Shown here one piece after another: positions 1 to 64,000 of a stretch of 64,000 nt of DNA (positions are counted from its first letter, which is position 1; each line of letters opens with the position of its first letter). The translations under genes and the position numbers were made by a program. Source of the stretch: an uncultured Roseovarius sp. (GTDB lineage: Bacteria > Pseudomonadota > Alphaproteobacteria > Rhodobacterales > Rhodobacteraceae); NCBI GenBank assembly GCA_951812895.1, contig OX638333.1, positions 3,018,001 to 3,082,000 on the forward strand. The letters are read 5' to 3'. Below the pieces are notes generated by a model that searched no databases, had not been told where the DNA came from, and saw nothing but the letters and a program-made list of their open reading frames with translations.

Positions 1-646
1 CATTCATCTGCTTGCGCAGCTTAACCCGCCATTCGGTGACCTTGAAGGTAAAGGTGACATAGGCGGCGATCACGCCAACCACGACTGCCAGATACCAGAT
101 ATCAAACAGTGTCCACAGCACGATCCCGATCAGCAACAGCTCAAGGATCAGTGGCCCGATAGAGAACAGAAGGAAGCGAAGCAGGAATTCGACACCTTTG
201 ACACCACGTTCGATTATCCGGCTCAAACCGCCTGTCTTGCGGGTGATGTGATACCGCATGGACATGGAATGTATATGGGTAAAGGTTTCGCGCGCCAGCT
301 GGCGCAAGGCCCGTTGTGCTACGCGCGCGAAAATCACATCGCGCAGCTGTTGAAAACCAACATTCATCAGACGCGCAAGTCCATATGCCACGGTCAGGCC
401 AACCGCCCCGGCACCCAGCATCCAAGCCGCATCGCGGCCATCGCCCGCCAACGCATCAACGGCGCCTTTGTAAAACAGCGGTGTACCCACGGCGATCAGT
501 TTTGCCAGAAACAGCGCGATGATCGCAAGGATGACACGTTGTTTGACCCACAGCTGCCCGCGCGGCCACAGATAGGGCGCGACCCGGCGGATGGTGCGCC
601 AGCCGTTTTGGGGCATTTCCGTTGTGGTCAGTTGTCTTCGGCGCAT
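1..646 (-). CDS. Atm1-type ABC exporter, N-terminal membrane part (partial)
   Basis: The reading frame stays open to the left edge, so only about 215 N-terminal residues are present and the nucleotide-binding domain lies outside. Translation from the ATG at 646 starts MRRRQLTTTEMP and shows several hydrophobic segments (around residues 38-60, 75-92, 155-175 and 180-200). A stretch reading MRYHITRKTGGLSRIIERG follows the second pair of helices. This TGGLSRIIERG-type segment is typical of the Atm1/HMT1 half-transporter family, which exports glutathione-linked compounds or heavy-metal complexes across the inner membrane. The family call rests on recalled similarity. The start could lie a few codons further upstream, because that frame is also open. 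Confidence 0.82.
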   Translation of the reverse strand, partial: MRRRQLTTTEMPQNGWRTIRRVAPYLWPRGQLWVKQRVILAIIALFLAKLIAVGTPLFYKGAVDALAGDGRDAAWMLGAGAVGLTVAYGLARLMNVGFQQLRDVIFARVAQRALRQLARETFTHIHSMSMRYHITRKTGGLSRIIERGVKGVEFLLRFLLFSIGPLILELLLIGIVLWTLFDIWYLAVVVGVIAAYVTFTFKVTEWRVKLRKQMN

Positions 647-736
647 CCGGGGGTCTTTGCTAATGTTACCTGCGCACAGAGATAGGGTGCACGACTGGCA
701 AAGACCAGAGCGGTTGAACGGGCAATACCTGCGACT

Positions 737-2095
737 CTATTGTGGAATACTGAACACCTGACCGGGATAGATCAGGTCTGGATTGCGGATCCGGTCTCGA
801 TTGGCCTCGAATATGCGCACGTAAAGCGGGCCTTCGCCGTAGTTTTCGCGCGAAATGGCCCAAAGCGAATTGCCGGGCTGCACGGTGACAGCGCGCACTT
901 TGCCGGGTTGATCCTCCTGCGACTGCAGGATCTCTTCATCTTCGCGCTTGAACGGGGTTTCAACGCGGGACGTGACATTGCCCTCGGTGTCGACCTCGTC
1001 AATGCGCAGGGTGTAGACGCCTGTGTCGACCTCTGGCAATTCAGATGTCCAGCTGCCACCGGGTTCGATGCGTGAGCTGGTGATCGGGGCATTGTCCAGA
1101 TAGACCCGGACAAATGCTTCGCCACGGCCACGACCGGAAAGCTGAACCTCGCCTTCGTCTGAATAGGTAATTGCATCAAGTGCCACCACCGACATCACAT
1201 CCGGTGCGGCATCGGATGTTGCGGGTTGAAGCACACGGACACCTGTTTCATTAGACAAAAGCACAACTTGTGAACTGGTCGTTTCTTCGACTTCGGCGAA
1301 TGTTTCAGGCTCAGAAACCGCTTCGGGAGCGGCAATGGCTTCGGGTTCTGCAGCCGTTTCGGGTTCAACGATGGCTTCAATCTCTGTCGTGTCTGGTTCC
1401 AGAGAAGCAACTTCGAGATCAGCAATTTCTGGTTCCGCGGATTCGGTTTCCACCACCTCAGGCTCAGCTATTTCGGTGATTGCTTCTTCAACAACAGTCT
1501 CGTCCAGTGCGGCGATTACGGTTTCGGTTTCAACCGGTTCTTCTTCAGCGACCGTTGCGACGACCGGGGCAATAATGATCTCGTCCTTGGACACCACACT
1601 TTTGCCGGAGTCGGGTGATGTCATCTTGAGCGACAGAACACGTGGCTGGTCACTTTGCTTTACATCCAGAAACTGGGCAAATTCACCGTTTGCTTCGGGC
1701 TGGAACGTGGCCAGCACCATCGTGTCGATCAGGATAGAGGTGTCCCAGCCCGGAGTGGCCTTGCCCGACACCAGCATTTGTCCGTTTGGTTCCAGACGAA
1801 AAGTGCTGATTGAGGGCGGTTCCGGCAGCACGGTTTGTGCCGTTTCGGGTTCCGGGCTGGTCTCAACTTCGGCTACCTCGGGCGTTTCCGGTTGTTCAGG
1901 TGACTGAGAGATATCCGGTGTGGTTTCAACCACTTCTGGCGTGGTTTCCGGTGCGACCTGTACCACAGGTTCCGGTTCTGGTGCATCCGGTGTGAAAACC
2001 CCGGCGACATACAGCCCGCCACCCACAACTGCCGCTGCAGCTGCAGCCGTGATGCCAAGGGTTTGACCCCCTGCAAGTCCCGCCAGTTTGCTCAT
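737..2095 (-). CDS. Membrane-anchored LysM domain protein with acidic linker
   Basis: This 452-residue protein starts at the ATG at 2095, preceded by a GGAAGGAAA ribosome-binding site; a longer frame upstream lacks such a site. Residues about 11-33 form an Ala/Gly/Val-rich membrane anchor. It is followed by a very long Glu/Pro/Val/Thr-rich, low-complexity region (about 35-115 and 185-270). The C-terminal 50 residues are a LysM fold (PGNSLWAISRENYGEG ... NPDLIYPGQVFSIP), which binds peptidoglycan. The segment just before it looks like an Ig-like or adhesion fold. The protein probably spans the periplasm from the inner membrane to the cell wall. No enzymatic domain is visible. It stands alone between an exporter and a divergent LOG-family gene. 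Confidence 0.85.
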   Translation of the reverse strand: MSKLAGLAGGQTLGITAAAAAAVVGGGLYVAGVFTPDAPEPEPVVQVAPETTPEVVETTPDISQSPEQPETPEVAEVETSPEPETAQTVLPEPPSISTFRLEPNGQMLVSGKATPGWDTSILIDTMVLATFQPEANGEFAQFLDVKQSDQPRVLSLKMTSPDSGKSVVSKDEIIIAPVVATVAEEEPVETETVIAALDETVVEEAITEIAEPEVVETESAEPEIADLEVASLEPDTTEIEAIVEPETAAEPEAIAAPEAVSEPETFAEVEETTSSQVVLLSNETGVRVLQPATSDAAPDVMSVVALDAITYSDEGEVQLSGRGRGEAFVRVYLDNAPITSSRIEPGGSWTSELPEVDTGVYTLRIDEVDTEGNVTSRVETPFKREDEEILQSQEDQPGKVRAVTVQPGNSLWAISRENYGEGPLYVRIFEANRDRIRNPDLIYPGQVFSIPQ

Positions 2096-2198
2096 TCGTT
2101 TCCTTCCACCCGTATCGTTACAAGCAGTACGGTTGCCGGACCATATCAGCAAGGCTATCAAGGGTCAAAACAACCCTTTGCCATGGCGGTGTGATCAA

Positions 2199-2750
2199 AT
2201 GACAGCGATTTCTGTATGTGTCTTTTGTGGTGCGCGGCCGGGGAATTCACCGAAATATTCGGCCGCCGCGACCGAATTCGGCACAATGTTGGCAGAGCAG
2301 GGCATGCGACTGGTGTATGGTGCAGGCGACGTAGGGCTGATGGGGGATGTGGCCCGTGCAGCCCAAGCGGCAGGCGGAGAGACCTTTGGCGTTATCCCCG
2401 AACATCTGGTGCGGTGGGAAGTGGGGAAAACCGATCTGACCAGTTATGTGATCACAGAAACCATGCATGAGCGCAAAAAGGTGATGTTCATGAACTGCGA
2501 CGCGATCGTGGTGCTGCCGGGCGGCGCGGGATCACTGGATGAGTTTTTCGAAGTGCTGACCTGGCGCCAGATCGGCTTGCATGAAAAGCCGGTGATTGTG
2601 CTGAACATAGATGGATATTGGGACAAGTTGATCGAATTGCTGGATCATGTGATTGAACAGGGTTTTGCGGATGCGTCTCTGCGAAAGTTCGTGAGCGTGG
2701 TATCATGCGCAGAACAGGCGATTGGATCTGTGCACGAGGCGTTAGGCTAG
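2199..2750 (+). CDS. LOG family protein (putative nucleotide 5'-monophosphate phosphoribohydrolase)
   Basis: A 183-residue Rossmann-like protein of the LOG / TIGR00730 family, once called lysine decarboxylase-like. Family members hydrolyse cytokinin riboside 5'-monophosphates or related nucleotides to free base and ribose phosphate. Visible marks are the N-terminal ISVCVFCGARPG strand and loop, YGAGDVGLMG at 40-49, the MHERK segment at 89-93 and the PGGAGSLDE catalytic loop at 108-115. The usual motif is PGGxGTxxE; here Ser replaces Thr, a conservative change. The ATG at 2199 is chosen because the family begins almost exactly there; the open frame upstream (from 2088) encodes no recognisable sequence. 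Confidence 0.88.
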   Translation: MTAISVCVFCGARPGNSPKYSAAATEFGTMLAEQGMRLVYGAGDVGLMGDVARAAQAAGGETFGVIPEHLVRWEVGKTDLTSYVITETMHERKKVMFMNCDAIVVLPGGAGSLDEFFEVLTWRQIGLHEKPVIVLNIDGYWDKLIELLDHVIEQGFADASLRKFVSVVSCAEQAIGSVHEALG

Positions 2751-3102
2751 AATTTCATCCATCTAGCCTGCTTAATCCGCAACACTGGCCCGTAGCGAAC
2801 ATGTAAATCGACTGAACCAGCCGCGTGGTCTTCAGGCTGCGGAGTGGTGCCCAACACTGATGCGGTGCGCTTTATCGCAGCAATATTCGTATGACCTGCA
2901 TGTGTTGTGCTTGCGTTAGCCAATCGCCAGTCCGGGGGGTGGCCTGGCGATCGCGCGGCGGGCTTCGCCCTTGATTCCGCGCGAATGAGAAATCTTCAAA
3001 AGGCAGCAATGGGCTATTGGTTGATCTGATTCATTTTTTCAGGATGGAACTGTATAATCCCTAATTCCAAATCGGTCTCCGAATGACGCGTAAAACAATA
3101 CA
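2751..3102. other. Gene-free stretch containing one REP-like palindrome
   Basis: No plausible coding frame with a ribosome-binding site is seen between the LOG gene and the sodB terminator. The only structured sequence is the palindromic element at 2922-2970, listed separately. The rest is unremarkable, with a short A/T-rich part around 3025-3065. Confidence 0.5.
2922..2970 (-). repeat. REP-like extragenic palindrome, copy 1
   Basis: ATCGCCAG at 2923-2930 pairs perfectly with CTGGCGAT at 2944-2951 around a 13-base loop. It is followed by a small GGGC/GCCC hairpin (2960-2963 with 2967-2970). Read on the minus strand, the block matches the element at 51843-51893 almost base for base in its conserved parts: a GGCGnAGCCCGCCGCGC block, then ATCGCCAG, a variable loop and CTGGCGATT. 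Both copies are intergenic, as expected of a REP/extragenic palindrome family. Confidence 0.6.
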
Positions 3103-3134
3103 AAAGCCCGCGGGTTGGGAAACCAGCGGGCTTT
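3103..3134 (-). terminator. Intrinsic terminator of sodB
   Basis: AAAGCCCGC at 3103-3111 pairs with GCGGGCTTT at 3126-3134 in a 9-bp perfect stem with a 14-base loop. It lies 22 bases after the sodB stop codon. On the minus strand the stem ends in TTT followed by TGTATTG, a weak U-tract. Confidence 0.8.
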
Positions 3135-3156
3135 GATTATTCTGGCGTGGCAAAAA

Positions 3157-3756
3157 TCAGAGGCGTGACGCCACGTTTTCCCAGTTCACCAGATTGTCGA
3201 GGAAGTTGGTGAGGTAAGCCGGACGCTTGTTGCGGAAGTCGATGTAATAGGAATGTTCCCACACATCGCAGCCCAGAAGAGCAGTCTGACCAAAGCAGAG
3301 CGGGTTCACACCGTTTTCGGTTTTGGTCACCGCAAGTGAACCATCGGCATTTTTCACAAGCCAGCACCATCCGGAACCGAACTGTCCTGCGCCTGCTGCT
3401 GAAAACTGGGATTTGAATTCGTCGACAGAGCCGAAAGATTCGGTGATTGCCGTTTCCAAATCTCCTGGCATGCCACCGCCGCCGGGGCCCATCATTTCCC
3501 AGAACTGGTTGTGGTTCCAAAGCTGGCTGATGTTGTTGAAGATACCGTTTTGCGCCACGGCACTTGCATCGTATGTGCCGGTAATGATCTCTTCCATCGA
3601 CTTCGATTCCCACTCGGTCCCGGCAATCAGATTGTTGCCGTTGGTGACATAGGCGTTGTGGTGAAGGTCGTGGTGATATTCCAGCGTTTCCGCTGACATG
3701 CCATGCGCGGCAAGCGCGTCGTGAGCATAAGGAAGATCGGGAAGTTCAAAAGCCAT
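3157..3756 (-). CDS. sodB: Superoxide dismutase, Fe type
   Basis: This 199-residue enzyme dismutates superoxide to oxygen and hydrogen peroxide, in the cytoplasm. Metal ligands are visible at His28 (YHHDLHH), His81 (WNHNQFW), Asp163 and His167 (DVWEHSYY). Gln77 within SQLWNH, four residues before the second ligand, is the placement typical of iron rather than manganese enzymes. Length and C-terminus (YLTNFLDNLVNWENV) fit the family. The ATG at 3756 has an AGGGGG Shine-Dalgarno sequence; the frame extends upstream but the family starts here. It is transcribed alone and ends at a clear terminator. Confidence 0.95.
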   Translation of the reverse strand: MAFELPDLPYAHDALAAHGMSAETLEYHHDLHHNAYVTNGNNLIAGTEWESKSMEEIITGTYDASAVAQNGIFNNISQLWNHNQFWEMMGPGGGGMPGDLETAITESFGSVDEFKSQFSAAGAGQFGSGWCWLVKNADGSLAVTKTENGVNPLCFGQTALLGCDVWEHSYYIDFRNKRPAYLTNFLDNLVNWENVASRL

Positions 3757-3928
3757 GTGGGGCCCCCTGTTCGTTGTCGCATATCCTGATGGCCCTACAT
3801 GGTCGTCTTGTGGGGCCAAGGTCAAGAGCAATGCGCCCGGCATCGCCGAATACACACCGGAATAGCGCGCCCCTTGGCAGGGCCGGGGTGCTGGGGTAAG
3901 AGAGGCAAAACATCTATGAGGCGCAAGC

Positions 3929-4594
3929 GTGAGCGATACAGACAGTTTTATTGAAGAGGTCTCGGAAGAGGTCCGTCGGGATCGCCTTTACCGGATCTTC
4001 CGCCGTTATGGCTGGATTGCGATTCTGGCCGTGTTGTTGCTTGTAGGTGGTACGGCGTGGAATGAATGGCGCAAAGCGTCTGAACGCGCCTCGGCGCAGG
4101 CGTTCGGAGATTCAGTACTGGCCGCGCTTGAACAGGAAGACCGCGCTGACCGGGCTGATGCATTGGCCGCCATCACACCGCTGGAGCCTGCGGGTCAGGT
4201 AGTGGTTGATCTGCTGGCCGCTGGTGAAATGGGGACAGAGCGCCCTGAGGAAGCTGCAACACGGCTGTTTGCTCTGGCCGACAATGCAGATGTTCCGGTG
4301 GTATACCGCCGGTTGGCCACACTCAAAGCCGTGATGATTCCCAATGGCGGGCTTACGGCAGAGGATCGCCGCACCCGGCTTGAAGGTTTGGTGCCGGTGG
4401 GCGGGATGACCCGTCTGTTGGCTGAGGAACAGCTGGCCATGCTGGAGATTGAGACTGGCGCAATTGACGATGCCATTTCGCGACTGCGGCGGATAGAAGA
4501 GGATGCAGAGGCAACAGCGGGCTTGCGCCGCCGCGCTTCTGAGTTGATTGTAGCCCTGGGCGGAGACGCTGAAACAGACGGCCAGGACGGTTGA
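3929..4594 (+). CDS. YfgM-like tetratricopeptide membrane protein
   Basis: The 221-residue protein uses a GTG start (AGGCGC ribosome-binding site). A basic N-terminal region (RRDRLYRIFRRYG) precedes one membrane segment at about residues 27-45. The remainder is an alanine-rich helical periplasmic domain of TPR_21 type. In Escherichia coli the equivalent, YfgM, joins the SecYEG translocon and periplasmic chaperones, and its gene also sits directly before bamB and der, as here. Sequence similarity to YfgM is weak to the eye, so the assignment leans on topology, length and this conserved order. Confidence 0.75.
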   Translation: MSDTDSFIEEVSEEVRRDRLYRIFRRYGWIAILAVLLLVGGTAWNEWRKASERASAQAFGDSVLAALEQEDRADRADALAAITPLEPAGQVVVDLLAAGEMGTERPEEAATRLFALADNADVPVVYRRLATLKAVMIPNGGLTAEDRRTRLEGLVPVGGMTRLLAEEQLAMLEIETGAIDDAISRLRRIEEDAEATAGLRRRASELIVALGGDAETDGQDG

Positions 4595-4654
4595 AAAGCG
4601 ATTGGGGTCGGTTAAGTCTGACCTGAGAAGAACGCAAAAGCGGGGGCAAGAGCA

Positions 4655-5986
4655 TTGAAACCAGTTGGATTTCTGCTGAGCTTGGTGGGCATCGGCCTTC
4701 TGTCGGCCTGTGAAAAGGATGATCCGGTCTTGCCGGGTAAGCGCGAAGATATTCGCGCGGTGCTGAGCGCGGATGCCGGGGAAACTGCAATTGCCACCGA
4801 TGCCGAACCTGAAACCATACCACCGCTTGAGCTGGCAGCGACAAGTGCCAACGCAGAGTGGAGCCAAAGCATTGCCACACCGGCGACCCGTACCGATCAC
4901 CCTGCATTGGGGGCTGCACCCCAACTGATCTGGTCAGTGAATATTGGCGCCGGTGATGGCAAGCGGAACCGGATCACGGCCGATCCTGTTGTGGCCGGTG
5001 GTCAGATTTTTACCCTGGATGCTCAGGCCCGTGTGAGTGCTGTGTCCACCAGCGGGGCTGTGGTCTGGACCCGTGACCTGACCCCGCCCAATGATGGTGC
5101 TGACGATGGCAGCGGCGGCGGTTTGGCCTATGACAATGGCCGGATTTATGTCTCATCCGGCTTTGGCTACATGGTCGCGCTGGATGCGGCCACCGGCGAA
5201 GAAATCTGGAGCCAGAACCTGCGCACCACCGGTACCGGTAGCCCGAGTGTATCGGGTGAGCTGGTCTATGTCGTCTCCGGGGACGAGGTTGCCTGGGCGC
5301 TGGAGACCAAGAATGGCCGCATTCGCTGGCAGCTGTCTGCCACACCAGACATCAACAACGTCTTTGGCGCACCAGCACCTGCTATTTCGGACAAATACGT
5401 GATTTTTGCCTTTGGCTCGGGCGAAGTGCAGGGCGCGTTCCGTAAAGGTGGCCTGCGCCGTTGGGATGCTCAGATTGCCGGACAACGCGCTGGATTTTCC
5501 GGCGCGCGAGTTGCGGACATTACCAGTGATCCGGTGATTTCTGGTGACCGGGTTTATATCGGGAGCCATTCAGGGCGGACTGTCGCCCTTGGCCTTGGCA
5601 ATGGCGATCGGCTTTGGACTGCCCCCGATGGTCCGTTGAATCCCATCTGGCCAGCGGGTGATTCGATCTTCCTGGTATCCGACCGGAATGAGCTTTTGCG
5701 CCTTTCTGCCGAGGATGGCAGCCGCATCTGGGGTCGTGCACTGCCGTTTTTCACCAAGGACAAACCAAAGCGCCAGAATGAGATTTTTGCCCATCACGGG
5801 CCTATCATTGCCGGCGGACGTCTTATCGTGGCCTCTAATGACGGGCTTTTGCGGTATTTTGATCCCACAACGGGCGATCCTTTAGGTGAAACCGCATTGC
5901 CGGGTGGGGCCACAACCAACCCTGTAGTGGCGGGCAATACGCTCTATGTGGTGTCCACAAACGGTCAGTTGCTGGCTTTCCGTTAA
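4655..5986 (+). CDS. bamB: Outer membrane assembly lipoprotein BamB (PQQ beta-propeller)
   Basis: A 443-residue lipoprotein with a TTG start. The signal peptide ends in a lipobox, LLSAC, at about residues 15-19. After a 60-residue linker the protein is an eight-bladed propeller made of PQQ-type repeats such as VALDAATGEEIWSQ, WALETKNGRIRWQ and LLRLSAEDGSRIWG. BamB helps the BAM complex insert beta-barrel proteins into the outer membrane. It lies 60 bases after the YfgM-like gene and 49 bases before der, an order kept across many proteobacteria. Confidence 0.9.
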   Translation: MKPVGFLLSLVGIGLLSACEKDDPVLPGKREDIRAVLSADAGETAIATDAEPETIPPLELAATSANAEWSQSIATPATRTDHPALGAAPQLIWSVNIGAGDGKRNRITADPVVAGGQIFTLDAQARVSAVSTSGAVVWTRDLTPPNDGADDGSGGGLAYDNGRIYVSSGFGYMVALDAATGEEIWSQNLRTTGTGSPSVSGELVYVVSGDEVAWALETKNGRIRWQLSATPDINNVFGAPAPAISDKYVIFAFGSGEVQGAFRKGGLRRWDAQIAGQRAGFSGARVADITSDPVISGDRVYIGSHSGRTVALGLGNGDRLWTAPDGPLNPIWPAGDSIFLVSDRNELLRLSAEDGSRIWGRALPFFTKDKPKRQNEIFAHHGPIIAGGRLIVASNDGLLRYFDPTTGDPLGETALPGGATTNPVVAGNTLYVVSTNGQLLAFR

Positions 5987-6035
5987 GCGCGTGATGCTAT
6001 AACAGGGCGGTCTGATCCATCCTGGGACCTGAAAG

Positions 6036-7490
6036 ATGACCTTCACCCTTGCCATCGTGGGCCGCCCGAATGTGGGCAAATCCACGCTGTTCAACCGCCT
6101 TGTCGGCAAACGTCTGGCCCTTGTAGATGACCAGCCGGGCGTGACGCGTGACCTGCGCGAAGGCGAGGGTAAGCTGGGGGATCTGCGGTTCACCGTGATT
6201 GATACCGCGGGTCTGGAAGAAGTGACCGACGATTCTCTGCAGGGCCGGATGCGGCGCCTGACCGAGCGGGCCGTGGATATGGCCGATGTCTGCCTGTTCA
6301 TGATTGATGCTCGGGCAGGGGTTACACCCACAGATGAAATCTTTGCTGATATCCTGCGCAAACGAGCCGATCACGTCATTCTGGCTGCGAACAAATCTGA
6401 AGGTTCTGCCGCAGATGCCGGGAATTACGAGGCATATGGCTTGGGGCTGGGCGAACCTGTGCGCCTCTCTGCGGAACACGGCGAGGGGATGAACGAGCTT
6501 TATTCGCAGCTCATGCCGCTGGCAGATCAGTTTGCAGAGCGTGCCGCCGAGGATACGCCCGACACAGATGTGGTCATTGACGAAGATGCCGGGGAAGAGG
6601 CCCACAGACCGACAGCAGCCAGACCGCTTCAGGTGGCTGTCGTTGGCCGGCCCAATGCGGGCAAATCCACGCTGATCAATAAAATTCTGGGCGAGGACCG
6701 GCTTTTGACCGGGCCCGAGGCCGGAATCACCCGTGATGCAATTTCACTGCGGACCGACTGGGACGGTCTGCCGATGCGGATTTTTGATACGGCCGGTATG
6801 CGCAAAAAGGCCAAGGTGCAGGACAAGGTTGAAAAACTGTCGGTATCGGACGGGTTGCGCGCGGTGAAATTTGCCGAGGTGGTTGTCGTTCTGCTGGATG
6901 CTGAAATCCCCTTTGAACAGCAAGATCTGCGCATTGCCGATCTCGCTGAGCGTGAAGGCCGCGCCGTGGTTGTGGCGGTCAACAAGTGGGATATCGAAAC
7001 CGAAAAACAGCAGAAACTACGCGATCTGAAGGAATCCTTTGAACGGTTGTTACCGCAGCTGCGCGGTGCGCCGCTGGTGACGGTTTCTGCCAAGACGGGC
7101 CGCGGTCTCGACCGACTGCATGCCGCACTGGAAAAGGCGCATGATGTGTGGAACCGCCGGGTAACAACGGCACAGCTTAACCGTTGGTTGACCGGTATGC
7201 TAGAAGCACACCCGCCCCCGGCGCCGGGTGGGCGGCGGATCAAACTGCGCTATATGACGCAGGCCAAGACCCGGCCACCAGGGTTTGTTGTGATGTGTTC
7301 ACACCCGGATAAAATGCCTGACAGCTATACGCGCTATCTGGTCAATGGATTGCGTACTGATTTTGATATGCCAGGCACCCCGATTCGCCTGCATCTGCGA
7401 TCTCAGTCGGACAAAAACCCCTATAAAGGCCGAAAAAAAGCAGGGCCATCCAAGCTGCGAAAACATCTGGAAGCGAAATCGCGCAAATAG
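6036..7490 (+). CDS. der: GTPase Der (EngA), ribosome assembly
   Basis: A 484-residue protein with the double GTPase architecture unique to Der. The first P-loop (GRPNVGKST) is at residues 9-17, with a DTAG switch near residue 55. The second P-loop (GRPNAGKST) is near residue 204, with its own [11 protein letters not shown] segment and an NKWD base-recognition motif. A C-terminal KH-like domain (about 385-470) follows. Der acts in late assembly of the 50S subunit. The C-terminal Lys/Arg-rich tail ([18 protein letters not shown]) is usual. The gene follows bamB and is likely cotranscribed with it. Confidence 0.96.
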
Positions 7491-7601
7491 GTAATTGGGC
7501 GGGATTCGGCACAATTTTGCGGCTAACCCTTGCCAAACCCATAAGAAATTTTCCATTCTGTCAGAGGTGGGCCGCTGCTGGCCGCTGCCAGAGCCAGAAA
7601 A

Positions 7602-8591
7602 ATGACGACGATACGTGAGTTTACAAAACGCTATACGATGAAAAGCGATCCGCTTGGCGGCCTGAGCTTTCTGGGTACGTTTGTCGTCTATTTCGCGGCA
7701 CTGTTGCTGGGTGCCAGCTATGCGAGCGCTTGGTATCTGGCGGCTCCTTTTGTGGTGATCCTCGCCTTTGCGTCGGTTCGGCTCTATGTGCTGCAACATG
7801 ATTGCGGGCATCATTCGCTGTTTACCAAGGTATGGGCGAATGAAGCGGCGGGTTATATCCTGTCCATCTTTTCGCTGACGCCGTACCGGGTGATGCAGTA
7901 CAACCACAACCAGCATCACGCCTATCTTGGCAATCTCGAACATCGTGAAACCACCGAGGTGTTCACGATGACCCTGCGGGAATGGCAAGATGGGTCGACA
8001 TGGACACGTCTGTGGTACCGCATATATCGCAATCCGGTGGTGATGTTGTCACTGGGCGGAATTTTCACCTATTTCATCGCCTATCGCTGGCCACGCAATA
8101 CGCTGAAGGTCGGGGTGTGGGGGGTGCTGGCACATAATGTGCTGATTTTTGGCTATGTCGCGCTGATCTACACCACATTGGGCTGGGCCGGGGTTGCGAT
8201 CTGGGGATTGAGTGGGATTCTGGCGGGTGTGATCGGGGTGTTTCTGGTCTATCTCCAGCATAATTTCGAAGAAACCTATTGGGACCGAAAGCCAGACCTT
8301 GATTTTCGAAAGGCGGCGTTAGAGGGGTCATCCTCGCTGGATCTCGGGCATTGGTGGGACATAGGCACCGGCAATATCGCCTATCATGATTTACACCATT
8401 ATAATCCGTCGATCCCCTCCTATCGGTTACGCTATTGCCAGAACGCGCTGCCGGAGCACCTGAAATCCCATGATGTGATCCGTTGGAGTGAGGCGCTGGC
8501 AAGCTTTAGGCTCAGGCTTTGGGATGAAGAGGCCGGGCGATTGGTCCCCTTCCCGAAAGAACAGACCAAGGCGGCGATCCCAGCGGAATAA
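7602..8591 (+). CDS. Membrane fatty acid desaturase
   Basis: A 329-residue integral membrane di-iron enzyme of the FADS family. All three histidine boxes are present: HDCGHH at about residues 66-71, HNQHH at about 102-106 and HDLHH at about 262-266. Four hydrophobic segments (around 25-60 and 145-215) give the usual hairpin topology. It probably introduces a cis double bond into a phospholipid acyl chain, altering membrane fluidity. The substrate and position (delta-9 or delta-12) cannot be read from sequence. It stands alone after der and converges on the Rieske gene. Confidence 0.87.
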   Translation: MTTIREFTKRYTMKSDPLGGLSFLGTFVVYFAALLLGASYASAWYLAAPFVVILAFASVRLYVLQHDCGHHSLFTKVWANEAAGYILSIFSLTPYRVMQYNHNQHHAYLGNLEHRETTEVFTMTLREWQDGSTWTRLWYRIYRNPVVMLSLGGIFTYFIAYRWPRNTLKVGVWGVLAHNVLIFGYVALIYTTLGWAGVAIWGLSGILAGVIGVFLVYLQHNFEETYWDRKPDLDFRKAALEGSSSLDLGHWWDIGTGNIAYHDLHHYNPSIPSYRLRYCQNALPEHLKSHDVIRWSEALASFRLRLWDEEAGRLVPFPKEQTKAAIPAE

Positions 8592-8675
8592 CCTGTTCCT
8601 GTTTGATGCCGCCGGATATGGGTATTTTTGAGCAAGAAAGAAGCCGCATGGATTGAGAGTTCTATTTGGGCAGCC

Positions 8676-9872
8676 TCAAGTGGACTTTGGAACAAATTCC
8701 AGCATACATTGCTGAAAGAAGTCGAGCGCGGCTTCGCCACCTGATCCATGTGCAAGACGTCCGACCTGATGCATTGGCGATCGCAAGGCACGCTGCATTT
8801 TTTCGCAGACCCAAATGTCTTCGGTCTGAAAATCCCCGGTGTCCAGGGGATGCTTTGTCCAGTGAGAGGATTTGATGCGACCGCTATCCGCATCATAGCC
8901 CGGAATATCCTTGGCCCGGTAGGTGTAGCTCATCCAGCCCTTAGGAGCCCAGTTCCGTACCCGCAGCAACGTGGTATTTGCGTTCAACGGCTCCATCGTT
9001 GATATCGAAAATCCCCACGGGTTAGGTGTCAGAAGCGTTGTCGGAAACAGCATGTAAACTCCGCCATAACCCGGCTTAGTCGCCCCGTTTACCGTTTTCG
9101 TGCCAGATCCTTTGGCCGCGTTTTCCACAAATTGTGGGATGCGGTGTTTCACCCCCTCACGCTCTGTCGACCACCAGACCATGTGTCGGCCAAAGGTCTC
9201 CCAGATATTCTTGTCATGCAATGGGCCGCCAAGAGTTTCCTTGTGCAGATAGGCCAGATGATAGCCATCAAGCGCGTTTTCAGCAAAGACCTTCCAGTTA
9301 CAGTTGATCTCGTAAACGATGTCATCCGGGTTCTCCTCCAGATCGCTGGAGGACAGATCATGCGGCCATGCGACGCTTTCCAGATCACTTACCCATGCCT
9401 CGAATGATTCTTCCGGCTCTGAATCCGGATGAACGAACACAAGGTTGCGAAACACGCCGACAGCCGCGCCAAACAAAGTGGTCGATTTTTTATCCAGATC
9501 GGGAAAGCATTCGCGCTGTGCCGGAACTCCACGCAGGCGGCCATCAAGGTTGTAGACCCAGTTGTGATAGGGACACATGATGGTTTTGCCCGCATTTCCG
9601 CACCCTTCAAGCAGCTCGGTCCCACGGTGCCGGCAGATGTTGTGAAAACCACGCAATTCGCCATCACTGCCTTTGATGACAATCAGCGCATGCGTCCCTG
9701 CCTGGACCGTTCGGAAATCACCCGCTTCGGGGAAATCTGTCAGCACACCGGCAAAGGCCCATGTCCGGCTAAATAACTCTTTGTGTTCTCTCTCCAACCA
9801 ATGCCCGGATGTATAGGCTTCTCCGGGCAGGCGTTGATGTGGTTTGTCGGGCAAGGTTGCGGGTGCGGGCAT
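8676..9872 (-). CDS. Rieske-type ring-hydroxylating oxygenase, alpha subunit
   Basis: A 398-residue oxygenase. The Rieske [2Fe-2S] ligands are Cys80/His82 (CRH) and Cys100/His103 (CPYH). The mononuclear iron site has Asp202, His205 and His210 in an NWKVFAENALDGYHLAYLH context, with the ordinary aspartate bridge. Size and pattern place it in the group containing choline, betaine and carnitine oxygenases as well as aromatic oxygenases, so the substrate is open. No reductase or ferredoxin gene is adjacent. The start at 9872 is chosen because the upstream extension is not conserved-looking and runs through the operator region. It is divergent from a small membrane protein and a TetR regulator, which probably controls it. 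Confidence 0.88.
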   Translation of the reverse strand: MPAPATLPDKPHQRLPGEAYTSGHWLEREHKELFSRTWAFAGVLTDFPEAGDFRTVQAGTHALIVIKGSDGELRGFHNICRHRGTELLEGCGNAGKTIMCPYHNWVYNLDGRLRGVPAQRECFPDLDKKSTTLFGAAVGVFRNLVFVHPDSEPEESFEAWVSDLESVAWPHDLSSSDLEENPDDIVYEINCNWKVFAENALDGYHLAYLHKETLGGPLHDKNIWETFGRHMVWWSTEREGVKHRIPQFVENAAKGSGTKTVNGATKPGYGGVYMLFPTTLLTPNPWGFSISTMEPLNANTTLLRVRNWAPKGWMSYTYRAKDIPGYDADSGRIKSSHWTKHPLDTGDFQTEDIWVCEKMQRALRSPMHQVGRLAHGSGGEAALDFFQQCMLEFVPKST

Positions 9873-9883
9873 GAGAGGTCCGT

Positions 9884-9922
9884 GTAAATTGTCATATTTG
9901 ATTAATTTACAATATTGACAAT
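9884..9922. promoter_or_regulatory. Overlapping palindromes, candidate TetR operator
   Basis: Two interlocked inverted repeats lie between the divergent Rieske gene and the small membrane protein gene. GTAAATT (9884-9890) pairs with AATTTAC (9904-9910), and ATTGTCA (9888-9894) pairs with TGACAAT (9916-9922). The block is A/T-rich and close to the start of the Rieske gene. It is the natural candidate for the site of the TetR regulator encoded at 10284; binding is inference. Confidence 0.45.
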
Positions 9923-9967
9923 AAACGAAGCATTGTCCAGTATCCCGGAAAAGAAATTTGGGAAAAA

Positions 9968-10273
9968 ATGACAACTCCTCCGCGTATGCAAATCCAAAAG
10001 TCCACATTCGAGGGGCGGATCAGGCAGCAAAAATGGCTGACGCTGGTGGCTTTGCCGATCCTTATGATCTCTACCTACTTCGGCTACTATTCGGTCTGGG
10101 GCGCCTTATTCATTTTCTGGGGCCTGTCATCGACCCTGTCAGGAGAGGTTTTCCTGCTGGAGCCGATTAACCGGGGGGCCAATCCGGTGCTTTTCTGGAT
10201 CATATCTGTGATGTGGATCGGGTTTGGTGCGCTCTATATCCTTGCCGACTTTTTCCCGGAATATTTGGTTTAG
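9968..10273 (+). CDS. Small membrane protein of unknown function
   Basis: A 101-residue protein that I do not assign to a family. After a basic N-terminus (about residues 1-23) there are hydrophobic stretches at about 24-40, 42-55 and 75-94, so probably three membrane passes. It starts 95 bases from the divergent Rieske gene and ends 10 bases before the TetR gene, so it is probably cotranscribed with the regulator. The context suggests a role near the Rieske pathway, such as membrane anchoring or transport, but nothing in the sequence proves it. Confidence 0.7.
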   Translation: MTTPPRMQIQKSTFEGRIRQQKWLTLVALPILMISTYFGYYSVWGALFIFWGLSSTLSGEVFLLEPINRGANPVLFWIISVMWIGFGALYILADFFPEYLV

Positions 10274-10283
10274 GGAACGCGCG

Positions 10284-10859
10284 ATGCCCAGACCCAGCCT
10301 GAAAGACACCCGCACCGACGAAATTCTTGAGGCATTCATGCGTTGTGTTGCGCGCTATGGGCTGGATGGGTCAACGCTTGAACGGATTTCAGAAGAGGCC
10401 GGGATAGGGCGACCATTATTGCGACATTACCTGGGCAATCGCGAACAGATGGTGGCGCAGTTCATCGACTATGTGACCCGTAAATTTGATGGGATGACAA
10501 CCGAATTATTCGACGCGCTGCCAGAAACCAACAGGATGGATGTGTTGATCGGGGCACTGTTCGGGCGCGAGGATTACCAGCCTGACAATGCCGCCGTGTT
10601 TCAGGCGATGGTCGCGGCCTCAGACAGGTATCCGGGCATCCGGGCCTCGCTGTTGAAATTCATAACGGGGTTTGAAGAGCGCGTTGCCGGTGAAATCCAG
10701 CGGCAAAAGCCGCAGGCAGATGCCGGAAGCTGTGCGATTGCGGCATCCGGCCTGACGGCGATTTACTTTAATACAGCGGCGATCATGCCGCTAAAGCCTG
10801 AAAATCACTGGCAAAACCGTCAACGACAGGCCGCACAGCGATTACTGGAAAACTTATAG
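10284..10859 (+). CDS. TetR/AcrR family transcriptional regulator
   Basis: A 191-residue repressor. The N-terminal helix-turn-helix covers about residues 8-52 (TDEILEAFMRCVARYGLDG, then STLERISEEAGIGRPLLRHYLGNREQM), the TetR_N pattern. The rest is a ligand-binding helical domain with no diagnostic motif. The gene lies 10 bases after the small membrane protein gene and most likely governs both transcripts of this divergent locus through the palindromes at 9884-9922. The ligand is unknown; given the Rieske neighbour, an oxygenase substrate is a fair guess. Confidence 0.87.
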   Translation: MPRPSLKDTRTDEILEAFMRCVARYGLDGSTLERISEEAGIGRPLLRHYLGNREQMVAQFIDYVTRKFDGMTTELFDALPETNRMDVLIGALFGREDYQPDNAAVFQAMVAASDRYPGIRASLLKFITGFEERVAGEIQRQKPQADAGSCAIAASGLTAIYFNTAAIMPLKPENHWQNRQRQAAQRLLENL

Positions 10860-10895
10860 ACAGCGCGGTGTGTTGGCACCCAACCCACATTTCGG

Positions 10896-12188
10896 TCAGA
10901 CCAGCACGCCGTCTGCGCCCAATACGGTTTTGCCTCTCAGATAAGGGAGCAGAGCCTCTGGCAGCACAACCGACCCATCGGCCTGTTGCCCGTTTTCCAG
11001 AACTGCGATCAGGCAACGGCCCACGGCCAGGCCGGACCCATTGAGCGTGTGCAGGAATTCGGGCTTGCCGCCACCTTCGGGCCGGAACCGGGCGTTCATG
11101 CGCCGCGCCTGAAAATCACCGCAGACGGAGACAGATGAGATCTCGCGATAACTGTCCTGTCCGGGCAGCCAAACCTCGATATCATGGGTCCGGCGCGCAC
11201 CCGCGCCCATATCACCGGTACACAGTACAACCGTACGGTAGGGCAGGCCCAGCCGTTCCAGTATGCCCTGCGCACAATCGGTCATCCGGGCATGTTCCTC
11301 ATCGGATTTGTCCGGATGGGTCACGCTGACCATTTCAACCTTTTCAAACTGATGCTGGCGCAGCATGCCGGATGTGTCCTTGCCCGCGCTGCCGGCCTCT
11401 GACCGGAAGCACTGGGTATGGGCCACATAGCGACGCGGCAGATAGCTTTCTTCGACGGTCAGGCCGTTGACGATGTTGGTCAGCGTTACCTCGGCCGTGG
11501 GCACCAGCCACCAGCCATTGGTGGTTTCATAGCTGTCTTCGCCAAATTTTGGCAATTGCCCGGTGCCATACATCATTTCCGACCGCACCAGCACCGGCGT
11601 CCATGTCTCTGTCAGGCCGTTTTCTTCGATATGGGTGTCCAGCATGAACTGCGCCAGCGCACGGTGAATGCGCACCACGCCGCCGGACAGCACCACAAAG
11701 CGAGAGCCGGACAGCTTGGCCGCGGTTTCGAAATCCATACCCGGCTTTACACCGTCGATCTCAAAATGCTCTTTCGGGGTGAAATCAAAGGCTTTGGGCG
11801 TGCCCCAACGGTGGATTTCAACATTGTCTTCTTCATCCGCACCTTCGGGCACGTCATCATGCGGCAGGTTGGGCAGACCCATCAACAGATCGGTCAGTTG
11901 CTGGTCAAGCTCTTTGGACTCGGCCTGCATCGCGGCGACTTCGGCCTTTTTCTCGCCCACAAGGGCGCGCAGGCGTTCAAATTCGACCTCGTCCCCTTTG
12001 GCCTTGGCGGCACCTACTTCTTTTGATGCGCGGTTCTGATCGGCCTGTGCAGTCTCAGACGCATGAATACGCGCGCGCCGTGCCTCATCCAGTTTAAGGA
12101 TCTCCGACGATGCACCGCTGTTCCCACGGCGGGCCAGAGCGGCGTCGAAGGCGGCAGGGTTTTCGCGGATGGCGCGGATGTCATGCAT
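10896..12188 (-). CDS. serS: Seryl-tRNA synthetase
   Basis: A 430-residue class II aminoacyl-tRNA synthetase that charges tRNA-Ser (and tRNA-Sec where present). It begins [11 protein letters not shown] at the ATG at 12188, followed by the antiparallel coiled-coil arm at about residues 30-105. Class II motif 2 ([15 protein letters not shown]) and motif 3 ([18 protein letters not shown]) are clear, and the motif 1 region lies around residue 180. Length is standard. A longer upstream frame has no family similarity. The gene converges on the TetR gene with a 36-base gap. Confidence 0.97.
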
Positions 12189-12377
12189 CGGATCGGTTCC
12201 TAGGTAGTTGAGTCGTTTCCGCCTTATGCACCAGTTTTTTAGTGGGGTGTAGGGTGTGCTTGCCGTCAACCGGTGCGGGACAGAGAATTCTCAATTTAAC
12301 TCATTGTAGACTTCTCTCTTCAAAGTGTTTGACGATATAGCCTGCCAGGACAGGATTTGCAGTTCAAGAGGCGTTTC

Positions 12378-12971
12378 ATGATTACTCATTCAAAGTCAGG
12401 AGTGCGTTACCTGACGATACGGGACTATCAAACAAAGCCGTGGAAAAACGGCAAAGGCATGACTCATGATATATTCCTGTCGCCAGAGAACAGCGACCAT
12501 TCGGGATTTGACCTCAGGTTTGCATTGTCACCGATTACGGAAGCCGGGCCATTTTCGTCGTTCCCCGGCGCAGATCGGATAATTACTTTGATCGAGGGCC
12601 GGGCGCTTGAATTGGATTTTGATGGCCATATTGAGCGGTTGGAACCGTTACAATCCCTCAGATTTGACACCGGTCTGGCACCGATGGGGCATCCTGTGGG
12701 CGGGCCCGTGCGCGTGGTCAACGTAATGGCGCGACGGGGCGTTTGGGATATCGAATCCTGCGCAGTTGTAGATCATGCCACATTGTGTTGTGGGTCGGAT
12801 GAGCTGTTGTTTCTTATTGCGCTATCCGAAGGCTGGTGTGTCGGTGCGGGCGCTGATGCACAGGTACTGGAGCCGCTGAGCACGGTGATTGTGACAGATC
12901 AGGCAGAGCCGGAATTGACCTGCCGTGGCGCCGGTCATGCGTTGATCGCGCAATTAAGACGGCACAGCTGA
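12378..12971 (+). CDS. HutD/Ves family cupin-like protein
   Basis: A 197-residue protein of the HutD/Ves family. The N-terminal half carries the familiar TKPWKNGKGMTHDI segment (about residues 18-31), then FDLRFALSPITEAGPFSSFPGADRIITLIEG. These bicupin-like proteins are often encoded with histidine-use (hut) genes and may limit urocanate or formiminoglutamate accumulation, but the activity is not settled. There are no hut genes in this window, so the copy is an orphan. The ATG at 12378 has an AAGAGGCG ribosome-binding site. Confidence 0.83.
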   Translation: MITHSKSGVRYLTIRDYQTKPWKNGKGMTHDIFLSPENSDHSGFDLRFALSPITEAGPFSSFPGADRIITLIEGRALELDFDGHIERLEPLQSLRFDTGLAPMGHPVGGPVRVVNVMARRGVWDIESCAVVDHATLCCGSDELLFLIALSEGWCVGAGADAQVLEPLSTVIVTDQAEPELTCRGAGHALIAQLRRHS

Positions 12972-13205
12972 CCCGTTTGTGTCTTTCTCCGGTGTGCGTG
13001 ACTGGCTGTCAAGCGGTGCATTTGGTGCTGCTCGGTCGCAATTCGATGCTCTGTTCGGGTGCATCACCCGGTGTACAGGGGCTGTACGGGTTGTGTACGG
13101 ATATCACCCCCCGTTTTCGCGCCTTGCAAATGGCCTTCGCGAACCTTAGGTTCCCGCAGAATTCGCGCGGCAAAATGCCCGCTGACAGAAGAAGGATACG
13201 CGCCA

Positions 13206-13487
13206 ATGGAAGCTCTTGCTCAGTTTCTTCCCCTCATTCTCATTTTCGCGATCATGTGGTTCCTGCTGATCCGTCCTCAGCAGAAGAAAATGAAAGAACA
13301 CCGCGCCATGGTGGATGCCGTGCGCAAGGGGGATAAAGTGATCACCCAGGGTGGTTTGATCGGCAAAGTGACCAAGGTGAAAGAGGGTGACGAAATCGAG
13401 GTTGAGCTGGCCGAAAACATCCGTGTCCGCGTGGTGAAATCGACGCTTGCACAGGTTCTGTCCAAGACTGAGCCAGCCGAGGGCTAA
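13206..13487 (+). CDS. yajC: Preprotein translocase subunit YajC
   Basis: A 93-residue single-pass membrane protein. The N-terminal membrane segment (about residues 5-22, PLILIFAIMWFLLIRPQ) runs into the family's RPQQKKMKEHR signature, and KGDKVITQGGLIGKV follows at about 44-58. YajC associates with SecDF and SecYEG. An AGAAGGA ribosome-binding site precedes the ATG at 13206; an open frame further upstream is not protein-like. The gene lies 39 bases before secDF, the normal order. Confidence 0.95.
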   Translation: MEALAQFLPLILIFAIMWFLLIRPQQKKMKEHRAMVDAVRKGDKVITQGGLIGKVTKVKEGDEIEVELAENIRVRVVKSTLAQVLSKTEPAEG

Positions 13488-13526
13488 GCCCGAATACCCG
13501 TTCTAACCTGTTGAAAAGGCAGTACT

Positions 13527-16160
13527 ATGCTTCAGATCGAACTGTGGAAACGCATTGTTATCTGGGGCCTTGTGGCCCTTGGTCTTTTGCTGGCACTGCC
13601 CAACGGATTTTACACCCGTGTTGAGACACATAATGATGCCCTTGCGGTGATCGAGGCGGGGTCAGACGCGCCCGGTCTACAGGAACAGGTGGATCAATGG
13701 CCCGGATGGTTGCCCTCTGGATTGGTCAATCTGGGGCTGGATCTACGCGGCGGTGCGCATCTGTTGGCCGAGGTGAAGGTCGCAGATGTTTATCAGGCCC
13801 GGGTCGAAGGCATGTGGCCCGAGATCCGCGATATGCTGCGTGAAGAGCGCAGCAACATTGGCCCGATCCGCCTGCAACCTACTGATAATCCAGAGCTTCG
13901 TATCCGATTGGTGGAAAAACCAGAGGCGGTTGAAGATGCCGCTGCGTTGGTCCGTGGGCTGGCCCGGCCGGTCGTGAGCCTGACCGGCGTCAATTCCAGC
14001 GACATCGAAGTGCGGACGGAAAATGATCTGATCATCGTCGGGCTGAGCGAGGCCGAGAAGCTGGCCACAGACGAGCGAACAGTACGACAATCGCTGGAAA
14101 TCATCCGCCGCCGGATTGATGAGGTCGGCACCCGAGAGCCCACGATTCAACGCCAGGGGTCGGATCGTATTCTGATCCAGGTGCCGGGTGTGGGCAGTGC
14201 AGCAGAGCTGAAAGATATCATCGGCACGACGGCCCAGCTGACCTTCCAGCCGGTTGTCGGCCGTACCACCAACGCCGATGATGCGCCCGGACCGGGCAAT
14301 GAAATTCTGCCTTCATTGGATGAGCCGGACACATATTACATTCTCGAAAAAGCACCGGTTGTGACGGGTGAGGAACTGGTCGATGCGCAGCCTGATTTTG
14401 ACCAAAACGGGCGTCCGGCGGTATCCTTCCGGTTCAACCCGACAGGTGCGCGTAAGTTTGGCGACTACACCGCTGATAACATTGGCAATCCCTTTGCCAT
14501 TGTTCTGGATGGAGAGGTCATCAGCGCCCCCGTTATTCAAAGCCATATTCCGGGCGGATCGGGGATTATCACGGGGCGCTTTTCAGTCGAGGAAAGCACC
14601 AATCTTGCCGTGCTTTTGAGGGCAGGGGCCCTGCCTGCCGGTTTGGAATTTCTGGAAGAACGCACCATCGGCCCGGAACTGGGTGCAGACAGTATTGAAG
14701 CGGGCAAGATTGCCTGCATTGTCGCCTTTGCATTGGTGCTGTTTTTCATGTTCGTCAGCTACGGCACATTTGGTATTTTTGCTAATATTGCACTGATCAT
14801 TAACGTTGGGTTGATTTTCGGCTTGCTCAGTCTGATCGGCGCAACGCTGACCTTGCCCGGGATCGCCGGTATTGTGTTGACCATCGGTATGGCGGTGGAC
14901 GCCAATGTGCTGGTGTTTGAACGGATTCGGGAGGAAATCAAATCAGCCCGGGGACCTGCACGGGCTATTGAGTTGGGTTACGAAAAGGCACTGAGTGCAA
15001 TCACGGACGCCAATATCACCACCTTTATTACTGCGCTGATCCTTTATGCGATGGGCAGCGGGCCAGTGCGCGGCTTTGCAATCACTTTGGGGCTGGGCAT
15101 CATAACGTCAGTCTTTACGGCGATCTTCGTGACCCGCCTGATCGCGATTATCTGGTTCGAACGCCGCCGGCCCAAAACGGTATTGTCTGGCCGCGCGTTG
15201 CGGTTGGTACCAAAAGACACCAAATGGCAATTTTTCCGCCGCTGGAAAATGACGATGGGGGCTTCGGTCATTTTGTTGTTTGTTTCAGTTGGGTCGTTTG
15301 CGGTGCAGGGCCTGAACTACGGCATTGATTTCCGCGGCGGTACGACGATCCGGACGCAGTCGACGCAGGAAATTGACATTGGCCAGTATCGTCAGGCGCT
15401 ACAGACCCTTGAACTTGGTGATGTGACGATCACGCAGGTGTTTGATCCAACATTTGAAGAAGATCAGCATGTGGCGATGATCCGTATTCAGGCGCAGGAT
15501 GGTGAGGAAAGTGTTTCTGCAGATGTGACACGTAACGTTTTAGCCGCCTTGCAAGCTGTCATTCCCGATATCGAATTTACGTCGGTCGAAAGTGTCGGGC
15601 CGAAGGTTTCGGGGGAATTGATTCAGACGGCGATCATTGCCGTTCTGCTCGCCATCAGTGCGGTGTTGTTCTATATCTGGTTGCGGTTTGAGTGGCAGTT
15701 CGCGGTGGGTGCTGTGGCCGCGCTCGTACACGACGTTTTGCTGACAATCGGTATATTCTCGATCCTGAAAATTCAGTTTGATCTGGCAATCATTGCCGCC
15801 CTTCTGACCATCGTCGGCTATTCGCTGAACGACACCGTGGTCGTGTTCGACCGGGTGCGGGAAAACCTGCGGAAGTATAAAAAGAAGGCGTTGAGCGAGG
15901 TTCTGAACCTGTCGATCAATGAAACGCTTAGCCGGACGGTCATGACCTCTGTGACCACGCTGCTGGCGCTGGTGGCATTGTTTGTGTTGGGCGGTGATGT
16001 GATCCGCGGGTTTGTCTTTGCGATGATCTGGGGCGTGATTGTCGGGACGTATTCATCGGTCTTTGTGGCCAGCTCGATCCTGCTTTGGCTGGGTGTAAAA
16101 CGCGACTGGTCAAAGCCGGACGCGAGCGCGGGTACGCAGTTTGCCGATGTAGATGCCTGA
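13527..16160 (+). CDS. secDF: Fused protein translocase subunit SecDF
   Basis: An 877-residue fusion of SecD and SecF, which use the proton-motive force to pull secreted proteins across the inner membrane. The SecD half has the first membrane helix, a periplasmic P1 domain starting with GLDLRGGAHLL at about residue 70, then five helices with VDANVLVFERIREE near 455-468. The SecF half begins at about 570, has GIDFRGGTTIR near 600, and ends with helices containing YSLNDTVVVFDRVREN near 765. Fusion of the two is common in Rhodobacterales. The stop overlaps the next gene by 8 bases. Confidence 0.96.
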   Translation: MLQIELWKRIVIWGLVALGLLLALPNGFYTRVETHNDALAVIEAGSDAPGLQEQVDQWPGWLPSGLVNLGLDLRGGAHLLAEVKVADVYQARVEGMWPEIRDMLREERSNIGPIRLQPTDNPELRIRLVEKPEAVEDAAALVRGLARPVVSLTGVNSSDIEVRTENDLIIVGLSEAEKLATDERTVRQSLEIIRRRIDEVGTREPTIQRQGSDRILIQVPGVGSAAELKDIIGTTAQLTFQPVVGRTTNADDAPGPGNEILPSLDEPDTYYILEKAPVVTGEELVDAQPDFDQNGRPAVSFRFNPTGARKFGDYTADNIGNPFAIVLDGEVISAPVIQSHIPGGSGIITGRFSVEESTNLAVLLRAGALPAGLEFLEERTIGPELGADSIEAGKIACIVAFALVLFFMFVSYGTFGIFANIALIINVGLIFGLLSLIGATLTLPGIAGIVLTIGMAVDANVLVFERIREEIKSARGPARAIELGYEKALSAITDANITTFITALILYAMGSGPVRGFAITLGLGIITSVFTAIFVTRLIAIIWFERRRPKTVLSGRALRLVPKDTKWQFFRRWKMTMGASVILLFVSVGSFAVQGLNYGIDFRGGTTIRTQSTQEIDIGQYRQALQTLELGDVTITQVFDPTFEEDQHVAMIRIQAQDGEESVSADVTRNVLAALQAVIPDIEFTSVESVGPKVSGELIQTAIIAVLLAISAVLFYIWLRFEWQFAVGAVAALVHDVLLTIGIFSILKIQFDLAIIAALLTIVGYSLNDTVVVFDRVRENLRKYKKKALSEVLNLSINETLSRTVMTSVTTLLALVALFVLGGDVIRGFVFAMIWGVIVGTYSSVFVASSILLWLGVKRDWSKPDASAGTQFADVDA

Positions 16161-16914
16161 GGCGTTTCAGACAGCCCTGGCCACGCCGGGGCTGTTCTGG
16201 CTGATGCTGGCAATCGGTGCGGCGGGCATTGTCCGTGGGTTCACCGGATTTGGCACCGCCCTGATCTTTGTGCCGGTGGCCAATATTTTCCTTGAAGCAA
16301 AAGTGGTGATCGCCGTGATCACACTTACCGGCATTGTCAGTTCTGCGGCGCTGTTACCGCGGGCCTTGCGTCAAGGGGACCGGGCCGATGTGGGCCTTTT
16401 GGTTCTGGCTGCGATGGTGAGCGTGCCTGTGGGTCTTTGGGTGCTGGAACAGCTCGACACACTGACAGTACGTTGGATTGTGACAGGCGTTGCAGCAGGG
16501 GCGCTTATCGCGCTCGTTTCTGGCTGGCGTTATTCGAGGGTGATTTCACGCCCATCTCTGATTGGCATAGGCGCCTTGGCGGGATTGATCGGTGGGCTTA
16601 CCGGCTTGACCGGACCCGTAGTCATCCTGTTTTACCTCGCCGGGCAAGCGACCGCACAGGTGGTACGTGCCAACACAATCCTGTTTCTGGCAGCGTTAGA
16701 TGTGGTCATTGTTGGCAATTTGTTATGGCTTAATTCGATCACTTGGGAGCTGGTTTTTGTGGCTCTGGTTCTGGCAGTGCCGTATTTTACCACGACCATG
16801 ATAGGGCAGGCTCTGTTTGATCCGGGGCGTGAACGCATCTACCGCGTGGCGGCCTATGGTGTGATTGGATTGGCAGTGATCAGCGGGTTGCCGATTTGGA
16901 CCCAGGGAGGATGA
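16153..16914 (+). CDS. TauE/SafE family membrane transporter
   Basis: A 253-residue polytopic membrane protein with about eight hydrophobic segments. The N-terminal AAGIVRGFTGFGTALIFVP stretch (residues about 22-40) and the repeated GGLTGLTGPVVILF segment (about 148-161) are hallmarks of the TauE/SafE (DUF81) family. Members export sulfite, sulfoacetate or related anions, but the substrate here is unknown. The start overlaps the secDF stop codon by 8 bases, so translation is probably coupled. The pairing with secDF looks like conserved gene order rather than a shared job. Confidence 0.85.
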   Translation: MPEAFQTALATPGLFWLMLAIGAAGIVRGFTGFGTALIFVPVANIFLEAKVVIAVITLTGIVSSAALLPRALRQGDRADVGLLVLAAMVSVPVGLWVLEQLDTLTVRWIVTGVAAGALIALVSGWRYSRVISRPSLIGIGALAGLIGGLTGLTGPVVILFYLAGQATAQVVRANTILFLAALDVVIVGNLLWLNSITWELVFVALVLAVPYFTTTMIGQALFDPGRERIYRVAAYGVIGLAVISGLPIWTQGG

Positions 16915-16915
16915 T

Positions 16916-17269
16916 ATGCAACTGAATGAAATCCGCTTTGATGGTGCCGTACCAATAGATGGCTATGGCCCAGGATTTTTCCGCGTGGCAGATCAGGTGA
17001 TCGAAGGAGCAATCTACGTCACCGCAGAGGCCGCGCGCAGCTGGGGCGGGTATGAAGATACCGAAGCGCTGATCGCCCTGATCGGTGAAATAGACGTGTT
17101 GTTCATCGGTACCGGGGCCGAGACCGGGCATGTCCCGGCGGCGTTTCGGAAAACGCTGGAAGACGCGGGCTTGGGTGTCGAGGCGATGAATTCGCCGGCG
17201 GCCTGCCGCACCTACAACGTGTTGCTGTCTGAAGGGCGGCGGGTGGCGGTGGCGCTGTTGCCGGTCTGA
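16916..17269 (+). CDS. Mth938-like domain protein (DUF498)
   Basis: A 117-residue cytoplasmic protein of the Mth938/NDUFAF3-like family. The segment [16 protein letters not shown] (about residues 61-76) followed by an alternating helix and strand and [25 protein letters not shown] at the end matches the family. The human relative NDUFAF3 helps assemble respiratory complex I; the bacterial role is not established. The ATG is in the GGAGGATGATGC context directly after the TauE/SafE stop. This secDF-linked placement is common in alphaproteobacteria. Confidence 0.83.
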
Positions 17270-17334
17270 TCACCACGGTCAATTCGGGGTTATCCGTCTT
17301 TCCGGGCGGTTGTCATTGGGGTAAGGACGGGCGC

Positions 17335-17952
17335 ATGAGCCTGCTGGTTGAGGATCTGACAATCGCGCGCGGTGGCGTGCGTGTGCTGGAGGGGGTGAGT
17401 TTTACGCTTCCTGCTGGAGAGGCATTGGTGCTTCGCGGTCCGAACGGTATAGGCAAGACAACGTTGTTGCGGACTGTGGCCGGGCTTCAGCCTGCACTGT
17501 CTGGCCGGGTTGAGGTTGACGCGGACAGTGTCGCCTATGCGGGCCATGCCGATGGGATCAAGCCGACGCTTAGCGTTGTTGAAAACTTGTCATTTTGGGC
17601 GAAGGTTTTTGGAACGGAAGGCATCGCACCGGCACTGGAAGCCTTTGATCTGGTTGCTTTATCTGATCGTCCCGCCGGGCTGCTTTCAGCCGGGCAGAAG
17701 CGGCGATTGGGATTGGCACGGTTGGTTCTGACCGGGCGGTCGATCTGGATTTTGGATGAACCGACGGTATCGCTTGACCGTGATGCAGTGGCGATGTTTG
17801 CGAAGGTTGTGGCAGGTCACTTGAGGTCAGACGGTTCTGCGCTATTGGCCTCTCACATTGACTTGGGCCTGAATGATGCTTCAGTTCTTGATCTGTCTTC
17901 ATACAAAGCCAAACCGCTGAATTTGAATGATTTTGACGAGGCGTTCTTGTGA
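17335..17952 (+). CDS. ccmA: Haem exporter ATP-binding protein CcmA
   Basis: A 205-residue ABC ATPase for cytochrome c maturation. It carries a Walker A motif (GPNGIGKTT, about residues 35-43), a signature loop ([14 protein letters not shown], about 118-131) and a Walker B ([12 protein letters not shown], about 139-150). With CcmB, CcmC and CcmD it drives release of holo-CcmE, the haem chaperone, at the periplasmic face. The stop overlaps the ccmB start by 4 bases. It heads the ccmABCDG run. Confidence 0.93.
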
Positions 17953-18605
17953 AGGCGCTGCTCATCAGAGACCTCAGGCTGGCCATGCGCGCAGGGGGCG
18001 GTTTTGGTTTGGGATTGGTGTTTTTCCTGATTGTGGTCATCTTGGTGCCCTTTGGAGTAGGGCCTGAGAGCACACTGTTATCGGCAATTGCACCGGGAAT
18101 TTTGTGGATCGGTGCCCTGTTGGCCTGTCTCCTGTCGCTCGACAGGGTCTTTGCGCTCGATTGGGAAGATGGCAGCCTTGATCTGCTGGCCACATCGCCG
18201 TTGCCGATGGAGGCTGTGGTCAGCGTCAAGGCGTTGGCACATTGGTTGACGACGGGCCTGCCGCTTGTACTCGCCGCGCCGGTGCTGGGAGTGCTGATGA
18301 ACCTACCGCAGGAAGGATATAAGCCCTTGATATTATCTCTTATTCTGGGGACGCCAGCGCTTAGCGTGATCGGCACATTTGGTGCCGCATTGACGGTTGG
18401 GCTTAAACGTGGAGGCCTGTTGCTCAGCCTGCTGGTTCTTCCACTTTATGTTCCGACATTGATCTTTGGTGCCGAAGTCGCACGTCGGGGCGCTGTGGGG
18501 CTGGATATGACTACACCTTTGCTGATGCTTGCCGGGATAACCTGCGGCACGATCGCGCTTTTGCCCTTTGCATCGGCTGCGGTATTGAAAGTCAATCTGC
18601 GTTGA
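17949..18605 (+). CDS. ccmB: Haem exporter membrane protein CcmB
   Basis: A 218-residue integral membrane protein with six hydrophobic helices and a GTG start overlapping the ccmA stop. It begins [18 protein letters not shown], and the second helix region carries [16 protein letters not shown], both typical of CcmB. It is the permease partner of CcmA in the complex that frees haem-loaded CcmE. Length matches the family. Confidence 0.93.
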
Positions 18606-18621
18606 GTATGTGGGAGAGATG

Positions 18622-19359
18622 ATGAACCTGAACGCATTGTGGGAATACGCCAATCCCAAGAAATTCATCGACACGACGGACCGGGTATTGCCCGCGATTT
18701 CCGTACTTGCGGTGCTTTGTCTTGGCGTAGGCCTGATCTGGGGTTTCTTCTTTACTCCGGATGATCAGCGACAGGGCGCAACTGTAAAAATCATTTATTT
18801 ACATGTACCTGCAGCCCTCATGGCAATTAATGCCTGGCTGATGATGCTGGTAACATCGCTGATCTGGATCGTGCGCAGGCATCACGTCAGTGCCTTGGCT
18901 GCGCGGGCGGCGGCGCCTGTAGGGGTGGTGATGACGCTGATCGCGCTGGCAACCGGTGCGATCTGGGGGCAACCGCTTTGGGGCACTTGGTGGGCATGGG
19001 ATCCGCGATTGACCAGTTTTTTGATCCTATTTCTCTTTTATCTCGGATACATGGCGCTTTGGGAAGCGATTGAAAATGACGATACTGCCGCCGATTTGAC
19101 CAGCATCTTGTGTCTTGTTGGGTCCGTATTCGCTTTCTTGAGCCGATATGCGGTGAATTTCTGGAACCAGGGATTGCATCAGGGGGCCTCTCTCAGCCTC
19201 GATAAGGAAGAGAATGTTTCCGATGTTTTTTATTTCCCACTTTTGGTATCGATTGCCGGTTTTGTGTTACTTTTCATAGCCTTGGTGCTGCTTAGAACGC
19301 GGACAGAAATCCGCGCGCGGCGGCTGAGGGCATTGTTATTGCGAGAAAGGATGGGATGA
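18622..19359 (+). CDS. ccmC: Haem-handling protein CcmC
   Basis: A 245-residue membrane protein with about six helices. The tryptophan-rich haem-handling loop WGQPLWGTWWAWDPRLTS (about residues 114-131) is the family signature, and conserved histidines flank it (YLHVPAA near 60, NQGLHQGASLS near 180). CcmC loads haem onto CcmE. Two adjacent ATG codons (18619, 18622) and a GTG at 18610 are possible starts; the spacing from GGGAGAG favours 18622. The stop overlaps the ccmD start by one base. Confidence 0.93.
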   Translation: MNLNALWEYANPKKFIDTTDRVLPAISVLAVLCLGVGLIWGFFFTPDDQRQGATVKIIYLHVPAALMAINAWLMMLVTSLIWIVRRHHVSALAARAAAPVGVVMTLIALATGAIWGQPLWGTWWAWDPRLTSFLILFLFYLGYMALWEAIENDDTAADLTSILCLVGSVFAFLSRYAVNFWNQGLHQGASLSLDKEENVSDVFYFPLLVSIAGFVLLFIALVLLRTRTEIRARRLRALLLRERMG

Positions 19360-19514
19360 TGCCTGAGCTTGGAAAATATGCCGAGACGGTGTTGTCGTCC
19401 TATGCCGTTTCTATCGTGCTGCTGCTGGTGCTGGTGGGTGCCAGCTTGTATCGGTCGAATAAGGTCAGATCTCAGCTGGAAGCGGTTGAGAAGAAAGCGA
19501 AAAAAGATGGCTAA
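19359..19514 (+). CDS. ccmD: Haem exporter small protein CcmD
   Basis: A 51-residue protein starting in the TGATG overlap with ccmC. It opens with [17 protein letters not shown], has one membrane helix (about residues 13-30), and ends in a charged tail rich in lysine and glutamate ([14 protein letters not shown]). This is the usual CcmD layout: a tiny helper that stabilises the CcmABC-CcmE complex. The last 8 bases overlap the start of ccmG. Position, topology and charge all agree with the call. Confidence 0.9.
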
Positions 19515-20040
19515 GCTGTCACCATTGGCCATGGCGCCGCCAGCAATTTTCGCGGCTTTGGCTGCGGTTTTCTATTTCGGTATGCAGCGTGAAGACGCGG
19601 ATGCCTTACCTTCTGCAATTCAAGGAGAACCTGCTCCAGCGGTTATGCTGACCGAACTGAACGGAAAAAAATCGTTTTCCGATAACGACTTGCGTGAAGG
19701 TGGTGTCAAATTGGTGAATTTCTGGGCCAGTTGGTGCGCGCCCTGCAGGGCAGAACATCCGACTTTGGAAAAACTGGCGCAGGAAGGGGTCACGATATAC
19801 GGCATCAACTACAAAGACAAAGACGTTAAAGCCTTGAAATTCCTTGAAGAACTTGGGGACCCTTACGCGGCGGTCGGGGCTGATGCCAAGGGGCGTACAG
19901 CGTTGGAATGGGGCCTGTACGGCGTTCCGGAAACCTATGTGATTGACAGCTCCGGAAATGTTTTACTGCGATTTGCCGGCCCGGTCACCGAACGCGTGCT
20001 GCAAAACCAGATACGCCCTGCGATGGAAGCGGCGCAGTAA
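19507..20040 (+). CDS. ccmG: Thiol:disulfide interchange protein CcmG (DsbE)
   Basis: A 177-residue membrane-anchored thioredoxin. The N-terminal anchor covers about residues 9-25. The redox motif is WCAPC at 76-80 within [10 protein letters not shown], and the family's GVPETYVID segment with its cis-proline region lies near 140. CcmG reduces apocytochrome c or CcmH before haem attachment. The start (19507) overlaps ccmD by 8 bases. Other maturation genes (ccmE, ccmF, ccmH) are not in the window. Confidence 0.94.
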
Positions 20041-20343
20041 GTTGTAACAATTGCACGAGATTACAGCCTGATTGGTGGGTGTGGATACCATTTATATAAC
20101 TTGTACATTTTGGTCTTTACTTGAATTCATTTCCCGGCATCGTCTGCACACCTAGAAAAGTTGGTGCGAACCATTGTGCTGATTATTGAGCGCCATAGGC
20201 GCCAATCCGCGCAGGGGACATGCGTACGTAAGCTTTGCTCGAATATCAGCAACAAAACATTCGCAGAATTGGTTCAGCTGTTTAGGGTAGTGTTCCGGTA
20301 GAGGGGCAGTTGATTGTTTTGATTTGACAAGCCCCATACATGG
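20041..20343. other. Gene-free stretch between ccmG and lysR-type gene
   Basis: This convergent intergenic stretch holds no convincing gene, hairpin with a U-tract or known RNA. A 61-residue minus-strand open frame (20152-20337) has no ribosome-binding site or recognisable sequence and is not called. Confidence 0.4.
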
Positions 20344-21228
20344 TTACGCGTCAGCTACCGAGGCCACCCGGCTTGAAAGCCAATCTATAACCGTTGTGAC
20401 GGCCGCGTCGCGTTTTGGGCTGCGGAGCGACAGCAGGTAGAAATCCTGTTTGCCAGATATCGTTAGCGGTACGATTTGAACCAATCGTTTGGCTGCAATG
20501 TCGGATGCGGCGAGGAAGCGGCTTACAAGTGTTACGCCCTGGCCTGAGAGCGCGGCATCCATGGCCAAACTTGTCTGACTGAGCCGCAATCCATGGCTGC
20601 CCTTGTCTTGGATGCTCAAAAGTCTGAGGAATTCCGGCCAAAGATCATGGGCATCATGTAGCTTTGGAAGCACCGAAACTGCTTCAGCGCTAAGAGGCAG
20701 GGCAGGCACGTCGACAAGAGAAGGTGCTGCGACGGCGATAACCTCCTGATGAAACAGAAGTTGAGCGTCTATAGCTGCCCCAAATGGCGGCTCTCCCTGT
20801 CTTATGGCCAAATCAATGCCGTCCCCATGAAAGCTGGATACTTTCTCGGTTGCCAGTATGCGCAGATCGATTTCAGGATGATCCGCGGCAAAGTCCGGAA
20901 GGTTAGGGATTAGCCATTTTGCTGCGAATGTTGGCGTGACGCTGATCAGGACCTTTCCGGGTTCTGGTCTGAGGTCGTTTGTTGCGTTTCGCAATGCGTC
21001 AAAGGCTGCCGCGACACTCGCATGATAGCCGCGCCCGGTTACTGTAAATGCCAGCCCCTTAGGCAATCTTTCAAAAAGGGGCAGACCCAGATGCGCCTCA
21101 AGCTGGCGCACCTGTTGCGCGACGGCACCCTGAGTAACACCCAGTTCATCGGCAGCGGCGCGAAAGTTTAAATGCCGGCCCGCTGCCTCGAATGCGCGCA
21201 AACCATTGAGAGGGGGAAGTTGTGCCAT
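20344..21228 (-). CDS. LysR family regulator, GcvA-like
   Basis: A 294-residue LysR-type regulator. The N-terminal winged helix (PPLNGLRAFEAAGRHLNFRAAADELGVTQGAVAQQVRQLEAHLG in outline, about residues 4-48) is the pattern of the GcvA/AmpR-like subgroup. The effector domain has the expected SVTPTFAAKWLIPNLPDFAADHPEIDLRI-type strand order. It is divergent from an SDR gene with a 97-base gap and most likely regulates it. The effector is unknown. Confidence 0.88.
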   Translation of the reverse strand: MAQLPPLNGLRAFEAAGRHLNFRAAADELGVTQGAVAQQVRQLEAHLGLPLFERLPKGLAFTVTGRGYHASVAAAFDALRNATNDLRPEPGKVLISVTPTFAAKWLIPNLPDFAADHPEIDLRILATEKVSSFHGDGIDLAIRQGEPPFGAAIDAQLLFHQEVIAVAAPSLVDVPALPLSAEAVSVLPKLHDAHDLWPEFLRLLSIQDKGSHGLRLSQTSLAMDAALSGQGVTLVSRFLAASDIAAKRLVQIVPLTISGKQDFYLLSLRSPKRDAAVTTVIDWLSSRVASVADA

Positions 21229-21234
21229 TTGACA

Positions 21235-21247
21235 ATAGTATTCCTAT
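21235..21247. promoter_or_regulatory. Short palindrome in lysR-SDR divergent region
   Basis: ATAG (21235-21238) and CTAT (21244-21247) form a short T-rich dyad around five bases, directly upstream of the LysR start. It fits the general shape of a LysR-type site, but a dyad this short can arise by chance. Confidence 0.25.
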
Positions 21248-21325
21248 AGTCACGAAACATCAATTCTCAAGTGAATTGCTGAATAATTGGAGTTAGTTTG
21301 ACGAAACAGGGAATTGGAGATCGAA

Positions 21326-22030
21326 ATGTCAGTAGAAAAAGTGGCGTTAATTACAGCTGGTGGAAGCGGCATGGGGGCAGAGGCCGCAAAACGATTGGCT
21401 GCGGATGGATTCAAGGTCGGCATTCTGTCTTCGTCGGGAAAAGGCGAAGCTCTGGGAGCGGAATTAGGTGGGTTTGGTGTTACGGGTTCCAACCTGAACA
21501 ACAGCGATCTGGCATCGCTTGTGCAGGGTGCGCAGGATCGTTGGGGCCGCGTAGACGTGCTGATCAATTCGGCGGGTCATGGGCCCAAGGGGCCGGTGCT
21601 GGATATTTCGGATGACGACTGGCATGTCGGGATGGACGTATACTTGTTGAATGTGATCCGTCCTACCCGGCTGGTCACGCCATTGATGCAGGCACAAGGT
21701 GGTGGTGCGATTATCAACATCTCAACCTTTGCCGCGTTTGAACCGGATCCCTTGTTTCCGACATCCGGGGTGTTTCGCGCCGGGCTGGCAGCATTTACCA
21801 AGCTTTATTCCGACAAATACGCACTGGATAATATTCGCATGAACAATGTGCTGCCCGGGTTTATTGACAGTCTTCCGGAAACAGAAGACCGAAAAGCACG
21901 TATTCCAATGGGTCGGTATGGGCGTGCAGCGGAGGTGTCATCGCTGATTTCTTTGCTGGCCTCAGAGGATGGCGGATATATGACCGGTCAGAACCTGCGG
22001 ATAGATGGGGGATTGACCCGTGCCGTCTGA
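21326..22030 (+). CDS. Short-chain dehydrogenase/reductase
   Basis: A 234-residue SDR. The nucleotide-binding motif TAGGSGMG is at about residues 11-18, and the NSAG structural motif is near residue 80. The family's catalytic tyrosine (YxxxK) is not in its usual form: the segment after the ISTFAAFEP strand reads FPTSGVFRAGLAAFTKLYSDKYA, with Phe where Tyr is expected. The C-terminus has the usual GGYMTGQNLRIDGGLTRAV. Without the tyrosine, normal SDR catalysis is doubtful. The ATG at 21326 has a GGAGA site. The next gene overlaps by 11 bases. Confidence 0.82.
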   Translation: MSVEKVALITAGGSGMGAEAAKRLAADGFKVGILSSSGKGEALGAELGGFGVTGSNLNNSDLASLVQGAQDRWGRVDVLINSAGHGPKGPVLDISDDDWHVGMDVYLLNVIRPTRLVTPLMQAQGGGAIINISTFAAFEPDPLFPTSGVFRAGLAAFTKLYSDKYALDNIRMNNVLPGFIDSLPETEDRKARIPMGRYGRAAEVSSLISLLASEDGGYMTGQNLRIDGGLTRAV

Positions 22031-22271
22031 TGTCGTCGTCGCAAAATCGTCGCCTGTGAATGCGGCATTTATTCTTAAATGGACTGCGTCTCTTATCCAG
22101 ATAATGGGATATGCCGCGACAGCCTTTGGCTGGACACCCTGGAACCTGTATCTCTTTCTGATTGGTGTTCTGGGCTGGTTTGCAGTGGGCGTGTTATGGA
22201 ATGACCGGGCTATAATGCTGATCCACATCGTGGCATTTGGCGCTATGATTGCAGGCATGGCGAGCGGGTGA
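22020..22271 (+). CDS. Small two-helix membrane protein (possibly DUF6552)
   Basis: An 83-residue protein with a GTG start inside the end of the SDR gene. Three hydrophobic stretches (about residues 19-36, 40-58 and 65-81) make it almost wholly membrane-embedded. The pattern KWTASLIQIMGYAATAFGW followed by LFLIGVLGWFAVGVLWNDRAIM resembles a small family restricted to Rhodobacterales that I recall as DUF6552; this name is unverified. The gene is probably translationally coupled to the SDR. It ends 5 bases from the convergent ptsP stop. Confidence 0.65.
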   Translation: MPSDVVVAKSSPVNAAFILKWTASLIQIMGYAATAFGWTPWNLYLFLIGVLGWFAVGVLWNDRAIMLIHIVAFGAMIAGMASG

Positions 22272-22276
22272 TTGGT

Positions 22277-24520
22277 TCAGAGTTTGCCGCGCAGATACTC
22301 TACCACCACCGGGCGAACCGATTGCAGGCCGTTTTCACGCGCGTCATGTATCACGCTGCGCAGTTCTTCCAGATCGGTGCGCCGTAACACCGATTTTACA
22401 GGACCGACAGAGGCCGGGCGCATAGACAGCGTGCGCATTCCGATGGCGGCAAGACAGGCGGCCTCGACCGGGCGGCCCGCGTCTTCGCCGCAGAAGCTAA
22501 GCGGGGTGCCAAGTGATGTGCAGCGGGTCACAATGTTTTCCAGAAAGCTGAGGAACGAGACATTGAGCGTGTCATAACGGCGGCGCACAAGTTCGTTTTC
22601 GCGGTCTGCAGCAAAGAAAAACTGCTTTAAGTCATTGCCGCCGATCGAAAGAAAATCGACGCTGCGATAGAATGTATCGGGCGCATAGGCCAGCGACGGG
22701 GTTTCCAGCATCGCACCAACCCGAAGTGTTTCGGGCAGGGGATGGCCAAGGATGCGTTCACGTTCCAGCGCTTTGTCCATTTCGGCCCGGGCGGCAAAGA
22801 ATTCTTCCTGCTGGGCAACAAATGGGAACATGACCGACAATGGCCGGCCCGCAGCAGCACGCACAAGCGCCTGAAGCTGCATCCGCATCACGCCGGGACG
22901 GTCAAGTGCGATGCGAACCGCGCGCCAGCCTAGGGCCGGGTTTGGTTCCTCGGCGGATTTCATATAGGGCAGAACCTTGTCTGACCCGATGTCGAGGGTC
23001 CGGAAAGTTACCGGTTTACCGTGAGCTGCGTCCATGACGCGGGCGTAAAGTTTGCTCAACTCTGCCCGCTTGGGCATGTAGTTGCGGATCAGGAACTGAA
23101 GCTCTGTCCGAAACAATCCAACCGCCTCGGCCCCGGAACCGTCAAGGCTGGGCAGGTCGGCCATGAGACCGGCATTCATATGCATGTTGATATGGATGCC
23201 ATCAAGGGTTTCGGCGGGTTTGTCACGGATCGAAGCATAGCGTTCCTGCGCCTTGGCCTGCATGGCCATCTTATCGCGAAAGGCGGTGACAACATTTTCA
23301 TCCGGGCGCAGGTGCACAGCACCCTGTTCGCCGTCGACAAGTATGTAATCGCCGTTCAGTGCTTCTGTGGTAATGCGTTCGGCGTGGACCACTAGCGGAA
23401 TGGCGAGCGCGCGCGCAACGATGGCTGCATGTGAGCCTACAGAGCCTTCTTCCAGCACAATACCCTTTAATTTGCGCCCGTAATCCAGCAATTCCGCCGG
23501 TCCGATATTGCGGGCGATGAGTACCGGGTCAGACGGCATTTCTGCGCCGGTTTCGGCCCCCTGACCGGTCAGGATACGCAATAAGCGGTTGGACAGATCG
23601 TCCAGATCATGCAGGCGTTCGCGTAAGTACGGGTCTGTCGCCTGTGACATCCGGGTGCGCGCTGTGGATTGCTCCTTTTCCACTGCAGCTTCGGCTGACA
23701 GGCCACGGGTGATGTCCTCTTCCATACGGCGCATCCAACCCTTGGAATTGGCGAACATGCGGTAGGCTTCGAGTACTTCAAGCTGTTCTTTGTCGCCGCT
23801 GGCGGCCGTGTCGAGCATCCGGTCGACGCCGACGCGCAATGTTTCGACAGATTCGTGCAGACGTTCGCGTTCGCGCTGAGGATCATCGGCAATGGGATTG
23901 GTGACTACGACACGAGGCTCGTGCAGCCAGACATGACCCTCTGCCGCGCCTTCCTGACCTGTGCCGCCGTGGAACATGACAGGGTGCTGGTGACGTGCGG
24001 ACATGGCCGCGCCTTCGCCAACAAAGGCACCAAGTTCAGCCATTTCAGCGATCACCATCGCCACGACCTCAATCGCGTAGATTTCTTCCTCAGAATATTT
24101 TCGGGACTGTTTTGACTGAACGACAATCACGCCAAGGGTTTCACCAAGCCGCTGGATCGGCACGCCAAGGAAAGACGTATACGCCTCTTCCCCGGTTTCG
24201 GGCATGTATCGAAAGCCCCGGGTTGATGGCGCGTCGTCTGTATTGACGATCCGGCTGGTTTTTGCGACCCGCCCAACCAGCCCTTCGCCCAGCCGCATGC
24301 GGGTTTGGTGAACCGCATCCGCGTTGAGGCCCTGGGTGGCACACAGTTCAAGCGTATCGTCATCGCGGAACAGGTAAATTGAGCACACTTCGGTGAACAT
24401 CTCGGCCGCGATCAGATGGGTGATCTGGTCAAGCCGGGCCTGACCGGCAGAATCCTCTGCCATGACACCGCGCAGGCGGGCCAGCATCTGCCGGCTGTCA
24501 GTTTGAAAGTGCTCTATCAT
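22277..24520 (-). CDS. ptsP: PEP-protein phosphotransferase PtsP (nitrogen PTS enzyme I)
   Basis: A 747-residue enzyme I of the nitrogen-related phosphotransferase system. An N-terminal GAF domain (about residues 1-160) senses metabolites. The enzyme I part follows: the N-domain (about 175-300), the phosphohistidine loop GSVGSHAAIVAR with His near 363, and a C-terminal PEP-binding barrel containing FLSIGGNDLKQFFFAADREN and the SFCGEDAGRP active-site cysteine segment. It transfers phosphate from PEP to NPr. The stop lies 5 bases from a convergent gene, and lysC lies upstream on the same strand. Confidence 0.95.
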   Translation of the reverse strand: MIEHFQTDSRQMLARLRGVMAEDSAGQARLDQITHLIAAEMFTEVCSIYLFRDDDTLELCATQGLNADAVHQTRMRLGEGLVGRVAKTSRIVNTDDAPSTRGFRYMPETGEEAYTSFLGVPIQRLGETLGVIVVQSKQSRKYSEEEIYAIEVVAMVIAEMAELGAFVGEGAAMSARHQHPVMFHGGTGQEGAAEGHVWLHEPRVVVTNPIADDPQRERERLHESVETLRVGVDRMLDTAASGDKEQLEVLEAYRMFANSKGWMRRMEEDITRGLSAEAAVEKEQSTARTRMSQATDPYLRERLHDLDDLSNRLLRILTGQGAETGAEMPSDPVLIARNIGPAELLDYGRKLKGIVLEEGSVGSHAAIVARALAIPLVVHAERITTEALNGDYILVDGEQGAVHLRPDENVVTAFRDKMAMQAKAQERYASIRDKPAETLDGIHINMHMNAGLMADLPSLDGSGAEAVGLFRTELQFLIRNYMPKRAELSKLYARVMDAAHGKPVTFRTLDIGSDKVLPYMKSAEEPNPALGWRAVRIALDRPGVMRMQLQALVRAAAGRPLSVMFPFVAQQEEFFAARAEMDKALERERILGHPLPETLRVGAMLETPSLAYAPDTFYRSVDFLSIGGNDLKQFFFAADRENELVRRRYDTLNVSFLSFLENIVTRCTSLGTPLSFCGEDAGRPVEAACLAAIGMRTLSMRPASVGPVKSVLRRTDLEELRSVIHDARENGLQSVRPVVVEYLRGKL

Positions 24521-24586
24521 ATCAATCCGCAGCTTCGGACAACCCGTGATGGCAGCCCTTTCCCCCTAGCGGTCAGAGTGAGGATG

Positions 24587-25825
24587 TTAGGCCGCTTTGT
24601 CCAATTCGAACGCATCATGCAGTGCCTGAACCGCGAGTTCCATATATTTCCGGTCGACTAGTACAGAAATTTTTATCTCAGAGGTTGCAATAACCTTGAT
24701 GTTGATGCCTTCGTCGCTGAGTGTCTTGAACATTTTGGCGGCAACACCCGACTGGCTGCGCATGCCGATGCCGACGGCGGAAATTTTGGCAACGTCGGTG
24801 TCGGCAACCAGATCATGATAGTTGATCTCGCCCCGGTCTTTGGCCCCTTGCATCGCTTTTTCCGCGCGCGCGACCTGATTAGTCGGGCAGGAGAAGGTCA
24901 TATCTGTGCGGCCTTCTTCCGAGATATTCTGGATGATCATGTCGACATTCACCCCGGCATCAGAAAGCGGACCAAAGATGGCGGCGGCGATACCGGGTCG
25001 GTCAGCAACCGAAATAAGGGTCATCTTTGCTTCGTCACGCGAATAGGCGATGCCGCTTACGACGTTTGATTCCATGATGTCCTCCTCAGCACAAACAAGT
25101 GTGCCTGCATTATCTGATTGTTCTTCGAAGCTGCTGACCACGCGCAGGCGTACATTATAGCGCATTGCCAGCTCGACCGACCGGGTTTGCAGTACCTTGG
25201 CCCCGAGTGAGGCCAGTTCGAGCATTTCCTCGAACGCGATCTTGTCCAGTTTGCGCGCCTTATCGGTTACGCGGGGGTCAGTGGTGTAGACGCCGTCAAC
25301 GTCGGTATAGATATCGCAGCGTTCGGCTTCAAAAGCAGCGGCAAAGGCCACGGCGGTCGTGTCCGAACCACCCCGGCCAAGGGTTGTTACGCGGCCTTCC
25401 GGGCTGATCCCCTGAAAGCCTGCGACAACGGCCACGCGCATACCTTCGGCAAACTTGGTGCTGATATTGTCCGTTGGAATTTCTTCGATCCGGGCCGCGG
25501 AATGAGCGGAGGTTGTGATCAGCGGCACTTGCCAGCCCTGCCAGCTGCGCGCCGGGACGTCCATTTCCTGTAATGTGAGCGCCATGAGACCGGCCGTTAC
25601 GTTTTCGCCGGAACTGACCACCGCGTCATATTCGCGTGCATCATAAAGCGGCGAGATTTCGTCGACCCAGCCGACCAGCTCATTCGTGCGGCCAGACATG
25701 GCGGACACGATCACAATGACATCATATCCATTGGCCACCTCAACCCCAACACGTTTGGCCGCGCGGCGAATCCGGTCGATGTTTGCAACGGATGTTCCGC
25801 CAAATTTCATCACGAGCACGGGCAT
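24587..25825 (-). CDS. lysC: Aspartate kinase
   Basis: A 412-residue enzyme that phosphorylates aspartate, the first step to lysine, methionine, threonine and diaminopimelate. It begins MPVLVMKFGGTSVANIDRIRR, the kinase signature. It contains TLGRGGSDTTAVA at about 171-183 and YTDVDGVYTTDPR at about 198-210, and ends in two ACT domains (about 265-405) used for feedback control. It is followed by ptsP, as in many alphaproteobacteria, with a 66-base gap. Confidence 0.97.
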   Translation of the reverse strand: MPVLVMKFGGTSVANIDRIRRAAKRVGVEVANGYDVIVIVSAMSGRTNELVGWVDEISPLYDAREYDAVVSSGENVTAGLMALTLQEMDVPARSWQGWQVPLITTSAHSAARIEEIPTDNISTKFAEGMRVAVVAGFQGISPEGRVTTLGRGGSDTTAVAFAAAFEAERCDIYTDVDGVYTTDPRVTDKARKLDKIAFEEMLELASLGAKVLQTRSVELAMRYNVRLRVVSSFEEQSDNAGTLVCAEEDIMESNVVSGIAYSRDEAKMTLISVADRPGIAAAIFGPLSDAGVNVDMIIQNISEEGRTDMTFSCPTNQVARAEKAMQGAKDRGEINYHDLVADTDVAKISAVGIGMRSQSGVAAKMFKTLSDEGINIKVIATSEIKISVLVDRKYMELAVQALHDAFELDKAA

Positions 25826-26034
25826 GTCGGTTGTCCTTGGAGTTGGTCGGGGGCGGTTTAGTCTTATAGGCCGGACAGGGCAAGGGGCGTGGGCCGGACG
25901 GGATGCAGAATTTGTGGTGCAGGCCGCTGAAATTTTTCGAAGATGACGCGCACATATTCTGTGCGCAGGCGCGAATTGGAAATGGGCAGAAACTGTTTAG
26001 CTGGATGACGGTGTTTAAATTTCTGGAGACGAAC

Positions 26035-26637
26035 ATGAAAACCATCACTACAATTTCCGCTGGTATTCTGGCCCTGATCGGGGGTGCCGCGGTCGCTGAA
26101 ACCTATGTAATAGATCCCGGACATACCGAAATTCTGTTCAAGTGGAACCATGCGGGCCTGACCACCCAAAGCGGGGAATGGACCCGCATTTCCGGCGAGA
26201 TAGAGTTTGATCCCGAAAATGTCACGGCGACGACCGCGCGTGTGGAGATTGATGCGAACAGTTTGCACACTGGTGTTCCTGAGCTGGATAAACATTTGAA
26301 AGCAGAAGATTTCTTTGACGTCTCAGCCAATCCCACCATCACTTTCGCATCGACAAGAGCAGTGCAGACCGGTGCGGAAAACCTGCGGCTGATTGGTGAC
26401 ATTACGGTCAAGGGCACGACTGTCCCTGCTGAGCTGGATGTTGCTCTGGTCTTTCAGGGAGAGCATCCGCTCGGGTCATATCTGGACTTTTACAAGGGCG
26501 ACTGGATCGGGGTCGAAGCCACCGGGAATGTCCTGCGCAGCGAGCTTGGGGTTGGGCAGTATGCTCCGCTGACAAGCGATGTTGTACAGCTTGAAATTTC
26601 TTCTGAGATGCGCGCCGGAGGTTGGCCGGAACAGTAA
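26035..26637 (+). CDS. YceI family periplasmic lipid-binding protein
   Basis: A 200-residue secreted protein. A signal peptide (MKTITTISAGILALIGGAAVA) ends near residue 21. The mature part is an eight-stranded lipocalin-like barrel of the YceI family, with YVIDPGHTEILFKWNHAG at the start and the conserved LDKHLKAEDFFDV segment at about 85-97. Such proteins bind polyprenoid chains in the periplasm. A GGAG site precedes the ATG at 26035. The stop faces the convergent SDR stop with a 4-base gap. Confidence 0.9.
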   Translation: MKTITTISAGILALIGGAAVAETYVIDPGHTEILFKWNHAGLTTQSGEWTRISGEIEFDPENVTATTARVEIDANSLHTGVPELDKHLKAEDFFDVSANPTITFASTRAVQTGAENLRLIGDITVKGTTVPAELDVALVFQGEHPLGSYLDFYKGDWIGVEATGNVLRSELGVGQYAPLTSDVVQLEISSEMRAGGWPEQ

Positions 26638-26641
26638 GCGT

Positions 26642-27289
26642 CTAGAACGGAACTGTCTGACCCTGGTAGTCCAGAAAGCACCCTGTTGTATCCAACGACA
26701 GGGTGCTGAACGTTTCAATCAAGCCTTTGGCCGAGGTTGCAACATCGATATCACCGTCATCACCGCCCATTTCGGTGCGGACCCAACCCGGGTGGTAAAT
26801 TCCGACAGCAACGCCGGAAGGCTGTAAATCTGCCGACAAATGGCGCCCCAGATTGATAACCGCGGCCTTTGATGCCCGGTAAATGTAGCCGCGCCCGCCA
26901 GATGCCAGTTCCTGACTGCCCAGGCGGCTGGATATGATTGCGATCATTGGTTTTGTGGCGGCTTGCAGATTGGGCAACAGAGATTGAATGGTCAAAAACA
27001 CGCCGGTGACGTTGGTTTCAAAAGTCTTGGCCCACATTTCAGGCGGAAAACCATCGGCAAGTTGCTGCCCTTTGTCCACAAAGACGCCCGCATTACAGAT
27101 CAGAAGATCGATCGGTTTGCCATTGAGGTGTTGAGCGAACCGGGCATGCGAAACGGGGTCAGTCACATCCAGTTGGTTGGGCAACGCCCCCTGCCGAGAG
27201 GTTCCGGTGACGTCGTGACCTAGTACGCGATAGCGGTGCTCAAGTTCCTGCCCGATCCCGCGATTGGTTCCGGTGATAACAACATGCAT
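26642..27289 (-). CDS. Short-chain dehydrogenase (C-factor-like)
   Basis: A 215-residue SDR. TGTNRGIG (about residues 6-13) binds the nucleotide, LICNAGVF is at about 70-77, SSRLGSQ contains the catalytic serine, and YRASKAAVINL gives the Tyr/Lys pair (near 145-149). The short length and the YHPGWVRTEMGGDDGDIDVATSAKGL tail resemble the C-factor/sniffer-like group. The substrate is unknown. Start ATG 27289; a TTG two codons earlier is the only alternative. Confidence 0.87.
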   Translation of the reverse strand: MHVVITGTNRGIGQELEHRYRVLGHDVTGTSRQGALPNQLDVTDPVSHARFAQHLNGKPIDLLICNAGVFVDKGQQLADGFPPEMWAKTFETNVTGVFLTIQSLLPNLQAATKPMIAIISSRLGSQELASGGRGYIYRASKAAVINLGRHLSADLQPSGVAVGIYHPGWVRTEMGGDDGDIDVATSAKGLIETFSTLSLDTTGCFLDYQGQTVPF

Positions 27290-27304
27290 GGGCAAGCCCT
27301 GTTA

Positions 27305-27739
27305 CTAGTTGGATTTACGACCCGGAGTAAAAGGCAGCGGGGCCACCGGTACGCCATCTTCGATCAGTTTTTTGGCCTCTTCCGGCTTGGCCTCACCATA
27401 GATCGGGCGCTCAGGCGCGGTGCCGTCGTGAATATCGCGCGCTTCGCGGGCAAAATTCATGCCGACATATTCAGAGTTCTCTTCAACCTGCTTTTTCAGC
27501 GCCGCCATGGCCTGTTCTGCCGGGCTGGCCGGTTGTGACAGCGCGCCCTTGGGTGGTTCAACGGCCTTTTTCCGGGCAGATACAACGCGGGGCGTCATGA
27601 TCGATTTTTCGACCGTTTTTGAATCGCAAACCGCACAGGTGACCATCCCGGCAGATTTAAGCTTTTCATAAGCCTCTGCCGACTGAAACCAGCTGTCAAA
27701 CTGGTGGTCCTGATCACATTTGAGCGAATACTGAATCAT
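27305..27739 (-). CDS. DUF1178 family protein
   Basis: A 144-residue protein. The N-terminus (MIQYSLKCDQDHQFDSWFQSA) and the two cysteines of CAVCDSKTVEKSIMTPRV (near 36-39), together with Cys8, suggest a small zinc-ribbon-like fold. A variable Lys/Pro/Ala region follows, then a helix with AREARDIHDGTAPERPIYGEA. This matches DUF1178, common in alphaproteobacteria and without known function. It lies between an SDR and a Nudix gene on the same strand. Confidence 0.88.
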   Translation of the reverse strand: MIQYSLKCDQDHQFDSWFQSAEAYEKLKSAGMVTCAVCDSKTVEKSIMTPRVVSARKKAVEPPKGALSQPASPAEQAMAALKKQVEENSEYVGMNFAREARDIHDGTAPERPIYGEAKPEEAKKLIEDGVPVAPLPFTPGRKSN

Positions 27740-27811
27740 AGATGGGTCCGATCATACATCAGACAGAGACATATGCGCCTGTAAATATATTGCAAGCGAT
27801 TAAAACCGTGC

Positions 27812-28291
27812 TCAATTCGCCCATGCTCGTGGGTTAAATGTCGCAAGGATATGCGCCAGTTCCGGTTCGTCCACCCGGGCAGCGGCCTTTTTCAGACTTA
27901 GCCATTTGCGGCTTCTTTGACCCACCTCAGGGTACTTTTTGGCAAGAGATTTTACTTTGATCGGATAGACCATGGCGACGCAGGGCAGATCAGATTCGTC
28001 ATTGAGTTCTTTGTGATAGGAATAGAGCCCGAGGCAGGGGCCGGAGACTTTGCCCTTTACGCCTGCTTCTTCCCACGCTTCCTGCAGGGCGGATTCAATC
28101 GGGGTTTTACCGTCCATTGGCCAGCCTTTTGGGATGATCCAACGGCCTGTCCCCCGTGAGGTTACCAACAGAATTTCAGGTTTGTCATCATCTGAGATGC
28201 GATAGCAAAGAGCGGCAAACTGGGTTCTGACATCGCTTTTGTGGTGTTCGCGAAGTGAAATCGGTACATGTTTGCCCACTTGTCGGGTCAT
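27812..28291 (-). CDS. Nudix hydrolase
   Basis: A 159-residue protein. The Nudix box spans about residues 51-73: GWPMDGKTPIESALQEAWEEAGV. The usual REUxEE core reads QEAWEE, so the Arg is replaced by Gln while the metal-binding Glu residues remain. Family members hydrolyse nucleoside diphosphates linked to other groups, such as diphosphoinositol polyphosphates or dinucleoside polyphosphates. The particular substrate cannot be read off. Start ATG 28291. Confidence 0.87.
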   Translation of the reverse strand: MTRQVGKHVPISLREHHKSDVRTQFAALCYRISDDDKPEILLVTSRGTGRWIIPKGWPMDGKTPIESALQEAWEEAGVKGKVSGPCLGLYSYHKELNDESDLPCVAMVYPIKVKSLAKKYPEVGQRSRKWLSLKKAAARVDEPELAHILATFNPRAWAN

Positions 28292-28488
28292 TTGTTGTTC
28301 CTGTTGCACGCTCTGCTCTTATTATTGTTCTGATCAGTATAGGCAGCCCCGCCGTTCGTTTCCAGTCGGGATTTGTACTGAAAGTCCTGAAAATGTTCAA
28401 AAATCCGAAAAATTTACGTGATTTTGCGCGATGTTTTGTTTTCTGCGCAGGCTTGCACCCGATCGCGGCGATCCGCATAATCCCCCGG

Positions 28489-29244
28489 ATGTCAGTCGTT
28501 TACCGCCTTTTCCCGCTGTTGGCGGCGATGCTGTTTTGTGCTTTTACAGCGCAAGCGGCTGAGCGTGTAACCGTATTTGCCGCCGCGTCCTTGCGTAATG
28601 CTTTGGACGAGATTTCTGCCCTTTACGAAGGCGAGGCGGTTTTGTCCTACGGCGGGTCTGGGCAGATTGCGCGGCAGGTATCGCAAGGGGCACCCGCCGA
28701 CATTGTCATCCTGGCAAATCTGGCATGGATGGACTGGCTGGCGGAAAGGGACTTGCTGGCATCTGAAAGCCAAACCGATCTATTGGGCAATACGCTTGTT
28801 CTGATCGCGCCTTCGGATGCCACCGATCTGACAGATGTGACCGCCACTTCGTTACTTGGACGACTAGAGGGCGGGCGACTGGCGATAGCGCACACACAAG
28901 GCGTACCCGCCGGAATTTACGGGCGGCAATGGCTGGAAGCATTGGAGATGTGGCAGGCGCTTCGGCCGCATCTTGCAGAAACAGAAAATGTTCGGGCTGC
29001 ATTGGCGCTGGTCGCGCGGGAAGAGGTGCGGTTGGGGTTGGTTTATGCCAGTGATGCATTCGCAGAACCTCGGGTCCGTGTGCTGCATCGGGCCGATCCG
29101 GCGCTGCACGATCCTATTGTGTACCCTTTGGCATTGATAAAGGGCCGTGAAAGTACTGGTGCTAAAGCATTTTTCGAGCTGTTGCTATCTCCGCAAAGCG
29201 CAGAGATATTCCGGCAGCACGGCTTTGCGGTCATTGGGGGCTGA
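28489..29244 (+). CDS. modA: Molybdate ABC transporter, periplasmic binding protein
   Basis: A 251-residue secreted protein. The signal peptide (residues about 1-22) ends in FTAQAAE. Mature motifs VFAAASLRNALDEI and VLSYGGSGQIARQVSQGAPADIVI match ModA, where backbone and Ser groups bind the tetrahedral molybdate or tungstate oxyanion. The ATG at 28489 is chosen for the signal peptide; a longer upstream frame lacks sense. The modB start lies one base after the modA stop. Confidence 0.93.
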   Translation: MSVVYRLFPLLAAMLFCAFTAQAAERVTVFAAASLRNALDEISALYEGEAVLSYGGSGQIARQVSQGAPADIVILANLAWMDWLAERDLLASESQTDLLGNTLVLIAPSDATDLTDVTATSLLGRLEGGRLAIAHTQGVPAGIYGRQWLEALEMWQALRPHLAETENVRAALALVAREEVRLGLVYASDAFAEPRVRVLHRADPALHDPIVYPLALIKGRESTGAKAFFELLLSPQSAEIFRQHGFAVIGG

Positions 29245-29245
29245 T

Positions 29246-29935
29246 ATGGGATTAAGGCCAGAGGAATGGGCGGCATTGATGCTTTCACTGAAAGTATCGT
29301 TCTGGGCTGTTGTTATCAGTCTGCCGCTTGCCATTCTGGTTGCCTGGGTGCTGGCCCGACGAGAATTTCGCGGTAAAGCGTTGCTGAGCGCGTTGGTGCA
29401 TATGCCTTTGATCCTGCCGCCGGTGGTGACGGGGTATCTCCTGTTGCTGACCTTTGGCGTGAACGGTGCGGTGGGCCGTGTGTTGGCCGATCTTGGTATT
29501 GTATTGGCCTTTCGATGGACCGGTGCCGCCCTGGCCGCGGCGATCATGGGCTTCCCGTTGATGGTGCGGGCAATCCGGTTGGCAATTGAAGCGGTTGATC
29601 CGAGGCTGGAGGAAGCAGCCGGGACATTGGGCGCGGGAAATCTCGCAGTGTTCTGGTTTGTGACTTTGCCGTTAATAGCACCGGGTGTGTTGGCGGGGGC
29701 GGTGCTTGGCTTTGCCAAGGCAATGGGAGAGTTTGGCGCGACAATCACATTTGTGGCCAACATCCCGGGGCAGACCCAGACCCTGCCTTCTGCGATCTAT
29801 GCGTTCCTCCAGGTGCCCGGTGGAGAAGGCAGCGCATTACGGTTGGTGGTGCTGGCAGTGGTGGTCGCGCTGGGTGCTGTTCTGTTGTCTGAATGGCTTG
29901 GCAAACGTGTTGCGCAGAGGATAGGCAGAAGATGA
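29246..29935 (+). CDS. modB: Molybdate ABC transporter, permease
   Basis: A 229-residue inner-membrane permease with five to six helices. The cytoplasmic coupling loop EEAAGTLGAGNLAVFWFVTLPLIAPGVLAG (about residues 118-147) contains the EAA motif. The GEFGATITFVANIPGQTQTLP stretch is specific to ModB. It starts one base after modA and overlaps modC by 4 bases. Confidence 0.94.
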   Translation: MGLRPEEWAALMLSLKVSFWAVVISLPLAILVAWVLARREFRGKALLSALVHMPLILPPVVTGYLLLLTFGVNGAVGRVLADLGIVLAFRWTGAALAAAIMGFPLMVRAIRLAIEAVDPRLEEAAGTLGAGNLAVFWFVTLPLIAPGVLAGAVLGFAKAMGEFGATITFVANIPGQTQTLPSAIYAFLQVPGGEGSALRLVVLAVVVALGAVLLSEWLGKRVAQRIGRR

Positions 29936-31035
29936 GCATTGAATTGCAGGCTGCTCATATCTTTGGTGATTTTCACCTCGATGTGGAGATCAATGTTGGC
30001 ACGGGCGTGACTGCTCTTTTTGGGCCGTCCGGTTCTGGTAAGACAACAATTATCAATGTGTTGGCGGGCCTTGTTAAGCCGGAGGCGGGCCGTGTGGTCG
30101 CGGGTGGTGAAGTTTTGCTGGATACCGATGCCGGAATTAACTTGCGCAGTTCAAGACGCCGGATTGGATATGTGTTTCAGGACGGTCGTTTGTTTCCGCA
30201 TATGACGGTGGATCGCAATATTCGCTTTGGAAACCGGTTTGCGCTAACGCCTGCCACTGAAAAAGAGATTGCAGATGTGGCGGGTGTGTTGGGCCTGAAT
30301 ACTCTTTTGGATCGTCATCCGGGAGCGTTGTCAGGAGGCGAAAAACAGCGGGTTGCAATTGCCAGGGCCTGGCTGTCAAAGCCACGAATATTGCTTATGG
30401 ATGAACCGCTTGCAGCGCTGGATGAACCCAGAAAGGACGAAATTTTTCCCTATCTGGAGCGGTTACGGGATGTGGCCGGAATCCCGATTATCTATGTCAG
30501 TCATGCGTTATCAGAAGTTGCGCGTCTGGCGGATGATTTGGTCGTGCTGCAAAATGGCCGCGTGGTGGCGAGTGGGCCGGTCGAGAATGTGTTGAGCGAC
30601 CCCACAACATTGCCCTTGGTTGGCGTGCGCGAAGCGGGCTCGATCCTTCCGGCAAAGGTGATGGAACATGGGTCGGACGGGCTGAGCCGTCTCAGGATCA
30701 GTGCTGGTGATCTGGTGTTGCCGGGTGTTGATCAAGACCCCGAATCTTCGTTGCGTATCAGGGTCTTGGCACAGGATATTATTCTATCGCTTAAAGAACC
30801 TGTGGGCCTGTCCTCGCGCAATATTTTGCCTGTCACAATTGAGGCTTTGTACCGTGGGGATGGACCGGGTGTTGCGGTACGATTGCAGGCGGGAGAGGAT
30901 CACCTGCTGGCAAGGATCACCGCGCGTGCGTCGGAGGAGCTGGGGATTACGCCGGGCCTGAACTGTTTTGCAATACTAAAAGCCACGGCAGTGCCAAAAA
31001 TGAGCATTGCAACCAGCCCAAACCGGGAAAAATGA
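29932..31035 (+). CDS. modC: Molybdate ABC transporter, ATP-binding protein
   Basis: A 367-residue ATPase. Walker A is GPSGSGKTT (about residues 29-37), the signature is LSGGEKQRVAIARA (about 126-139) and Walker B is ILLMDEPLAALD (about 147-158). The C-terminal 80 residues form the TOBE/Mop domain that binds molybdate and can inhibit the pump. A sharp ATGA overlap with modB shows one operon. No ModE regulator gene is in the window. Confidence 0.94.
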   Translation: MSIELQAAHIFGDFHLDVEINVGTGVTALFGPSGSGKTTIINVLAGLVKPEAGRVVAGGEVLLDTDAGINLRSSRRRIGYVFQDGRLFPHMTVDRNIRFGNRFALTPATEKEIADVAGVLGLNTLLDRHPGALSGGEKQRVAIARAWLSKPRILLMDEPLAALDEPRKDEIFPYLERLRDVAGIPIIYVSHALSEVARLADDLVVLQNGRVVASGPVENVLSDPTTLPLVGVREAGSILPAKVMEHGSDGLSRLRISAGDLVLPGVDQDPESSLRIRVLAQDIILSLKEPVGLSSRNILPVTIEALYRGDGPGVAVRLQAGEDHLLARITARASEELGITPGLNCFAILKATAVPKMSIATSPNREK

Positions 31036-31200
31036 AGCGTTCAAATTCTGTACTTATTTGCAATATTTTTGTCAGGAATTATACAAATCGAACTTTTTAT
31101 ATAGTTATCCACAGATAGCACATGATCTGGTGCCATTCTCAAACAGACAAGCCTCCGCAGATCGCGCAATTCGGCGTCGAAATTTCGTGATGTCAGTGAA

Positions 31201-32166
31201 TTATTTGGTGTGGTGACAAGCGACGTTTGTTCCGTCGATTTGACGTAACTTCGGACGTTCCGACCGGCAGCGTGCATCGGCCAGCGGGCAACGTGGTGCA
31301 AATGGGCAGCCCTCGGGCAGGTTGACCGGATCGGGAAGCTCGCCCGGTTGGCGTGGCTTATCGAAAGAGCCGCCGTCGAGTTTTGGGATCGCGTCTAACA
31401 GGAGCCGGGTGTAGGGGTGCTTTGGTCTGGCAAAAAGCGCCTCTGTTTCGGCCAGCTCCATCACTTGTCCCAGATACATCACCGCTACGCGGGTCCCAAA
31501 ATGTTCAACGACGGACAGGTCATGCGTGATGAAGAGATAGGTCAGCCCACGCTCTTCCTGAAGGTCGGTCAGCAGGTTCAGGATCTGCGCCTGAATTGAA
31601 ACGTCCAGCGCCGAAATCGGCTCGTCCGCGACGATGAATGCAGGGTTGGTCACCAGCGCGCGGGCAATTGCAATCCGCTGCCGTTGGCCACCAGAGAACT
31701 CATGCGGCAGGCGACGCTGCCAGCTTGGGTCACACCCGGTAGCATCAAGCACGGCCTCAACCTGGGTTCGAACGTCAGAGTTGGATTTCTCTGGCATCAG
31801 ATGGCGAATAGGCTCGGCCAGGGTATCAAACACGTTGCGACGCGGGTTGAGCGAGGCATAGGGGTTCTGAAACACCATCTGCATGTCGCGGCGGATGGGT
31901 TTACGGGTGGTTTCGTCCATCTCGTCAATACGAGTGCCGCGAAAATGAACCTCGCCGGATGTGGGGGTCTGCAATCCGATGATCGCGCGGCCCAGGGTGG
32001 TTTTGCCACAGCCGGATTCACCAACCACGCAAAAACTTTCACCCGGTTGAATCGCCACATCAACGGTGTTGAGCGCATGCAGCACAGGCTTTTCACTGCT
32101 CAGAAAGTGGGTGGGCAGTGGAAAGCGGACCTCGATCCCCTTGGTTTCGACAATGGGTGCGGTCAT
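31201..32166 (-). CDS. Dipeptide/oligopeptide-type ABC transporter ATPase (DppF/OppF)
   Basis: A 321-residue ATPase. Walker A GESGCGKTT is near residue 51, the signature EFSGGQRQRIAIARAL near 153, and Walker B FIVADEPISALD near 173. The C-terminal oligo_HPY domain has PEGCPFAPRCPLADARC, cysteines that bind an iron-sulfur cluster in family members. It overlaps the DppD gene by 4 bases. The operon order, from the minus strand, is SBP, DppB, DppC, DppD, DppF. It imports a peptide, nickel complex or other small solute; the substrate is unknown. Confidence 0.9.
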   Translation of the reverse strand: MTAPIVETKGIEVRFPLPTHFLSSEKPVLHALNTVDVAIQPGESFCVVGESGCGKTTLGRAIIGLQTPTSGEVHFRGTRIDEMDETTRKPIRRDMQMVFQNPYASLNPRRNVFDTLAEPIRHLMPEKSNSDVRTQVEAVLDATGCDPSWQRRLPHEFSGGQRQRIAIARALVTNPAFIVADEPISALDVSIQAQILNLLTDLQEERGLTYLFITHDLSVVEHFGTRVAVMYLGQVMELAETEALFARPKHPYTRLLLDAIPKLDGGSFDKPRQPGELPDPVNLPEGCPFAPRCPLADARCRSERPKLRQIDGTNVACHHTK

Positions 32167-33131
32167 TGAGCAATCTCCGCCGTTTTGAGCGGATTGAAGC
32201 AGGCCGCGCCGTTCACCAGATCGGGTGCTCCGGCGTGACACCGGTCCGTCGCGTATTCACATCGGGGATTATAGGCACATCCCGGTGGCAGACCTGTAAT
32301 CGGCGGCATAGAACCGGGGATCTGGTAGAGCCGAGATCCGCGACCGGCATGTTGCGGCAAAGCCTTGAGCAAGCCGGACGTATATGGGTGGGTCGGGCCG
32401 TCAATGATGGTTCGGGTGTTGCCCTCTTCCACGCATTTTCCGGCGTACATGATCATCAGGCGTTCAGTCACCTCAGCCACGACACCCAGATCATGGGTAA
32501 TCAGGATCAACGCCACGTCATGTTCGCGGCAGAGTTTGAGTATAAGCGCCATGATCTCTGCCTGAATGGTGACATCCAGTGCAGTTGTCGGCTCATCCGC
32601 GATAATCAGTTCGGGATCGGTCAAAAGCGCGATAGCAATCACTACGCGCTGCCGCAAACCACCAGAAAGTTCGTGAGGATAGGCATCCATCCGGGTTTCA
32701 GCCGAGGGAATCGCAACCAGTTTAAGCTTGTCGATACACAGCTTGCGCGCGTCAGATTTTGAGATTTTTCGGTGCGCCTGAAGGGTTTCGATCATCTGGG
32801 TGCCAATCGACAGCACCGGGTTGAGCGTGACCATAGGGTCCTGAAAAATCATCGAAATCCGGTTGCCGCGAATATCGCGGATCGCGCGCTCACTCAAAGA
32901 AAGCAGGTTTTCGCCGTTGAAGGTGACAGATCCTTTTGAGACACGCCCCGGATCGGCAATCAGGTTCAGGATGGCAAAGGCGAGCATGGATTTACCCGCC
33001 CCGGATTCGCCAACCACGCCAAGCCGCTCGCCCTTTTCCAAGGTCAGGCTAACACCGCGCAGCGCCTCTACCTCATCATTTTTGCCCCGCGGGAAGGCCA
33101 CATGCAGATCGCGTACTTCAAGCATCGCCAT
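32163..33131 (-). CDS. Dipeptide/oligopeptide-type ABC transporter ATPase (DppD/OppD)
   Basis: A 322-residue ATPase. Walker A (GESGAGKSM, near residue 40), signature (ELSGGLRQRVVIAIALL, near 150) and Walker B (LIIADEPTTALD, near 172) are present, and the C-terminal oligo_HPY domain reads TGLPPGCAYNPRCEYATDRC. Normal DppD members have GESGSGKS; here Ala replaces the first Ser. It starts within the stop codon of DppC and pairs with DppF. Confidence 0.9.
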   Translation of the reverse strand: MAMLEVRDLHVAFPRGKNDEVEALRGVSLTLEKGERLGVVGESGAGKSMLAFAILNLIADPGRVSKGSVTFNGENLLSLSERAIRDIRGNRISMIFQDPMVTLNPVLSIGTQMIETLQAHRKISKSDARKLCIDKLKLVAIPSAETRMDAYPHELSGGLRQRVVIAIALLTDPELIIADEPTTALDVTIQAEIMALILKLCREHDVALILITHDLGVVAEVTERLMIMYAGKCVEEGNTRTIIDGPTHPYTSGLLKALPQHAGRGSRLYQIPGSMPPITGLPPGCAYNPRCEYATDRCHAGAPDLVNGAACFNPLKTAEIAQ

Positions 33132-34039
33132 CAGTCATCCCCCCGACGCAGTTTCGGATTGAGGACATCGCGCAACCAATCCCCCAGCAGATTCAGCGCC
33201 AAAATCAGCGCGACCAGCACGAGGGCAGGGTAAAGAGTGATCCACCATGAGCCAGAAAAGATGAACTCGAACCCGGACCGGATCAGCGACCCCAGCGAGG
33301 GCCGGTCGACGGGCATTCCAAGGCCCAGAAAGCTTAGGGCGGCCTCTGTCATGATCGCCTCAGCCACCTGAATAGTGGATATCACCAACACCGGTGTCAG
33401 CGTGTTGGGCAGGATATGGCCCCACATCACCTTGCGCGCGGGTAGGCCGATAACGCGGGCGGCATCGACATATTCTTTGTTCTTTTCCCCCAGAACAGAC
33501 GATCGGACTGTCCGGGCAAATTTTGGCCATTCAGCAATGCCGATGATCAGGATCAGCATAAAAATTGCATAATCCGCATAGGTGCTTGCATCAAAGGCCG
33601 CGCTGAACAGGGCGAGCACGATGATCGCGATCATCAGTGTCGACAGCGACATCTGGATATCTGCCAGCCGCATCAGGAAGGCATCGACCCAGCCGCCTTT
33701 GTATCCGGCAATCAGGCCAAGTGTGATGCCAAGAATGCCCTGCACGATCACGGCACCAATTCCGATAAGCAGCGAAATACCGGTGCCATACATGATTGTC
33801 GACAGCACGCCGCGCCCCTGCGCGTCGGTGCCAAGCAGGAACCGGTCATCGCCACCGGGTGACCAGCTGGGCGGCATTTCGCTGTCCATAATGTCGAGCT
33901 GTAGCAAGTCATAGGGGTTCTGTGGTGCGATCCACGGTGCAAACACGGCCATCATTACGAGGACGAACAGAACCGTGCCCGCACAGATAGCGACCGGGTC
34001 GGTGAGAAACCGTTTAAGAACGCCGCGCCAGGAGATCAT
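33131..34039 (-). CDS. Dipeptide-type ABC transporter permease (DppC)
   Basis: A 302-residue inner-membrane permease with about six helices. The coupling loop DAARVIGLPARKVMWGHILPNTLTPVLVIS (about residues 190-219) contains the EAA-like motif in the GxxxxxxxxxHILPN form used by this family. The PSWSPGGDDRFLLGTDAQGRGVLSTIMYG segment is the DppC/OppC periplasmic signature. The start overlaps the DppB stop by 4 bases. Confidence 0.92.
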   Translation of the reverse strand: MISWRGVLKRFLTDPVAICAGTVLFVLVMMAVFAPWIAPQNPYDLLQLDIMDSEMPPSWSPGGDDRFLLGTDAQGRGVLSTIMYGTGISLLIGIGAVIVQGILGITLGLIAGYKGGWVDAFLMRLADIQMSLSTLMIAIIVLALFSAAFDASTYADYAIFMLILIIGIAEWPKFARTVRSSVLGEKNKEYVDAARVIGLPARKVMWGHILPNTLTPVLVISTIQVAEAIMTEAALSFLGLGMPVDRPSLGSLIRSGFEFIFSGSWWITLYPALVLVALILALNLLGDWLRDVLNPKLRRGDD

Positions 34040-35022
34040 GATTTTGCCCCCGGCAATTTCACCATTGGGTTGATGAGTGTGTAAATGAAATCGACCAGCG
34101 TGTTGACCACAACAAAGATCAAACCAACAACAATGATATAGGCGATGATCAGAGGGGTATCGACGCGGTTCACGGCCTCAAGAAACAGGAATCCCATACC
34201 GGGCCACTGAAACACCGTTTCGGTCAGGATTGTGTAGGCGATCAGCGTACCGATCATCAGGCCACCCACTGTTACAACCGGCAATAGCGTGTTGCGGAAA
34301 GCATGAACGTAACGCACCCGTGCCGTCGACAGCCCCTTGGCCCGGGCAAAGCGCACATAATCGGTGCCCATCGTCTCCATCATCTCGGCCCGGATCAGGC
34401 GGATGAACAGGGGCAGCATAATCGAGCTGAGTGTCAAAGAGGGCAGGATCAGGTGGGCCAAACCGTCGAAGGTGAGGAAACCGGTGTTCCACCCCCAGGG
34501 CATTTCATAGGTATCGCCCCGGCCAAATGACGGGAACCAGCCCAATTCGACGCTGAAAATCCAGACCAGAAAGATTGCGGTCAGGAACACCGGCACCGAA
34601 ATGCCGATGATCGATCCGCTCATTATGATACGCGAAAGCCAGCTGTTTCGATGGATAGCACAATAGATGCCAGCGGGGATTGAAACCGACAGGAATATGA
34701 ACACCGCCCCCAGCACCAATTCGAACGTCGCTGGAAACTTGTCCATGATGACATCAAGCGCGGGGCGTTTGAAGAAATAGGATGTGCCAAGGTCACCCTG
34801 AACCGCGCGGCCCAGAAAACGCGTGTACTGGGTGATGAAGGGATCATTGAGACCAAGCTCGTCGCGCAGGGCGTCACGTTCCGCTTCTGAAACCGACTGG
34901 CCGACCAGCTCGCGCAGCGGATCGCCAAGATTGTCCTGTATCGAAAATCCGATGATCGACAGCACGAACATCACGATCGCGGCCTGAAGCACGCGGCGAA
35001 TGAGAAAAGCGATTAAATGCAT
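34036..35022 (-). CDS. Dipeptide-type ABC transporter permease (DppB)
   Basis: A 328-residue permease. It has the N-terminal helix (IRRVLQAAIVMFVLSIIGF), the ELGLNDPFITQYTRFL periplasmic helix and the EAA-type loop RFARAKGLSTARVRYVHAFRNTLLPV (about 223-248), all typical of DppB/OppB. A strong stem-loop lies between the stop of the binding-protein gene and this start (35042-35069), so this part of the operon is probably expressed at a lower level. Confidence 0.92.
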   Translation of the reverse strand: MHLIAFLIRRVLQAAIVMFVLSIIGFSIQDNLGDPLRELVGQSVSEAERDALRDELGLNDPFITQYTRFLGRAVQGDLGTSYFFKRPALDVIMDKFPATFELVLGAVFIFLSVSIPAGIYCAIHRNSWLSRIIMSGSIIGISVPVFLTAIFLVWIFSVELGWFPSFGRGDTYEMPWGWNTGFLTFDGLAHLILPSLTLSSIMLPLFIRLIRAEMMETMGTDYVRFARAKGLSTARVRYVHAFRNTLLPVVTVGGLMIGTLIAYTILTETVFQWPGMGFLFLEAVNRVDTPLIIAYIIVVGLIFVVVNTLVDFIYTLINPMVKLPGAKS

Positions 35023-35030
35023 GAATGCCT

Positions 35031-35069
35031 AGCAAAAAAGCGGACGGGCCGGAGATGTCCGGCCCGTCC
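35031..35069 (-). terminator. Stem-loop with U-tract between SBP and DppB genes
   Basis: GGACGGGCCGG (35042-35052) pairs perfectly with CCGGCCCGTCC (35059-35069) around a 6-base loop. On the minus strand the stem is followed by GCTTTTTTGC. It begins 8 bases after the binding-protein stop. This is an intrinsic terminator or attenuator placed inside the operon. It probably lets the periplasmic protein be made in excess over the membrane parts, as is known for several binding-protein operons. Confidence 0.85.
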
Positions 35070-35077
35070 AATTGCGA

Positions 35078-36616
35078 TTATTCCGCGATGACCAAGTCAC
35101 CCAGATAGGGGAAGTTCATCACGTTAAGAATTGCCTCGGCACCAACGCCAGAGCGAGCGGCCCAGGCCAGATCCTGCCAGTGCAGCGGAACGTATGCCGC
35201 CTCTTCATGCAGGATGGCTTCGGCTTTTTGCAGCATTTCTGCACGCACCGAGTCATCGGTTTCGGTAAGCGACGCAAGCGTCAGCTCGTCAACCATAGCG
35301 TTCGAGTAGTTGCCCGAGTTGTACTGGCCACGGCCGGTGTCTGCGTCCGGTGTCATGGTCAGGAACTCGTTAAAGTTGGCACTGTCTTCGGTGTCCGAAT
35401 GCCAGCCGATCATCATGATATCAGCTGCGCGTTCATCAAACTTTGGCCAGTATTGTGCTTTTGGCATGGTGGTCAGGTCGATCGTGATGTTGATCTTGGC
35501 CAGCATGGCCGCCGCTGCTTCGCAGATTTTGTAATCGTTGACGTAGCGGTTGTTGGGGCACATCATGGTCGCTTCGAAGCCATCAGCATAGCCTGCTTCG
35601 GCCATCAGAGCCTGAGCTTTGGCCACATCATAGCGGGGCTGAAGCGCCTCGTTATAACCCAGATAGCCCTTGGGTGATTGTTGGGCCGCAGCTGTGCCAA
35701 AGCCTTTCATGATCTTCTCAACGATGCCTTCGTTGTTGATCGCGTGCACAATGGCCTGGCGTACTTTCATATTGGCCAGCGCCTCATGGCGTTGCTGGTT
35801 CAACTGAAGTGTAATGATCCGTGTGCCGGACATGGTGATCAGGTCGGTCCCATCATTGCTGTGGATCCGATCAAGATCTGTTGGTGGCACCGGTGCGATA
35901 AAGTCGACGTCACCGGAGAGAAGCGCGGCCACACGGGTCGGCGACTCTTTGATCGGTGTCAGAACAGCGGTTTGAACGTTACCCGGGCTGTTAGTGTCCC
36001 AATAGTCGGGGTTGCGTTCAAAGACGACTTTTACACCCTGTTCACGCTCAGTAATGATGAACGGCCCTGTGCCCGAAACGGTTTTCGAGGCGAAACTGTC
36101 ACCATGTTTTACAATCTCGTCTCCACCGGCTTCATAGAAAGCTTTGTCCATAGGAAAGACATAAGTTGCCGTGTGTAGAACAAGCGGGCTGGGGCCGTCT
36201 GTCTTAATCTCGACCGTATGGTCGTCGATCGCAGTGGCCGATGTCCAGCCAGCAAAGATGCCTTTGAAATCGGGCGAGGATTTCAGGCGGTCGATGGTGT
36301 AGACCACATCGGCGGCAGTCATTGTGTTGCCAGAGTGGAACTTTACACCCTGACGGATGTTGAACCGTACAGTGGTCTCATCCACCCGATCCCAGCTTTC
36401 GGCTAGGCGGGCATCAAAGCCCAGATCACTGTTCCAGCGTACCAAAGGATCAAAAATCATATGGCTAAGCTGAAGCGTGCCGCCCGACAGCTGCTCATGC
36501 GGGTCAAGCGACACCGGATCAGCATCGTAGGCAAAGTTCAGCGTTTGGGCTGGGGCCATCGTCGCGGCGCCCAATACCATAGCTGTTGCAGCTACTAAAT
36601 TGCGTAGAGTCTTCAT
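35078..36616 (-). CDS. ABC transporter, family 5 solute-binding protein
   Basis: A 512-residue periplasmic binding protein. A signal peptide ends near residue 23 (ATMAPAQ). The mature protein opens with LNFAYDADPVSLDPHEQLSGG and carries LAESWDRVDETTVRFNIRQGVKFHSG, the family 5 (DppA/OppA/NikA) signature. Members bind peptides, haem, nickel complexes or opines; nothing here singles out the ligand. It is the first gene of a five-gene minus-strand operon. Confidence 0.92.
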   Translation of the reverse strand: MKTLRNLVAATAMVLGAATMAPAQTLNFAYDADPVSLDPHEQLSGGTLQLSHMIFDPLVRWNSDLGFDARLAESWDRVDETTVRFNIRQGVKFHSGNTMTAADVVYTIDRLKSSPDFKGIFAGWTSATAIDDHTVEIKTDGPSPLVLHTATYVFPMDKAFYEAGGDEIVKHGDSFASKTVSGTGPFIITEREQGVKVVFERNPDYWDTNSPGNVQTAVLTPIKESPTRVAALLSGDVDFIAPVPPTDLDRIHSNDGTDLITMSGTRIITLQLNQQRHEALANMKVRQAIVHAINNEGIVEKIMKGFGTAAAQQSPKGYLGYNEALQPRYDVAKAQALMAEAGYADGFEATMMCPNNRYVNDYKICEAAAAMLAKINITIDLTTMPKAQYWPKFDERAADIMMIGWHSDTEDSANFNEFLTMTPDADTGRGQYNSGNYSNAMVDELTLASLTETDDSVRAEMLQKAEAILHEEAAYVPLHWQDLAWAARSGVGAEAILNVMNFPYLGDLVIAE

Positions 36617-36855
36617 ATTTCTCTCCCTGATTAGCCGGGTATGCCCTGTGGTTCGTTGTGGGGTCTCCCGGTCATAAACGCTAGGTTGTCGCGATTCTGC
36701 GTCTATGTAAAGGCCGAGGAGGGCTTCTTTTTGGCGTGTTTTCAGAGTAAAAACTGTTAATTTCCAGATGGCTAAGGGCGTTTTTTACCAGCAGGTCAAG
36801 GGCTTGCACGAATAGAAATGATGCCCTGTGCTCAACAGAAAATGAAAAAATTAGT

Positions 36856-36889
36856 AGAAATACGAATGACTGCCATTGCGGGTATTTCT
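36856..36889 (-). terminator. Possible terminator after the capsule genes
   Basis: AGAAATAC (36856-36863) pairs with GTATTTCT (36882-36889) around an 18-base loop, just after the kpsC stop at 36901. On the minus strand the stem is followed by ACTAATTTTTTC. The A/T-rich stem is weak, so this is tentative. Confidence 0.4.
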
Positions 36890-36900
36890 AGCCATCCTCC

Positions 36901-38925
36901 CTAGCGCCAGACAGAGGCGTATGAGGCGAACACACCTTGTAGTTTTGACAGTAACCGATTTCCCAAACCGGGATTTGGCAGGGCGCCATGGGCGAGCCTT
37001 TCAGCGATCACTTCTACTGGGCAAGGCAGTCCGGTTACAGGGTCGTGATAGCGGGGATAGTCGATCAATGTTGCATGAACGAGCCCCTCAATTGTTGGCC
37101 TGGCGCGGCGTCGTGGGGGAACGTCACCCTTGTCTTGTGTTAGCCCCCAACCTGCGTAAAAAGGGGCCCCGGTCGTGGTAACTCGGACGCCTCGCATCAA
37201 TGCTTCGAACCCTAGCAGTGAAGTCATGGTCCAAACTTCATCGACGTGGCTCAGCACCGTGGCTGGGTCAACTTCACGCAAAACCAAATCGGCGAGTCGT
37301 TCTGAATCTGCAGGATTGACCGCCCCGTCGCGCAAACCTGCTTCGACATCCGGATGAGGCTTGTACAATATCACCGCTTCCGGGTTGTTGGATCGCGCGT
37401 GTTCCAACAGCGCCTGATTTGTGCGGATTGCCCCGGCTCCCAGTTGAATGGAGGCATCATCTTCGACCTGCCCGGGTACCAGGATTTTGTAACCTTCAGG
37501 AAGTTCCGGGGCATAGGTGCCCAAATTGTATTTACTAAGGCCTGCTTTGATAATTTGTTTGATGAGGGCCTCCGCACGAAGGAATTGATCGGGGCGCAGC
37601 TCGGCGCGATTTGTGATCAGCTTTTCCAGACGGCTTTCCTGTTTTGGATCGTAGTAAATCCCAAGATCATCGCAGACCAGCGACATTGGCGGGATCAGCT
37701 CTGCCCCCAAGCCGCGCGAGCGAAGAAAACCATCTTCAACCCGGATCGCCTGTTTTGGAGCCTTTTCCGCGGCTGAGGCCCAGACCATGGCCCGCCGGTC
37801 GGGCGCTGCATCCCGGTCGCGGGGAAATTTCAACGCACGATGCTGACCAAAGAACCCCTGCAGGGGCTTTCGTTTCCAAAGCCGCATGCCATAGGCGGCC
37901 CAGCCGGCATAATCCTCGCGCCATGCGCGGACCTGTGCGCCGAGCGCTGCGATGGTTTCTTCCAGTGTGGCCAGACGGTCGCGATACGGGTCGTACCAAA
38001 CCGGATACAGAATCATGGCTCCGGCAAACAGCTGCGCCCGGCTGAGGTTGCGGCCACGGCGGGAAAGCGTCAGGGGATGGCGGTCATCCGTCAGACCCCA
38101 TCCGGCAAAGAAAGGCTGGCCAAAAACCTGCGGTTTGTGCCCGGCATAAATCGCTTCGAACCCAAGTTGAGAGCTGACTGTGTAAACAGCAATTGCGCCT
38201 TCCAGCAGGGTCCAGGGGCTGACCGGATCAGAATACAGCGTTATCCGGTCCGTTTCATCAGTTTCAGAGAAATAACCACTGCGATACCCGGCCACAGTTT
38301 CGGGGTGGGTTTTGATCACGATGCGCGCGCCTGGGTGATCCTCCTGCGCATAATACAGCATTTCGCGAAAGCTGTTCGCGTCAGCCCCGCCAAGGGTGAC
38401 AGAGGCATCACCGCGGGTCTGGTCGATAACCAGCACATAGCCCGGATCGGGGCAGGGGGTTGCTGGATCAAAGGCGTTGTATTTGCTCAGGTGATGATCC
38501 TGTAGTCCGGCGATACAGGCACGTGCGCGGTTTAACAGGGCAGTATCATCCAAGGGGTGCGTGGTCAGCAAGGTTTCAAGGTCCGAAGGCTTACTGGCGT
38601 CGAAATGCATGCCCTGCTGGTCAATCACCAGCCCAATAGGCGGTTCTCCGGCACGGCCGGGCTGAACAGAACGCAGGAATGCGTCTTCTACGCGGATCAA
38701 ACCTGCACCAATCGTCTCTGCAACTGTTTCGCCGCGTTTGGCGTATGGGGAATGACCCCAAACTGCGATGAGGTCTTCCGCGCCCGGTTTGCCCAATCTC
38801 AAAGGATATCCCGCGAGTTCCATCATCCGGCGGATGCGCTTTTGCCGTAGAAACCCTGCGTTAAAATAGAAAACCCGCCGGGGCACTGTGTCCTCGGCGG
38901 GTTTGTCGTCAATGGGTGAGATCAT
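36901..38925 (-). CDS. kpsC: Capsule polysaccharide beta-Kdo transferase KpsC
   Basis: A 674-residue protein made of two related halves, the arrangement of KpsC. KpsC adds the poly-Kdo linker that joins a capsule chain to lipid. Repeated marks are RVEDAFLRS (about residue 79) with RVEDGFLRSRGLG (about 400), YDP/DASKPSDLETLL with YDPKQESRLEKLI, LSKYN in both halves, and FYAGWGLT/FFAGWGLTDDRHP near the end of each. The ATG at 38925 overlaps the stop of the export gene by 4 bases. It acts at the inner face of the cytoplasmic membrane. Confidence 0.9.
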   Translation of the reverse strand: MISPIDDKPAEDTVPRRVFYFNAGFLRQKRIRRMMELAGYPLRLGKPGAEDLIAVWGHSPYAKRGETVAETIGAGLIRVEDAFLRSVQPGRAGEPPIGLVIDQQGMHFDASKPSDLETLLTTHPLDDTALLNRARACIAGLQDHHLSKYNAFDPATPCPDPGYVLVIDQTRGDASVTLGGADANSFREMLYYAQEDHPGARIVIKTHPETVAGYRSGYFSETDETDRITLYSDPVSPWTLLEGAIAVYTVSSQLGFEAIYAGHKPQVFGQPFFAGWGLTDDRHPLTLSRRGRNLSRAQLFAGAMILYPVWYDPYRDRLATLEETIAALGAQVRAWREDYAGWAAYGMRLWKRKPLQGFFGQHRALKFPRDRDAAPDRRAMVWASAAEKAPKQAIRVEDGFLRSRGLGAELIPPMSLVCDDLGIYYDPKQESRLEKLITNRAELRPDQFLRAEALIKQIIKAGLSKYNLGTYAPELPEGYKILVPGQVEDDASIQLGAGAIRTNQALLEHARSNNPEAVILYKPHPDVEAGLRDGAVNPADSERLADLVLREVDPATVLSHVDEVWTMTSLLGFEALMRGVRVTTTGAPFYAGWGLTQDKGDVPPRRRARPTIEGLVHATLIDYPRYHDPVTGLPCPVEVIAERLAHGALPNPGLGNRLLSKLQGVFASYASVWR

Positions 38926-40073
38926 AAATCTCCGCTCAGGGTGCTGCTTGCAGTTGAGAGTGAACCGACCGCACCAAGCGTACCTGTTAAGGCTCCAATT
39001 ACCTTGCTCCACTGAGCAAACGGCGCTTCGGTGACATAAAGCGTGTCATCGTCCCGGACCGAGAAATCACGTGCCATGAACATGCCGTTGGGCTGGGTCA
39101 GGTCAAGCACATAGACCATACGTTGGGCACCGATCAGATCAGTGCGGCCCAGAACCATGTTGGCGATATCGGCGGGCTCATTCCGCATGATGAAGACGCC
39201 TGTAGGATCAGCGCTGTTTGACTGCAACCCACCAACCTGCGCAATCGCTTCAATCGCGGACAGGGTTTGGCTTTCAAACTGAACCTGCGCCTGACCACCG
39301 GTGGCACCAAGGGCGGTAAAGGAGCGTGTGTCTTCTTCTACAAGAATACGGTCCCCGCCACGCAGTGCGATGTCAAAATCAGGATATTTGAACAGGTCCT
39401 GGAACCAGACCTTTGACCGCTTTTCACCGCGGATCACAGTGATCTGGGCAATCTCTGGCTGGATCGCAACGCCGCCAGCGGCGGCAAGCATTGTCGACAA
39501 GGTGCGTGTTGGCCGTTCAATCGGATAGACGCCCTGTCCTGTAACCGCCCCAATCAGCGAGACGGTGGCGCCATTACCGGCGAGGCGTCGTACCTCTACC
39601 TGCGGATCGGGGGTCTGTTCATCCAGCTTCGAGGTGATGACCCGGCGAATGGCTTCTGGCGTGTTGCCAGAGGCCCGAACCCGACCGGCATAGGGGATAA
39701 AGATAAAGCCCGCGCCATCCACCTGAACCTCTTCCAGAATGGCGGCGTTCTGGCCTTGGCCGACCAGTAGCCCGTCATCGACGTTTTCCCAGACGGTTAT
39801 GCCAAGCGTATCACCAGGGCGGATCGTATCAGATCCAACGATACCAGCATTCTTAAAATCATCAGTAAATCCAAGCGCCGGTTGGATCGCTGTTGCACGG
39901 GTAACTCTGTCGTTTACAGACACGACATAGGCGTCGCCAGATCTCTGGACAGAGCCTTCGTAGATTTCACGCTTGTTCGGACCAACGCGCGGCAGCGTGC
40001 CACAGGACGCCACAATTGCCGCAACCATGATCAGGGCGACAGGTTTCGCCCAGCGGTTATTTTGGGATTTCAC
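38922..40073 (-). CDS. Polysaccharide export lipoprotein (KpsD/Wza-like)
   Basis: A 383-residue outer-membrane lipoprotein of the polysaccharide biosynthesis/export family. The lipobox IVASC lies near residue 24. The Poly_export segment is SDTIRPGDTLGITVWENVDDG (about 80-100), and SLBB-like domains follow. Such proteins form the channel for capsule or exopolysaccharide across the outer membrane. It lies between kpsS and kpsC, suggesting a group 2/3-type capsule route. Confidence 0.88.
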   Translation of the reverse strand: MKSQNNRWAKPVALIMVAAIVASCGTLPRVGPNKREIYEGSVQRSGDAYVVSVNDRVTRATAIQPALGFTDDFKNAGIVGSDTIRPGDTLGITVWENVDDGLLVGQGQNAAILEEVQVDGAGFIFIPYAGRVRASGNTPEAIRRVITSKLDEQTPDPQVEVRRLAGNGATVSLIGAVTGQGVYPIERPTRTLSTMLAAAGGVAIQPEIAQITVIRGEKRSKVWFQDLFKYPDFDIALRGGDRILVEEDTRSFTALGATGGQAQVQFESQTLSAIEAIAQVGGLQSNSADPTGVFIMRNEPADIANMVLGRTDLIGAQRMVYVLDLTQPNGMFMARDFSVRDDDTLYVTEAPFAQWSKVIGALTGTLGAVGSLSTASSTLSGDL

Positions 40074-40172
40074 TGCTCGGTCTCCTCGACCTGTTATTGT
40101 TCTGCCTCAGTACTTTTTTTGTTTAACCTAGCGGAATCCAGATGAAAAATCCAGTACCACCGGTTGTGTTTA

Positions 40173-41465
40173 TCAGTTCACCACGCGCAACTGTTGCCGC
40201 GGTGCCGCGGTTCCGGATTTGAGCGCATCATAGGGGTCTTCGCTGGCCAACATCATGTCAACGGCCTGCCGCAGCAATTGTCGCCGCCCGCTGGCTGAGT
40301 AAAACCCACCCGCAACCTGACTGGTCTCCAGCAAATATCGGCGATAATCGGCATAGGCTTTGCGGTCCGGTCGTTCCGGCCCGGCAAAAAAGTCGCGCAA
40401 TGGTTTGGTCGATACGAACTCTGGCTTGGCATAGACCGCCTCGCCAAAGGTTTTGAGCGGGATGCCGCGCCACAGCACTTGTTGTGCGGCAGTAGAGTTC
40501 ACGGTGACAGCGCTGCGTGCTTCATCCAATAGGGCGGCCAGCTTGCCACCCCGCACATAATGTACACGGTCTGCGACACCTGCGTCGCGTGCCAATCGTT
40601 TCAATTCACGCCTGATCGGAACCCGGCCATCTTCAAGCGGATGCGCCTTTATAACAAGGTGATGGTGTGTTGGCGCACCTTTGGCAAAACCCTCGACGAC
40701 GGTTTCAAGGAAGTCCGTCATCGTCGAAAACGGCGAATGTTCCTGGAATGAGGAGTCATGTTCCAACTGCAACAGCGCCAGATGATAGGGGAACCCCCCA
40801 TATTTTATGCGTAGCGTTGCAATCCGGCGATCAATGGCCTGTGCCGGCATCAGCATCAGACGTTTAAGGTATAGTGTGAATTCCTGCCGAACCGTCAGCG
40901 CCCGGTGCGGACGGAAGGATTTGTAGCGGCGGTTGGCCAATAAAACCAGGCCATGATAGGCCGCGCCATAAAAGATATGCTGCCGCATATCGCCCCAGCT
41001 GGCCGGGGGCAGGGCAGTGTCCATATCAGAGTTTTCCAGCGCGTCGCGCATCTGTTTGACGCTCATCTCCATAAGACGGGAATGCCCGTTGGCTCCACCG
41101 CGTTCATAGGTCACCCAATACGGGCGCATATACCCTTCTTCAAAGACATGGATGCGCAGGCCTGCATCCTTTGCGATCTCAACTGCGTTGGCGTGTATTG
41201 GGCGTGTGTCGCCATAAAGAACCAGATCAGTGACGCCTTTTTCAGCGATCAGGGTTTCAAAGCGCGCGGGCCAGTCATCAACAGTGCCAACGTAAGGGAT
41301 ATAGCTTTTCCGATCGCGCCAAAACGCTGCATCACCTGCATTGAATCCGACGCGCCAGACCTGCGCACCTGCGCGCCCGATCATTCGCCCAAGCCGTGCA
41401 AAGAACGGGCCATGCGGCCCCTGCAGGAACAGGAAAACCCGGTTATTTCCGGAAAGCGTGCTCAT
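40173..41465 (-). CDS. kpsS: Capsule polysaccharide Kdo transferase KpsS-like
   Basis: A 430-residue protein of the KpsS/capsule family. The N-terminal LFLQGPHGPFFARLGRMIGRAG and the VFEEGYMRPYWVTYE segment (about 128-142) are typical. KpsS adds the first beta-Kdo to phosphatidylglycerol, and KpsC extends it. The gene is 99 bases upstream of the export lipoprotein gene on the same strand. The capsule ABC transporter genes (kpsMT, kpsE) are not seen in the window. Confidence 0.88.
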   Translation of the reverse strand: MSTLSGNNRVFLFLQGPHGPFFARLGRMIGRAGAQVWRVGFNAGDAAFWRDRKSYIPYVGTVDDWPARFETLIAEKGVTDLVLYGDTRPIHANAVEIAKDAGLRIHVFEEGYMRPYWVTYERGGANGHSRLMEMSVKQMRDALENSDMDTALPPASWGDMRQHIFYGAAYHGLVLLANRRYKSFRPHRALTVRQEFTLYLKRLMLMPAQAIDRRIATLRIKYGGFPYHLALLQLEHDSSFQEHSPFSTMTDFLETVVEGFAKGAPTHHHLVIKAHPLEDGRVPIRRELKRLARDAGVADRVHYVRGGKLAALLDEARSAVTVNSTAAQQVLWRGIPLKTFGEAVYAKPEFVSTKPLRDFFAGPERPDRKAYADYRRYLLETSQVAGGFYSASGRRQLLRQAVDMMLASEDPYDALKSGTAAPRQQLRVVN

Positions 41466-41603
41466 TCAACTGTCAGCCCCTTATCTTTTAAGGTTTTCGT
41501 ACTGCAGGATTTGGGCAAAAATATGGCCCGGTCAATCCGACACCTTGCCACAGACAGGCCGCAGAGGTAGGTCAGGCGGCATAACACAGGCAGGAGAACG
41601 CAC

Positions 41604-42191
41604 ATGTTCACAGGCATCATCACCGATATGGGCGAGATCCGTCAGGTCGAGCAGCGTGGCGACCTTCGTGCCCGGATCGGCACGCGTTACGACATGGCAG
41701 GTGTTGATATGGGGGCCTCGATAGCCTGTGACGGTGTTTGCCTGACAGTGGTGTGCAAGGGTGAAGATTGGTTTGATGTGGATATCTCTGCCGAGACGGT
41801 TTCGAAAACCAACCTTGACACCTGGACGTTGGGACGGCGGGTTAATCTGGAACGGGCGTTAAAGGTCGGTGATGAACTGGGCGGTCATATCGTATCGGGT
41901 CATGTGGATGGGCTGGCTGAAATTATCGCGATTTCTGACGAAGGTGACAGCACCCGCGTCACATTGCGCGCGCCCCAAGCCTTGGCACGCTACATCGCGC
42001 CAAAGGGTTCGGTTGCATTAAACGGCACATCTTTGACGGTGAACGAGGTTGATGGTTGTGACTTCGGCATCAATTTTATCCCTCATACCAAAGAGGTAAC
42101 CACTTGGGGCAGTGTTGCGTCGGGGGATCTTATCAATCTGGAGATTGATACACTGGCGCGTTATGTGGCGCGATTGGCAGAAATGAGCTGA
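41604..42191 (+). CDS. ribE: Riboflavin synthase, alpha subunit
   Basis: A 195-residue enzyme that joins two 6,7-dimethyl-8-ribityllumazine molecules into riboflavin. It begins MFTGIITDMGEI, and the two lumazine-binding domains are a tandem repeat (about 1-95 and 96-190), each with a GxSLTV-type loop (GVCLTVV and GTSLTVN). AGGAG precedes the ATG at 41604. No other rib genes or FMN riboswitch are adjacent, so this copy stands apart from a rib operon. Confidence 0.95.
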   Translation: MFTGIITDMGEIRQVEQRGDLRARIGTRYDMAGVDMGASIACDGVCLTVVCKGEDWFDVDISAETVSKTNLDTWTLGRRVNLERALKVGDELGGHIVSGHVDGLAEIIAISDEGDSTRVTLRAPQALARYIAPKGSVALNGTSLTVNEVDGCDFGINFIPHTKEVTTWGSVASGDLINLEIDTLARYVARLAEMS

Positions 42192-42208
42192 AACATTTGC
42201 AGCGGCGC

Positions 42209-43258
42209 CTAACCCTGCCATTCCGCCAGCTTGCAAGCCACGTACCAGCACACCAGCCCGATTATTGCGCCAAAGTATCCGTCGATTGCATAGTGCCAGG
42301 CCAGATGAACTGACCCAAGCTGGATAACGATCGCAAATGCCACGAGCAACCAACCCGCCCATTTGCGCCAGGAAAAGCCGAAACAGGCCATCATCACCGC
42401 GCTGGCAACATGCATGGATGGCATCGCTGAAATACCTTTAACCGGCCCGTCATTGAGATACCCGTCGATCAGCATCGCATGCACATCAAGCGCCCAAACC
42501 GGGCTAATCTCAGCAAATTCATGTAGTTTGTCCAGCAGAGGAACAAATTCAGATCCGTATCCCAGCACCTCGTAGTAAACCGGTCCCGCTGACGAGAAAA
42601 TTGCTGCCAAAAGGTTGCCGCCAATCACCCAGGTCAGAACCATCGCGATCAGGAATGAATTGCGCCGCACCGCATTGTCACGGTCAAAGCTGGTCATGAA
42701 AACAATAAAGTAGAGCAGAAAAAACCAGAAATGATAGGCCGCATTGATGATCGTGGTGATGAGCGGCGAACCCAGCAGCGGCATCAGCAATTCGTATGGC
42801 GCGTATCCGCCGTGTAATGTTTGATCGAGCTGTGCAAAATAGGGGTCCCATGAAAACGGATTGATCAATGGGACCAAATCTTTGAGGACTGCAAAGGTGC
42901 CTGCAAAGACAGATATCGCCAAAAATCCTACGACACCGTTTGCAAGGCGTTCGCCATTTAGCGCATTTTCCCGAATATCAGCGATGAACCATTGGCTGGG
43001 GCGAGCGGGACGAACCACCATTGCCATATACCCGAACCGCCAAAACATCAGGAATATCACGAATAGCGGGACCAGTGTTTTCAAGAGGGTGATCAGGGTC
43101 GGTATTGTGCCCGAGTCAAACGGGACATCCAGTACATAGCAAGTGATCAAAGCCGAACACAGGTGCAGGATCACAAGACTTACCAACACCCGATTGTGCC
43201 AAAGAGCGCGCGATATCAGGCCCTGCGGCGAAACAGCTGCGGCGGTTTGCATGGTCAT
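42209..43258 (-). CDS. PAP2-family membrane phosphatase/phosphotransferase
   Basis: A 349-residue integral membrane protein with about seven helices. The C-terminal part has the PAP2 core motifs: SAMPSMHVASA (near residue 285) and VHLAWHYAIDGYFG (near 322), whose His residues form the phosphohistidine and acid/base pair. The rest follows the PAP2_3 (inositolphosphotransferase-like) subgroup. It probably acts on phospholipid or isoprenoid phosphate; the exact substrate is unknown. The ATG at 43258 follows an AGGGAC site. Confidence 0.84.
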   Translation of the reverse strand: MTMQTAAAVSPQGLISRALWHNRVLVSLVILHLCSALITCYVLDVPFDSGTIPTLITLLKTLVPLFVIFLMFWRFGYMAMVVRPARPSQWFIADIRENALNGERLANGVVGFLAISVFAGTFAVLKDLVPLINPFSWDPYFAQLDQTLHGGYAPYELLMPLLGSPLITTIINAAYHFWFFLLYFIVFMTSFDRDNAVRRNSFLIAMVLTWVIGGNLLAAIFSSAGPVYYEVLGYGSEFVPLLDKLHEFAEISPVWALDVHAMLIDGYLNDGPVKGISAMPSMHVASAVMMACFGFSWRKWAGWLLVAFAIVIQLGSVHLAWHYAIDGYFGAIIGLVCWYVACKLAEWQG

Positions 43259-43463
43259 CGGTCTGGTCCCTGTGCGATTTCGCAGAGGGTAGATCGGGAA
43301 CGAGGCCTGTACTTGACACCAATGGGCCAATTTCTGGGCGTAAGTCAGTCCGGAGAATATCGGCAAAACGTGAAAAACACCCACGCCTGGAACTTAATCC
43401 ACGAGCGTATTAAGGTATTGTAAAGTATCTGGTAATAAGTTTGGCAGCTAACTTAAAGCGAGT

Positions 43464-43757
43464 TTACGGCCGCCAGTTCGCGATCACGTCAAACCCTTCA
43501 GGTGTTGGCATCATTTCGAGATAGTCGGCGAACTGGCCCCAGATGGCCTGTACAGATTCCGCGTTTGCGTTCGATTTCTCTTCGCTTTCAACCAAGGAAA
43601 TGACGCAACCGCTGCCGTCTTCATTCATGCAATTGATAAATTGTTCCAGACCATCAAGCGCCAGAATTTGCCCTTTGAGCTGCTCTAACAGCACCATCGC
43701 CTCATCGCGTGAACCGGCCTTCATCTTATATCGCGTAATTCTTGCAAACATCATCAT
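43464..43757 (-). CDS. Small ABM-fold (antibiotic biosynthesis monooxygenase-like) protein
   Basis: A 97-residue protein. The pattern FARITRYKMKAGSRDEAMVLLEQLKGQILALDG (about residues 4-36), followed by a strand with conserved Gly/Cys, fits the dimeric alpha-beta barrel of the ABM domain. Such proteins are often quinol monooxygenases or stress proteins. Three ATG codons in a row (43757, 43754, 43751) may start it; the AGGGGA site is closest to the first and best spaced for the second or third. The function is a fold-level guess. Confidence 0.7.
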   Translation of the reverse strand: MMMFARITRYKMKAGSRDEAMVLLEQLKGQILALDGLEQFINCMNEDGSGCVISLVESEEKSNANAESVQAIWGQFADYLEMMPTPEGFDVIANWRP

Positions 43758-43841
43758 TCCCCTCTGTTAACCGCCCGTCTGTATGTAGTGCAGTTCAACT
43801 GACATAGCACAAATTCAACGCATTAGGGCATTTCACTAACT

Positions 43842-44897
43842 TCACGCCCAGATGTCACCGATCGTAAATCCGGCTTGAAACGGATCAGTTGGATCCAGCA
43901 GGTAGTTTGACGTGCCGTATATCCAGGCCTGCCCCGAAATCGTAGGTATTATAGCCGGGTAGGGGCCGATCTGAGTGACCTCTTCAATTCGGCCGGTGAA
44001 TGTTGTTCCTAACGGACCTGCGTTCACGTAATCCTGCCCTACTTCCAACATCCCGCGCGCATGCATAACCGCCATTTTAGCACAAGTGCCGGTGCCACAG
44101 GGTGACCGGTCCAATGTTCCGGGCAGGGCATGGGGTCGTGCTGGGTTATACCCACCGGTCGAAACTGTGATTGCGCCACGCCCATGTGTGGCGGGGTCAA
44201 CGGGTGCGCCCCAAAGGTTGGTGATCGTAGGTCCGGTGATTGCCGGGTTTTCAGGATGTGCGACCGGTAGCTGTTCCTGAGCTGCCGCCAGAATGCGCTC
44301 TGACGCCTGCACAATTTCGGCACCATTCTCCGGCGCCAGATCGACCCCCAGTGCATCCGCATCAGCGAGCACGAAGAACATACCACCCCATGCAATATCG
44401 ACAGAAATCTTGCCCAATCCATCAACCTCAAGCGGCGCATCGAGATGCGTGGCAAAGGCGGGCACGTTGCGAAGCGTCACGCGGGTCACCTTGCCATCGT
44501 TGCAATCTGCGCGCACTTTGATCAGACCGGCGGGTGCTTCCAGCGTCAGCTCGGTTACCGGCTCCATCATTGGCAGAATACCGGTTTCCAACAGCACCGT
44601 AACCACGCACATCGCGTTGGATCCGGACATCGGCGGGAATTCTGTCTGTTCCATGATAATGAAACCAGCATCTGCATCCGGATCGCAGGGCGGCACCAGC
44701 AGATTGCAGCACAATGCAGGCTGGCCCCGCGGTTCGCGCAGCATCAACAGCCGAACATCATCGGCATGCTTCTGCATCCATTGCATTTTCTCGAATACTG
44801 AATGCCCCTGCAAGGGTGGTGCACCAGCGGTGATCACGCGACCCGGCTCGCCCTCGGCATGTGCTTCTACGGCGGTGATCATCCGGCTGGCACGCAT
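43842..44897 (-). CDS. Proline racemase superfamily enzyme (probable trans-3-hydroxyproline dehydratase type)
   Basis: A 351-residue member of the proline racemase superfamily. The first catalytic position, Cys in racemases and 4-hydroxyproline epimerases, is Ser91 (PPMSGSN). The second is Cys267 (DRSPCGTGTC). In this superfamily Ser/Cys or Thr/Cys pairs go with trans-3-hydroxy-L-proline dehydratase, and Cys/Cys pairs with racemases and epimerases. It is divergent from a GlxA-type AraC regulator and next to a Rieske operon, so it may act on a proline-derived or betaine-like metabolite. The substrate is inference. Confidence 0.83.
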   Translation of the reverse strand: MRASRMITAVEAHAEGEPGRVITAGAPPLQGHSVFEKMQWMQKHADDVRLLMLREPRGQPALCCNLLVPPCDPDADAGFIIMEQTEFPPMSGSNAMCVVTVLLETGILPMMEPVTELTLEAPAGLIKVRADCNDGKVTRVTLRNVPAFATHLDAPLEVDGLGKISVDIAWGGMFFVLADADALGVDLAPENGAEIVQASERILAAAQEQLPVAHPENPAITGPTITNLWGAPVDPATHGRGAITVSTGGYNPARPHALPGTLDRSPCGTGTCAKMAVMHARGMLEVGQDYVNAGPLGTTFTGRIEEVTQIGPYPAIIPTISGQAWIYGTSNYLLDPTDPFQAGFTIGDIWA

Positions 44898-44982
44898 AAC
44901 ATATCCTTCCTTGGTCGATGTGACCCTAATGTCGGTTTTTGAACGCGTCCAGCAGCTGGGATACTTGCGATGATCTTGCCTG

Positions 44983-44996
44983 AGCCAATCTTGGCT
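44983..44996. promoter_or_regulatory. Inverted repeat AGCCAA-TC-TTGGCT, candidate AraC-type operator
   Basis: A perfect 6-bp dyad lies between the proline-racemase-type gene and the divergent AraC regulator, 38 bases before the regulator start. The half-site TTGGCT recurs at 46057-46062 before the Rieske operon, followed by TGGCT at 46066-46070. The repeat and its placement suggest a binding site for the regulator encoded at 45034. Confidence 0.45.
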
Positions 44997-45033
44997 TTAA
45001 CATAGTGGCCAGAAAATTAACTGGATTCGCCAT

Positions 45034-46038
45034 ATGCTCCAAGGATCAACGCTATCAATCCAGATTATCGTGACGCCCAGCTTTAATCTTGCGGCGACGA
45101 TGGGTTTCATCGATCCGTTTCGTGCAGCGAATTACCTGGAAGGGCAGAACCTATTTGGTTGGTCACTTGTTTCAGAAGATGGCGGGGTCTGCCGGGCCAG
45201 CAACGGCGCAGAGATCAGTACTTTGGCTTTGCGCGACACGCGCAATGAACCAGCCGATTTTGTCATCGTATCGTCCAGTTGGACGCCGGAACTTTATGGA
45301 ACCGCGGCGATTCAATCAATATTGCACCATCGCGCGCGGCAGAATGTTACCCTTGGCTGCATCGACACAGGTGCTTTTGTCTTGGCGCGTGCGGGGCTGC
45401 TACAGGGGCGGCGTACCACCGTGCATTATGAGCATACGGATGCATTTCAGGAGATGTTTCCCGACGCACAGGTAACAGAGACTATTTGCGAATTCGACGG
45501 CTCCCGGATCAGTTGTTGCGGGGGCGTCGCAACCACAGATTTTGCACTGCACATCATCCGCAACACCCACGGCGCTGCAATTGCCAATGCCGCGGCTCGT
45601 TATGTGTTTCATGCGGATCTGCGTGATCCAAATACACCGCAGAATCCACCCGAAGCAGAGCCTTTGGGCAAAACCGTGCCTCAAGCCGTCCGGCGGGCCA
45701 TTGCAGCCATGGAGGCGCATCTCGAAGAACCGCTGCCAATCCCGGCAATTTGTGCCCAGGTTGAAATTTCGCAGCGTCAGCTCGACCGGCTGTTTTCCCG
45801 GCATCTGCATAAGACGCCCGCACTCTACTACCGTGATATCCGCCTGGACCGTGCGCGCGGGTTGGTAACTCAAACCAACATGAGCATGGCCGAAATCGCC
45901 GTTGCGTCAGGTTTTGCCAGTCAGGTGCATTTCAGCCGTGCCTATAAATCCCGGTTCGGATTGCCCCCCAGCCGGGATCGGATCGACGGGCGGGTGCCGT
46001 TCGAATTTCGCGCCTGGCCCATGCACCGGGTGGTTTGA
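45034..46038 (+). CDS. GlxA/GbdR-type AraC family transcriptional regulator
   Basis: A 334-residue regulator. The N-terminal DJ-1/PfpI-like domain (about residues 10-180) contains the LGCIDTGAFVLARAGLLQGRRTTVHYEH segment typical of the GlxA group. The C-terminal AraC helix-turn-helix pair (about 215-310) contains ICAQVEISQRQLDRLFSRH and MAEIAVASGFASQVHFSRAYKSRFG. Relatives include GbdR (glycine betaine), CdhR (carnitine) and ArgR. This points to a nitrogen compound or quaternary amine as effector. It sits between the two presumed target units. Confidence 0.88.
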   Translation: MLQGSTLSIQIIVTPSFNLAATMGFIDPFRAANYLEGQNLFGWSLVSEDGGVCRASNGAEISTLALRDTRNEPADFVIVSSSWTPELYGTAAIQSILHHRARQNVTLGCIDTGAFVLARAGLLQGRRTTVHYEHTDAFQEMFPDAQVTETICEFDGSRISCCGGVATTDFALHIIRNTHGAAIANAAARYVFHADLRDPNTPQNPPEAEPLGKTVPQAVRRAIAAMEAHLEEPLPIPAICAQVEISQRQLDRLFSRHLHKTPALYYRDIRLDRARGLVTQTNMSMAEIAVASGFASQVHFSRAYKSRFGLPPSRDRIDGRVPFEFRAWPMHRVV

Positions 46039-46181
46039 TTTGTGCAATGCCAAGGCTTGGCTGAATGGCTAAATTATACAAATTGGAGGCGAAAAATATC
46101 ATGATACCCTGCATCATTAGGGCGCATATTAGGATGTAGTCGAATCGGCGACGCAGCCACACCAACTCCAAGAGGTTCAGC

Positions 46182-47324
46182 ATGACGACCGTCCTCTCAC
46201 CAGATGCAGTTCGCGAAGTCTCGCAAGGGTATAGTGATGACCCATCGCGTTCATTGTCGCTTCGGGCGGATGCCTATACCCGTGCTGAATGGTTCGCAGC
46301 AGATCAGCAGGCTATTTTGGCCAAAAGCTGGCAATGGGTGTGTCATGTTGAAAAACTGCGCGATCCTGGCTCATATCTCACAGTAGAAATCGCCGGCCAC
46401 CCCATTGCAGTGGTGCGTGACCGCGAAGGGGTGCTGCGCGGGTTTTTTAACGTCTGCAAGCACCGAGCCCATGAACTGCTCAGCGGTGAGGGCAACACCA
46501 CCCGGATCATGTGCCCCTATCACGCCTGGGTGTACCGGCTGGATGGTCAACTGGTCCGCGCGCCAGAGACCGAACATTTATCAGATTTCAGCACGGGTGA
46601 GATTTGCCTCGATCAGGTGCAGGTCGAAGAATTTGCGGGCTTCATCTATGTAAATCTGGACCCGCATGCGCTGTCCCTGTCCCAACAATCCGGTGATCTT
46701 GAAACCGAGATCCGTCATTGGGCACCGGACATAGACCAGCTGACTTTTGGCCACCGGCTGACCTATGACATCAAGTCGAACTGGAAAAATGTCGTTGATA
46801 ACTTTCTGGAATGCTATCACTGCCCGACCGCGCACAAGGATTTCTGCGATCTGGTGGACATGGATACCTACAAGGTTGTCACCTACGATATTTATTCCTC
46901 GCATATGGCCGATGCGGGCTCCGGCGCCAACAGCGCCTATGATGTTTCAAATGCCACCGTACGTACCCACGCGGTCTGGTGGCTATGGCCCACTACCTGC
47001 CTGATGCGCTATCCGGGGCGGTCGTCGATGATTGTGCTTAACATCATTCCAATGGGACCGGACCGCACGCTGGAAACCTATGATTTCTTTCTGGAAACAC
47101 CTGAGCCTGACGCGATGGAATTGGATGCAATCCGTTATCTGGATGAGGTCCTGCAGGTCGAAGATATCGGGCTTGTCGAAAGCGTACAGCGCGGCATGAA
47201 CACACCCGCCTTCACCCAAGGGCGTATCGTCAATGATCCTACAGGTTCTGGTAAGTCAGAACATGCCGTGCATCACTTTCACGGACTTGTTCTTGATGCA
47301 TACCAGAAGGCCGCCGCCCCATGA
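46182..47324 (+). CDS. Rieske oxygenase of the carnitine/betaine monooxygenase type
   Basis: A 380-residue oxygenase. Rieske ligands are Cys92/His94 and Cys111/His114. The catalytic iron ligands are His213 and His218 in NFLECYHCPTAH. The bridging acid that is usually Asp is Glu210, as in carnitine monooxygenase CntA, whose active site also uses Glu. The LVESVQRGM segment near the end is shared with CntA. I infer oxidation of a quaternary amine. No reductase subunit is encoded nearby. It overlaps the sulfatase gene by 4 bases and heads the operon. Confidence 0.88.
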   Translation: MTTVLSPDAVREVSQGYSDDPSRSLSLRADAYTRAEWFAADQQAILAKSWQWVCHVEKLRDPGSYLTVEIAGHPIAVVRDREGVLRGFFNVCKHRAHELLSGEGNTTRIMCPYHAWVYRLDGQLVRAPETEHLSDFSTGEICLDQVQVEEFAGFIYVNLDPHALSLSQQSGDLETEIRHWAPDIDQLTFGHRLTYDIKSNWKNVVDNFLECYHCPTAHKDFCDLVDMDTYKVVTYDIYSSHMADAGSGANSAYDVSNATVRTHAVWWLWPTTCLMRYPGRSSMIVLNIIPMGPDRTLETYDFFLETPEPDAMELDAIRYLDEVLQVEDIGLVESVQRGMNTPAFTQGRIVNDPTGSGKSEHAVHHFHGLVLDAYQKAAAP

Positions 47325-48868
47325 CAAACCCAACGCGACGGCCCAACATTGTCGTCATCATGGCGGATCAGCTGGCGCCGCATTTTACCGGCGCATATGG
47401 GCACAAGGTGGCCAAAACCCCGCACATGGATGCGCTGGCCGCGCGCGGGATGCGGTTTGATGCGGCCTATTGCAACTCGCCATTATGTGCGCCGTCACGC
47501 TTTGCCTTTATGTCCGGCCAGCTGATCAGCCGGATCGCCGCCTATGACAATGCCTCGGAATTCCGCGCCTCAGTGCCCACCTTTGCCCATTACCTGCAAA
47601 TGCTGGGATACCGGACCTGCCTTTCAGGCAAGATGCATTTCGTCGGCCCGGACCAGAAACACGGGTTTCAGGACCGTGTGACCACAGATATTTACCCCGC
47701 CGATTTCGCATGGACCCCTGATTGGGAAGCACCGGATGAACGGATCGACAAGTGGTATCATAACATGCAAACGGTCAAGGAAAGCGGCGTCGCGGTCGCC
47801 ACCTTCCAAACCGATTATGATGACGAGGTCAGCTTTGCCGCGCGCCGGTGGCTGATTGACCGGGGCCGCGACCGCGCCGCCGGGGGTGAAAACCCGTTCT
47901 GCCTGGTGGCCTCATTCATCCACCCGCATGACCCCTATGTGGCCAAGCCCGAATGGTGGGATCTTTATTCTGATGAAGAGATCGAAATGCCCGCCTTTGT
48001 GCCCGCTTTGGCGGATCAGGACCCGTTTTCGCGTCGTTTGATGGATGGGATTGAGGCCAGTTATGTGCCCCTGACTGACGAGGAAATTCGCCGGGCCCGC
48101 CGCGCCTACCTCGCCAATGTCAGTTATTTTGACAGCAAGGTGGGTGAGGTGGTGCGCGCGTTGGAAGAAACCGGTGAGATCGTTAACACCATCGTCATCG
48201 TCACCGCTGATCACGGCGATATGCTGGGCGAACGCGGCTTATGGTACAAGATGAACTTCTTTGAACATTCGGCCCGAGTACCGCTGATCATGGCCGGGCC
48301 GGATATTGCGCAAGGCACGGCTCAAAACGCTTGCTCACTGGTCGACTTACTACCCACATTTCTTGAGATCGCAGGCAGCGACACCGGGATAGTGGGCGAG
48401 CCTGTGGATGGTCGTTCGCTTATGCCACTGGCCCGGGGCGATACAGACACGATGGATGAGGCGATTGGGGAATATTGTGCCGAGATGACACCTTTCCCGG
48501 TTCTGATGATCCGGCGCGGCACGCTGAAATACATCCACTGCGATGCTGATCCGCCGCAGCTCTATGATCTGGCACTAGACGCGCTGGAACAGGTCAACCT
48601 TGCCGATGACCCGACCTACGCCAGCCATGCCACGGCTTTTGCAACAGAGGTGGCGGCGCGCTGGGATTTTCCCACCCTGCGCGAAAACATCATCGCCACC
48701 CAAAAATCCCGCCGAGCGCTGCACGCAGCGATGGGCGCGGGGTCGGGCGAGCACTGGGATTACAACCCACCCCGCGATGCCTCGCAGGAATATGTGCGCA
48801 ATCACATGGACTGGACAGAGGCCGCCGCGCGTTACCGGTTTCCCCCGCTAAAGGAGACAGACACATGA
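47321..48868 (+). CDS. Choline-sulfatase-like type I sulfatase
   Basis: A 515-residue cytoplasmic sulfatase without a signal peptide. The catalytic Cys56, to be converted to formylglycine, lies in SPLCAPSR (C-x-P-x-R). Metal ligands include Asp16 and the TADHGD motif near 295. MHFVGPDQKHGF and TTDIYPADFAWTPDW are strong BetC (choline-sulfatase) marks, and the C-terminus DYNPPRDASQEYVRNHMDW matches the special choline-sulfatase C-terminal domain. Unlike most betC genes, it is not beside betA, betB or betI. It may cleave choline-O-sulfate or a related sulfate ester. Confidence 0.88.
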   Translation: MTNPTRRPNIVVIMADQLAPHFTGAYGHKVAKTPHMDALAARGMRFDAAYCNSPLCAPSRFAFMSGQLISRIAAYDNASEFRASVPTFAHYLQMLGYRTCLSGKMHFVGPDQKHGFQDRVTTDIYPADFAWTPDWEAPDERIDKWYHNMQTVKESGVAVATFQTDYDDEVSFAARRWLIDRGRDRAAGGENPFCLVASFIHPHDPYVAKPEWWDLYSDEEIEMPAFVPALADQDPFSRRLMDGIEASYVPLTDEEIRRARRAYLANVSYFDSKVGEVVRALEETGEIVNTIVIVTADHGDMLGERGLWYKMNFFEHSARVPLIMAGPDIAQGTAQNACSLVDLLPTFLEIAGSDTGIVGEPVDGRSLMPLARGDTDTMDEAIGEYCAEMTPFPVLMIRRGTLKYIHCDADPPQLYDLALDALEQVNLADDPTYASHATAFATEVAARWDFPTLRENIIATQKSRRALHAAMGAGSGEHWDYNPPRDASQEYVRNHMDWTEAAARYRFPPLKETDT

Positions 48869-49659
48869 TGTTAAAGGGGAAAACAGCCCTTGTTACCGGC
48901 GGTCGCGGCGGCATAGGGCGCGCTATCGTTGCACGGTTCCTGCGTGAAGGTGCAACCGTTTTCGCCGCCGATCTGACACCCGAAGGGTCCCTTGCAGCGC
49001 ATGATGAGGATGGCAGCCATTTCCTGAAACTCGACGTGACCCAAGAGGCCGACAGCATCGCGGCGATGTCTCAGGTTAGCCAAGAAGCAGGACAGCTCGA
49101 CATTTTGGTCAACGCCGCCGGGATCGAGATCGAAAAGACGATCGAGGATACCACGCTCGAAGAATGGAACCGCTCTTTTGCGGTCAATGTCACCGGAACC
49201 TTTCTGACATCCAAACATGCGCTTCCTTTGATGCGGGCAGCGGCGGGGCAAGGAGCGAGTGCCAGCATAATCAACTTCGGCTCCTATGACGGGTTCATCG
49301 CTGACCCCGGCCTTGCGGTCTATTGTGCCACCAAGGGTGCAGTGCATGCACTGACCCGTGCCATGGCCTGTGACCACGGGCCAGAGGGTATCCGGGTCAA
49401 CGCGATCTGCCCGGGCTATGTCGACACACCAATGTTGCAAAGCTTTTTCACCGGCGACGGTTCCGGCGCCGGGGGCAAAAGCATCGATGATTTGCAACAG
49501 GCCGTACGCGATGTGCACCCGATGCGGACCTATGGCACCCCCGACGATATTGCCAATCTGGTCAACTGGCTGGCCAGCGACGAGGCACGCTATGCCAGTG
49601 GGCAGCTTTGGGTGCTTGACGGTGGGTTGTCGGCCCAAGTCCAGCAGATGAAATTGTGA
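48865..49659 (+). CDS. Short-chain dehydrogenase (SDR 1 of the operon)
   Basis: A 264-residue SDR. The TGGRGGIG motif (11-18) binds NAD(P), and NAAG is near residue 86. The catalytic serine lies in NFGSYDGF, and the Tyr/Lys pair is Tyr153/Lys157 in YCATK. It ends with the YASGQLWVLDGG loop. The start overlaps the sulfatase stop, with AAGGAG at 48851-48856. A dehydrogenase acting on a hydroxylated or demethylated intermediate would fit the operon. The substrate is unknown. Confidence 0.9.
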   Translation: MMLKGKTALVTGGRGGIGRAIVARFLREGATVFAADLTPEGSLAAHDEDGSHFLKLDVTQEADSIAAMSQVSQEAGQLDILVNAAGIEIEKTIEDTTLEEWNRSFAVNVTGTFLTSKHALPLMRAAAGQGASASIINFGSYDGFIADPGLAVYCATKGAVHALTRAMACDHGPEGIRVNAICPGYVDTPMLQSFFTGDGSGAGGKSIDDLQQAVRDVHPMRTYGTPDDIANLVNWLASDEARYASGQLWVLDGGLSAQVQQMKL

Positions 49660-49667
49660 GGAAGGCC

Positions 49668-50072
49668 ATGAAACTGATCAAATCAGGACAAGCCCAAAGT
49701 GAACCGGCAACCGGCGCGCTTTACGTACAAGGCGCAATAGAATTTGCACTTCTTGCGGGAGCACCCGACACCAATCAGGTAGAGATTTATCAGGTCGATT
49801 TCGCAGCAGGTGCGCGCAACCGGGTGCATGTTCACAAAAAAGACCAGATCCTGATCGGCCTGAGCGGGCAGGGTATCGTTGCAGATGCTGCGGGCGAACA
49901 GGTGATGGGCCCCGGCGATACGGTGACCATCCCGTCGGGCCACCCGCACTGGCATGGCGCAAGCTCTGATCATGCCTTTTCCCATATCACGGTTGCTGTG
50001 CCCGGGGATGAAATCGAGATTGTTGATCAGGATGACCGAGGTGCCTGGGGCGCACTGCCTGATGGTGAATAA
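49668..50072 (+). CDS. Cupin domain protein
   Basis: A 134-residue single-domain cupin. Motif 1 reads VHVHKKDQILIGLSGQG, with His54 and His56, but Gln60 stands where the usual Glu ligand is. Motif 2 is PSGHPHWHGASS, offering His92, His94 and His96. The change of Glu to Gln may alter metal binding. It lies between two SDR genes, 8 bases after the first, and AGGAAGG precedes the ATG. Its role is unknown: an isomerase, lyase or sensor are all possible. Confidence 0.84.
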   Translation: MKLIKSGQAQSEPATGALYVQGAIEFALLAGAPDTNQVEIYQVDFAAGARNRVHVHKKDQILIGLSGQGIVADAAGEQVMGPGDTVTIPSGHPHWHGASSDHAFSHITVAVPGDEIEIVDQDDRGAWGALPDGE

Positions 50073-50095
50073 TCAAAACGGATGGAGGTTGCGTT

Positions 50096-50836
50096 ATGCG
50101 ACTGACCTGTAAAAAGGCGCTTGTCACCGGTGGCCGACAGGGGATCGGGCGCGGCATTGTTCAGGCATTTCTTGCGGAAGGTGCTAGCGTGGTGACCTGC
50201 GGCCGTGGTGCTGATCCCGGTGATCTTACCGAAGGGTGCGGATGGGTTCAGGCCGATGTCTCAGACGCGTCTAGCGTCGCAGCTTTGGTCGCCGAAACCG
50301 GCCCAATTGATATCCTTGTGAACAACGCAGGCGTGCAGGTTGAAAAGACTGTGCCCGACAGCACAGATGCCGACTGGGATGCTGTGATCGGTGCCAACTG
50401 CCGCGGCGTTTTTAACACCTGCCGTGCCTATATTCCATTGATGTCGCCCGGTGCGTCGATCATCAATATCGGCTCGATTTCCGGAACGCATGCGGATCCG
50501 TCCATGGCGCTCTACAATGCGTCAAAGGCTTTTGTGCATGGGCTGACACGCTCGATTGCAGTCGATCACGGCCCACGTGTTCGATGCAATGCCATCTGTC
50601 CGGGTTGGATTGAGACGGGGATGCTGGACGCAGGGTTTGACCTTGCTCAAAACCCCACCACCGCGCGCACTGATGCAGTTGCCCGCCACCCCGTGCGCCG
50701 GTTCGGACAGCCCGCCGATATCGCCGCAATGGCAGTCTGGCTCGCATCGGACGAGGCAGGTTTCGCCAGCGGGCAGCTCTTTACCATCGACGGCGGTATG
50801 ACCGCTGCCTCTCCTTTGCAACCGGGGTTGTTCTGA
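50096..50836 (+). CDS. Short-chain dehydrogenase (SDR 2 of the operon)
   Basis: A 246-residue SDR. TGGRQGIG (11-18) binds the nucleotide, NNAG is near residue 81, and the catalytic Tyr140/Lys144 pair is in YNASK. ICPGWIETGM and FASGQLFTIDGG close the fold. It resembles SDR 1 of the same operon in several segments, so the two may act in sequence or on similar substrates. It overlaps the following gene by one base. Confidence 0.9.
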   Translation: MRLTCKKALVTGGRQGIGRGIVQAFLAEGASVVTCGRGADPGDLTEGCGWVQADVSDASSVAALVAETGPIDILVNNAGVQVEKTVPDSTDADWDAVIGANCRGVFNTCRAYIPLMSPGASIINIGSISGTHADPSMALYNASKAFVHGLTRSIAVDHGPRVRCNAICPGWIETGMLDAGFDLAQNPTTARTDAVARHPVRRFGQPADIAAMAVWLASDEAGFASGQLFTIDGGMTAASPLQPGLF

Positions 50837-51765
50837 TGTCAGAGTTTGCGCATACAGCCTGTCTTGGTGCGGGCGTCATCGGGGCCAGCTGGACCGCATT
50901 ATTCCTCGCGTCTGGCCGCTCTGTCGCGGTGTATGATCCGCAGGACGGTGCTGCTGATTTTGTGCGGCGCTATATCGAAACCGCCTGGCCTGCTCTGGTT
51001 GGATTGGGGTTGGCGGACAAGGGAACACCCGACGCGGTGACATTTCACCAATCTGCGGCCCGGGCTGTCGAAGGCGCTGCCTTTGTACAGGAAAGCGTGC
51101 CAGAGCGTCTGGAGATCAAACATCCGCTTTATGCTGACGTTGAACCTGCACTTGAACCAGATGCGGTGGTTGCCTCATCGGCGTCGGGCCTCACCCTCAG
51201 CGAATTGCAGCAAGGATGGCGCGATCCTGCCCGCCTTGTCCTTGGCCACCCGTTTAATCCGCCCCATCTCATTCCGCTGGTCGAGGTGATGGGCAATGAT
51301 CGAACAGCCCCGGATGCGGTGGAATTGGCCGAGAAGTTCTACAAGGCCGTTGGCAAGATCACCATTCGTGTCCACCGCGAGGTGCCGGGCCATGTCGCCA
51401 ACCGGCTTCAGGCCGCAGTCTGGCGCGAAGCGATCCATCTGGTACTGGAAGGCGTGGCCAGTGTCGGCGACGTGGACAAGGCGATGTGGGCGGGTCCGGG
51501 TTTGCGTTGGGCGGCAATGGGACCAACACAGCTCTTTCACCTTGGTGCGGGAGAGGGCGGGATTGCAGAGTTCTGCGACCGGTACGCAGACAGCTTCAAC
51601 CGCTGGTGGGATGACCTCGGCGACCCGCGCCTGACACCAGAGGTCGCCGCGACACTCAGTGAAGGTATCAACCAAGAAACGGGCGAAACGCCCACGGCTG
51701 AATTATCTGCACAACGCGACGCACTGATCGTGACCATGCAGCGCGCGATAGGGGATATTCGATAG
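50836..51765 (+). CDS. 3-hydroxyacyl dehydrogenase family protein (carnitine dehydrogenase/L-gulonate dehydrogenase-like)
   Basis: A 309-residue NAD-dependent 3-hydroxy acid dehydrogenase. GAGVIGAS (11-18) is the NAD fold, SSASGL is near 117, and GHPFNPPHLIPLVEV (about 139-153) contains the active-site His. This combination is shared by L-carnitine 3-dehydrogenase, L-gulonate 3-dehydrogenase and 3-hydroxybutyryl-CoA dehydrogenase. In a quaternary-amine context carnitine-type beta-hydroxy acid oxidation is the leading guess. It is the last gene of the operon, with one-base overlap to SDR 2. Confidence 0.88.
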   Translation: MSEFAHTACLGAGVIGASWTALFLASGRSVAVYDPQDGAADFVRRYIETAWPALVGLGLADKGTPDAVTFHQSAARAVEGAAFVQESVPERLEIKHPLYADVEPALEPDAVVASSASGLTLSELQQGWRDPARLVLGHPFNPPHLIPLVEVMGNDRTAPDAVELAEKFYKAVGKITIRVHREVPGHVANRLQAAVWREAIHLVLEGVASVGDVDKAMWAGPGLRWAAMGPTQLFHLGAGEGGIAEFCDRYADSFNRWWDDLGDPRLTPEVAATLSEGINQETGETPTAELSAQRDALIVTMQRAIGDIR

Positions 51766-52099
51766 AATGTTGTCCCAAAAAATTGAATCAGATCGGCAAA
51801 CGGTCTTGAACCGCTATTCGGACGTTGCCCCTGCGCGAAACAGCGGGCGGAGCCCGCCGCGCATCGCCAGACCGCCCCAGAGGGCTGGCGATTTGGTAAA
51901 GCTTGGTGCACCGAATGGGTCTTAGACGTATTTGGCTGGCATAAAGGGCTGCCGAATTGGTGTTGGATCGACATCCCGCGGTCAGGCGATACGCGGCTTG
52001 GTGTTAGGGTGTTGAATGTTCGTAACTGGCCGGAGTTGCAGATAAAACGGACGGTACTGTAAGATCGCGCAGATGGTTCAAACAGGTTCTGACAGAGAC
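51766..52099. other. Gene-free stretch with a REP-like palindrome
   Basis: Between the dehydrogenase stop and the terminator of the USP/TRAP operon no coding frame is credible. A minus-strand frame over 51537-51974 is a shadow of the dehydrogenase gene extended into this spacer. The only structure is the palindromic element at 51843-51893. Confidence 0.45.
51843..51893 (+). repeat. REP-like extragenic palindrome, copy 2
   Basis: GCGGGC (51843-51848) pairs with GCCCGC (51852-51857), and ATCGCCAG (51863-51870) pairs with CTGGCGAT (51885-51892). The double-hairpin layout is the same as, and in reverse orientation to, the copy at 2922-2970. See that entry for the comparison. Confidence 0.6.
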
Positions 52100-52128
52100 A
52101 AAAAAATGGCGACCAGTATGGCCGCCAT
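52100..52128 (-). terminator. Intrinsic terminator of the USP/TRAP operon
   Basis: On the minus strand, ATGGCG and CGCCAT (plus positions 52106-52111 and 52123-52128) pair with inner CCA/TGG pairing, and the stem is followed by seven Ts. It lies 29 bases after the universal stress protein stop. Confidence 0.8.
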
Positions 52129-52156
52129 AGGTTAGGTCCAACGGGGAGAATCTCGC

Positions 52157-52645
52157 TTACTGGATGTGCGGCACAACGAGCGTTGGAACTGTCGAGCGCC
52201 GCAGCACTCTTTTGACCACTGTTCCGATAAAGGTGTGTCCGGTTCCGTGCTCATGCGTTCCCATAACGATCAGGCCGCAATTTAACTCTTTGGCGCGCTG
52301 CAAAATCGCTTCTGCGGGATGCCCGTCAACCAGTTCCACGGATACAACTGATGCGTAGGCTTCTTTTTCGTCACCTTTCAGCGATTTTACAAAATCCTGC
52401 TGGTTGGATTTGAGCATTTCTTTCACCGAAGCATGCCGGTCCTGGATCGCTTTTTTGCGCGAAGCGTCGTCCTGAATGAACATCCGCATCGTTACAATCG
52501 CATCCTGGGTCAGCGGCTCTGTGACGTGCAGAACATGCACTTGGGCGTTGTGGGCCTGCGCCATGCTCATAGCATGGCGCAGTGCGTTGTTTGCGTTGTC
52601 CGACAGGTCCGTTGCGAACAGGATATCGTTGATAACTGGTAGCAT
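52157..52645 (-). CDS. Universal stress protein, TRAP-linked
   Basis: A 162-residue UspA-fold protein. INDILFATDLSDNANNALRHA opens the fold, and the ATP-binding signature GTHEHGTGHTFIGTVVKRVLRRSTVPTLVV (G-2x-G-9x-G-S/T type) is near the end. The ATG at 52645 is preceded by AAAGGAAAG. A longer frame overlapping the permease stop has no such site. In Halomonas the TRAP transporter TeaABC has a downstream UspA-like TeaD that regulates uptake, so a regulatory role for the adjoining TRAP system is plausible. Confidence 0.86.
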   Translation of the reverse strand: MLPVINDILFATDLSDNANNALRHAMSMAQAHNAQVHVLHVTEPLTQDAIVTMRMFIQDDASRKKAIQDRHASVKEMLKSNQQDFVKSLKGDEKEAYASVVSVELVDGHPAEAILQRAKELNCGLIVMGTHEHGTGHTFIGTVVKRVLRRSTVPTLVVPHIQ

Positions 52646-52667
52646 TTTCTTTCCTTTCGGTTCCCGA

Positions 52668-54008
52668 TCAATAGCCAAAGAATCGCGGTAGCCAGAGCGA
52701 TATCTCGGGGAAGAACGCGATTATGAAGATGGCAATCGTGTTGATGAACGCAAACGGAAGAGCTGCCACAGATATTCGTTCTATCGATATGTTCGATATA
52801 CCCGAGGCAATGAACAGGTTCTCCCCCAACGGTGGCGTCTGAAACCCAATTCCCAGTGTGCAAACCATCACCACACCAAAGTGGATCGGGTCGATACCAA
52901 CGCTATAGGCCACTGGCAGCATCACGGGTACCAGGATCAGGATGGTTGCCAATGTCTCCATGAACATGCCTACAAACAGCAGGAAGAAGATCACCAGCGT
53001 CCAAATGATATAGATGTTGTCAGTAACCGACAGCATGCCATCCGCGATAATCGCCGGGATCTGGTTTTCCACCAGCAGGCGGCCAAACACCGTTGCGGTG
53101 AACATGATCAGCAGAACCCGACCTGTCAGCCACGTGGTTGTCTCCAGCGAAGTAAACAACTTCTCCCAGCTCAGCTCGCGATAGATAAAGGCGCCGACAA
53201 CCAGCGTGTAGAAGATGGCGACAATTGCGGCCTCGGTAGGTGTAAAGAAACCTGAATAGATCCCACCCAGAATGACCACAGGTGCCATCAGCGCCCAGAA
53301 ACCACGATACAACTCACACCAGATACCGCGGGCCGACCAGCCTTCGGTCGTGCCTTTATAACCGTTCTTCTTGGCAAGAATATAGTTCATGATCAAAAGG
53401 CTGCCCGCGATCAGGAACGCAGGCATAAAGCCGGCAATAAACAATTTCGGGATCGAAACCGTTTGGAATGTACCATGTTCGGCTACAGCCTCAGGTGGGG
53501 CTGGCATGCCAAGTGCGGCAATCCCAAAGATGATCAGAGGGATCGACGGTGGAATAACAATACCCAGACCACCGGAAGAGGCGGTAATCGCCGACGAAAA
53601 GTCCCGCCCATAGCCGCGTTGGATCATGGCTGGGATCATCAGCATACCAACAGCTGCAGTCGTTGCTGGCCCAGAGCCGGAAATCGCGCCAAAGAACAGG
53701 CAGGCAAAGACCGTGGCTGCAGACATCCCGCCGGTGAAAGGCCCGGCAAAGCTTTCTGCCACATTGATCAGCCTTCGGGACAGGCCCGAGGCTTCCATTA
53801 AAGCCCCTGCAAGAATGAAGGCAGGCAGCGCCATCAGCGGAAAGGACCCCACCGAGGTAAACGCGATCTGCACAAATTTGATCGGATTCTCATCCAGATA
53901 CAGAAAGGTGAGAAGTGTCGATACACCTAGCGCTACCGTGATCGGTGCGCCGATAAACAGTAGCAATAAAAAGCCACCGAACAGCAGTAGAATAAGTTCG
54001 CTTCCCAT
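52668..54008 (-). CDS. TRAP transporter large permease (DctM family)
   Basis: A 446-residue membrane protein with about twelve helices. It begins MGSELILLLFGGFLLLLFIGAPITVALG, and GAISGSGPATTAAVGMLMIPAMIQRGYG (about residues 110-137) is the DctM signature. It carries the transport path of a sodium-coupled tripartite importer for organic acids or osmolytes. It directly follows the small permease gene (one-base overlap). The substrate is unknown. Confidence 0.93.
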   Translation of the reverse strand: MGSELILLLFGGFLLLLFIGAPITVALGVSTLLTFLYLDENPIKFVQIAFTSVGSFPLMALPAFILAGALMEASGLSRRLINVAESFAGPFTGGMSAATVFACLFFGAISGSGPATTAAVGMLMIPAMIQRGYGRDFSSAITASSGGLGIVIPPSIPLIIFGIAALGMPAPPEAVAEHGTFQTVSIPKLFIAGFMPAFLIAGSLLIMNYILAKKNGYKGTTEGWSARGIWCELYRGFWALMAPVVILGGIYSGFFTPTEAAIVAIFYTLVVGAFIYRELSWEKLFTSLETTTWLTGRVLLIMFTATVFGRLLVENQIPAIIADGMLSVTDNIYIIWTLVIFFLLFVGMFMETLATILILVPVMLPVAYSVGIDPIHFGVVMVCTLGIGFQTPPLGENLFIASGISNISIERISVAALPFAFINTIAIFIIAFFPEISLWLPRFFGY

Positions 54009-54571
54009 TATTTGTCCCCCTGATCGGCAGCTGATGTGTCAGCTCCGCCGATCTCTGCTCTGACTTCTTCAAGATCGATTGAGTCTGGATCACGCAGATC
54101 TTCGTTCAGAATGATTTTCTTGTAGTTCACCTGAATGATCCGGATGGTCATCAGGGTGAAAGCGATGGGCAAAACGATGTAGACCCAGCTGAGGTGAAAG
54201 CCCAAGGTCTGCGATGACTGAAACCGGTTCATTTTGTTGAAGATGAAGTCGATCGCCAGATACACAAAGTAGACATTGAAGAAGATCCAGAAAAGATCTG
54301 CAAAGGCTTCGATGAATTTGATCGCGCGGGGCGGGAGAAACTTGAACTGAAAAGTTACCCTGTTATGTGCGCCCATTTTCGCGGCATAGCTCGCACCGAA
54401 AAAGACGAACCAGACGAACATGTAGATGGATAGTTCTTCAACCCAGGAAAATGAGAAGTTGAAGAGTGTTCGCACGACGACTTGCAAGAACAGAAGGCAC
54501 ACAAATATCGCCAGTAATGTGCGACATATGTAGCTTTCTATATTGTTAACTATTCCCCAGAATTTTGTCAT
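54008..54571 (-). CDS. TRAP transporter small permease (DctQ family)
   Basis: A 187-residue protein with four helices and a charged C-terminal tail (about 155-187). The stretch RTLFNFSFSWVEELSIYMFVWFVFFGASYA is typical of DctQ. It supports the large permease. A 63-base gap after the binding-protein gene holds a stem-loop (54592-54618). The last base overlaps the large permease start. Confidence 0.9.
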   Translation of the reverse strand: MTKFWGIVNNIESYICRTLLAIFVCLLFLQVVVRTLFNFSFSWVEELSIYMFVWFVFFGASYAAKMGAHNRVTFQFKFLPPRAIKFIEAFADLFWIFFNVYFVYLAIDFIFNKMNRFQSSQTLGFHLSWVYIVLPIAFTLMTIRIIQVNYKKIILNEDLRDPDSIDLEEVRAEIGGADTSAADQGDK

Positions 54572-54591
54572 TTGTCCCTCGCTGTCAGAAT

Positions 54592-54618
54592 AGGAAGCGC
54601 CAATGATAGGCGCTTCCT
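54592..54618 (-). terminator. Stem-loop between TRAP binding-protein and small-permease genes
   Basis: AGGAAGCGCC (54592-54601) pairs perfectly with GGCGCTTCCT (54609-54618) around a 7-base loop. It follows the binding-protein stop but has no strong U-tract on the minus strand. It may be an mRNA stability element or a partial attenuator. Confidence 0.6.
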
Positions 54619-54634
54619 TACGTTTTAGAGAGTC

Positions 54635-55651
54635 TTATTCAGAGACCGGATCACGACCAATGGCAGCAAGCACAGCGTTCAGCTTTTCAACGCCACCGAT
54701 GCTTTCGTAGAACTTCGGCCACACGGCAGCAGTTGCCAGATCGATGAATTCCTGCTCGTTGTTTTCCGGATCATCGATTTGCATTCCTTGATCGAGAAGG
54801 ATTTGCTTAATCTCCGCTTCCTTGTCGCGCAGGAACTGAGCCGAAGCTGCAGTGGCTGCTTTACCTGCTTCAAGAATGATTTCCTGATCTGCAGATGACA
54901 GGTCCTGGAATACTGATTCCGAGATGATCAGAGGTTCAATCGAAAAGATGTAGCGAATGTTGGTCACATACTTCTGAACTTCGTAGAACTTCATCGCGTT
55001 GATCGTGGTGTAGGGGTTGTCCTGACCATCAACAACTTTGGTTTGCAGACCGGCAAAAGTTTCCGACCATGCCATTGGTGTCGGGCTGATGCCCCATGAC
55101 TTGTAGGTGTCGATCATGATCTCGTTCTTGGGAACGCGAATGACCAGACCCTGCAGATCAGCAACCGATTTCACCGGCTTTTTGGAGTTCGTCAGGCGAC
55201 GGAACCCGGTATAGGTCCATGCGATGATGCGGACGCCCGCGTCATTGATGGTGTTTTCAGTCAGTTCCTGTCCGATTGGACCCTGTGTGAGGGTTTCTGC
55301 ATCTTCGAGGCTCAGGATCACGTAAGGCAGGGTAAAGACACCAACCGAAGGTGAAAACGGCGTGACGTTATTGATCGCCAGCAGTGACATATCCAGCGTA
55401 CCGATGGCGGCATCGTTGACTGTATCCTGCTCTGAACCAAGCTGGCCGTTCAGGAACAATGTCGCGGTGTGTTTACCACCTGACAGCTCCTCAAGAGCGC
55501 TTTTGAATCCAAGGCCAGTTGCTTCCTGGCTGGAACCACCGCTGTCGCCGACAGCAATTTTAAAGTTTTTGGCGATTGCCGGTGACGCCAATGTAACGGC
55601 AACCAATGAAACCGTTGCAGCAGCAGTCGTTAGTTTTTTTAAGACATTCAT
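54635..55651 (-). CDS. TRAP transporter substrate-binding protein (DctP family)
   Basis: A 338-residue periplasmic protein. The signal peptide (residues about 1-24) ends in LASPAIA. Mature motifs include DMSLLAINNVTPFSPSVGVFTLPYV and VADLQGLVIRVPKNEIMIDTYKSWGISPTPMAWSETFAGLQTKVVDGQDNP, with the conserved Arg (IRVP) that binds a carboxylate. GGAGAG precedes the ATG at 55651. A divergent LysR gene follows upstream (55807), suggesting regulated uptake. Confidence 0.93.
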   Translation of the reverse strand: MNVLKKLTTAAATVSLVAVTLASPAIAKNFKIAVGDSGGSSQEATGLGFKSALEELSGGKHTATLFLNGQLGSEQDTVNDAAIGTLDMSLLAINNVTPFSPSVGVFTLPYVILSLEDAETLTQGPIGQELTENTINDAGVRIIAWTYTGFRRLTNSKKPVKSVADLQGLVIRVPKNEIMIDTYKSWGISPTPMAWSETFAGLQTKVVDGQDNPYTTINAMKFYEVQKYVTNIRYIFSIEPLIISESVFQDLSSADQEIILEAGKAATAASAQFLRDKEAEIKQILLDQGMQIDDPENNEQEFIDLATAAVWPKFYESIGGVEKLNAVLAAIGRDPVSE

Positions 55652-55806
55652 GAAGTTCTCTCCGTCTGTTGGGCAATTGCAACCAGCAAGCTCCAGAACC
55701 AGTAGCGTTCTCAGATTGCTGGCCAATGGGGCGTGTATAGGTTGCAAACAGCGTGCAGTTAATACAAATTAAGTGACGTAAAGTTTGATAAATAGGAAAC
55801 ATGTGA

Positions 55807-56754
55807 ATGGCCCGGAAATCCGCAATCACCCGCGTCGCCGATGTCGACATTCGACTGTTGGAAATTTTTCGAACCGTAGTTGCATGTGGTGGGTTCACCG
55901 CCGCTGAATTCGAGCTGAACATCGGCCGTTCAACGATAAGCAAGCATATTTCGGATCTTGAAACGCGGTTGAAGCTCAAACTTTGTCACCGCGGCCCTGC
56001 TGGATTCTCACTTACATCCGATGGCGAACACGTGCTCAGCGCCGCGGCGGAGCTCTTTACATCAATCGATAAATTTCAGGAACAGCTTGATGAAGCTCAC
56101 GCAGAGTTGACCGGCAAACTCAGGATTGCTTTCCACGATCACTCCTCATCGAATCCTGAAGCGCGCATATCTGAAGCAATTCGCTTGTTCCGCGATTCGG
56201 CACCGGGTGTGACATTGGATATTTCGGTCGAACCGCCAAACACCATCGAAGAAGGCGTGATAAACGGGCAGTTCAACCTTGGCATTGTTCCGCTTCACCG
56301 GCAGTCTCCGATGCTGAATTACGCCAATTTATACCCCGAACATATGCGGCTCTATTGTGGTCAGCAGCATGAACTCTACCAAAACATGCCGGCGCAGCTA
56401 GAACTGAGTGAACTTCGAAAATATTCTTATGCGGGGTTGAGCTTCAATTCCCCCAATATGTCGATCCATCAACAGCTGAAGCTTAGAAAATCCGCATTTG
56501 TACAGAACGAAGTTGCACTTACCCTGCTTATTCTCTCCGGGCGATATCTGGGGTTTCTACCAACCCACATCGCCCAACTCTTCATCGATACAGGTTTGAT
56601 CTGTGAGGTGAACAATGAAGACACGCGCTTTACCTCCACGATGTCGGCAATCGTAAGGAAAAGCGCCTCACAGGGGCGTCGGCTGAATATCTTTCTTGAA
56701 TGTCTTTGCAGAGCACACGGCACCCAAACGAACAATGCAAATCTGATTGCCTAA
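55807..56754 (+). CDS. LysR family transcriptional regulator
   Basis: A 315-residue LysR-type regulator. The helix-turn-helix lies at about residues 13-66 (LLEIFRTVVACGGFTAAEFELNIGRSTISKHISDLETRLKLKLC region). The effector domain has IAFHDHSSSNPEARI and the typical alternating strand order. It is divergent from the TRAP binding-protein gene with a 155-base gap and is the probable regulator of that operon. The effector is unknown. Confidence 0.88.
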   Translation: MARKSAITRVADVDIRLLEIFRTVVACGGFTAAEFELNIGRSTISKHISDLETRLKLKLCHRGPAGFSLTSDGEHVLSAAAELFTSIDKFQEQLDEAHAELTGKLRIAFHDHSSSNPEARISEAIRLFRDSAPGVTLDISVEPPNTIEEGVINGQFNLGIVPLHRQSPMLNYANLYPEHMRLYCGQQHELYQNMPAQLELSELRKYSYAGLSFNSPNMSIHQQLKLRKSAFVQNEVALTLLILSGRYLGFLPTHIAQLFIDTGLICEVNNEDTRFTSTMSAIVRKSASQGRRLNIFLECLCRAHGTQTNNANLIA

Positions 56755-56809
56755 CTCTGTTAATTTCCGCGGTGGCCGGCGTCACTTGCAGGTCGACGTA
56801 CCTTCGCAG

Positions 56810-57370
56810 TCAGGCGGCAAATGCACCAGCATACGGTTCAGGCATGTCAAACTCCTGCAACACCCGCGCCCGGCCATCCTTGGACATCTTGCGGGCAGTC
56901 TTCATCACAATCCGTTCCATTTTTTCGGGGCTCTGTTTGTCTGAGAATGGCGCAAAATACCACTTCAGAAACACGAAACAGATCACATCTTCCAGCGCCT
57001 GTACCTCCGGGTCACGCTTGATCCCCTCCTTTCGTAACATCCGGCCCGTCGCCGCAATATCAGCCTCTCCATACCCGGCATCCGCCATGATATCCGCTAC
57101 GCGATCCGCATGATGACGTGCCAAAGACTGACGCCAGTTCAGATACCCTTCGCGCCCCTCTGGAAAATCCGTGCGTTTCAATACCCACCGTTCGATGTGC
57201 TGACCCCGTGCGGCAATCTGCAACGGTTCGGATGCATCAGGAAACAGTCGCGCCAGCTCTGCGCTCATCCGATCGCCATATAACCGGCTCGCCGGCTGCC
57301 CGTCTTCGAGGTTCGGATCGGCCGCATTCGCCGCATCAATCGCTGCCAGTGCTGTTTCCAGTGGTGTCAT
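56810..57370 (-). CDS. DUF4202 family protein
   Basis: A 186-residue protein. The segment QIAARGQHIERWVLKRTDFPEGREGYLNWRQSLARHHADRVADIM (about residues 50-95) is the most distinctive part and matches the DUF4202 family, whose function is not known. The start at 57370 (MTPLETALAAIDAANAADP) is chosen over a longer frame. It lies 12 bases after glpK on the same strand and may be cotranscribed with it. Confidence 0.8.
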   Translation of the reverse strand: MTPLETALAAIDAANAADPNLEDGQPASRLYGDRMSAELARLFPDASEPLQIAARGQHIERWVLKRTDFPEGREGYLNWRQSLARHHADRVADIMADAGYGEADIAATGRMLRKEGIKRDPEVQALEDVICFVFLKWYFAPFSDKQSPEKMERIVMKTARKMSKDGRARVLQEFDMPEPYAGAFAA

Positions 57371-57381
57371 GTTCTGCCCTT

Positions 57382-58869
57382 TCAAACGGACATTGCCGCA
57401 GTTACTGCGCGTTTCCACGCGGTATATTTTTGATCCCGCATTGTTTCATCCATCTTAGGTTCAAACCGGCGATCCAGCGCCCATGTTTCGGCGAACCCTG
57501 CCATGTCCGGGTAAACCCCTGCCTGCATCCCGGCCAACCATGCCGCGCCCATTGCGGTTGTTTCCAGAACCTGTGGCCGGTCCACCGGCGCACCAATGAT
57601 GTCCGCGAGGAACTGCATTGTCCAATCCGATGCGCTCATCCCGCCATCCACGCGCAGCACCTGCTGCGCCGAACCATCACTCCAATCCGTGGTCATTGCT
57701 TCCAGCAGATCACGGGTTTGAAGCCCGACGCTTTCCAATGCCGCACGGGACAGCTCTGCCGCGCCTGATCCACGCGTCAGACCAAATACAGCCCCGCGGC
57801 ATTCAGCATTCCAATAGGGCGCGCCCAGTCCGGTAAATGCAGGTACAAGGATCAAATCCTGCGCTGGGTCTGCTGTTTCGGCCAGTACTTGGGTCTCAGG
57901 CGCGGAATCGATCACCTTGATCCCATCCCGCAACCATTGAACCACGGCGCCCGCAACAAAGATGGACCCCTCCAGCGCATAGTTGGGCTGGCCGTTCAAT
58001 TGATAGGCAATGGTGGTCAGCAACCGGTTTTGCGACCGAACCGGAGTTTCGCCGGTGTTCAGCAGGGCAAAACACCCCGTGCCATAGGTTGATTTCATCA
58101 TGCCGGGACTAAAACACGCCTGCCCAACAGTTGCCGCCTGTTGATCACCCGCAACCCCCAGGATCGGGACCGCCCCACCCAGCAGTTCAGCGTCAGTTTC
58201 GCCAAACGCCGCCGCACAGTCGCGGACCTCCGGCAACATCGCCATCGGCACATTCAACAGCGCGCAAATCTCCGAGCACCAGGCCCCTTTGTGAATGTCA
58301 TATAGCAAAGTGCGAGAGGCATTTGTCGCGTCGGTGGCATGCACACGCCCCCCGGTCAGTTTCCAGATCAGGTAACAATCAACTGTTCCGAACAACAATT
58401 CCCCATTTTCGGCCCTTGCGCGCGCACCTTCGGTGTTGTCCAGAATCCAGGAGGTTTTGGTTCCTGAAAAATAGGGATCCAGCAACAGCCCGGTCCGGTC
58501 TGTAATCATCTCCTCGTGGCCCGCTTTTTTCAAAGCATTGCACATCTCCGCGGTCCGCCGGTCCTGCCAGACAATGGCGCGGTGCACCGGCTCTCCGGTG
58601 GCTTTGTCCCAAACGACCGTTGTCTCGCGCTGGTTGGTGATGCCAATGCCTGCGATATCTGCGGCTGTGATCCCTGCCTGATCCATCGCGTCCCGGCAGG
58701 TTCTGAGCGTCGTTTCCCACAGATCATCCGGCTCATGCTCCACCCAGCCAGAGGCTGGAAAATGCTGCGCAAATTCCTCTTGCGCCGTGGCTTTTAGGCG
58801 CAGATTGGCGTCAAAGATGATGGCCCTGCTCGACGTGGTGCCCTGATCAATCGCTAGGATAAATGTCAT
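57382..58869 (-). CDS. glpK: Glycerol kinase
   Basis: A 495-residue FGGY-family kinase converting glycerol to glycerol 3-phosphate. The N-terminal [17 protein letters not shown] is the first phosphate loop; [20 protein letters not shown] (about 76-95) and [17 protein letters not shown] (about 264-280) are hallmark segments, and [22 protein letters not shown] (about 404-425) closes the fold. It lies 18 bases after glpD in one minus-strand operon. Confidence 0.96.
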
Positions 58870-58887
58870 CTTTGCCCTTCCTGTCAT

Positions 58888-60462
58888 TCAGGTGCGTTGG
58901 TCGTCCCCATTAGCGCGGTTTTTCATCCATTCGTCCAGTGCCGCAATCTGTTCTTTGTCCAGTCTCAGACCCAGCTTTGACCGGCGCCAGACCACGTCTT
59001 CGGCGCTCTGCGCAAACTCGAGATCCATCAACCAACGCACTTCACATTCCATCAGGCCAGCCCCGAAGTCGCGCCCTGTGTCACCCTGCATGACCTCGGC
59101 GGCTTCGGTTCCATAGGCCCGGATCAACCGTCGCGCCTGTGCTGCAGATAGGTCGGGGTGGGATGCCAGTAACTGGCTCGTCAGCTCTTTCGCGCCATCA
59201 ACTGCGAAATCCCCGCCGGGCAGGGAAACACCTGCGGTCCAATCGCCATTAAGGTTCTGAAAATACGGAGATACCTTCGCCAGCGCGCTTTCCGCCAACC
59301 GGCGATAGGTCGTGATCTTTCCGCCAAAAATATTCAGCAGCGGTATGCCGCCCTCATCATGAACCGTCAACACATAGTCCCGCGTCGCCGCACTGGCCTG
59401 ACTTGCTCCATCATCATAAAGTGGCCGCACCCCGGAATAGGTCCAGACGATATCTTCTCGTGCGACCGGCTTGGCCAGATACTCTGACACGAACGCACAA
59501 AGATAATCCTGTTCTTCTACAGTGCATTCCGGGCGCTGCGACGGATCAGGATGATCTACGTCGGTGGTCCCGATCAGGGTGAAATCCTCCTGATAAGGAA
59601 TGGCAAAAACGATCCGGCCATCTGATCCTTGAAAGAAATAGCATTTGTCATGATCAAACAGTTTTTGGGTCACAATATGACTGCCCCGCACCAGCCGAAC
59701 GTTTTCGCGGCTTTGGACATGCGCCACATTGCGGATCACATCGCCGCCCCACGGTCCGGCGGCATTGACCAGAACCTTTGCCCGGCGTGTTATCCGCACG
59801 CCGCTATTCTGGTCCTCGACCTCAACAGACCAATTGCCATCTTCCCGCCGGGCTGAAATTACCCTGTGGCGCGTCAGTATTTCCGCACCACGCGTCAGCG
59901 CATCCCTCGCGTTCAACACCACAAGACGCGAATCCTCGACCCAGCAATCCGAATACTCAAATGCTTTCGCCAGATGTGGCTTAAGTGGCGTACCCTCTGG
60001 TCCGTCTTCAAGGCGCAAAGTTGTGGTGCCGGGCAGAATCTTTCGCCCACCCAGATGATCGTACAGAAACAACCCTAACCGGATCATCCAGTCGGGTCGC
60101 TTTCCCCGCATCCACGGCATCACCGTGCTCAGCAACCGGGCTGCCGGTGTTCCGCTTTCAAATCGCATGCCGGGGCTCAAGGGCAGGATAAACCGCATCG
60201 GCCAGCTGATATGCGGCATTGCCCGCAACAGGTTTTCCCGCTCGATCAGCGCCTCACGCACCAGCCGGAATTTGAAATATTCCAGATAGCGCAAGCCGCC
60301 ATGGAACAGCTTGGTTGATGCGCTTGAGGTGGCAGAGGCCAGATCACCCATCTCTGCCAGCGACACAGACAGCCCACGACCCGCAGCATCGCGCGCAATG
60401 CCACACCCATTGATCCCACCACCAATGATGAAGAGATCGCAAATTTTGGTTTCGTCCTGCAT
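58888..60462 (-). CDS. glpD: Aerobic glycerol-3-phosphate dehydrogenase
   Basis: A 524-residue FAD enzyme on the inner membrane, oxidising glycerol 3-phosphate to dihydroxyacetone phosphate with electrons to quinone. FIIGGGINGCGIARDAAGRG (about 10-29) binds FAD. KLFHGGLRYLEYFKFRLVREAL is the substrate-side segment, and DWTAGVSLPGGDF begins the C-terminal part. Two starts are possible (60477, 60462); 60462 has the better-spaced AGGGCGGC sequence. It is divergent from a GlpR-type repressor. Confidence 0.95.
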   Translation of the reverse strand: MQDETKICDLFIIGGGINGCGIARDAAGRGLSVSLAEMGDLASATSSASTKLFHGGLRYLEYFKFRLVREALIERENLLRAMPHISWPMRFILPLSPGMRFESGTPAARLLSTVMPWMRGKRPDWMIRLGLFLYDHLGGRKILPGTTTLRLEDGPEGTPLKPHLAKAFEYSDCWVEDSRLVVLNARDALTRGAEILTRHRVISARREDGNWSVEVEDQNSGVRITRRAKVLVNAAGPWGGDVIRNVAHVQSRENVRLVRGSHIVTQKLFDHDKCYFFQGSDGRIVFAIPYQEDFTLIGTTDVDHPDPSQRPECTVEEQDYLCAFVSEYLAKPVAREDIVWTYSGVRPLYDDGASQASAATRDYVLTVHDEGGIPLLNIFGGKITTYRRLAESALAKVSPYFQNLNGDWTAGVSLPGGDFAVDGAKELTSQLLASHPDLSAAQARRLIRAYGTEAAEVMQGDTGRDFGAGLMECEVRWLMDLEFAQSAEDVVWRRSKLGLRLDKEQIAALDEWMKNRANGDDQRT

Positions 60463-60534
60463 GCCGCCCTGATCCATCCTCGAAACCGACCTGATTCTGC
60501 ATCAGGCGATTTACTCTTGAATTTTCCGAAAGAA

Positions 60535-60572
60535 AACGAAAATAATCAATCATAAAACGAAAACAACGAAAA
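60535..60572. promoter_or_regulatory. AACGAAAA direct repeats, candidate GlpR operator
   Basis: The octamer AACGAAAA occurs three times in the glpD/glpR divergent region, at 60535-60542, 60556-60563 and 60565-60572. Direct repeats of this A/T-rich type are what DeoR-family GlpR repressors are known to bind in related bacteria. The repeats are seen directly; the binding is inference. Confidence 0.6.
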
Positions 60573-60624
60573 GAAGTGATGGCCCGATGATCGGACCCAA
60601 GCACGCGCAAAAAGGCTTATCCCA

Positions 60625-61386
60625 ATGCCCCAGTCCTTTCGCCTTCCCGAGATTCTCGACATCGCCCGATCCGAAGGCAAAGTGACAGTCGACAATCTTG
60701 CAGCGCGATTTGGCGTCTCTGTGCAAACAATCCGTCGCGACCTGTCTGACCTCGCCGATGCCGGGCGGTTGGAACGGGTCCATGGTGGCGCTGTCCTGCC
60801 CTCGGGCGTCAGCAATATCGCGTATGAAGAACGCCGGAGCCTGAACCACGCCGCCAAATCCGCAATCGCCCGCAGTTGCGCGGCGCTTATCCCTGACGGC
60901 GCATCGGTTTTCCTCAATATCGGCACCACAACAGAGGCCGTGGCGCATGAATTGTCTGGTCATCGGGACCTGATGGTCATGACCAACAATATGAACGTGG
61001 CGGGCCTTCTTGCGGGCCACCTGGATTGCGATGTGATTGTTACCGGTGGAACTCTGCGCCGCTCTGATGGTGGTTTAACGGGTGATCTGGCAGTACAGAC
61101 GGTGGAACAGTTTCGCTTCGATATTGCGGTCATCGGGTGTTCCGCCATCGATCCTTCCGGCGACATGCTCGACTTTGATCTGCAAGAGGTGCAGGTCAGC
61201 CGCGCCGTTATCCGCCAGTCCCGTCAGGTGATCCTTGCGGCGGATCATTCAAAGTTCGACCGCAGCGCCCCGGTCCGCATCGCGGGGCTGGATCAGGTTG
61301 ATGTGTTTGTAACAGACCGGATGCCTGATGCGGCTTTCACCGCGCACTGCCATGACTGGAAAACAGAGATACACCTTACCGATTAA
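60625..61386 (+). CDS. glpR: DeoR family regulator, GlpR type
   Basis: A 253-residue repressor. The N-terminal DeoR helix-turn-helix is at about residues 6-50 (LPEILDIARSEGKVTVDNLAARFGVSVQTIRRDLSDL region). The sugar-phosphate-binding domain contains NIGTTTEAVAHEL and VMTNNMNVAGLL, typical of GlpR. It probably senses glycerol 3-phosphate and controls glpDK, with the AACGAAAA repeats as operator. AAAGG precedes the ATG at 60625. Confidence 0.87.
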   Translation: MPQSFRLPEILDIARSEGKVTVDNLAARFGVSVQTIRRDLSDLADAGRLERVHGGAVLPSGVSNIAYEERRSLNHAAKSAIARSCAALIPDGASVFLNIGTTTEAVAHELSGHRDLMVMTNNMNVAGLLAGHLDCDVIVTGGTLRRSDGGLTGDLAVQTVEQFRFDIAVIGCSAIDPSGDMLDFDLQEVQVSRAVIRQSRQVILAADHSKFDRSAPVRIAGLDQVDVFVTDRMPDAAFTAHCHDWKTEIHLTD

Positions 61387-61484
61387 TCGCCCGCCCACAT
61401 CATTTTTTGATCCGGCGTGTTGGAAGATGAATATGTCGCTTTCCGATCTTGTGAACTGCACGCGATTGCGCCAAGGTTGAATTT

Positions 61485-61650
61485 CCATGGTGCCACCCTT
61501 CGGGGTGGATAATTGGGAAGCCGGTGAAAATCCGGCGCTGCCCCCGCAACGGTAAGGATGGGGGATACCGGCACATCGCCACTGGGAATATTTCCCGGGA
61601 AGGCGCCGGTATCCGAACTCTCCAAGCCCGGAAACCAGCCCTGGATAGAC
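61485..61650 (+). promoter_or_regulatory. Cobalamin riboswitch
   Basis: The sequence contains the conserved pieces of the cobalamin aptamer in order. They are a GCCGGTGAAAATCCGGCGCTGCC-type arm followed by CCCGCAACGGTAA (61520-61555), the GCCACTG block at 61578-61584, and the B12-box AAGCCCGGAAACCAGCC at 61624-61640. The orientation is plus strand. The first gene downstream is the 88-residue ORF at 61756; no cobalamin synthesis or uptake gene follows within the window. Confidence 0.93.
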
Positions 61651-61755
61651 GTCAAGCCGCGGGGGGCGGTGCGGGCGGATGTCTGGACCGCATCCCTCCT
61701 TCTCCCTCCGCCCCAATGTGGCCCGGGGTGTGGCCGTCGGAGAAGAAAATTGACT

Positions 61756-62022
61756 GTGACCCGAATTATCGATGGGTTGGAACAGATGACCCTCGCATCA
61801 GGGCCCGAGGCCGAAGCCGCCGCACGCCTTGGATTTCTGGAATGGGCCTTTTGCCAGCCGGGTGAGGCATCGGCCCGCGCCGCCCGCAGCGCGCTTGCCT
61901 CAGACGCAGCGCAAGACCCCAACAGCGCCGCCGCCCGTGCCTTTGTCGGGTTCCTGCGGCAGGCCACACTGATACCGTGCCGGCCCGTGCGGCGCGGGGG
62001 GCGGTTGCGCAGATTGCATTAA
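61756..62022 (+). CDS. Unrecognised 88-residue protein under a cobalamin riboswitch
   Basis: An Ala-rich, mostly helical-looking protein starting at GTG 61756 (or TTG 61750), with GGAGAAG just upstream. I do not recognise the family. It has a single cysteine in the first half (FCQPG) and one near the end, and ends in a basic tail (RRGGRLRRLH). There is no signal peptide or membrane helix. Its position directly after the riboswitch suggests B12-controlled expression. The alternative is that the true target was lost. Confidence 0.55.
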   Translation: MTRIIDGLEQMTLASGPEAEAAARLGFLEWAFCQPGEASARAARSALASDAAQDPNSAAARAFVGFLRQATLIPCRPVRRGGRLRRLH

Positions 62023-62164
62023 GCAGCTTTTGTTTTGGGGAAAAACAACGTGGCACAAAACGACTCATTTGTGCCACCTTACTTAATTAGTTCTGCTACG
62101 GATTTAAGAAAAGACCTTTGGAAACTTCCTCAGGTCGGCGCATCGCCATGAGCCCCGTGGCGGT
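62023..62164. other. Convergent spacer with bidirectional terminator
   Basis: Between the riboswitch-linked ORF and the minus-strand mini-protein no gene is visible. The 10-bp perfect hairpin at 62050-62076 is listed separately. Confidence 0.5.
62042..62076. terminator. Bidirectional intrinsic terminator
   Basis: GTGGCACAAA (62050-62059) pairs perfectly with TTTGTGCCAC (62068-62077, stem close 62076) around an 8-base loop. On the minus strand the stem is followed by GTTGTTTTT. It lies between the plus-strand ORF ending at 62022 and the minus-strand mini-gene ending at 62164, and can serve both. Confidence 0.8.
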
Positions 62165-62283
62165 CAGTTCAACCACGCCAGATATATACCCATAATTATC
62201 CACACCACGAAAATCTGAGCTACCATAGCTTTGATCAAGAATTTCGACCGATTGTAGTCTTGTTTTACGTTGATCTTTTTCAT
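62164..62283 (-). CDS. 39-residue membrane mini-protein
   Basis: A short ORF: a basic N-terminal part (MKKINVKQDYNRSKF) and then one hydrophobic helix (about residues 18-38) ending in WLN. A strong GGAGAAG site lies at good spacing before the ATG at 62283, and a terminator follows the stop. Positive-inside topology is expected. Overlapping longer minus-strand frames lack such a site. The family is unknown; many mini-proteins of this build bind larger membrane complexes. Confidence 0.6.
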   Translation of the reverse strand: MKKINVKQDYNRSKFLIKAMVAQIFVVWIIMGIYLAWLN

Positions 62284-62664
62284 TGGTGCTTCTCCAGTTT
62301 GAAAAGTCGTGCGAACCAGTCTGATAAAAAGATATGCGAACGAGAGCCGCGAACAAGTGTTAGAAGTGCAATGCCGCTATGCATTCAAAGGTTCTATCCT
62401 CGATGATACAGGCTATTGGCGGCATCCAATGGCATGAGCTGACTGACTGAAAGCGTCAGATGTCTGCTTTGAACCCTTACCTGCTCCGGAAGAAGAGGTT
62501 GGCGCTGAATTGCTCGCGAAGCTGGTCTATGCAGATCGTGAATTCATCGCCCAAAAGTGAGGGAATTCGTGGATTGAACTGCTGTGGAAATTAAACGAAA
62601 CATGCCAAATCCTGTGCATCTAGATTTATGTGAACAGGTCTCTATCAGAGCACATTGCTCTGCT
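62284..62664. other. Gene-poor stretch; relic reading frame at 62450-62560
   Basis: A 36-codon open frame (KASDVCFEPLPAPEEEVGAELLAKLV in part, stop at 62558-62560) has no start codon or ribosome-binding site and is preceded by a stop. It looks like the remnant of a lost gene. A hairpin (CAGAGCA 62646-62652, TGCTCTG 62656-62662) follows the next gene's stop but has no U-tract. Confidence 0.3.
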
Positions 62665-63180
62665 TTATGCGTTTTGCTTGAAATACATCAGTTCGATTTC
62701 CCGTAGCACGTCATCCGGGGCCTGCCCTGAGACCAATGTTTCGATGTCTTGCCTTCCTGCACGCTCAAGTGTGATCACGTGTTTATCCGGCGCGGGGCTG
62801 AGGATACAGCCCGGTTTCATCATGTGGTGATGCCATGCTTCATTCTGTGCTAAAGCCTCGGCGGCAGACCGCACGATCGTTGCCTCGCTTGCATCGTGTT
62901 CGCTGTGTGTGGCATCGAGAATAGTATCTCCGTGCAGTAACTGCACAAGTTCTTGGCACTCCGATGTGAACGGGGCGTTTGAAAATGCGCACCAGGTTTT
63001 TTGATTGTCCGTATCTTCAACCACGAAACAGTAACTATCTGGGCGTGGATTAAAGAGGCAATCGGGGTGCAGCGCGTGGATGTGCCAAGCATGGTCTGCC
63101 GCAGCGAGCGCTTTGCATTTCACTACGGCCTCTTCGCGCGCCAGTTCCGTGAATTCGAACGCGTTTGATATGCCAATCAT
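62665..63180 (-). CDS. Protein with two tandem AWHxH domains, unknown function
   Basis: A 171-residue protein not assigned to a known family. Two copies of one domain lie 84 residues apart. The shared pattern is AWHxH (31-35 and 115-119), P-x-C ten residues after the first Ala (Cys41 and Cys125), and P-x-PD six residues on (47-48 and 131-132). The histidines and the cysteine could bind a metal. The start overlaps the RidA gene stop by 4 bases, so the two are translated together. No signal peptide or membrane helix is visible. Confidence 0.7.
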   Translation of the reverse strand: MIGISNAFEFTELAREEAVVKCKALAAADHAWHIHALHPDCLFNPRPDSYCFVVEDTDNQKTWCAFSNAPFTSECQELVQLLHGDTILDATHSEHDASEATIVRSAAEALAQNEAWHHHMMKPGCILSPAPDKHVITLERAGRQDIETLVSGQAPDDVLREIELMYFKQNA

Positions 63181-63572
63181 GACGACCTGCACCCGATCAC
63201 TGCCGTCGCGGCCAGTTCCACCTTTACGTCCGGCACCGGAAAAGCCACGACCACCGCGGCGTTGGTCGGTCGGATATCCGCAAAAATCTCTCCCATCACT
63301 GGGCCGACAATCTGGAACACCTCCGGTTCGGTTACATAGGTCGTCAGTTGCACGATGTCCGACAGGCTTGCCCCGGCCTCCTGAAACGCTGGCTCAATGT
63401 TGCGAATGATTTGGTGCAGCTGCTCAATTGGGTCTGGATCACAGGTGCCGTTCTCATAATTGATCCCGACTGTTCCGGAAATATAGAGTGTATCGCCTAC
63501 TTTGACCGCGCGGCTATAGCCAAATTTTTCTTCGAAGGTTGAACCGGAGGAGATGTTCAGGCGCTTGGGCAT
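63177..63572 (-). CDS. RidA family protein (YjgF/YER057c/UK114)
   Basis: A 131-residue trimeric-fold protein. Typical features are YSRAVKVGDTLYISGTVG (about residues 18-35), VQLTTYVTEPEVFQIVGPVMGEIF (about 73-96) and the end PDVKVELAATAVIG. RidA members deaminate reactive enamines and imines from amino-acid metabolism; some have other hydrolytic roles. Here the usual Arg105-type segment reads AFPVPDVKVELAA, without an obvious Arg, so the classical deaminase activity is uncertain. It lies between two genes of unknown family. Confidence 0.85.
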   Translation of the reverse strand: MPKRLNISSGSTFEEKFGYSRAVKVGDTLYISGTVGINYENGTCDPDPIEQLHQIIRNIEPAFQEAGASLSDIVQLTTYVTEPEVFQIVGPVMGEIFADIRPTNAAVVVAFPVPDVKVELAATAVIGCRSS

Positions 63573-63591
63573 GAGGTGTCCTTTCAGATGT

Positions 63592-64000
63592 TTAATCATT
63601 ACGACCAAGGCACCGCTTGGTCAGTTCATTAGCGGGATACCAAGGGATATGAATATCGACCCAGTTCGACATCCGGCTGCAATAGAGGATAATTTCGGTA
63701 AAGAGTTCCTGCAGCGGTACGACGCCGGCATCGATGACATTTACCGCATCCTCAAGCACATTCTGGCTTTCGGTCAAATGGCAGTAGTGCCCAAGTCGGG
63801 CGATGCCCAGTTCAATCGCGTTAATGGCGGCCACGCGGCGGGCAGCGTCTGGAAAACGGTCCGGCGTGTTCCATAGCTGCCAAAGGCTTTCTTGTACTGT
63901 ACGGAAATAGCCATCTGCCGTGGCCATAGGGCCAAAGGGAATATTGTGGCCTGACCGGGCCAGCATAGACCTGATTTCCTCTGGTTCTTCTGCCCAGACG
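63592..64000 (-). CDS. Partial protein of unknown family (N-terminus outside window)
   Basis: The frame is open to the right edge, giving 135 C-terminal residues and no start. The visible part is helix-rich, with TADGYFRTVQESLWQLWNTPDRF, RLGHYCHLTESQNVLEDAVNVI and YCSRMSNWVDIHIPWYP. I do not recognise the family. It lies 19 bases upstream of the RidA gene on the same strand and probably starts this operon. Confidence 0.6.
   Translation of the reverse strand, partial: VWAEEPEEIRSMLARSGHNIPFGPMATADGYFRTVQESLWQLWNTPDRFPDAARRVAAINAIELGIARLGHYCHLTESQNVLEDAVNVIDAGVVPLQELFTEIILYCSRMSNWVDIHIPWYPANELTKRCLGRND

Follow-up and report, generated by a model that had tools for sequence, protein, structure and literature searches.

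A candidate operon for the catabolism of a hydroxylated quaternary-ammonium compound in Roseovarius and its relatives

The locus studied here belongs to an uncultured Roseovarius sp. and lies at positions 43842 to 51765 of a 64,000-nucleotide stretch of contig OX638333.1 (the whole stretch is hereafter called the window). It combines a Rieske oxygenase, a sulfatase resembling choline sulfatase and a dehydrogenase resembling carnitine dehydrogenase, which raises the question of what compound such a combination would degrade. We report which genes make up the locus, how far they are conserved, how its modules vary among relatives, and residue changes in two of its enzymes. We consider it fairly probable that this is a mobile, regulated operon degrading a hydroxylated quaternary-ammonium compound other than choline-O-sulfate and carnitine. 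No description of the operon was found in the literature searched.

Gene content and conservation of the locus

The locus comprises the following genes:

43842-44897, minus strand: proline-racemase superfamily gene (PF05544), divergent from the regulator
45034-46038, plus strand: GlxA/AraC-type regulator, GbdR-like (DJ-1/PfpI and HTH_18 domains)
46182-47324, plus strand: Rieske oxygenase, CntA-like with a remodelled substrate pocket (Rieske and Ring_hydroxyl_A)
47321-48868, plus strand: BetC-like sulfatase of a separate clade, for which we coin the label BetC2 (Sulfatase and Choline_sulf_C)
48865-49659, plus strand: short-chain dehydrogenase, SDR1 (adh_short_C2)
49656-50072, plus strand: small cupin, a rare accessory gene (Cupin_2)
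50096-50836, plus strand: second short-chain dehydrogenase, SDR2 (adh_short_C2)
50836-51765, plus strand: 3-hydroxyacid dehydrogenase of the carnitine dehydrogenase/lambda-crystallin kind (3HCDH_N and 3HCDH)

Since the intergenic gaps from the Rieske gene to the last gene are -4, -4, -4, +23 and -1 bases, the six structural genes likely form a single transcript, and the GlxA/AraC regulator is presumed to be its activator. Coordinates and domain and family scans place all eight genes in the positions and families given by an earlier sequence-only reading, which had also remarked on the lack of betA, betB and cntB; family scans of the operon genes detected none of the three among them. A BKACE gene, an aldehyde dehydrogenase (ALDH) gene, an adjacent OpuA/ProU/choline-type transporter and a reductase are likewise all missing from the window.

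Relatives were searched for with sulfatase peptide patterns and the best 80 of 327 were retained as sulfatase loci, in which a gene was scored as present at ≥45% identity over 40% of the query. SDR1 was present in 68 of these 80 loci, the Rieske gene and SDR2 in 67 each, the dehydrogenase in 60 and the regulator in 59. In the 67 Rieske-bearing loci all structural genes found run in one direction, with the Rieske gene before the sulfatase gene in 62 and after it in five. The regulator, where present, is upstream in the operon direction in 38 loci, as in the window, and otherwise downstream and reversed (17), upstream and reversed (3) or downstream in the same direction (1). The flanks are variable (208 flanking ORFs fell into 169 clusters), and the regulator-plus-operon set is a conserved unit in changing surroundings, beyond chance.

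The cupin gene was seen in three of the 80 loci (best 80 of 327), all three also having BKACE and ALDH, and in the window it sits where most relatives have BKACE and/or aldehyde dehydrogenase. The smallest form of the operon (L142) has SDR1 and SDR2 and lacks ALDH, BKACE and the dehydrogenase. Because only G000 and G021 were found at E ≤ 1e-90 in a 398-genome sample of the phylum, the wider spread, i.e. to rhizobia and Pseudomonas, rests on plasmid records and named loci. Carriers among laboratory roseobacters include Ruegeria sp. THAF33 and Roseovarius sp. THAF9.

The divergent proline-racemase gene shares its intergenic region with the regulator, and the sequence-only reading had counted it as part of the system. 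It scored 374.5 bits against the trans-3-hydroxy-L-proline dehydratase model (NF047722), below the cut-off of 550, and lies near the operon in only one of the 80 loci (best 80 of 327; L056, ≈7 kb from the Rieske gene). Orthologues with 71-81% identity in three other operon genomes are on other contigs (G130 and G145) or ≈1.6 Mb away (G074); the gene is a chance neighbour. The TRAP transporter downstream (52668-55747) was ruled out as the operon transporter, its three genes being absent from all 80 loci (best 80 of 327) at >30% identity over 40% of the query.

Sulfatase and Rieske oxygenase

BetC2 scored 701 bits against the choline sulfatase model TIGR03417 (cut-off 433). The catalytic residues Cys54/fGly, R58, K102, H201 and K309 and the ammonium contacts Y123, W129, H145 and E386, together with W143 and Y144, are kept in the window sulfatase and in 80/80 loci (best 80 of 327); the residue roles follow PMC5870055 and PMC9063841. 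The tunnel and gate residues G128, W142 and L499 of characterised BetC are not kept, being replaced by A128 (80/80), K142 (79/80, with R142 in one) and W499 (80/80), a uniformity that this count alone overstates, since two of the search patterns span K142 and W499 and the loci are the best 80 of 327. We therefore also refer to a sample chosen regardless of these residues, i.e. 29 of 42 BetC-family places in genomes other than G000 (the other 13, not given as loci, are outside the alignment). The G/W/L set is present in SmBetC, in the BetC of the window's own genome and in 12 of the 29, the A/K/W set in two (only L126 and L128) and other sets in 15, with K142 alone also in L136; two members, L134 and L137, align poorly at the tunnel positions. 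Support is 0.57 for the smallest clade that unites the window with the 80 loci, L128 included, and 0.994 for the next node up, which adds L126. BetC2 would presumably release an alcohol from the sulfate ester of a quaternary-ammonium compound, and the lysine in its entry tunnel may meet a carboxylate.

BetC2 occurs without the rest of the operon in 12 of the 80 loci (best 80 of 327), in mixed contexts: a branched-chain ABC transporter (L069), an arginase family gene (L046), an Fe-alcohol dehydrogenase (L058), and a class-III aminotransferase with another BKACE (L065). Among the neighbours scanned, none was common to all 12 and no bet gene scored above cut-off; the same holds for L138 and L139, two sample loci outside the operon, the betaine-aldehyde-dehydrogenase-like ALDH in L138 scoring 488 against a cut-off of 669. 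Because of this heterogeneity the sulfatase-only neighbourhoods were dropped as a clue to the substrate.

In a sample picked by the Rieske gene, 15 of 19 genomes have an intact sulfatase gene, one has a decayed copy and three have none. Among ten plasmid copies of the operon the sulfatase gene is present in five; in the stretches read of the five rhizobial and Pseudomonas plasmid copies it was not found. Operons without it rule out the sulfatase as an essential part. The proposal of a sulfate-ester compound is consequently kept in part: a sulfate ester is a probable form of the substrate, though not essential to the operon. A glycine-betaine/choline-type ABC transporter accompanies four of the five sulfatase-free plasmid copies, and a reductase is likewise present in four. 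The core of the operon therefore probably serves quaternary-ammonium catabolism, with the sulfatase as a mainly marine entry module.

The best solved relative of the Rieske oxygenase is carnitine monooxygenase CntA (6y8j; 251 bits over residues 9-373), and the two are similar over their full length. The metal ligands and the features of group Va (CntA type), i.e. an aromatic residue at 203, the E205 bridge and the Cys206/Cys209 pair, are present, and F203, Y225, Y295, E205, C206 and C209 are found in 66/66 aligned operon Rieskes. According to PMC7948474 and PMC10952381, Y225 and Y295 contact carnitine, and the proline-betaine Rieske group has Asn at 203. The carnitine pocket of CntA (F258, N270, Y315 and F319) is not kept; the operon Rieskes have H258, M270, L315 (65/66, with I in one) and L319 instead. 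Residue 203 alone is no proof, since two more distant Rieskes of the window's own genome (L108 A and B) share F203 without having the Cys pair. The operon Rieske thus retains an aromatic residue at the position that binds ammonium in CntA, within a pocket that is remodelled. Further differences from the CntA/CntB (YeaW/YeaX) system are that the window's operon has no partner reductase gene and that its Rieske gene is grouped with sulfatase and SDR genes, to which most relatives add BKACE.

Remaining enzymes, transporters and related clusters

The best NCBIfam match of the regulator is GbdR (NF052371; 241.6 bits, cut-off 480). The last gene, read earlier as carnitine-dehydrogenase-like, does belong to that family, but at 263.9 bits against the L-carnitine dehydrogenase model (NF005471; cut-off 414) its reading as a carnitine dehydrogenase is weakened, and its best solved relative is lambda-crystallin. 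Structure matches of SDR1 and SDR2 were uninformative on substrate. The only operon BKACE scanned, that of L011, passes the 3,5-dioxohexanoate:acetyl-CoA model (507 bits, cut-off 430) and is similar to BKACE15, for which PMC11961710 gives uncharged beta-keto acids as confirmed substrates; a beta-keto acid with a quaternary nitrogen is thus less likely as the substrate of the cleavage step. The one ALDH scanned, that of L009, is above the cut-off of the aminobutyraldehyde-dehydrogenase subfamily (635 vs 615 bits) and below that of the narrower ABALDH equivalog (573 vs 909).

A betaine/choline-type (OpuA/ProU/choline) ABC transporter is divergent from the regulator in six of ten plasmid records and in L057 and L140, L057 being the only one of the 80 sulfatase loci (best 80 of 327) with such a neighbour; the closest binding protein in the window's genome is 43% identical to the operon-linked one. 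Reductases inside or just behind the operon in L149, L150, L156, L017 and L021 are AndAa/HcaD-like, a call that lies below the cut-offs of those models and for which only the L150 protein was scanned. The copy in Pseudomonas sp. MPC6 (L148) has a VanB-type reductase, a point of likeness to the CntA/CntB system, and a choline-binding protein above cut-off. It also encodes a thioesterase related to the corresponding half of carnitine 3-dehydrogenase (112 bits).

The window's genome carries betI-betC-betA and a separate carnitine 3-dehydrogenase cluster elsewhere, and carnitine 3-dehydrogenase is above cut-off in 18 of 19 operon genomes; the BKACE of the own carnitine cluster is only about a third identical to the operon BKACE. 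The operon shares with the betICBA choline-O-sulfate pathway (Sinorhizobium, Ruegeria) a BetC-family sulfatase with its quaternary-ammonium clamp, and differs in lacking BetA, BetB and BetI, in its GlxA regulator and in the tunnel residues. With aerobic carnitine degradation (carnitine dehydrogenase, BKACE, betainyl-CoA thioesterase) it has the dehydrogenase and BKACE families in common, and a related thioesterase in the Pseudomonas copy; the cut-off of the dehydrogenase and the kind of BKACE weaken a canonical carnitine route, to which the operon moreover adds a Rieske oxygenase, SDRs, ALDH and sulfatase. Taken together, the CntA-closest Rieske with its invariant aromatic 203, the ABC transporters of relatives and the separate choline and carnitine clusters support the quaternary-ammonium substrate that had been read from the sequence.

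Proposed pathway and alternatives

In the pathway that we propose, an OpuA/ProU/choline-type ABC transporter would import the compound in some relatives, and BetC2 would, in most marine versions, split off its sulfate by hydrolysis, leaving the alcohol. The CntA-like Rieske would oxygenate the carbon chain while the aromatic residue holds the ammonium group, its reductase coming from the genome or, in some relatives, from the operon. SDR1, SDR2 and the 3-hydroxyacid dehydrogenase would oxidise hydroxyls, an aminobutyraldehyde-dehydrogenase-type enzyme would oxidise the aldehyde, and BKACE with acetyl-CoA would cleave the beta-keto acid. For the ALDH and BKACE steps the window's genome would have to rely on paralogues outside the operon, of which the closest share just 36-37% identity with the operon-borne enzymes. 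The ammonium group would either persist through the whole pathway or leave at the Rieske step.

Release by a CntA-style cleavage of the C-N bond, with trimethylamine leaving and the SDRs, dehydrogenase, ALDH and BKACE handling an uncharged chain, is possible at a level somewhat below even: CntA is the closest solved relative and the scanned BKACE is of the uncharged-substrate kind, distant from that of the carnitine cluster, but the Pseudomonas thioesterase suggests a betaine-like acyl-CoA. We regard as rather unlikely a C4-type route in which a trimethylammonio-alcohol sulfate ester gives the alcohol, the aldehyde, a gamma-butyrobetaine-like acid, through the Rieske a carnitine-like acid, a 3-keto acid and finally, through BKACE, betaine-CoA, the Rieske taking the place of gamma-butyrobetaine dioxygenase. 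The subfamily score of the L009 ALDH and the retained Y225 and Y295 are consistent with it, as is a SAR11 island with choline dehydrogenase (CHDH), ALDH, carnitine dehydrogenase (CDH), gamma-butyrobetaine dioxygenase (BBOX) and BKACE, described in PMC12421898. That island resembles the operon in its roles of alcohol and aldehyde oxidation, hydroxylation, dehydrogenation and beta-keto cleavage; it differs in using the 2-oxoglutarate enzyme BBOX where the operon has a Rieske, and the gene list consulted for it has no sulfatase. Against the C4-type route are the kind of BKACE, the ALDH score below the equivalog cut-off, the minimal form L142 and the Rieske's altered hydrophobic pocket.

A redundant operon for choline-O-sulfate or carnitine would agree with the choline-sulfatase score of BetC2 and with the likeness of the last gene to L-carnitine dehydrogenase. 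It is improbable given the betI-betC-betA and carnitine clusters that the genome has besides this operon, the clade-wide change of tunnel residues, the dehydrogenase score below the carnitine cut-off and the rhizobial and Pseudomonas copies in whose stretches read no sulfatase was found. Very improbable is catabolism of hydroxyproline betaine with the proline-racemase gene taking part, as its shared intergenic region could suggest; the rarity of that gene near the operon, its remote orthologues and F203 in place of Asn argue against it.

Returning to the operon for a hydroxylated quaternary-ammonium compound, we tentatively suggest a pathway, absent from the literature searched, whose substrate would be a metabolite from marine algae or animals that bears both a sulfate and a quaternary ammonium group. 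It would combine a second choline-sulfatase clade of new substrate, a Rieske that hydroxylates or cleaves a new betaine and an exit by beta-keto acid cleavage, and would be carried on roseobacter plasmids and chromosomes, rhizobia and Pseudomonas having it without the sulfatase. Since the plasmid records examined name the operon genes "choline-sulfatase", "ring-hydroxylating oxygenase" and "3-keto-5-aminohexanoate cleavage protein", pathway predictions based on names may be wrong. The operon is compact and sometimes plasmid-borne, and is found in marine bacteria, where the sulfatase is usual, and in some soil relatives; as a delimited group of genes whose natural variants have or lack each module, it offers a handle on what may be an overlooked sulfated osmolyte.

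Gene layout, conservation and apparent mobility of the operon

We consider it reasonably probable that the window carries a mobile, regulated operon for a hydroxylated quaternary-ammonium compound that is neither choline-O-sulfate nor carnitine. The window spans C1:3018001-3082000 of G000, whose 4.54 Mb lie on one contig and which is probably Rhodobacterales-like, judging from its nearest relatives. The eight genes proposed by the sequence-only reading were all recovered with the coordinates and families it gave: a proline-racemase-superfamily gene, divergent from a GlxA/AraC regulator, and genes for a Rieske oxygenase, a BetC-like sulfatase, a short-chain dehydrogenase (SDR1), a cupin, a second SDR (SDR2) and a carnitine-dehydrogenase-like enzyme. 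The six structural genes, Rieske first, are spaced by -4, -4, -4, +23 and -1 bases, so that their frames overlap or nearly touch, and the regulator, in the same direction, ends 143 bases before the Rieske start. The genes that follow (52157-60477) are ordinary and unconnected with the operon: a universal stress protein, a TRAP transporter (DctM, DctP and a probable DctQ, the last without a family match), a LysR regulator, glpK and glpD.

A scan found 327 relatives of the sulfatase, and the best 80 loci, some of which end at contig edges, were analysed. Among these, genes were present as follows: SDR1 68, Rieske 67, SDR2 67, dehydrogenase 60, regulator 59, beta-keto acid cleavage enzyme (BKACE) 50, aldehyde dehydrogenase (ALDH) 46, cupin 3 and proline racemase 1, while 12 loci had the sulfatase without other operon genes. 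The proline-racemase gene was thus rejected as an operon partner, and its inclusion in the proposed system is further contradicted by its orthologues (71-81%) in three genomes (G130, G145 and G074), which lie on other contigs or distant from the operon. The gene in the window (43842-44897) encodes Cys at the second site (PCGTG) and Ser at the first (MSGSNA), a position that usually holds a catalytic Cys.

In the 67 Rieske-bearing loci of this set the structural genes are always co-directional, with the Rieske ahead of the sulfatase in 62 and behind it in five. BKACE and ALDH, where present, sit between SDR1 and SDR2 in the common gene order (both in 41 loci, BKACE only in eight, ALDH only in four, neither in 14), and two Roseovarius plasmids depart from this order. 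Since a cupin (3/67) alone occupies that place in the window, its operon represents a reduced form. The 59 regulators are mostly upstream and parallel as in the window (38); 17 are downstream and reversed, and four are placed otherwise.

The flanks are variable (208 flanking ORFs gave 169 clusters) and the operon therefore resembles a moving unit; moreover, the operon, or at least its Rieske, is plasmid-borne in 10 records with at least 71% identity. Together, the operon is a real, conserved and modular catabolic unit, and apparently mobile. In genome G021 (L143:8331-15164) the entire operon persists as decayed pieces, a Rieske with a stop and fragments of sulfatase, SDR1/BKACE/ALDH and regulator. 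The Rhizobium sp. CB3171 plasmid (L154) has two Rieske copies, each 81% identical to that of the window; they lie on opposite strands, separated by approximately 8 kb, and flank the ABC transporter.

Evidence for a quaternary-ammonium substrate

The compound class suggested by the sequence-only reading is supported by the Rieske, the sulfatase, the regulator and neighbouring transporters. The best solved relative of the Rieske is carnitine monooxygenase, CntA (251 bits; next other enzyme, 114 bits). In 66 aligned operon copies (one of the 67 was too short for the filter) the metal ligands are kept, except for L at 208 in one copy, as are E205, C206, C209, Y225 and Y295 (CntA numbering), while F258, N270, Y315 and F319 are replaced by H, M, L (I in one copy) and L. 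Position 203 is F. According to the accessible part of PMC7948474, Y203 of CntA binds the ammonium group by cation-pi interaction and the Y203F mutant is active; F203 is supporting evidence only, because two Rieskes of another kind in G000, the genome of the window, also have F. The operon sulfatase retains the ammonium clamp W129/H145 and E386 (BetC numbering), and the regulator scores highest with the GbdR model, though well under its cut-off. An OpuA/ProU/choline-type ABC transporter is divergent from the regulator in six of the 10 plasmid records and at L057 and L140, adjoining the second Rieske copy in Rhizobium; among the best 80 of 327 sulfatase loci it was seen at L057 only. On the Pseudomonas plasmid the genes behind the operon encode a VanB-type reductase, a choline-binding protein over its cut-off and a thioesterase. 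A similar ATPase lies near two of three sister Rieskes (L144, L146). Separately, two of the three sister Rieskes (43-45% identical) are paired with a GcvT/aminomethyltransferase-family gene (L144:9376-11719, L145:8605-10943), a pairing that hints at folate-coupled demethylation.

The window's operon lacks a reductase gene. Two kinds occur in relatives: a ferredoxin reductase resembling AndAa/HcaD but scoring below the cut-offs of those models (L150 by protein scan; L149, L156, L017 and L021 by similarity), and a VanB-type protein that includes a Fer2 domain (L148).

For the BKACE step, either the ammonium group has already been lost through C-N cleavage by the Rieske, or this kind of BKACE also accepts a betaine. 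The family name points to an uncharged substrate and hence to cleavage: the one operon BKACE scanned (L011) passes the '3,5-dioxohexanoate:acetyl-CoA acetone transferase' cut-off (507 vs 430). The operon enzyme also resembles Paracoccus BKACE15 (370 bits), for which PMC11961710, in the part available, gives only uncharged compounds as tested substrates, and it is about one-third identical to the BKACE of the G000 carnitine cluster. A betaine-accepting BKACE is favoured by the thioesterase of the Pseudomonas copy, which matches the corresponding part of carnitine 3-dehydrogenase.

Separate choline and carnitine clusters

The proposed poor match to the choline and carnitine pathways was borne out, both by the changed tunnel of the sulfatase and by separate clusters: G000 has betI-betC-betA at 3.217 Mb and, at 1.37 Mb, a carnitine 3-dehydrogenase over the cut-off adjoining a BKACE. 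Such a dehydrogenase is present in 18 of 19 operon genomes. No description of the operon was found in the literature searched, in which subscription journals are largely outside coverage, nor in the accessible parts of PMC7948474, PMC10952381, PMC5870055, PMC9063841, PMC12442346, PMC4744692, PMC12421898, PMC11961710, PMC4922564, PMC12133276 and PMC12482172.

A further G000 cluster (L105; G000:C1:2749000-2768900, approximately 2.757 Mb) has, beside a GlxA regulator, an ATP-grasp CoA ligase, an acyl-CoA dehydrogenase, a crotonobetainyl-CoA-hydratase-like gene, ALDH, a carnitine-dehydrogenase-like gene, BKACE and a luciferase-like monooxygenase. The named family models all score below their cut-offs, and the gene content perhaps represents a CoA-dependent gamma-butyrobetaine route. 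In G074 the operon adjoins a similar cluster (L147; judged by similarity and gene size).

The sulfatase as a probable entry module

A search with the window's Rieske through a sample of 292 genomes from the order found an orthologue (at least 77% identity) in 19; identities then drop to 43-45% in a second group and to approximately 35% beyond it, and G107 and G181 have fragments only (71% and 63%). A BKACE (at least 74% identity) is present in 13 of the 19. The proposed sulfated substrate is supported in part: the sulfatase is intact in 15 of the 19 genomes and present on five of the 10 plasmids, all Rhodobacterales, but the core also occurs without it. It is in pieces in G021, absent from G037, G162 and G153, and did not appear in the parts read of five plasmids (Rhizobium, two Shinella, Mesorhizobium and Pseudomonas). 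At its barest the operon comprises regulator-Rieske-SDR1-SDR2 (L142), to which L140 adds the dehydrogenase; L141 includes dehydrogenase and BKACE. Given these sulfatase-free operons, the enzyme resembles a mainly marine entry module added to an independent core. Beyond roseobacters, sulfatase-bearing loci were found in the rhizobial group, Labrenzia/Roseibium and Granulosicoccaceae marine metagenome bins.

Compared with BetC, the tunnel of the operon-type sulfatases (BetC2 clade) has G128A and L499W in all and W142K in 79 of the best 80 of 327 loci. In the class sample 32 of 289 genomes have a BetC-family match (E <= 1e-100), and among 29 aligned members only L126 and L128 have the A128/K142/W499 set. 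These two group with the operon sulfatases (support 0.994) and sit outside the operon context (loci L138 and L139), so the changed tunnel is a trait of the BetC2 clade and not of the operon alone. At L138:3454-10518 the neighbours of BetC2 are an ALDH, a luciferase-like oxidoreductase of the LLM class, an enol-lactonase-like hydrolase and an acetolactate-synthase/sulfoacetaldehyde-acetyltransferase-like enzyme, a gene context that may be a clue toward naming the BetC2 substrate.
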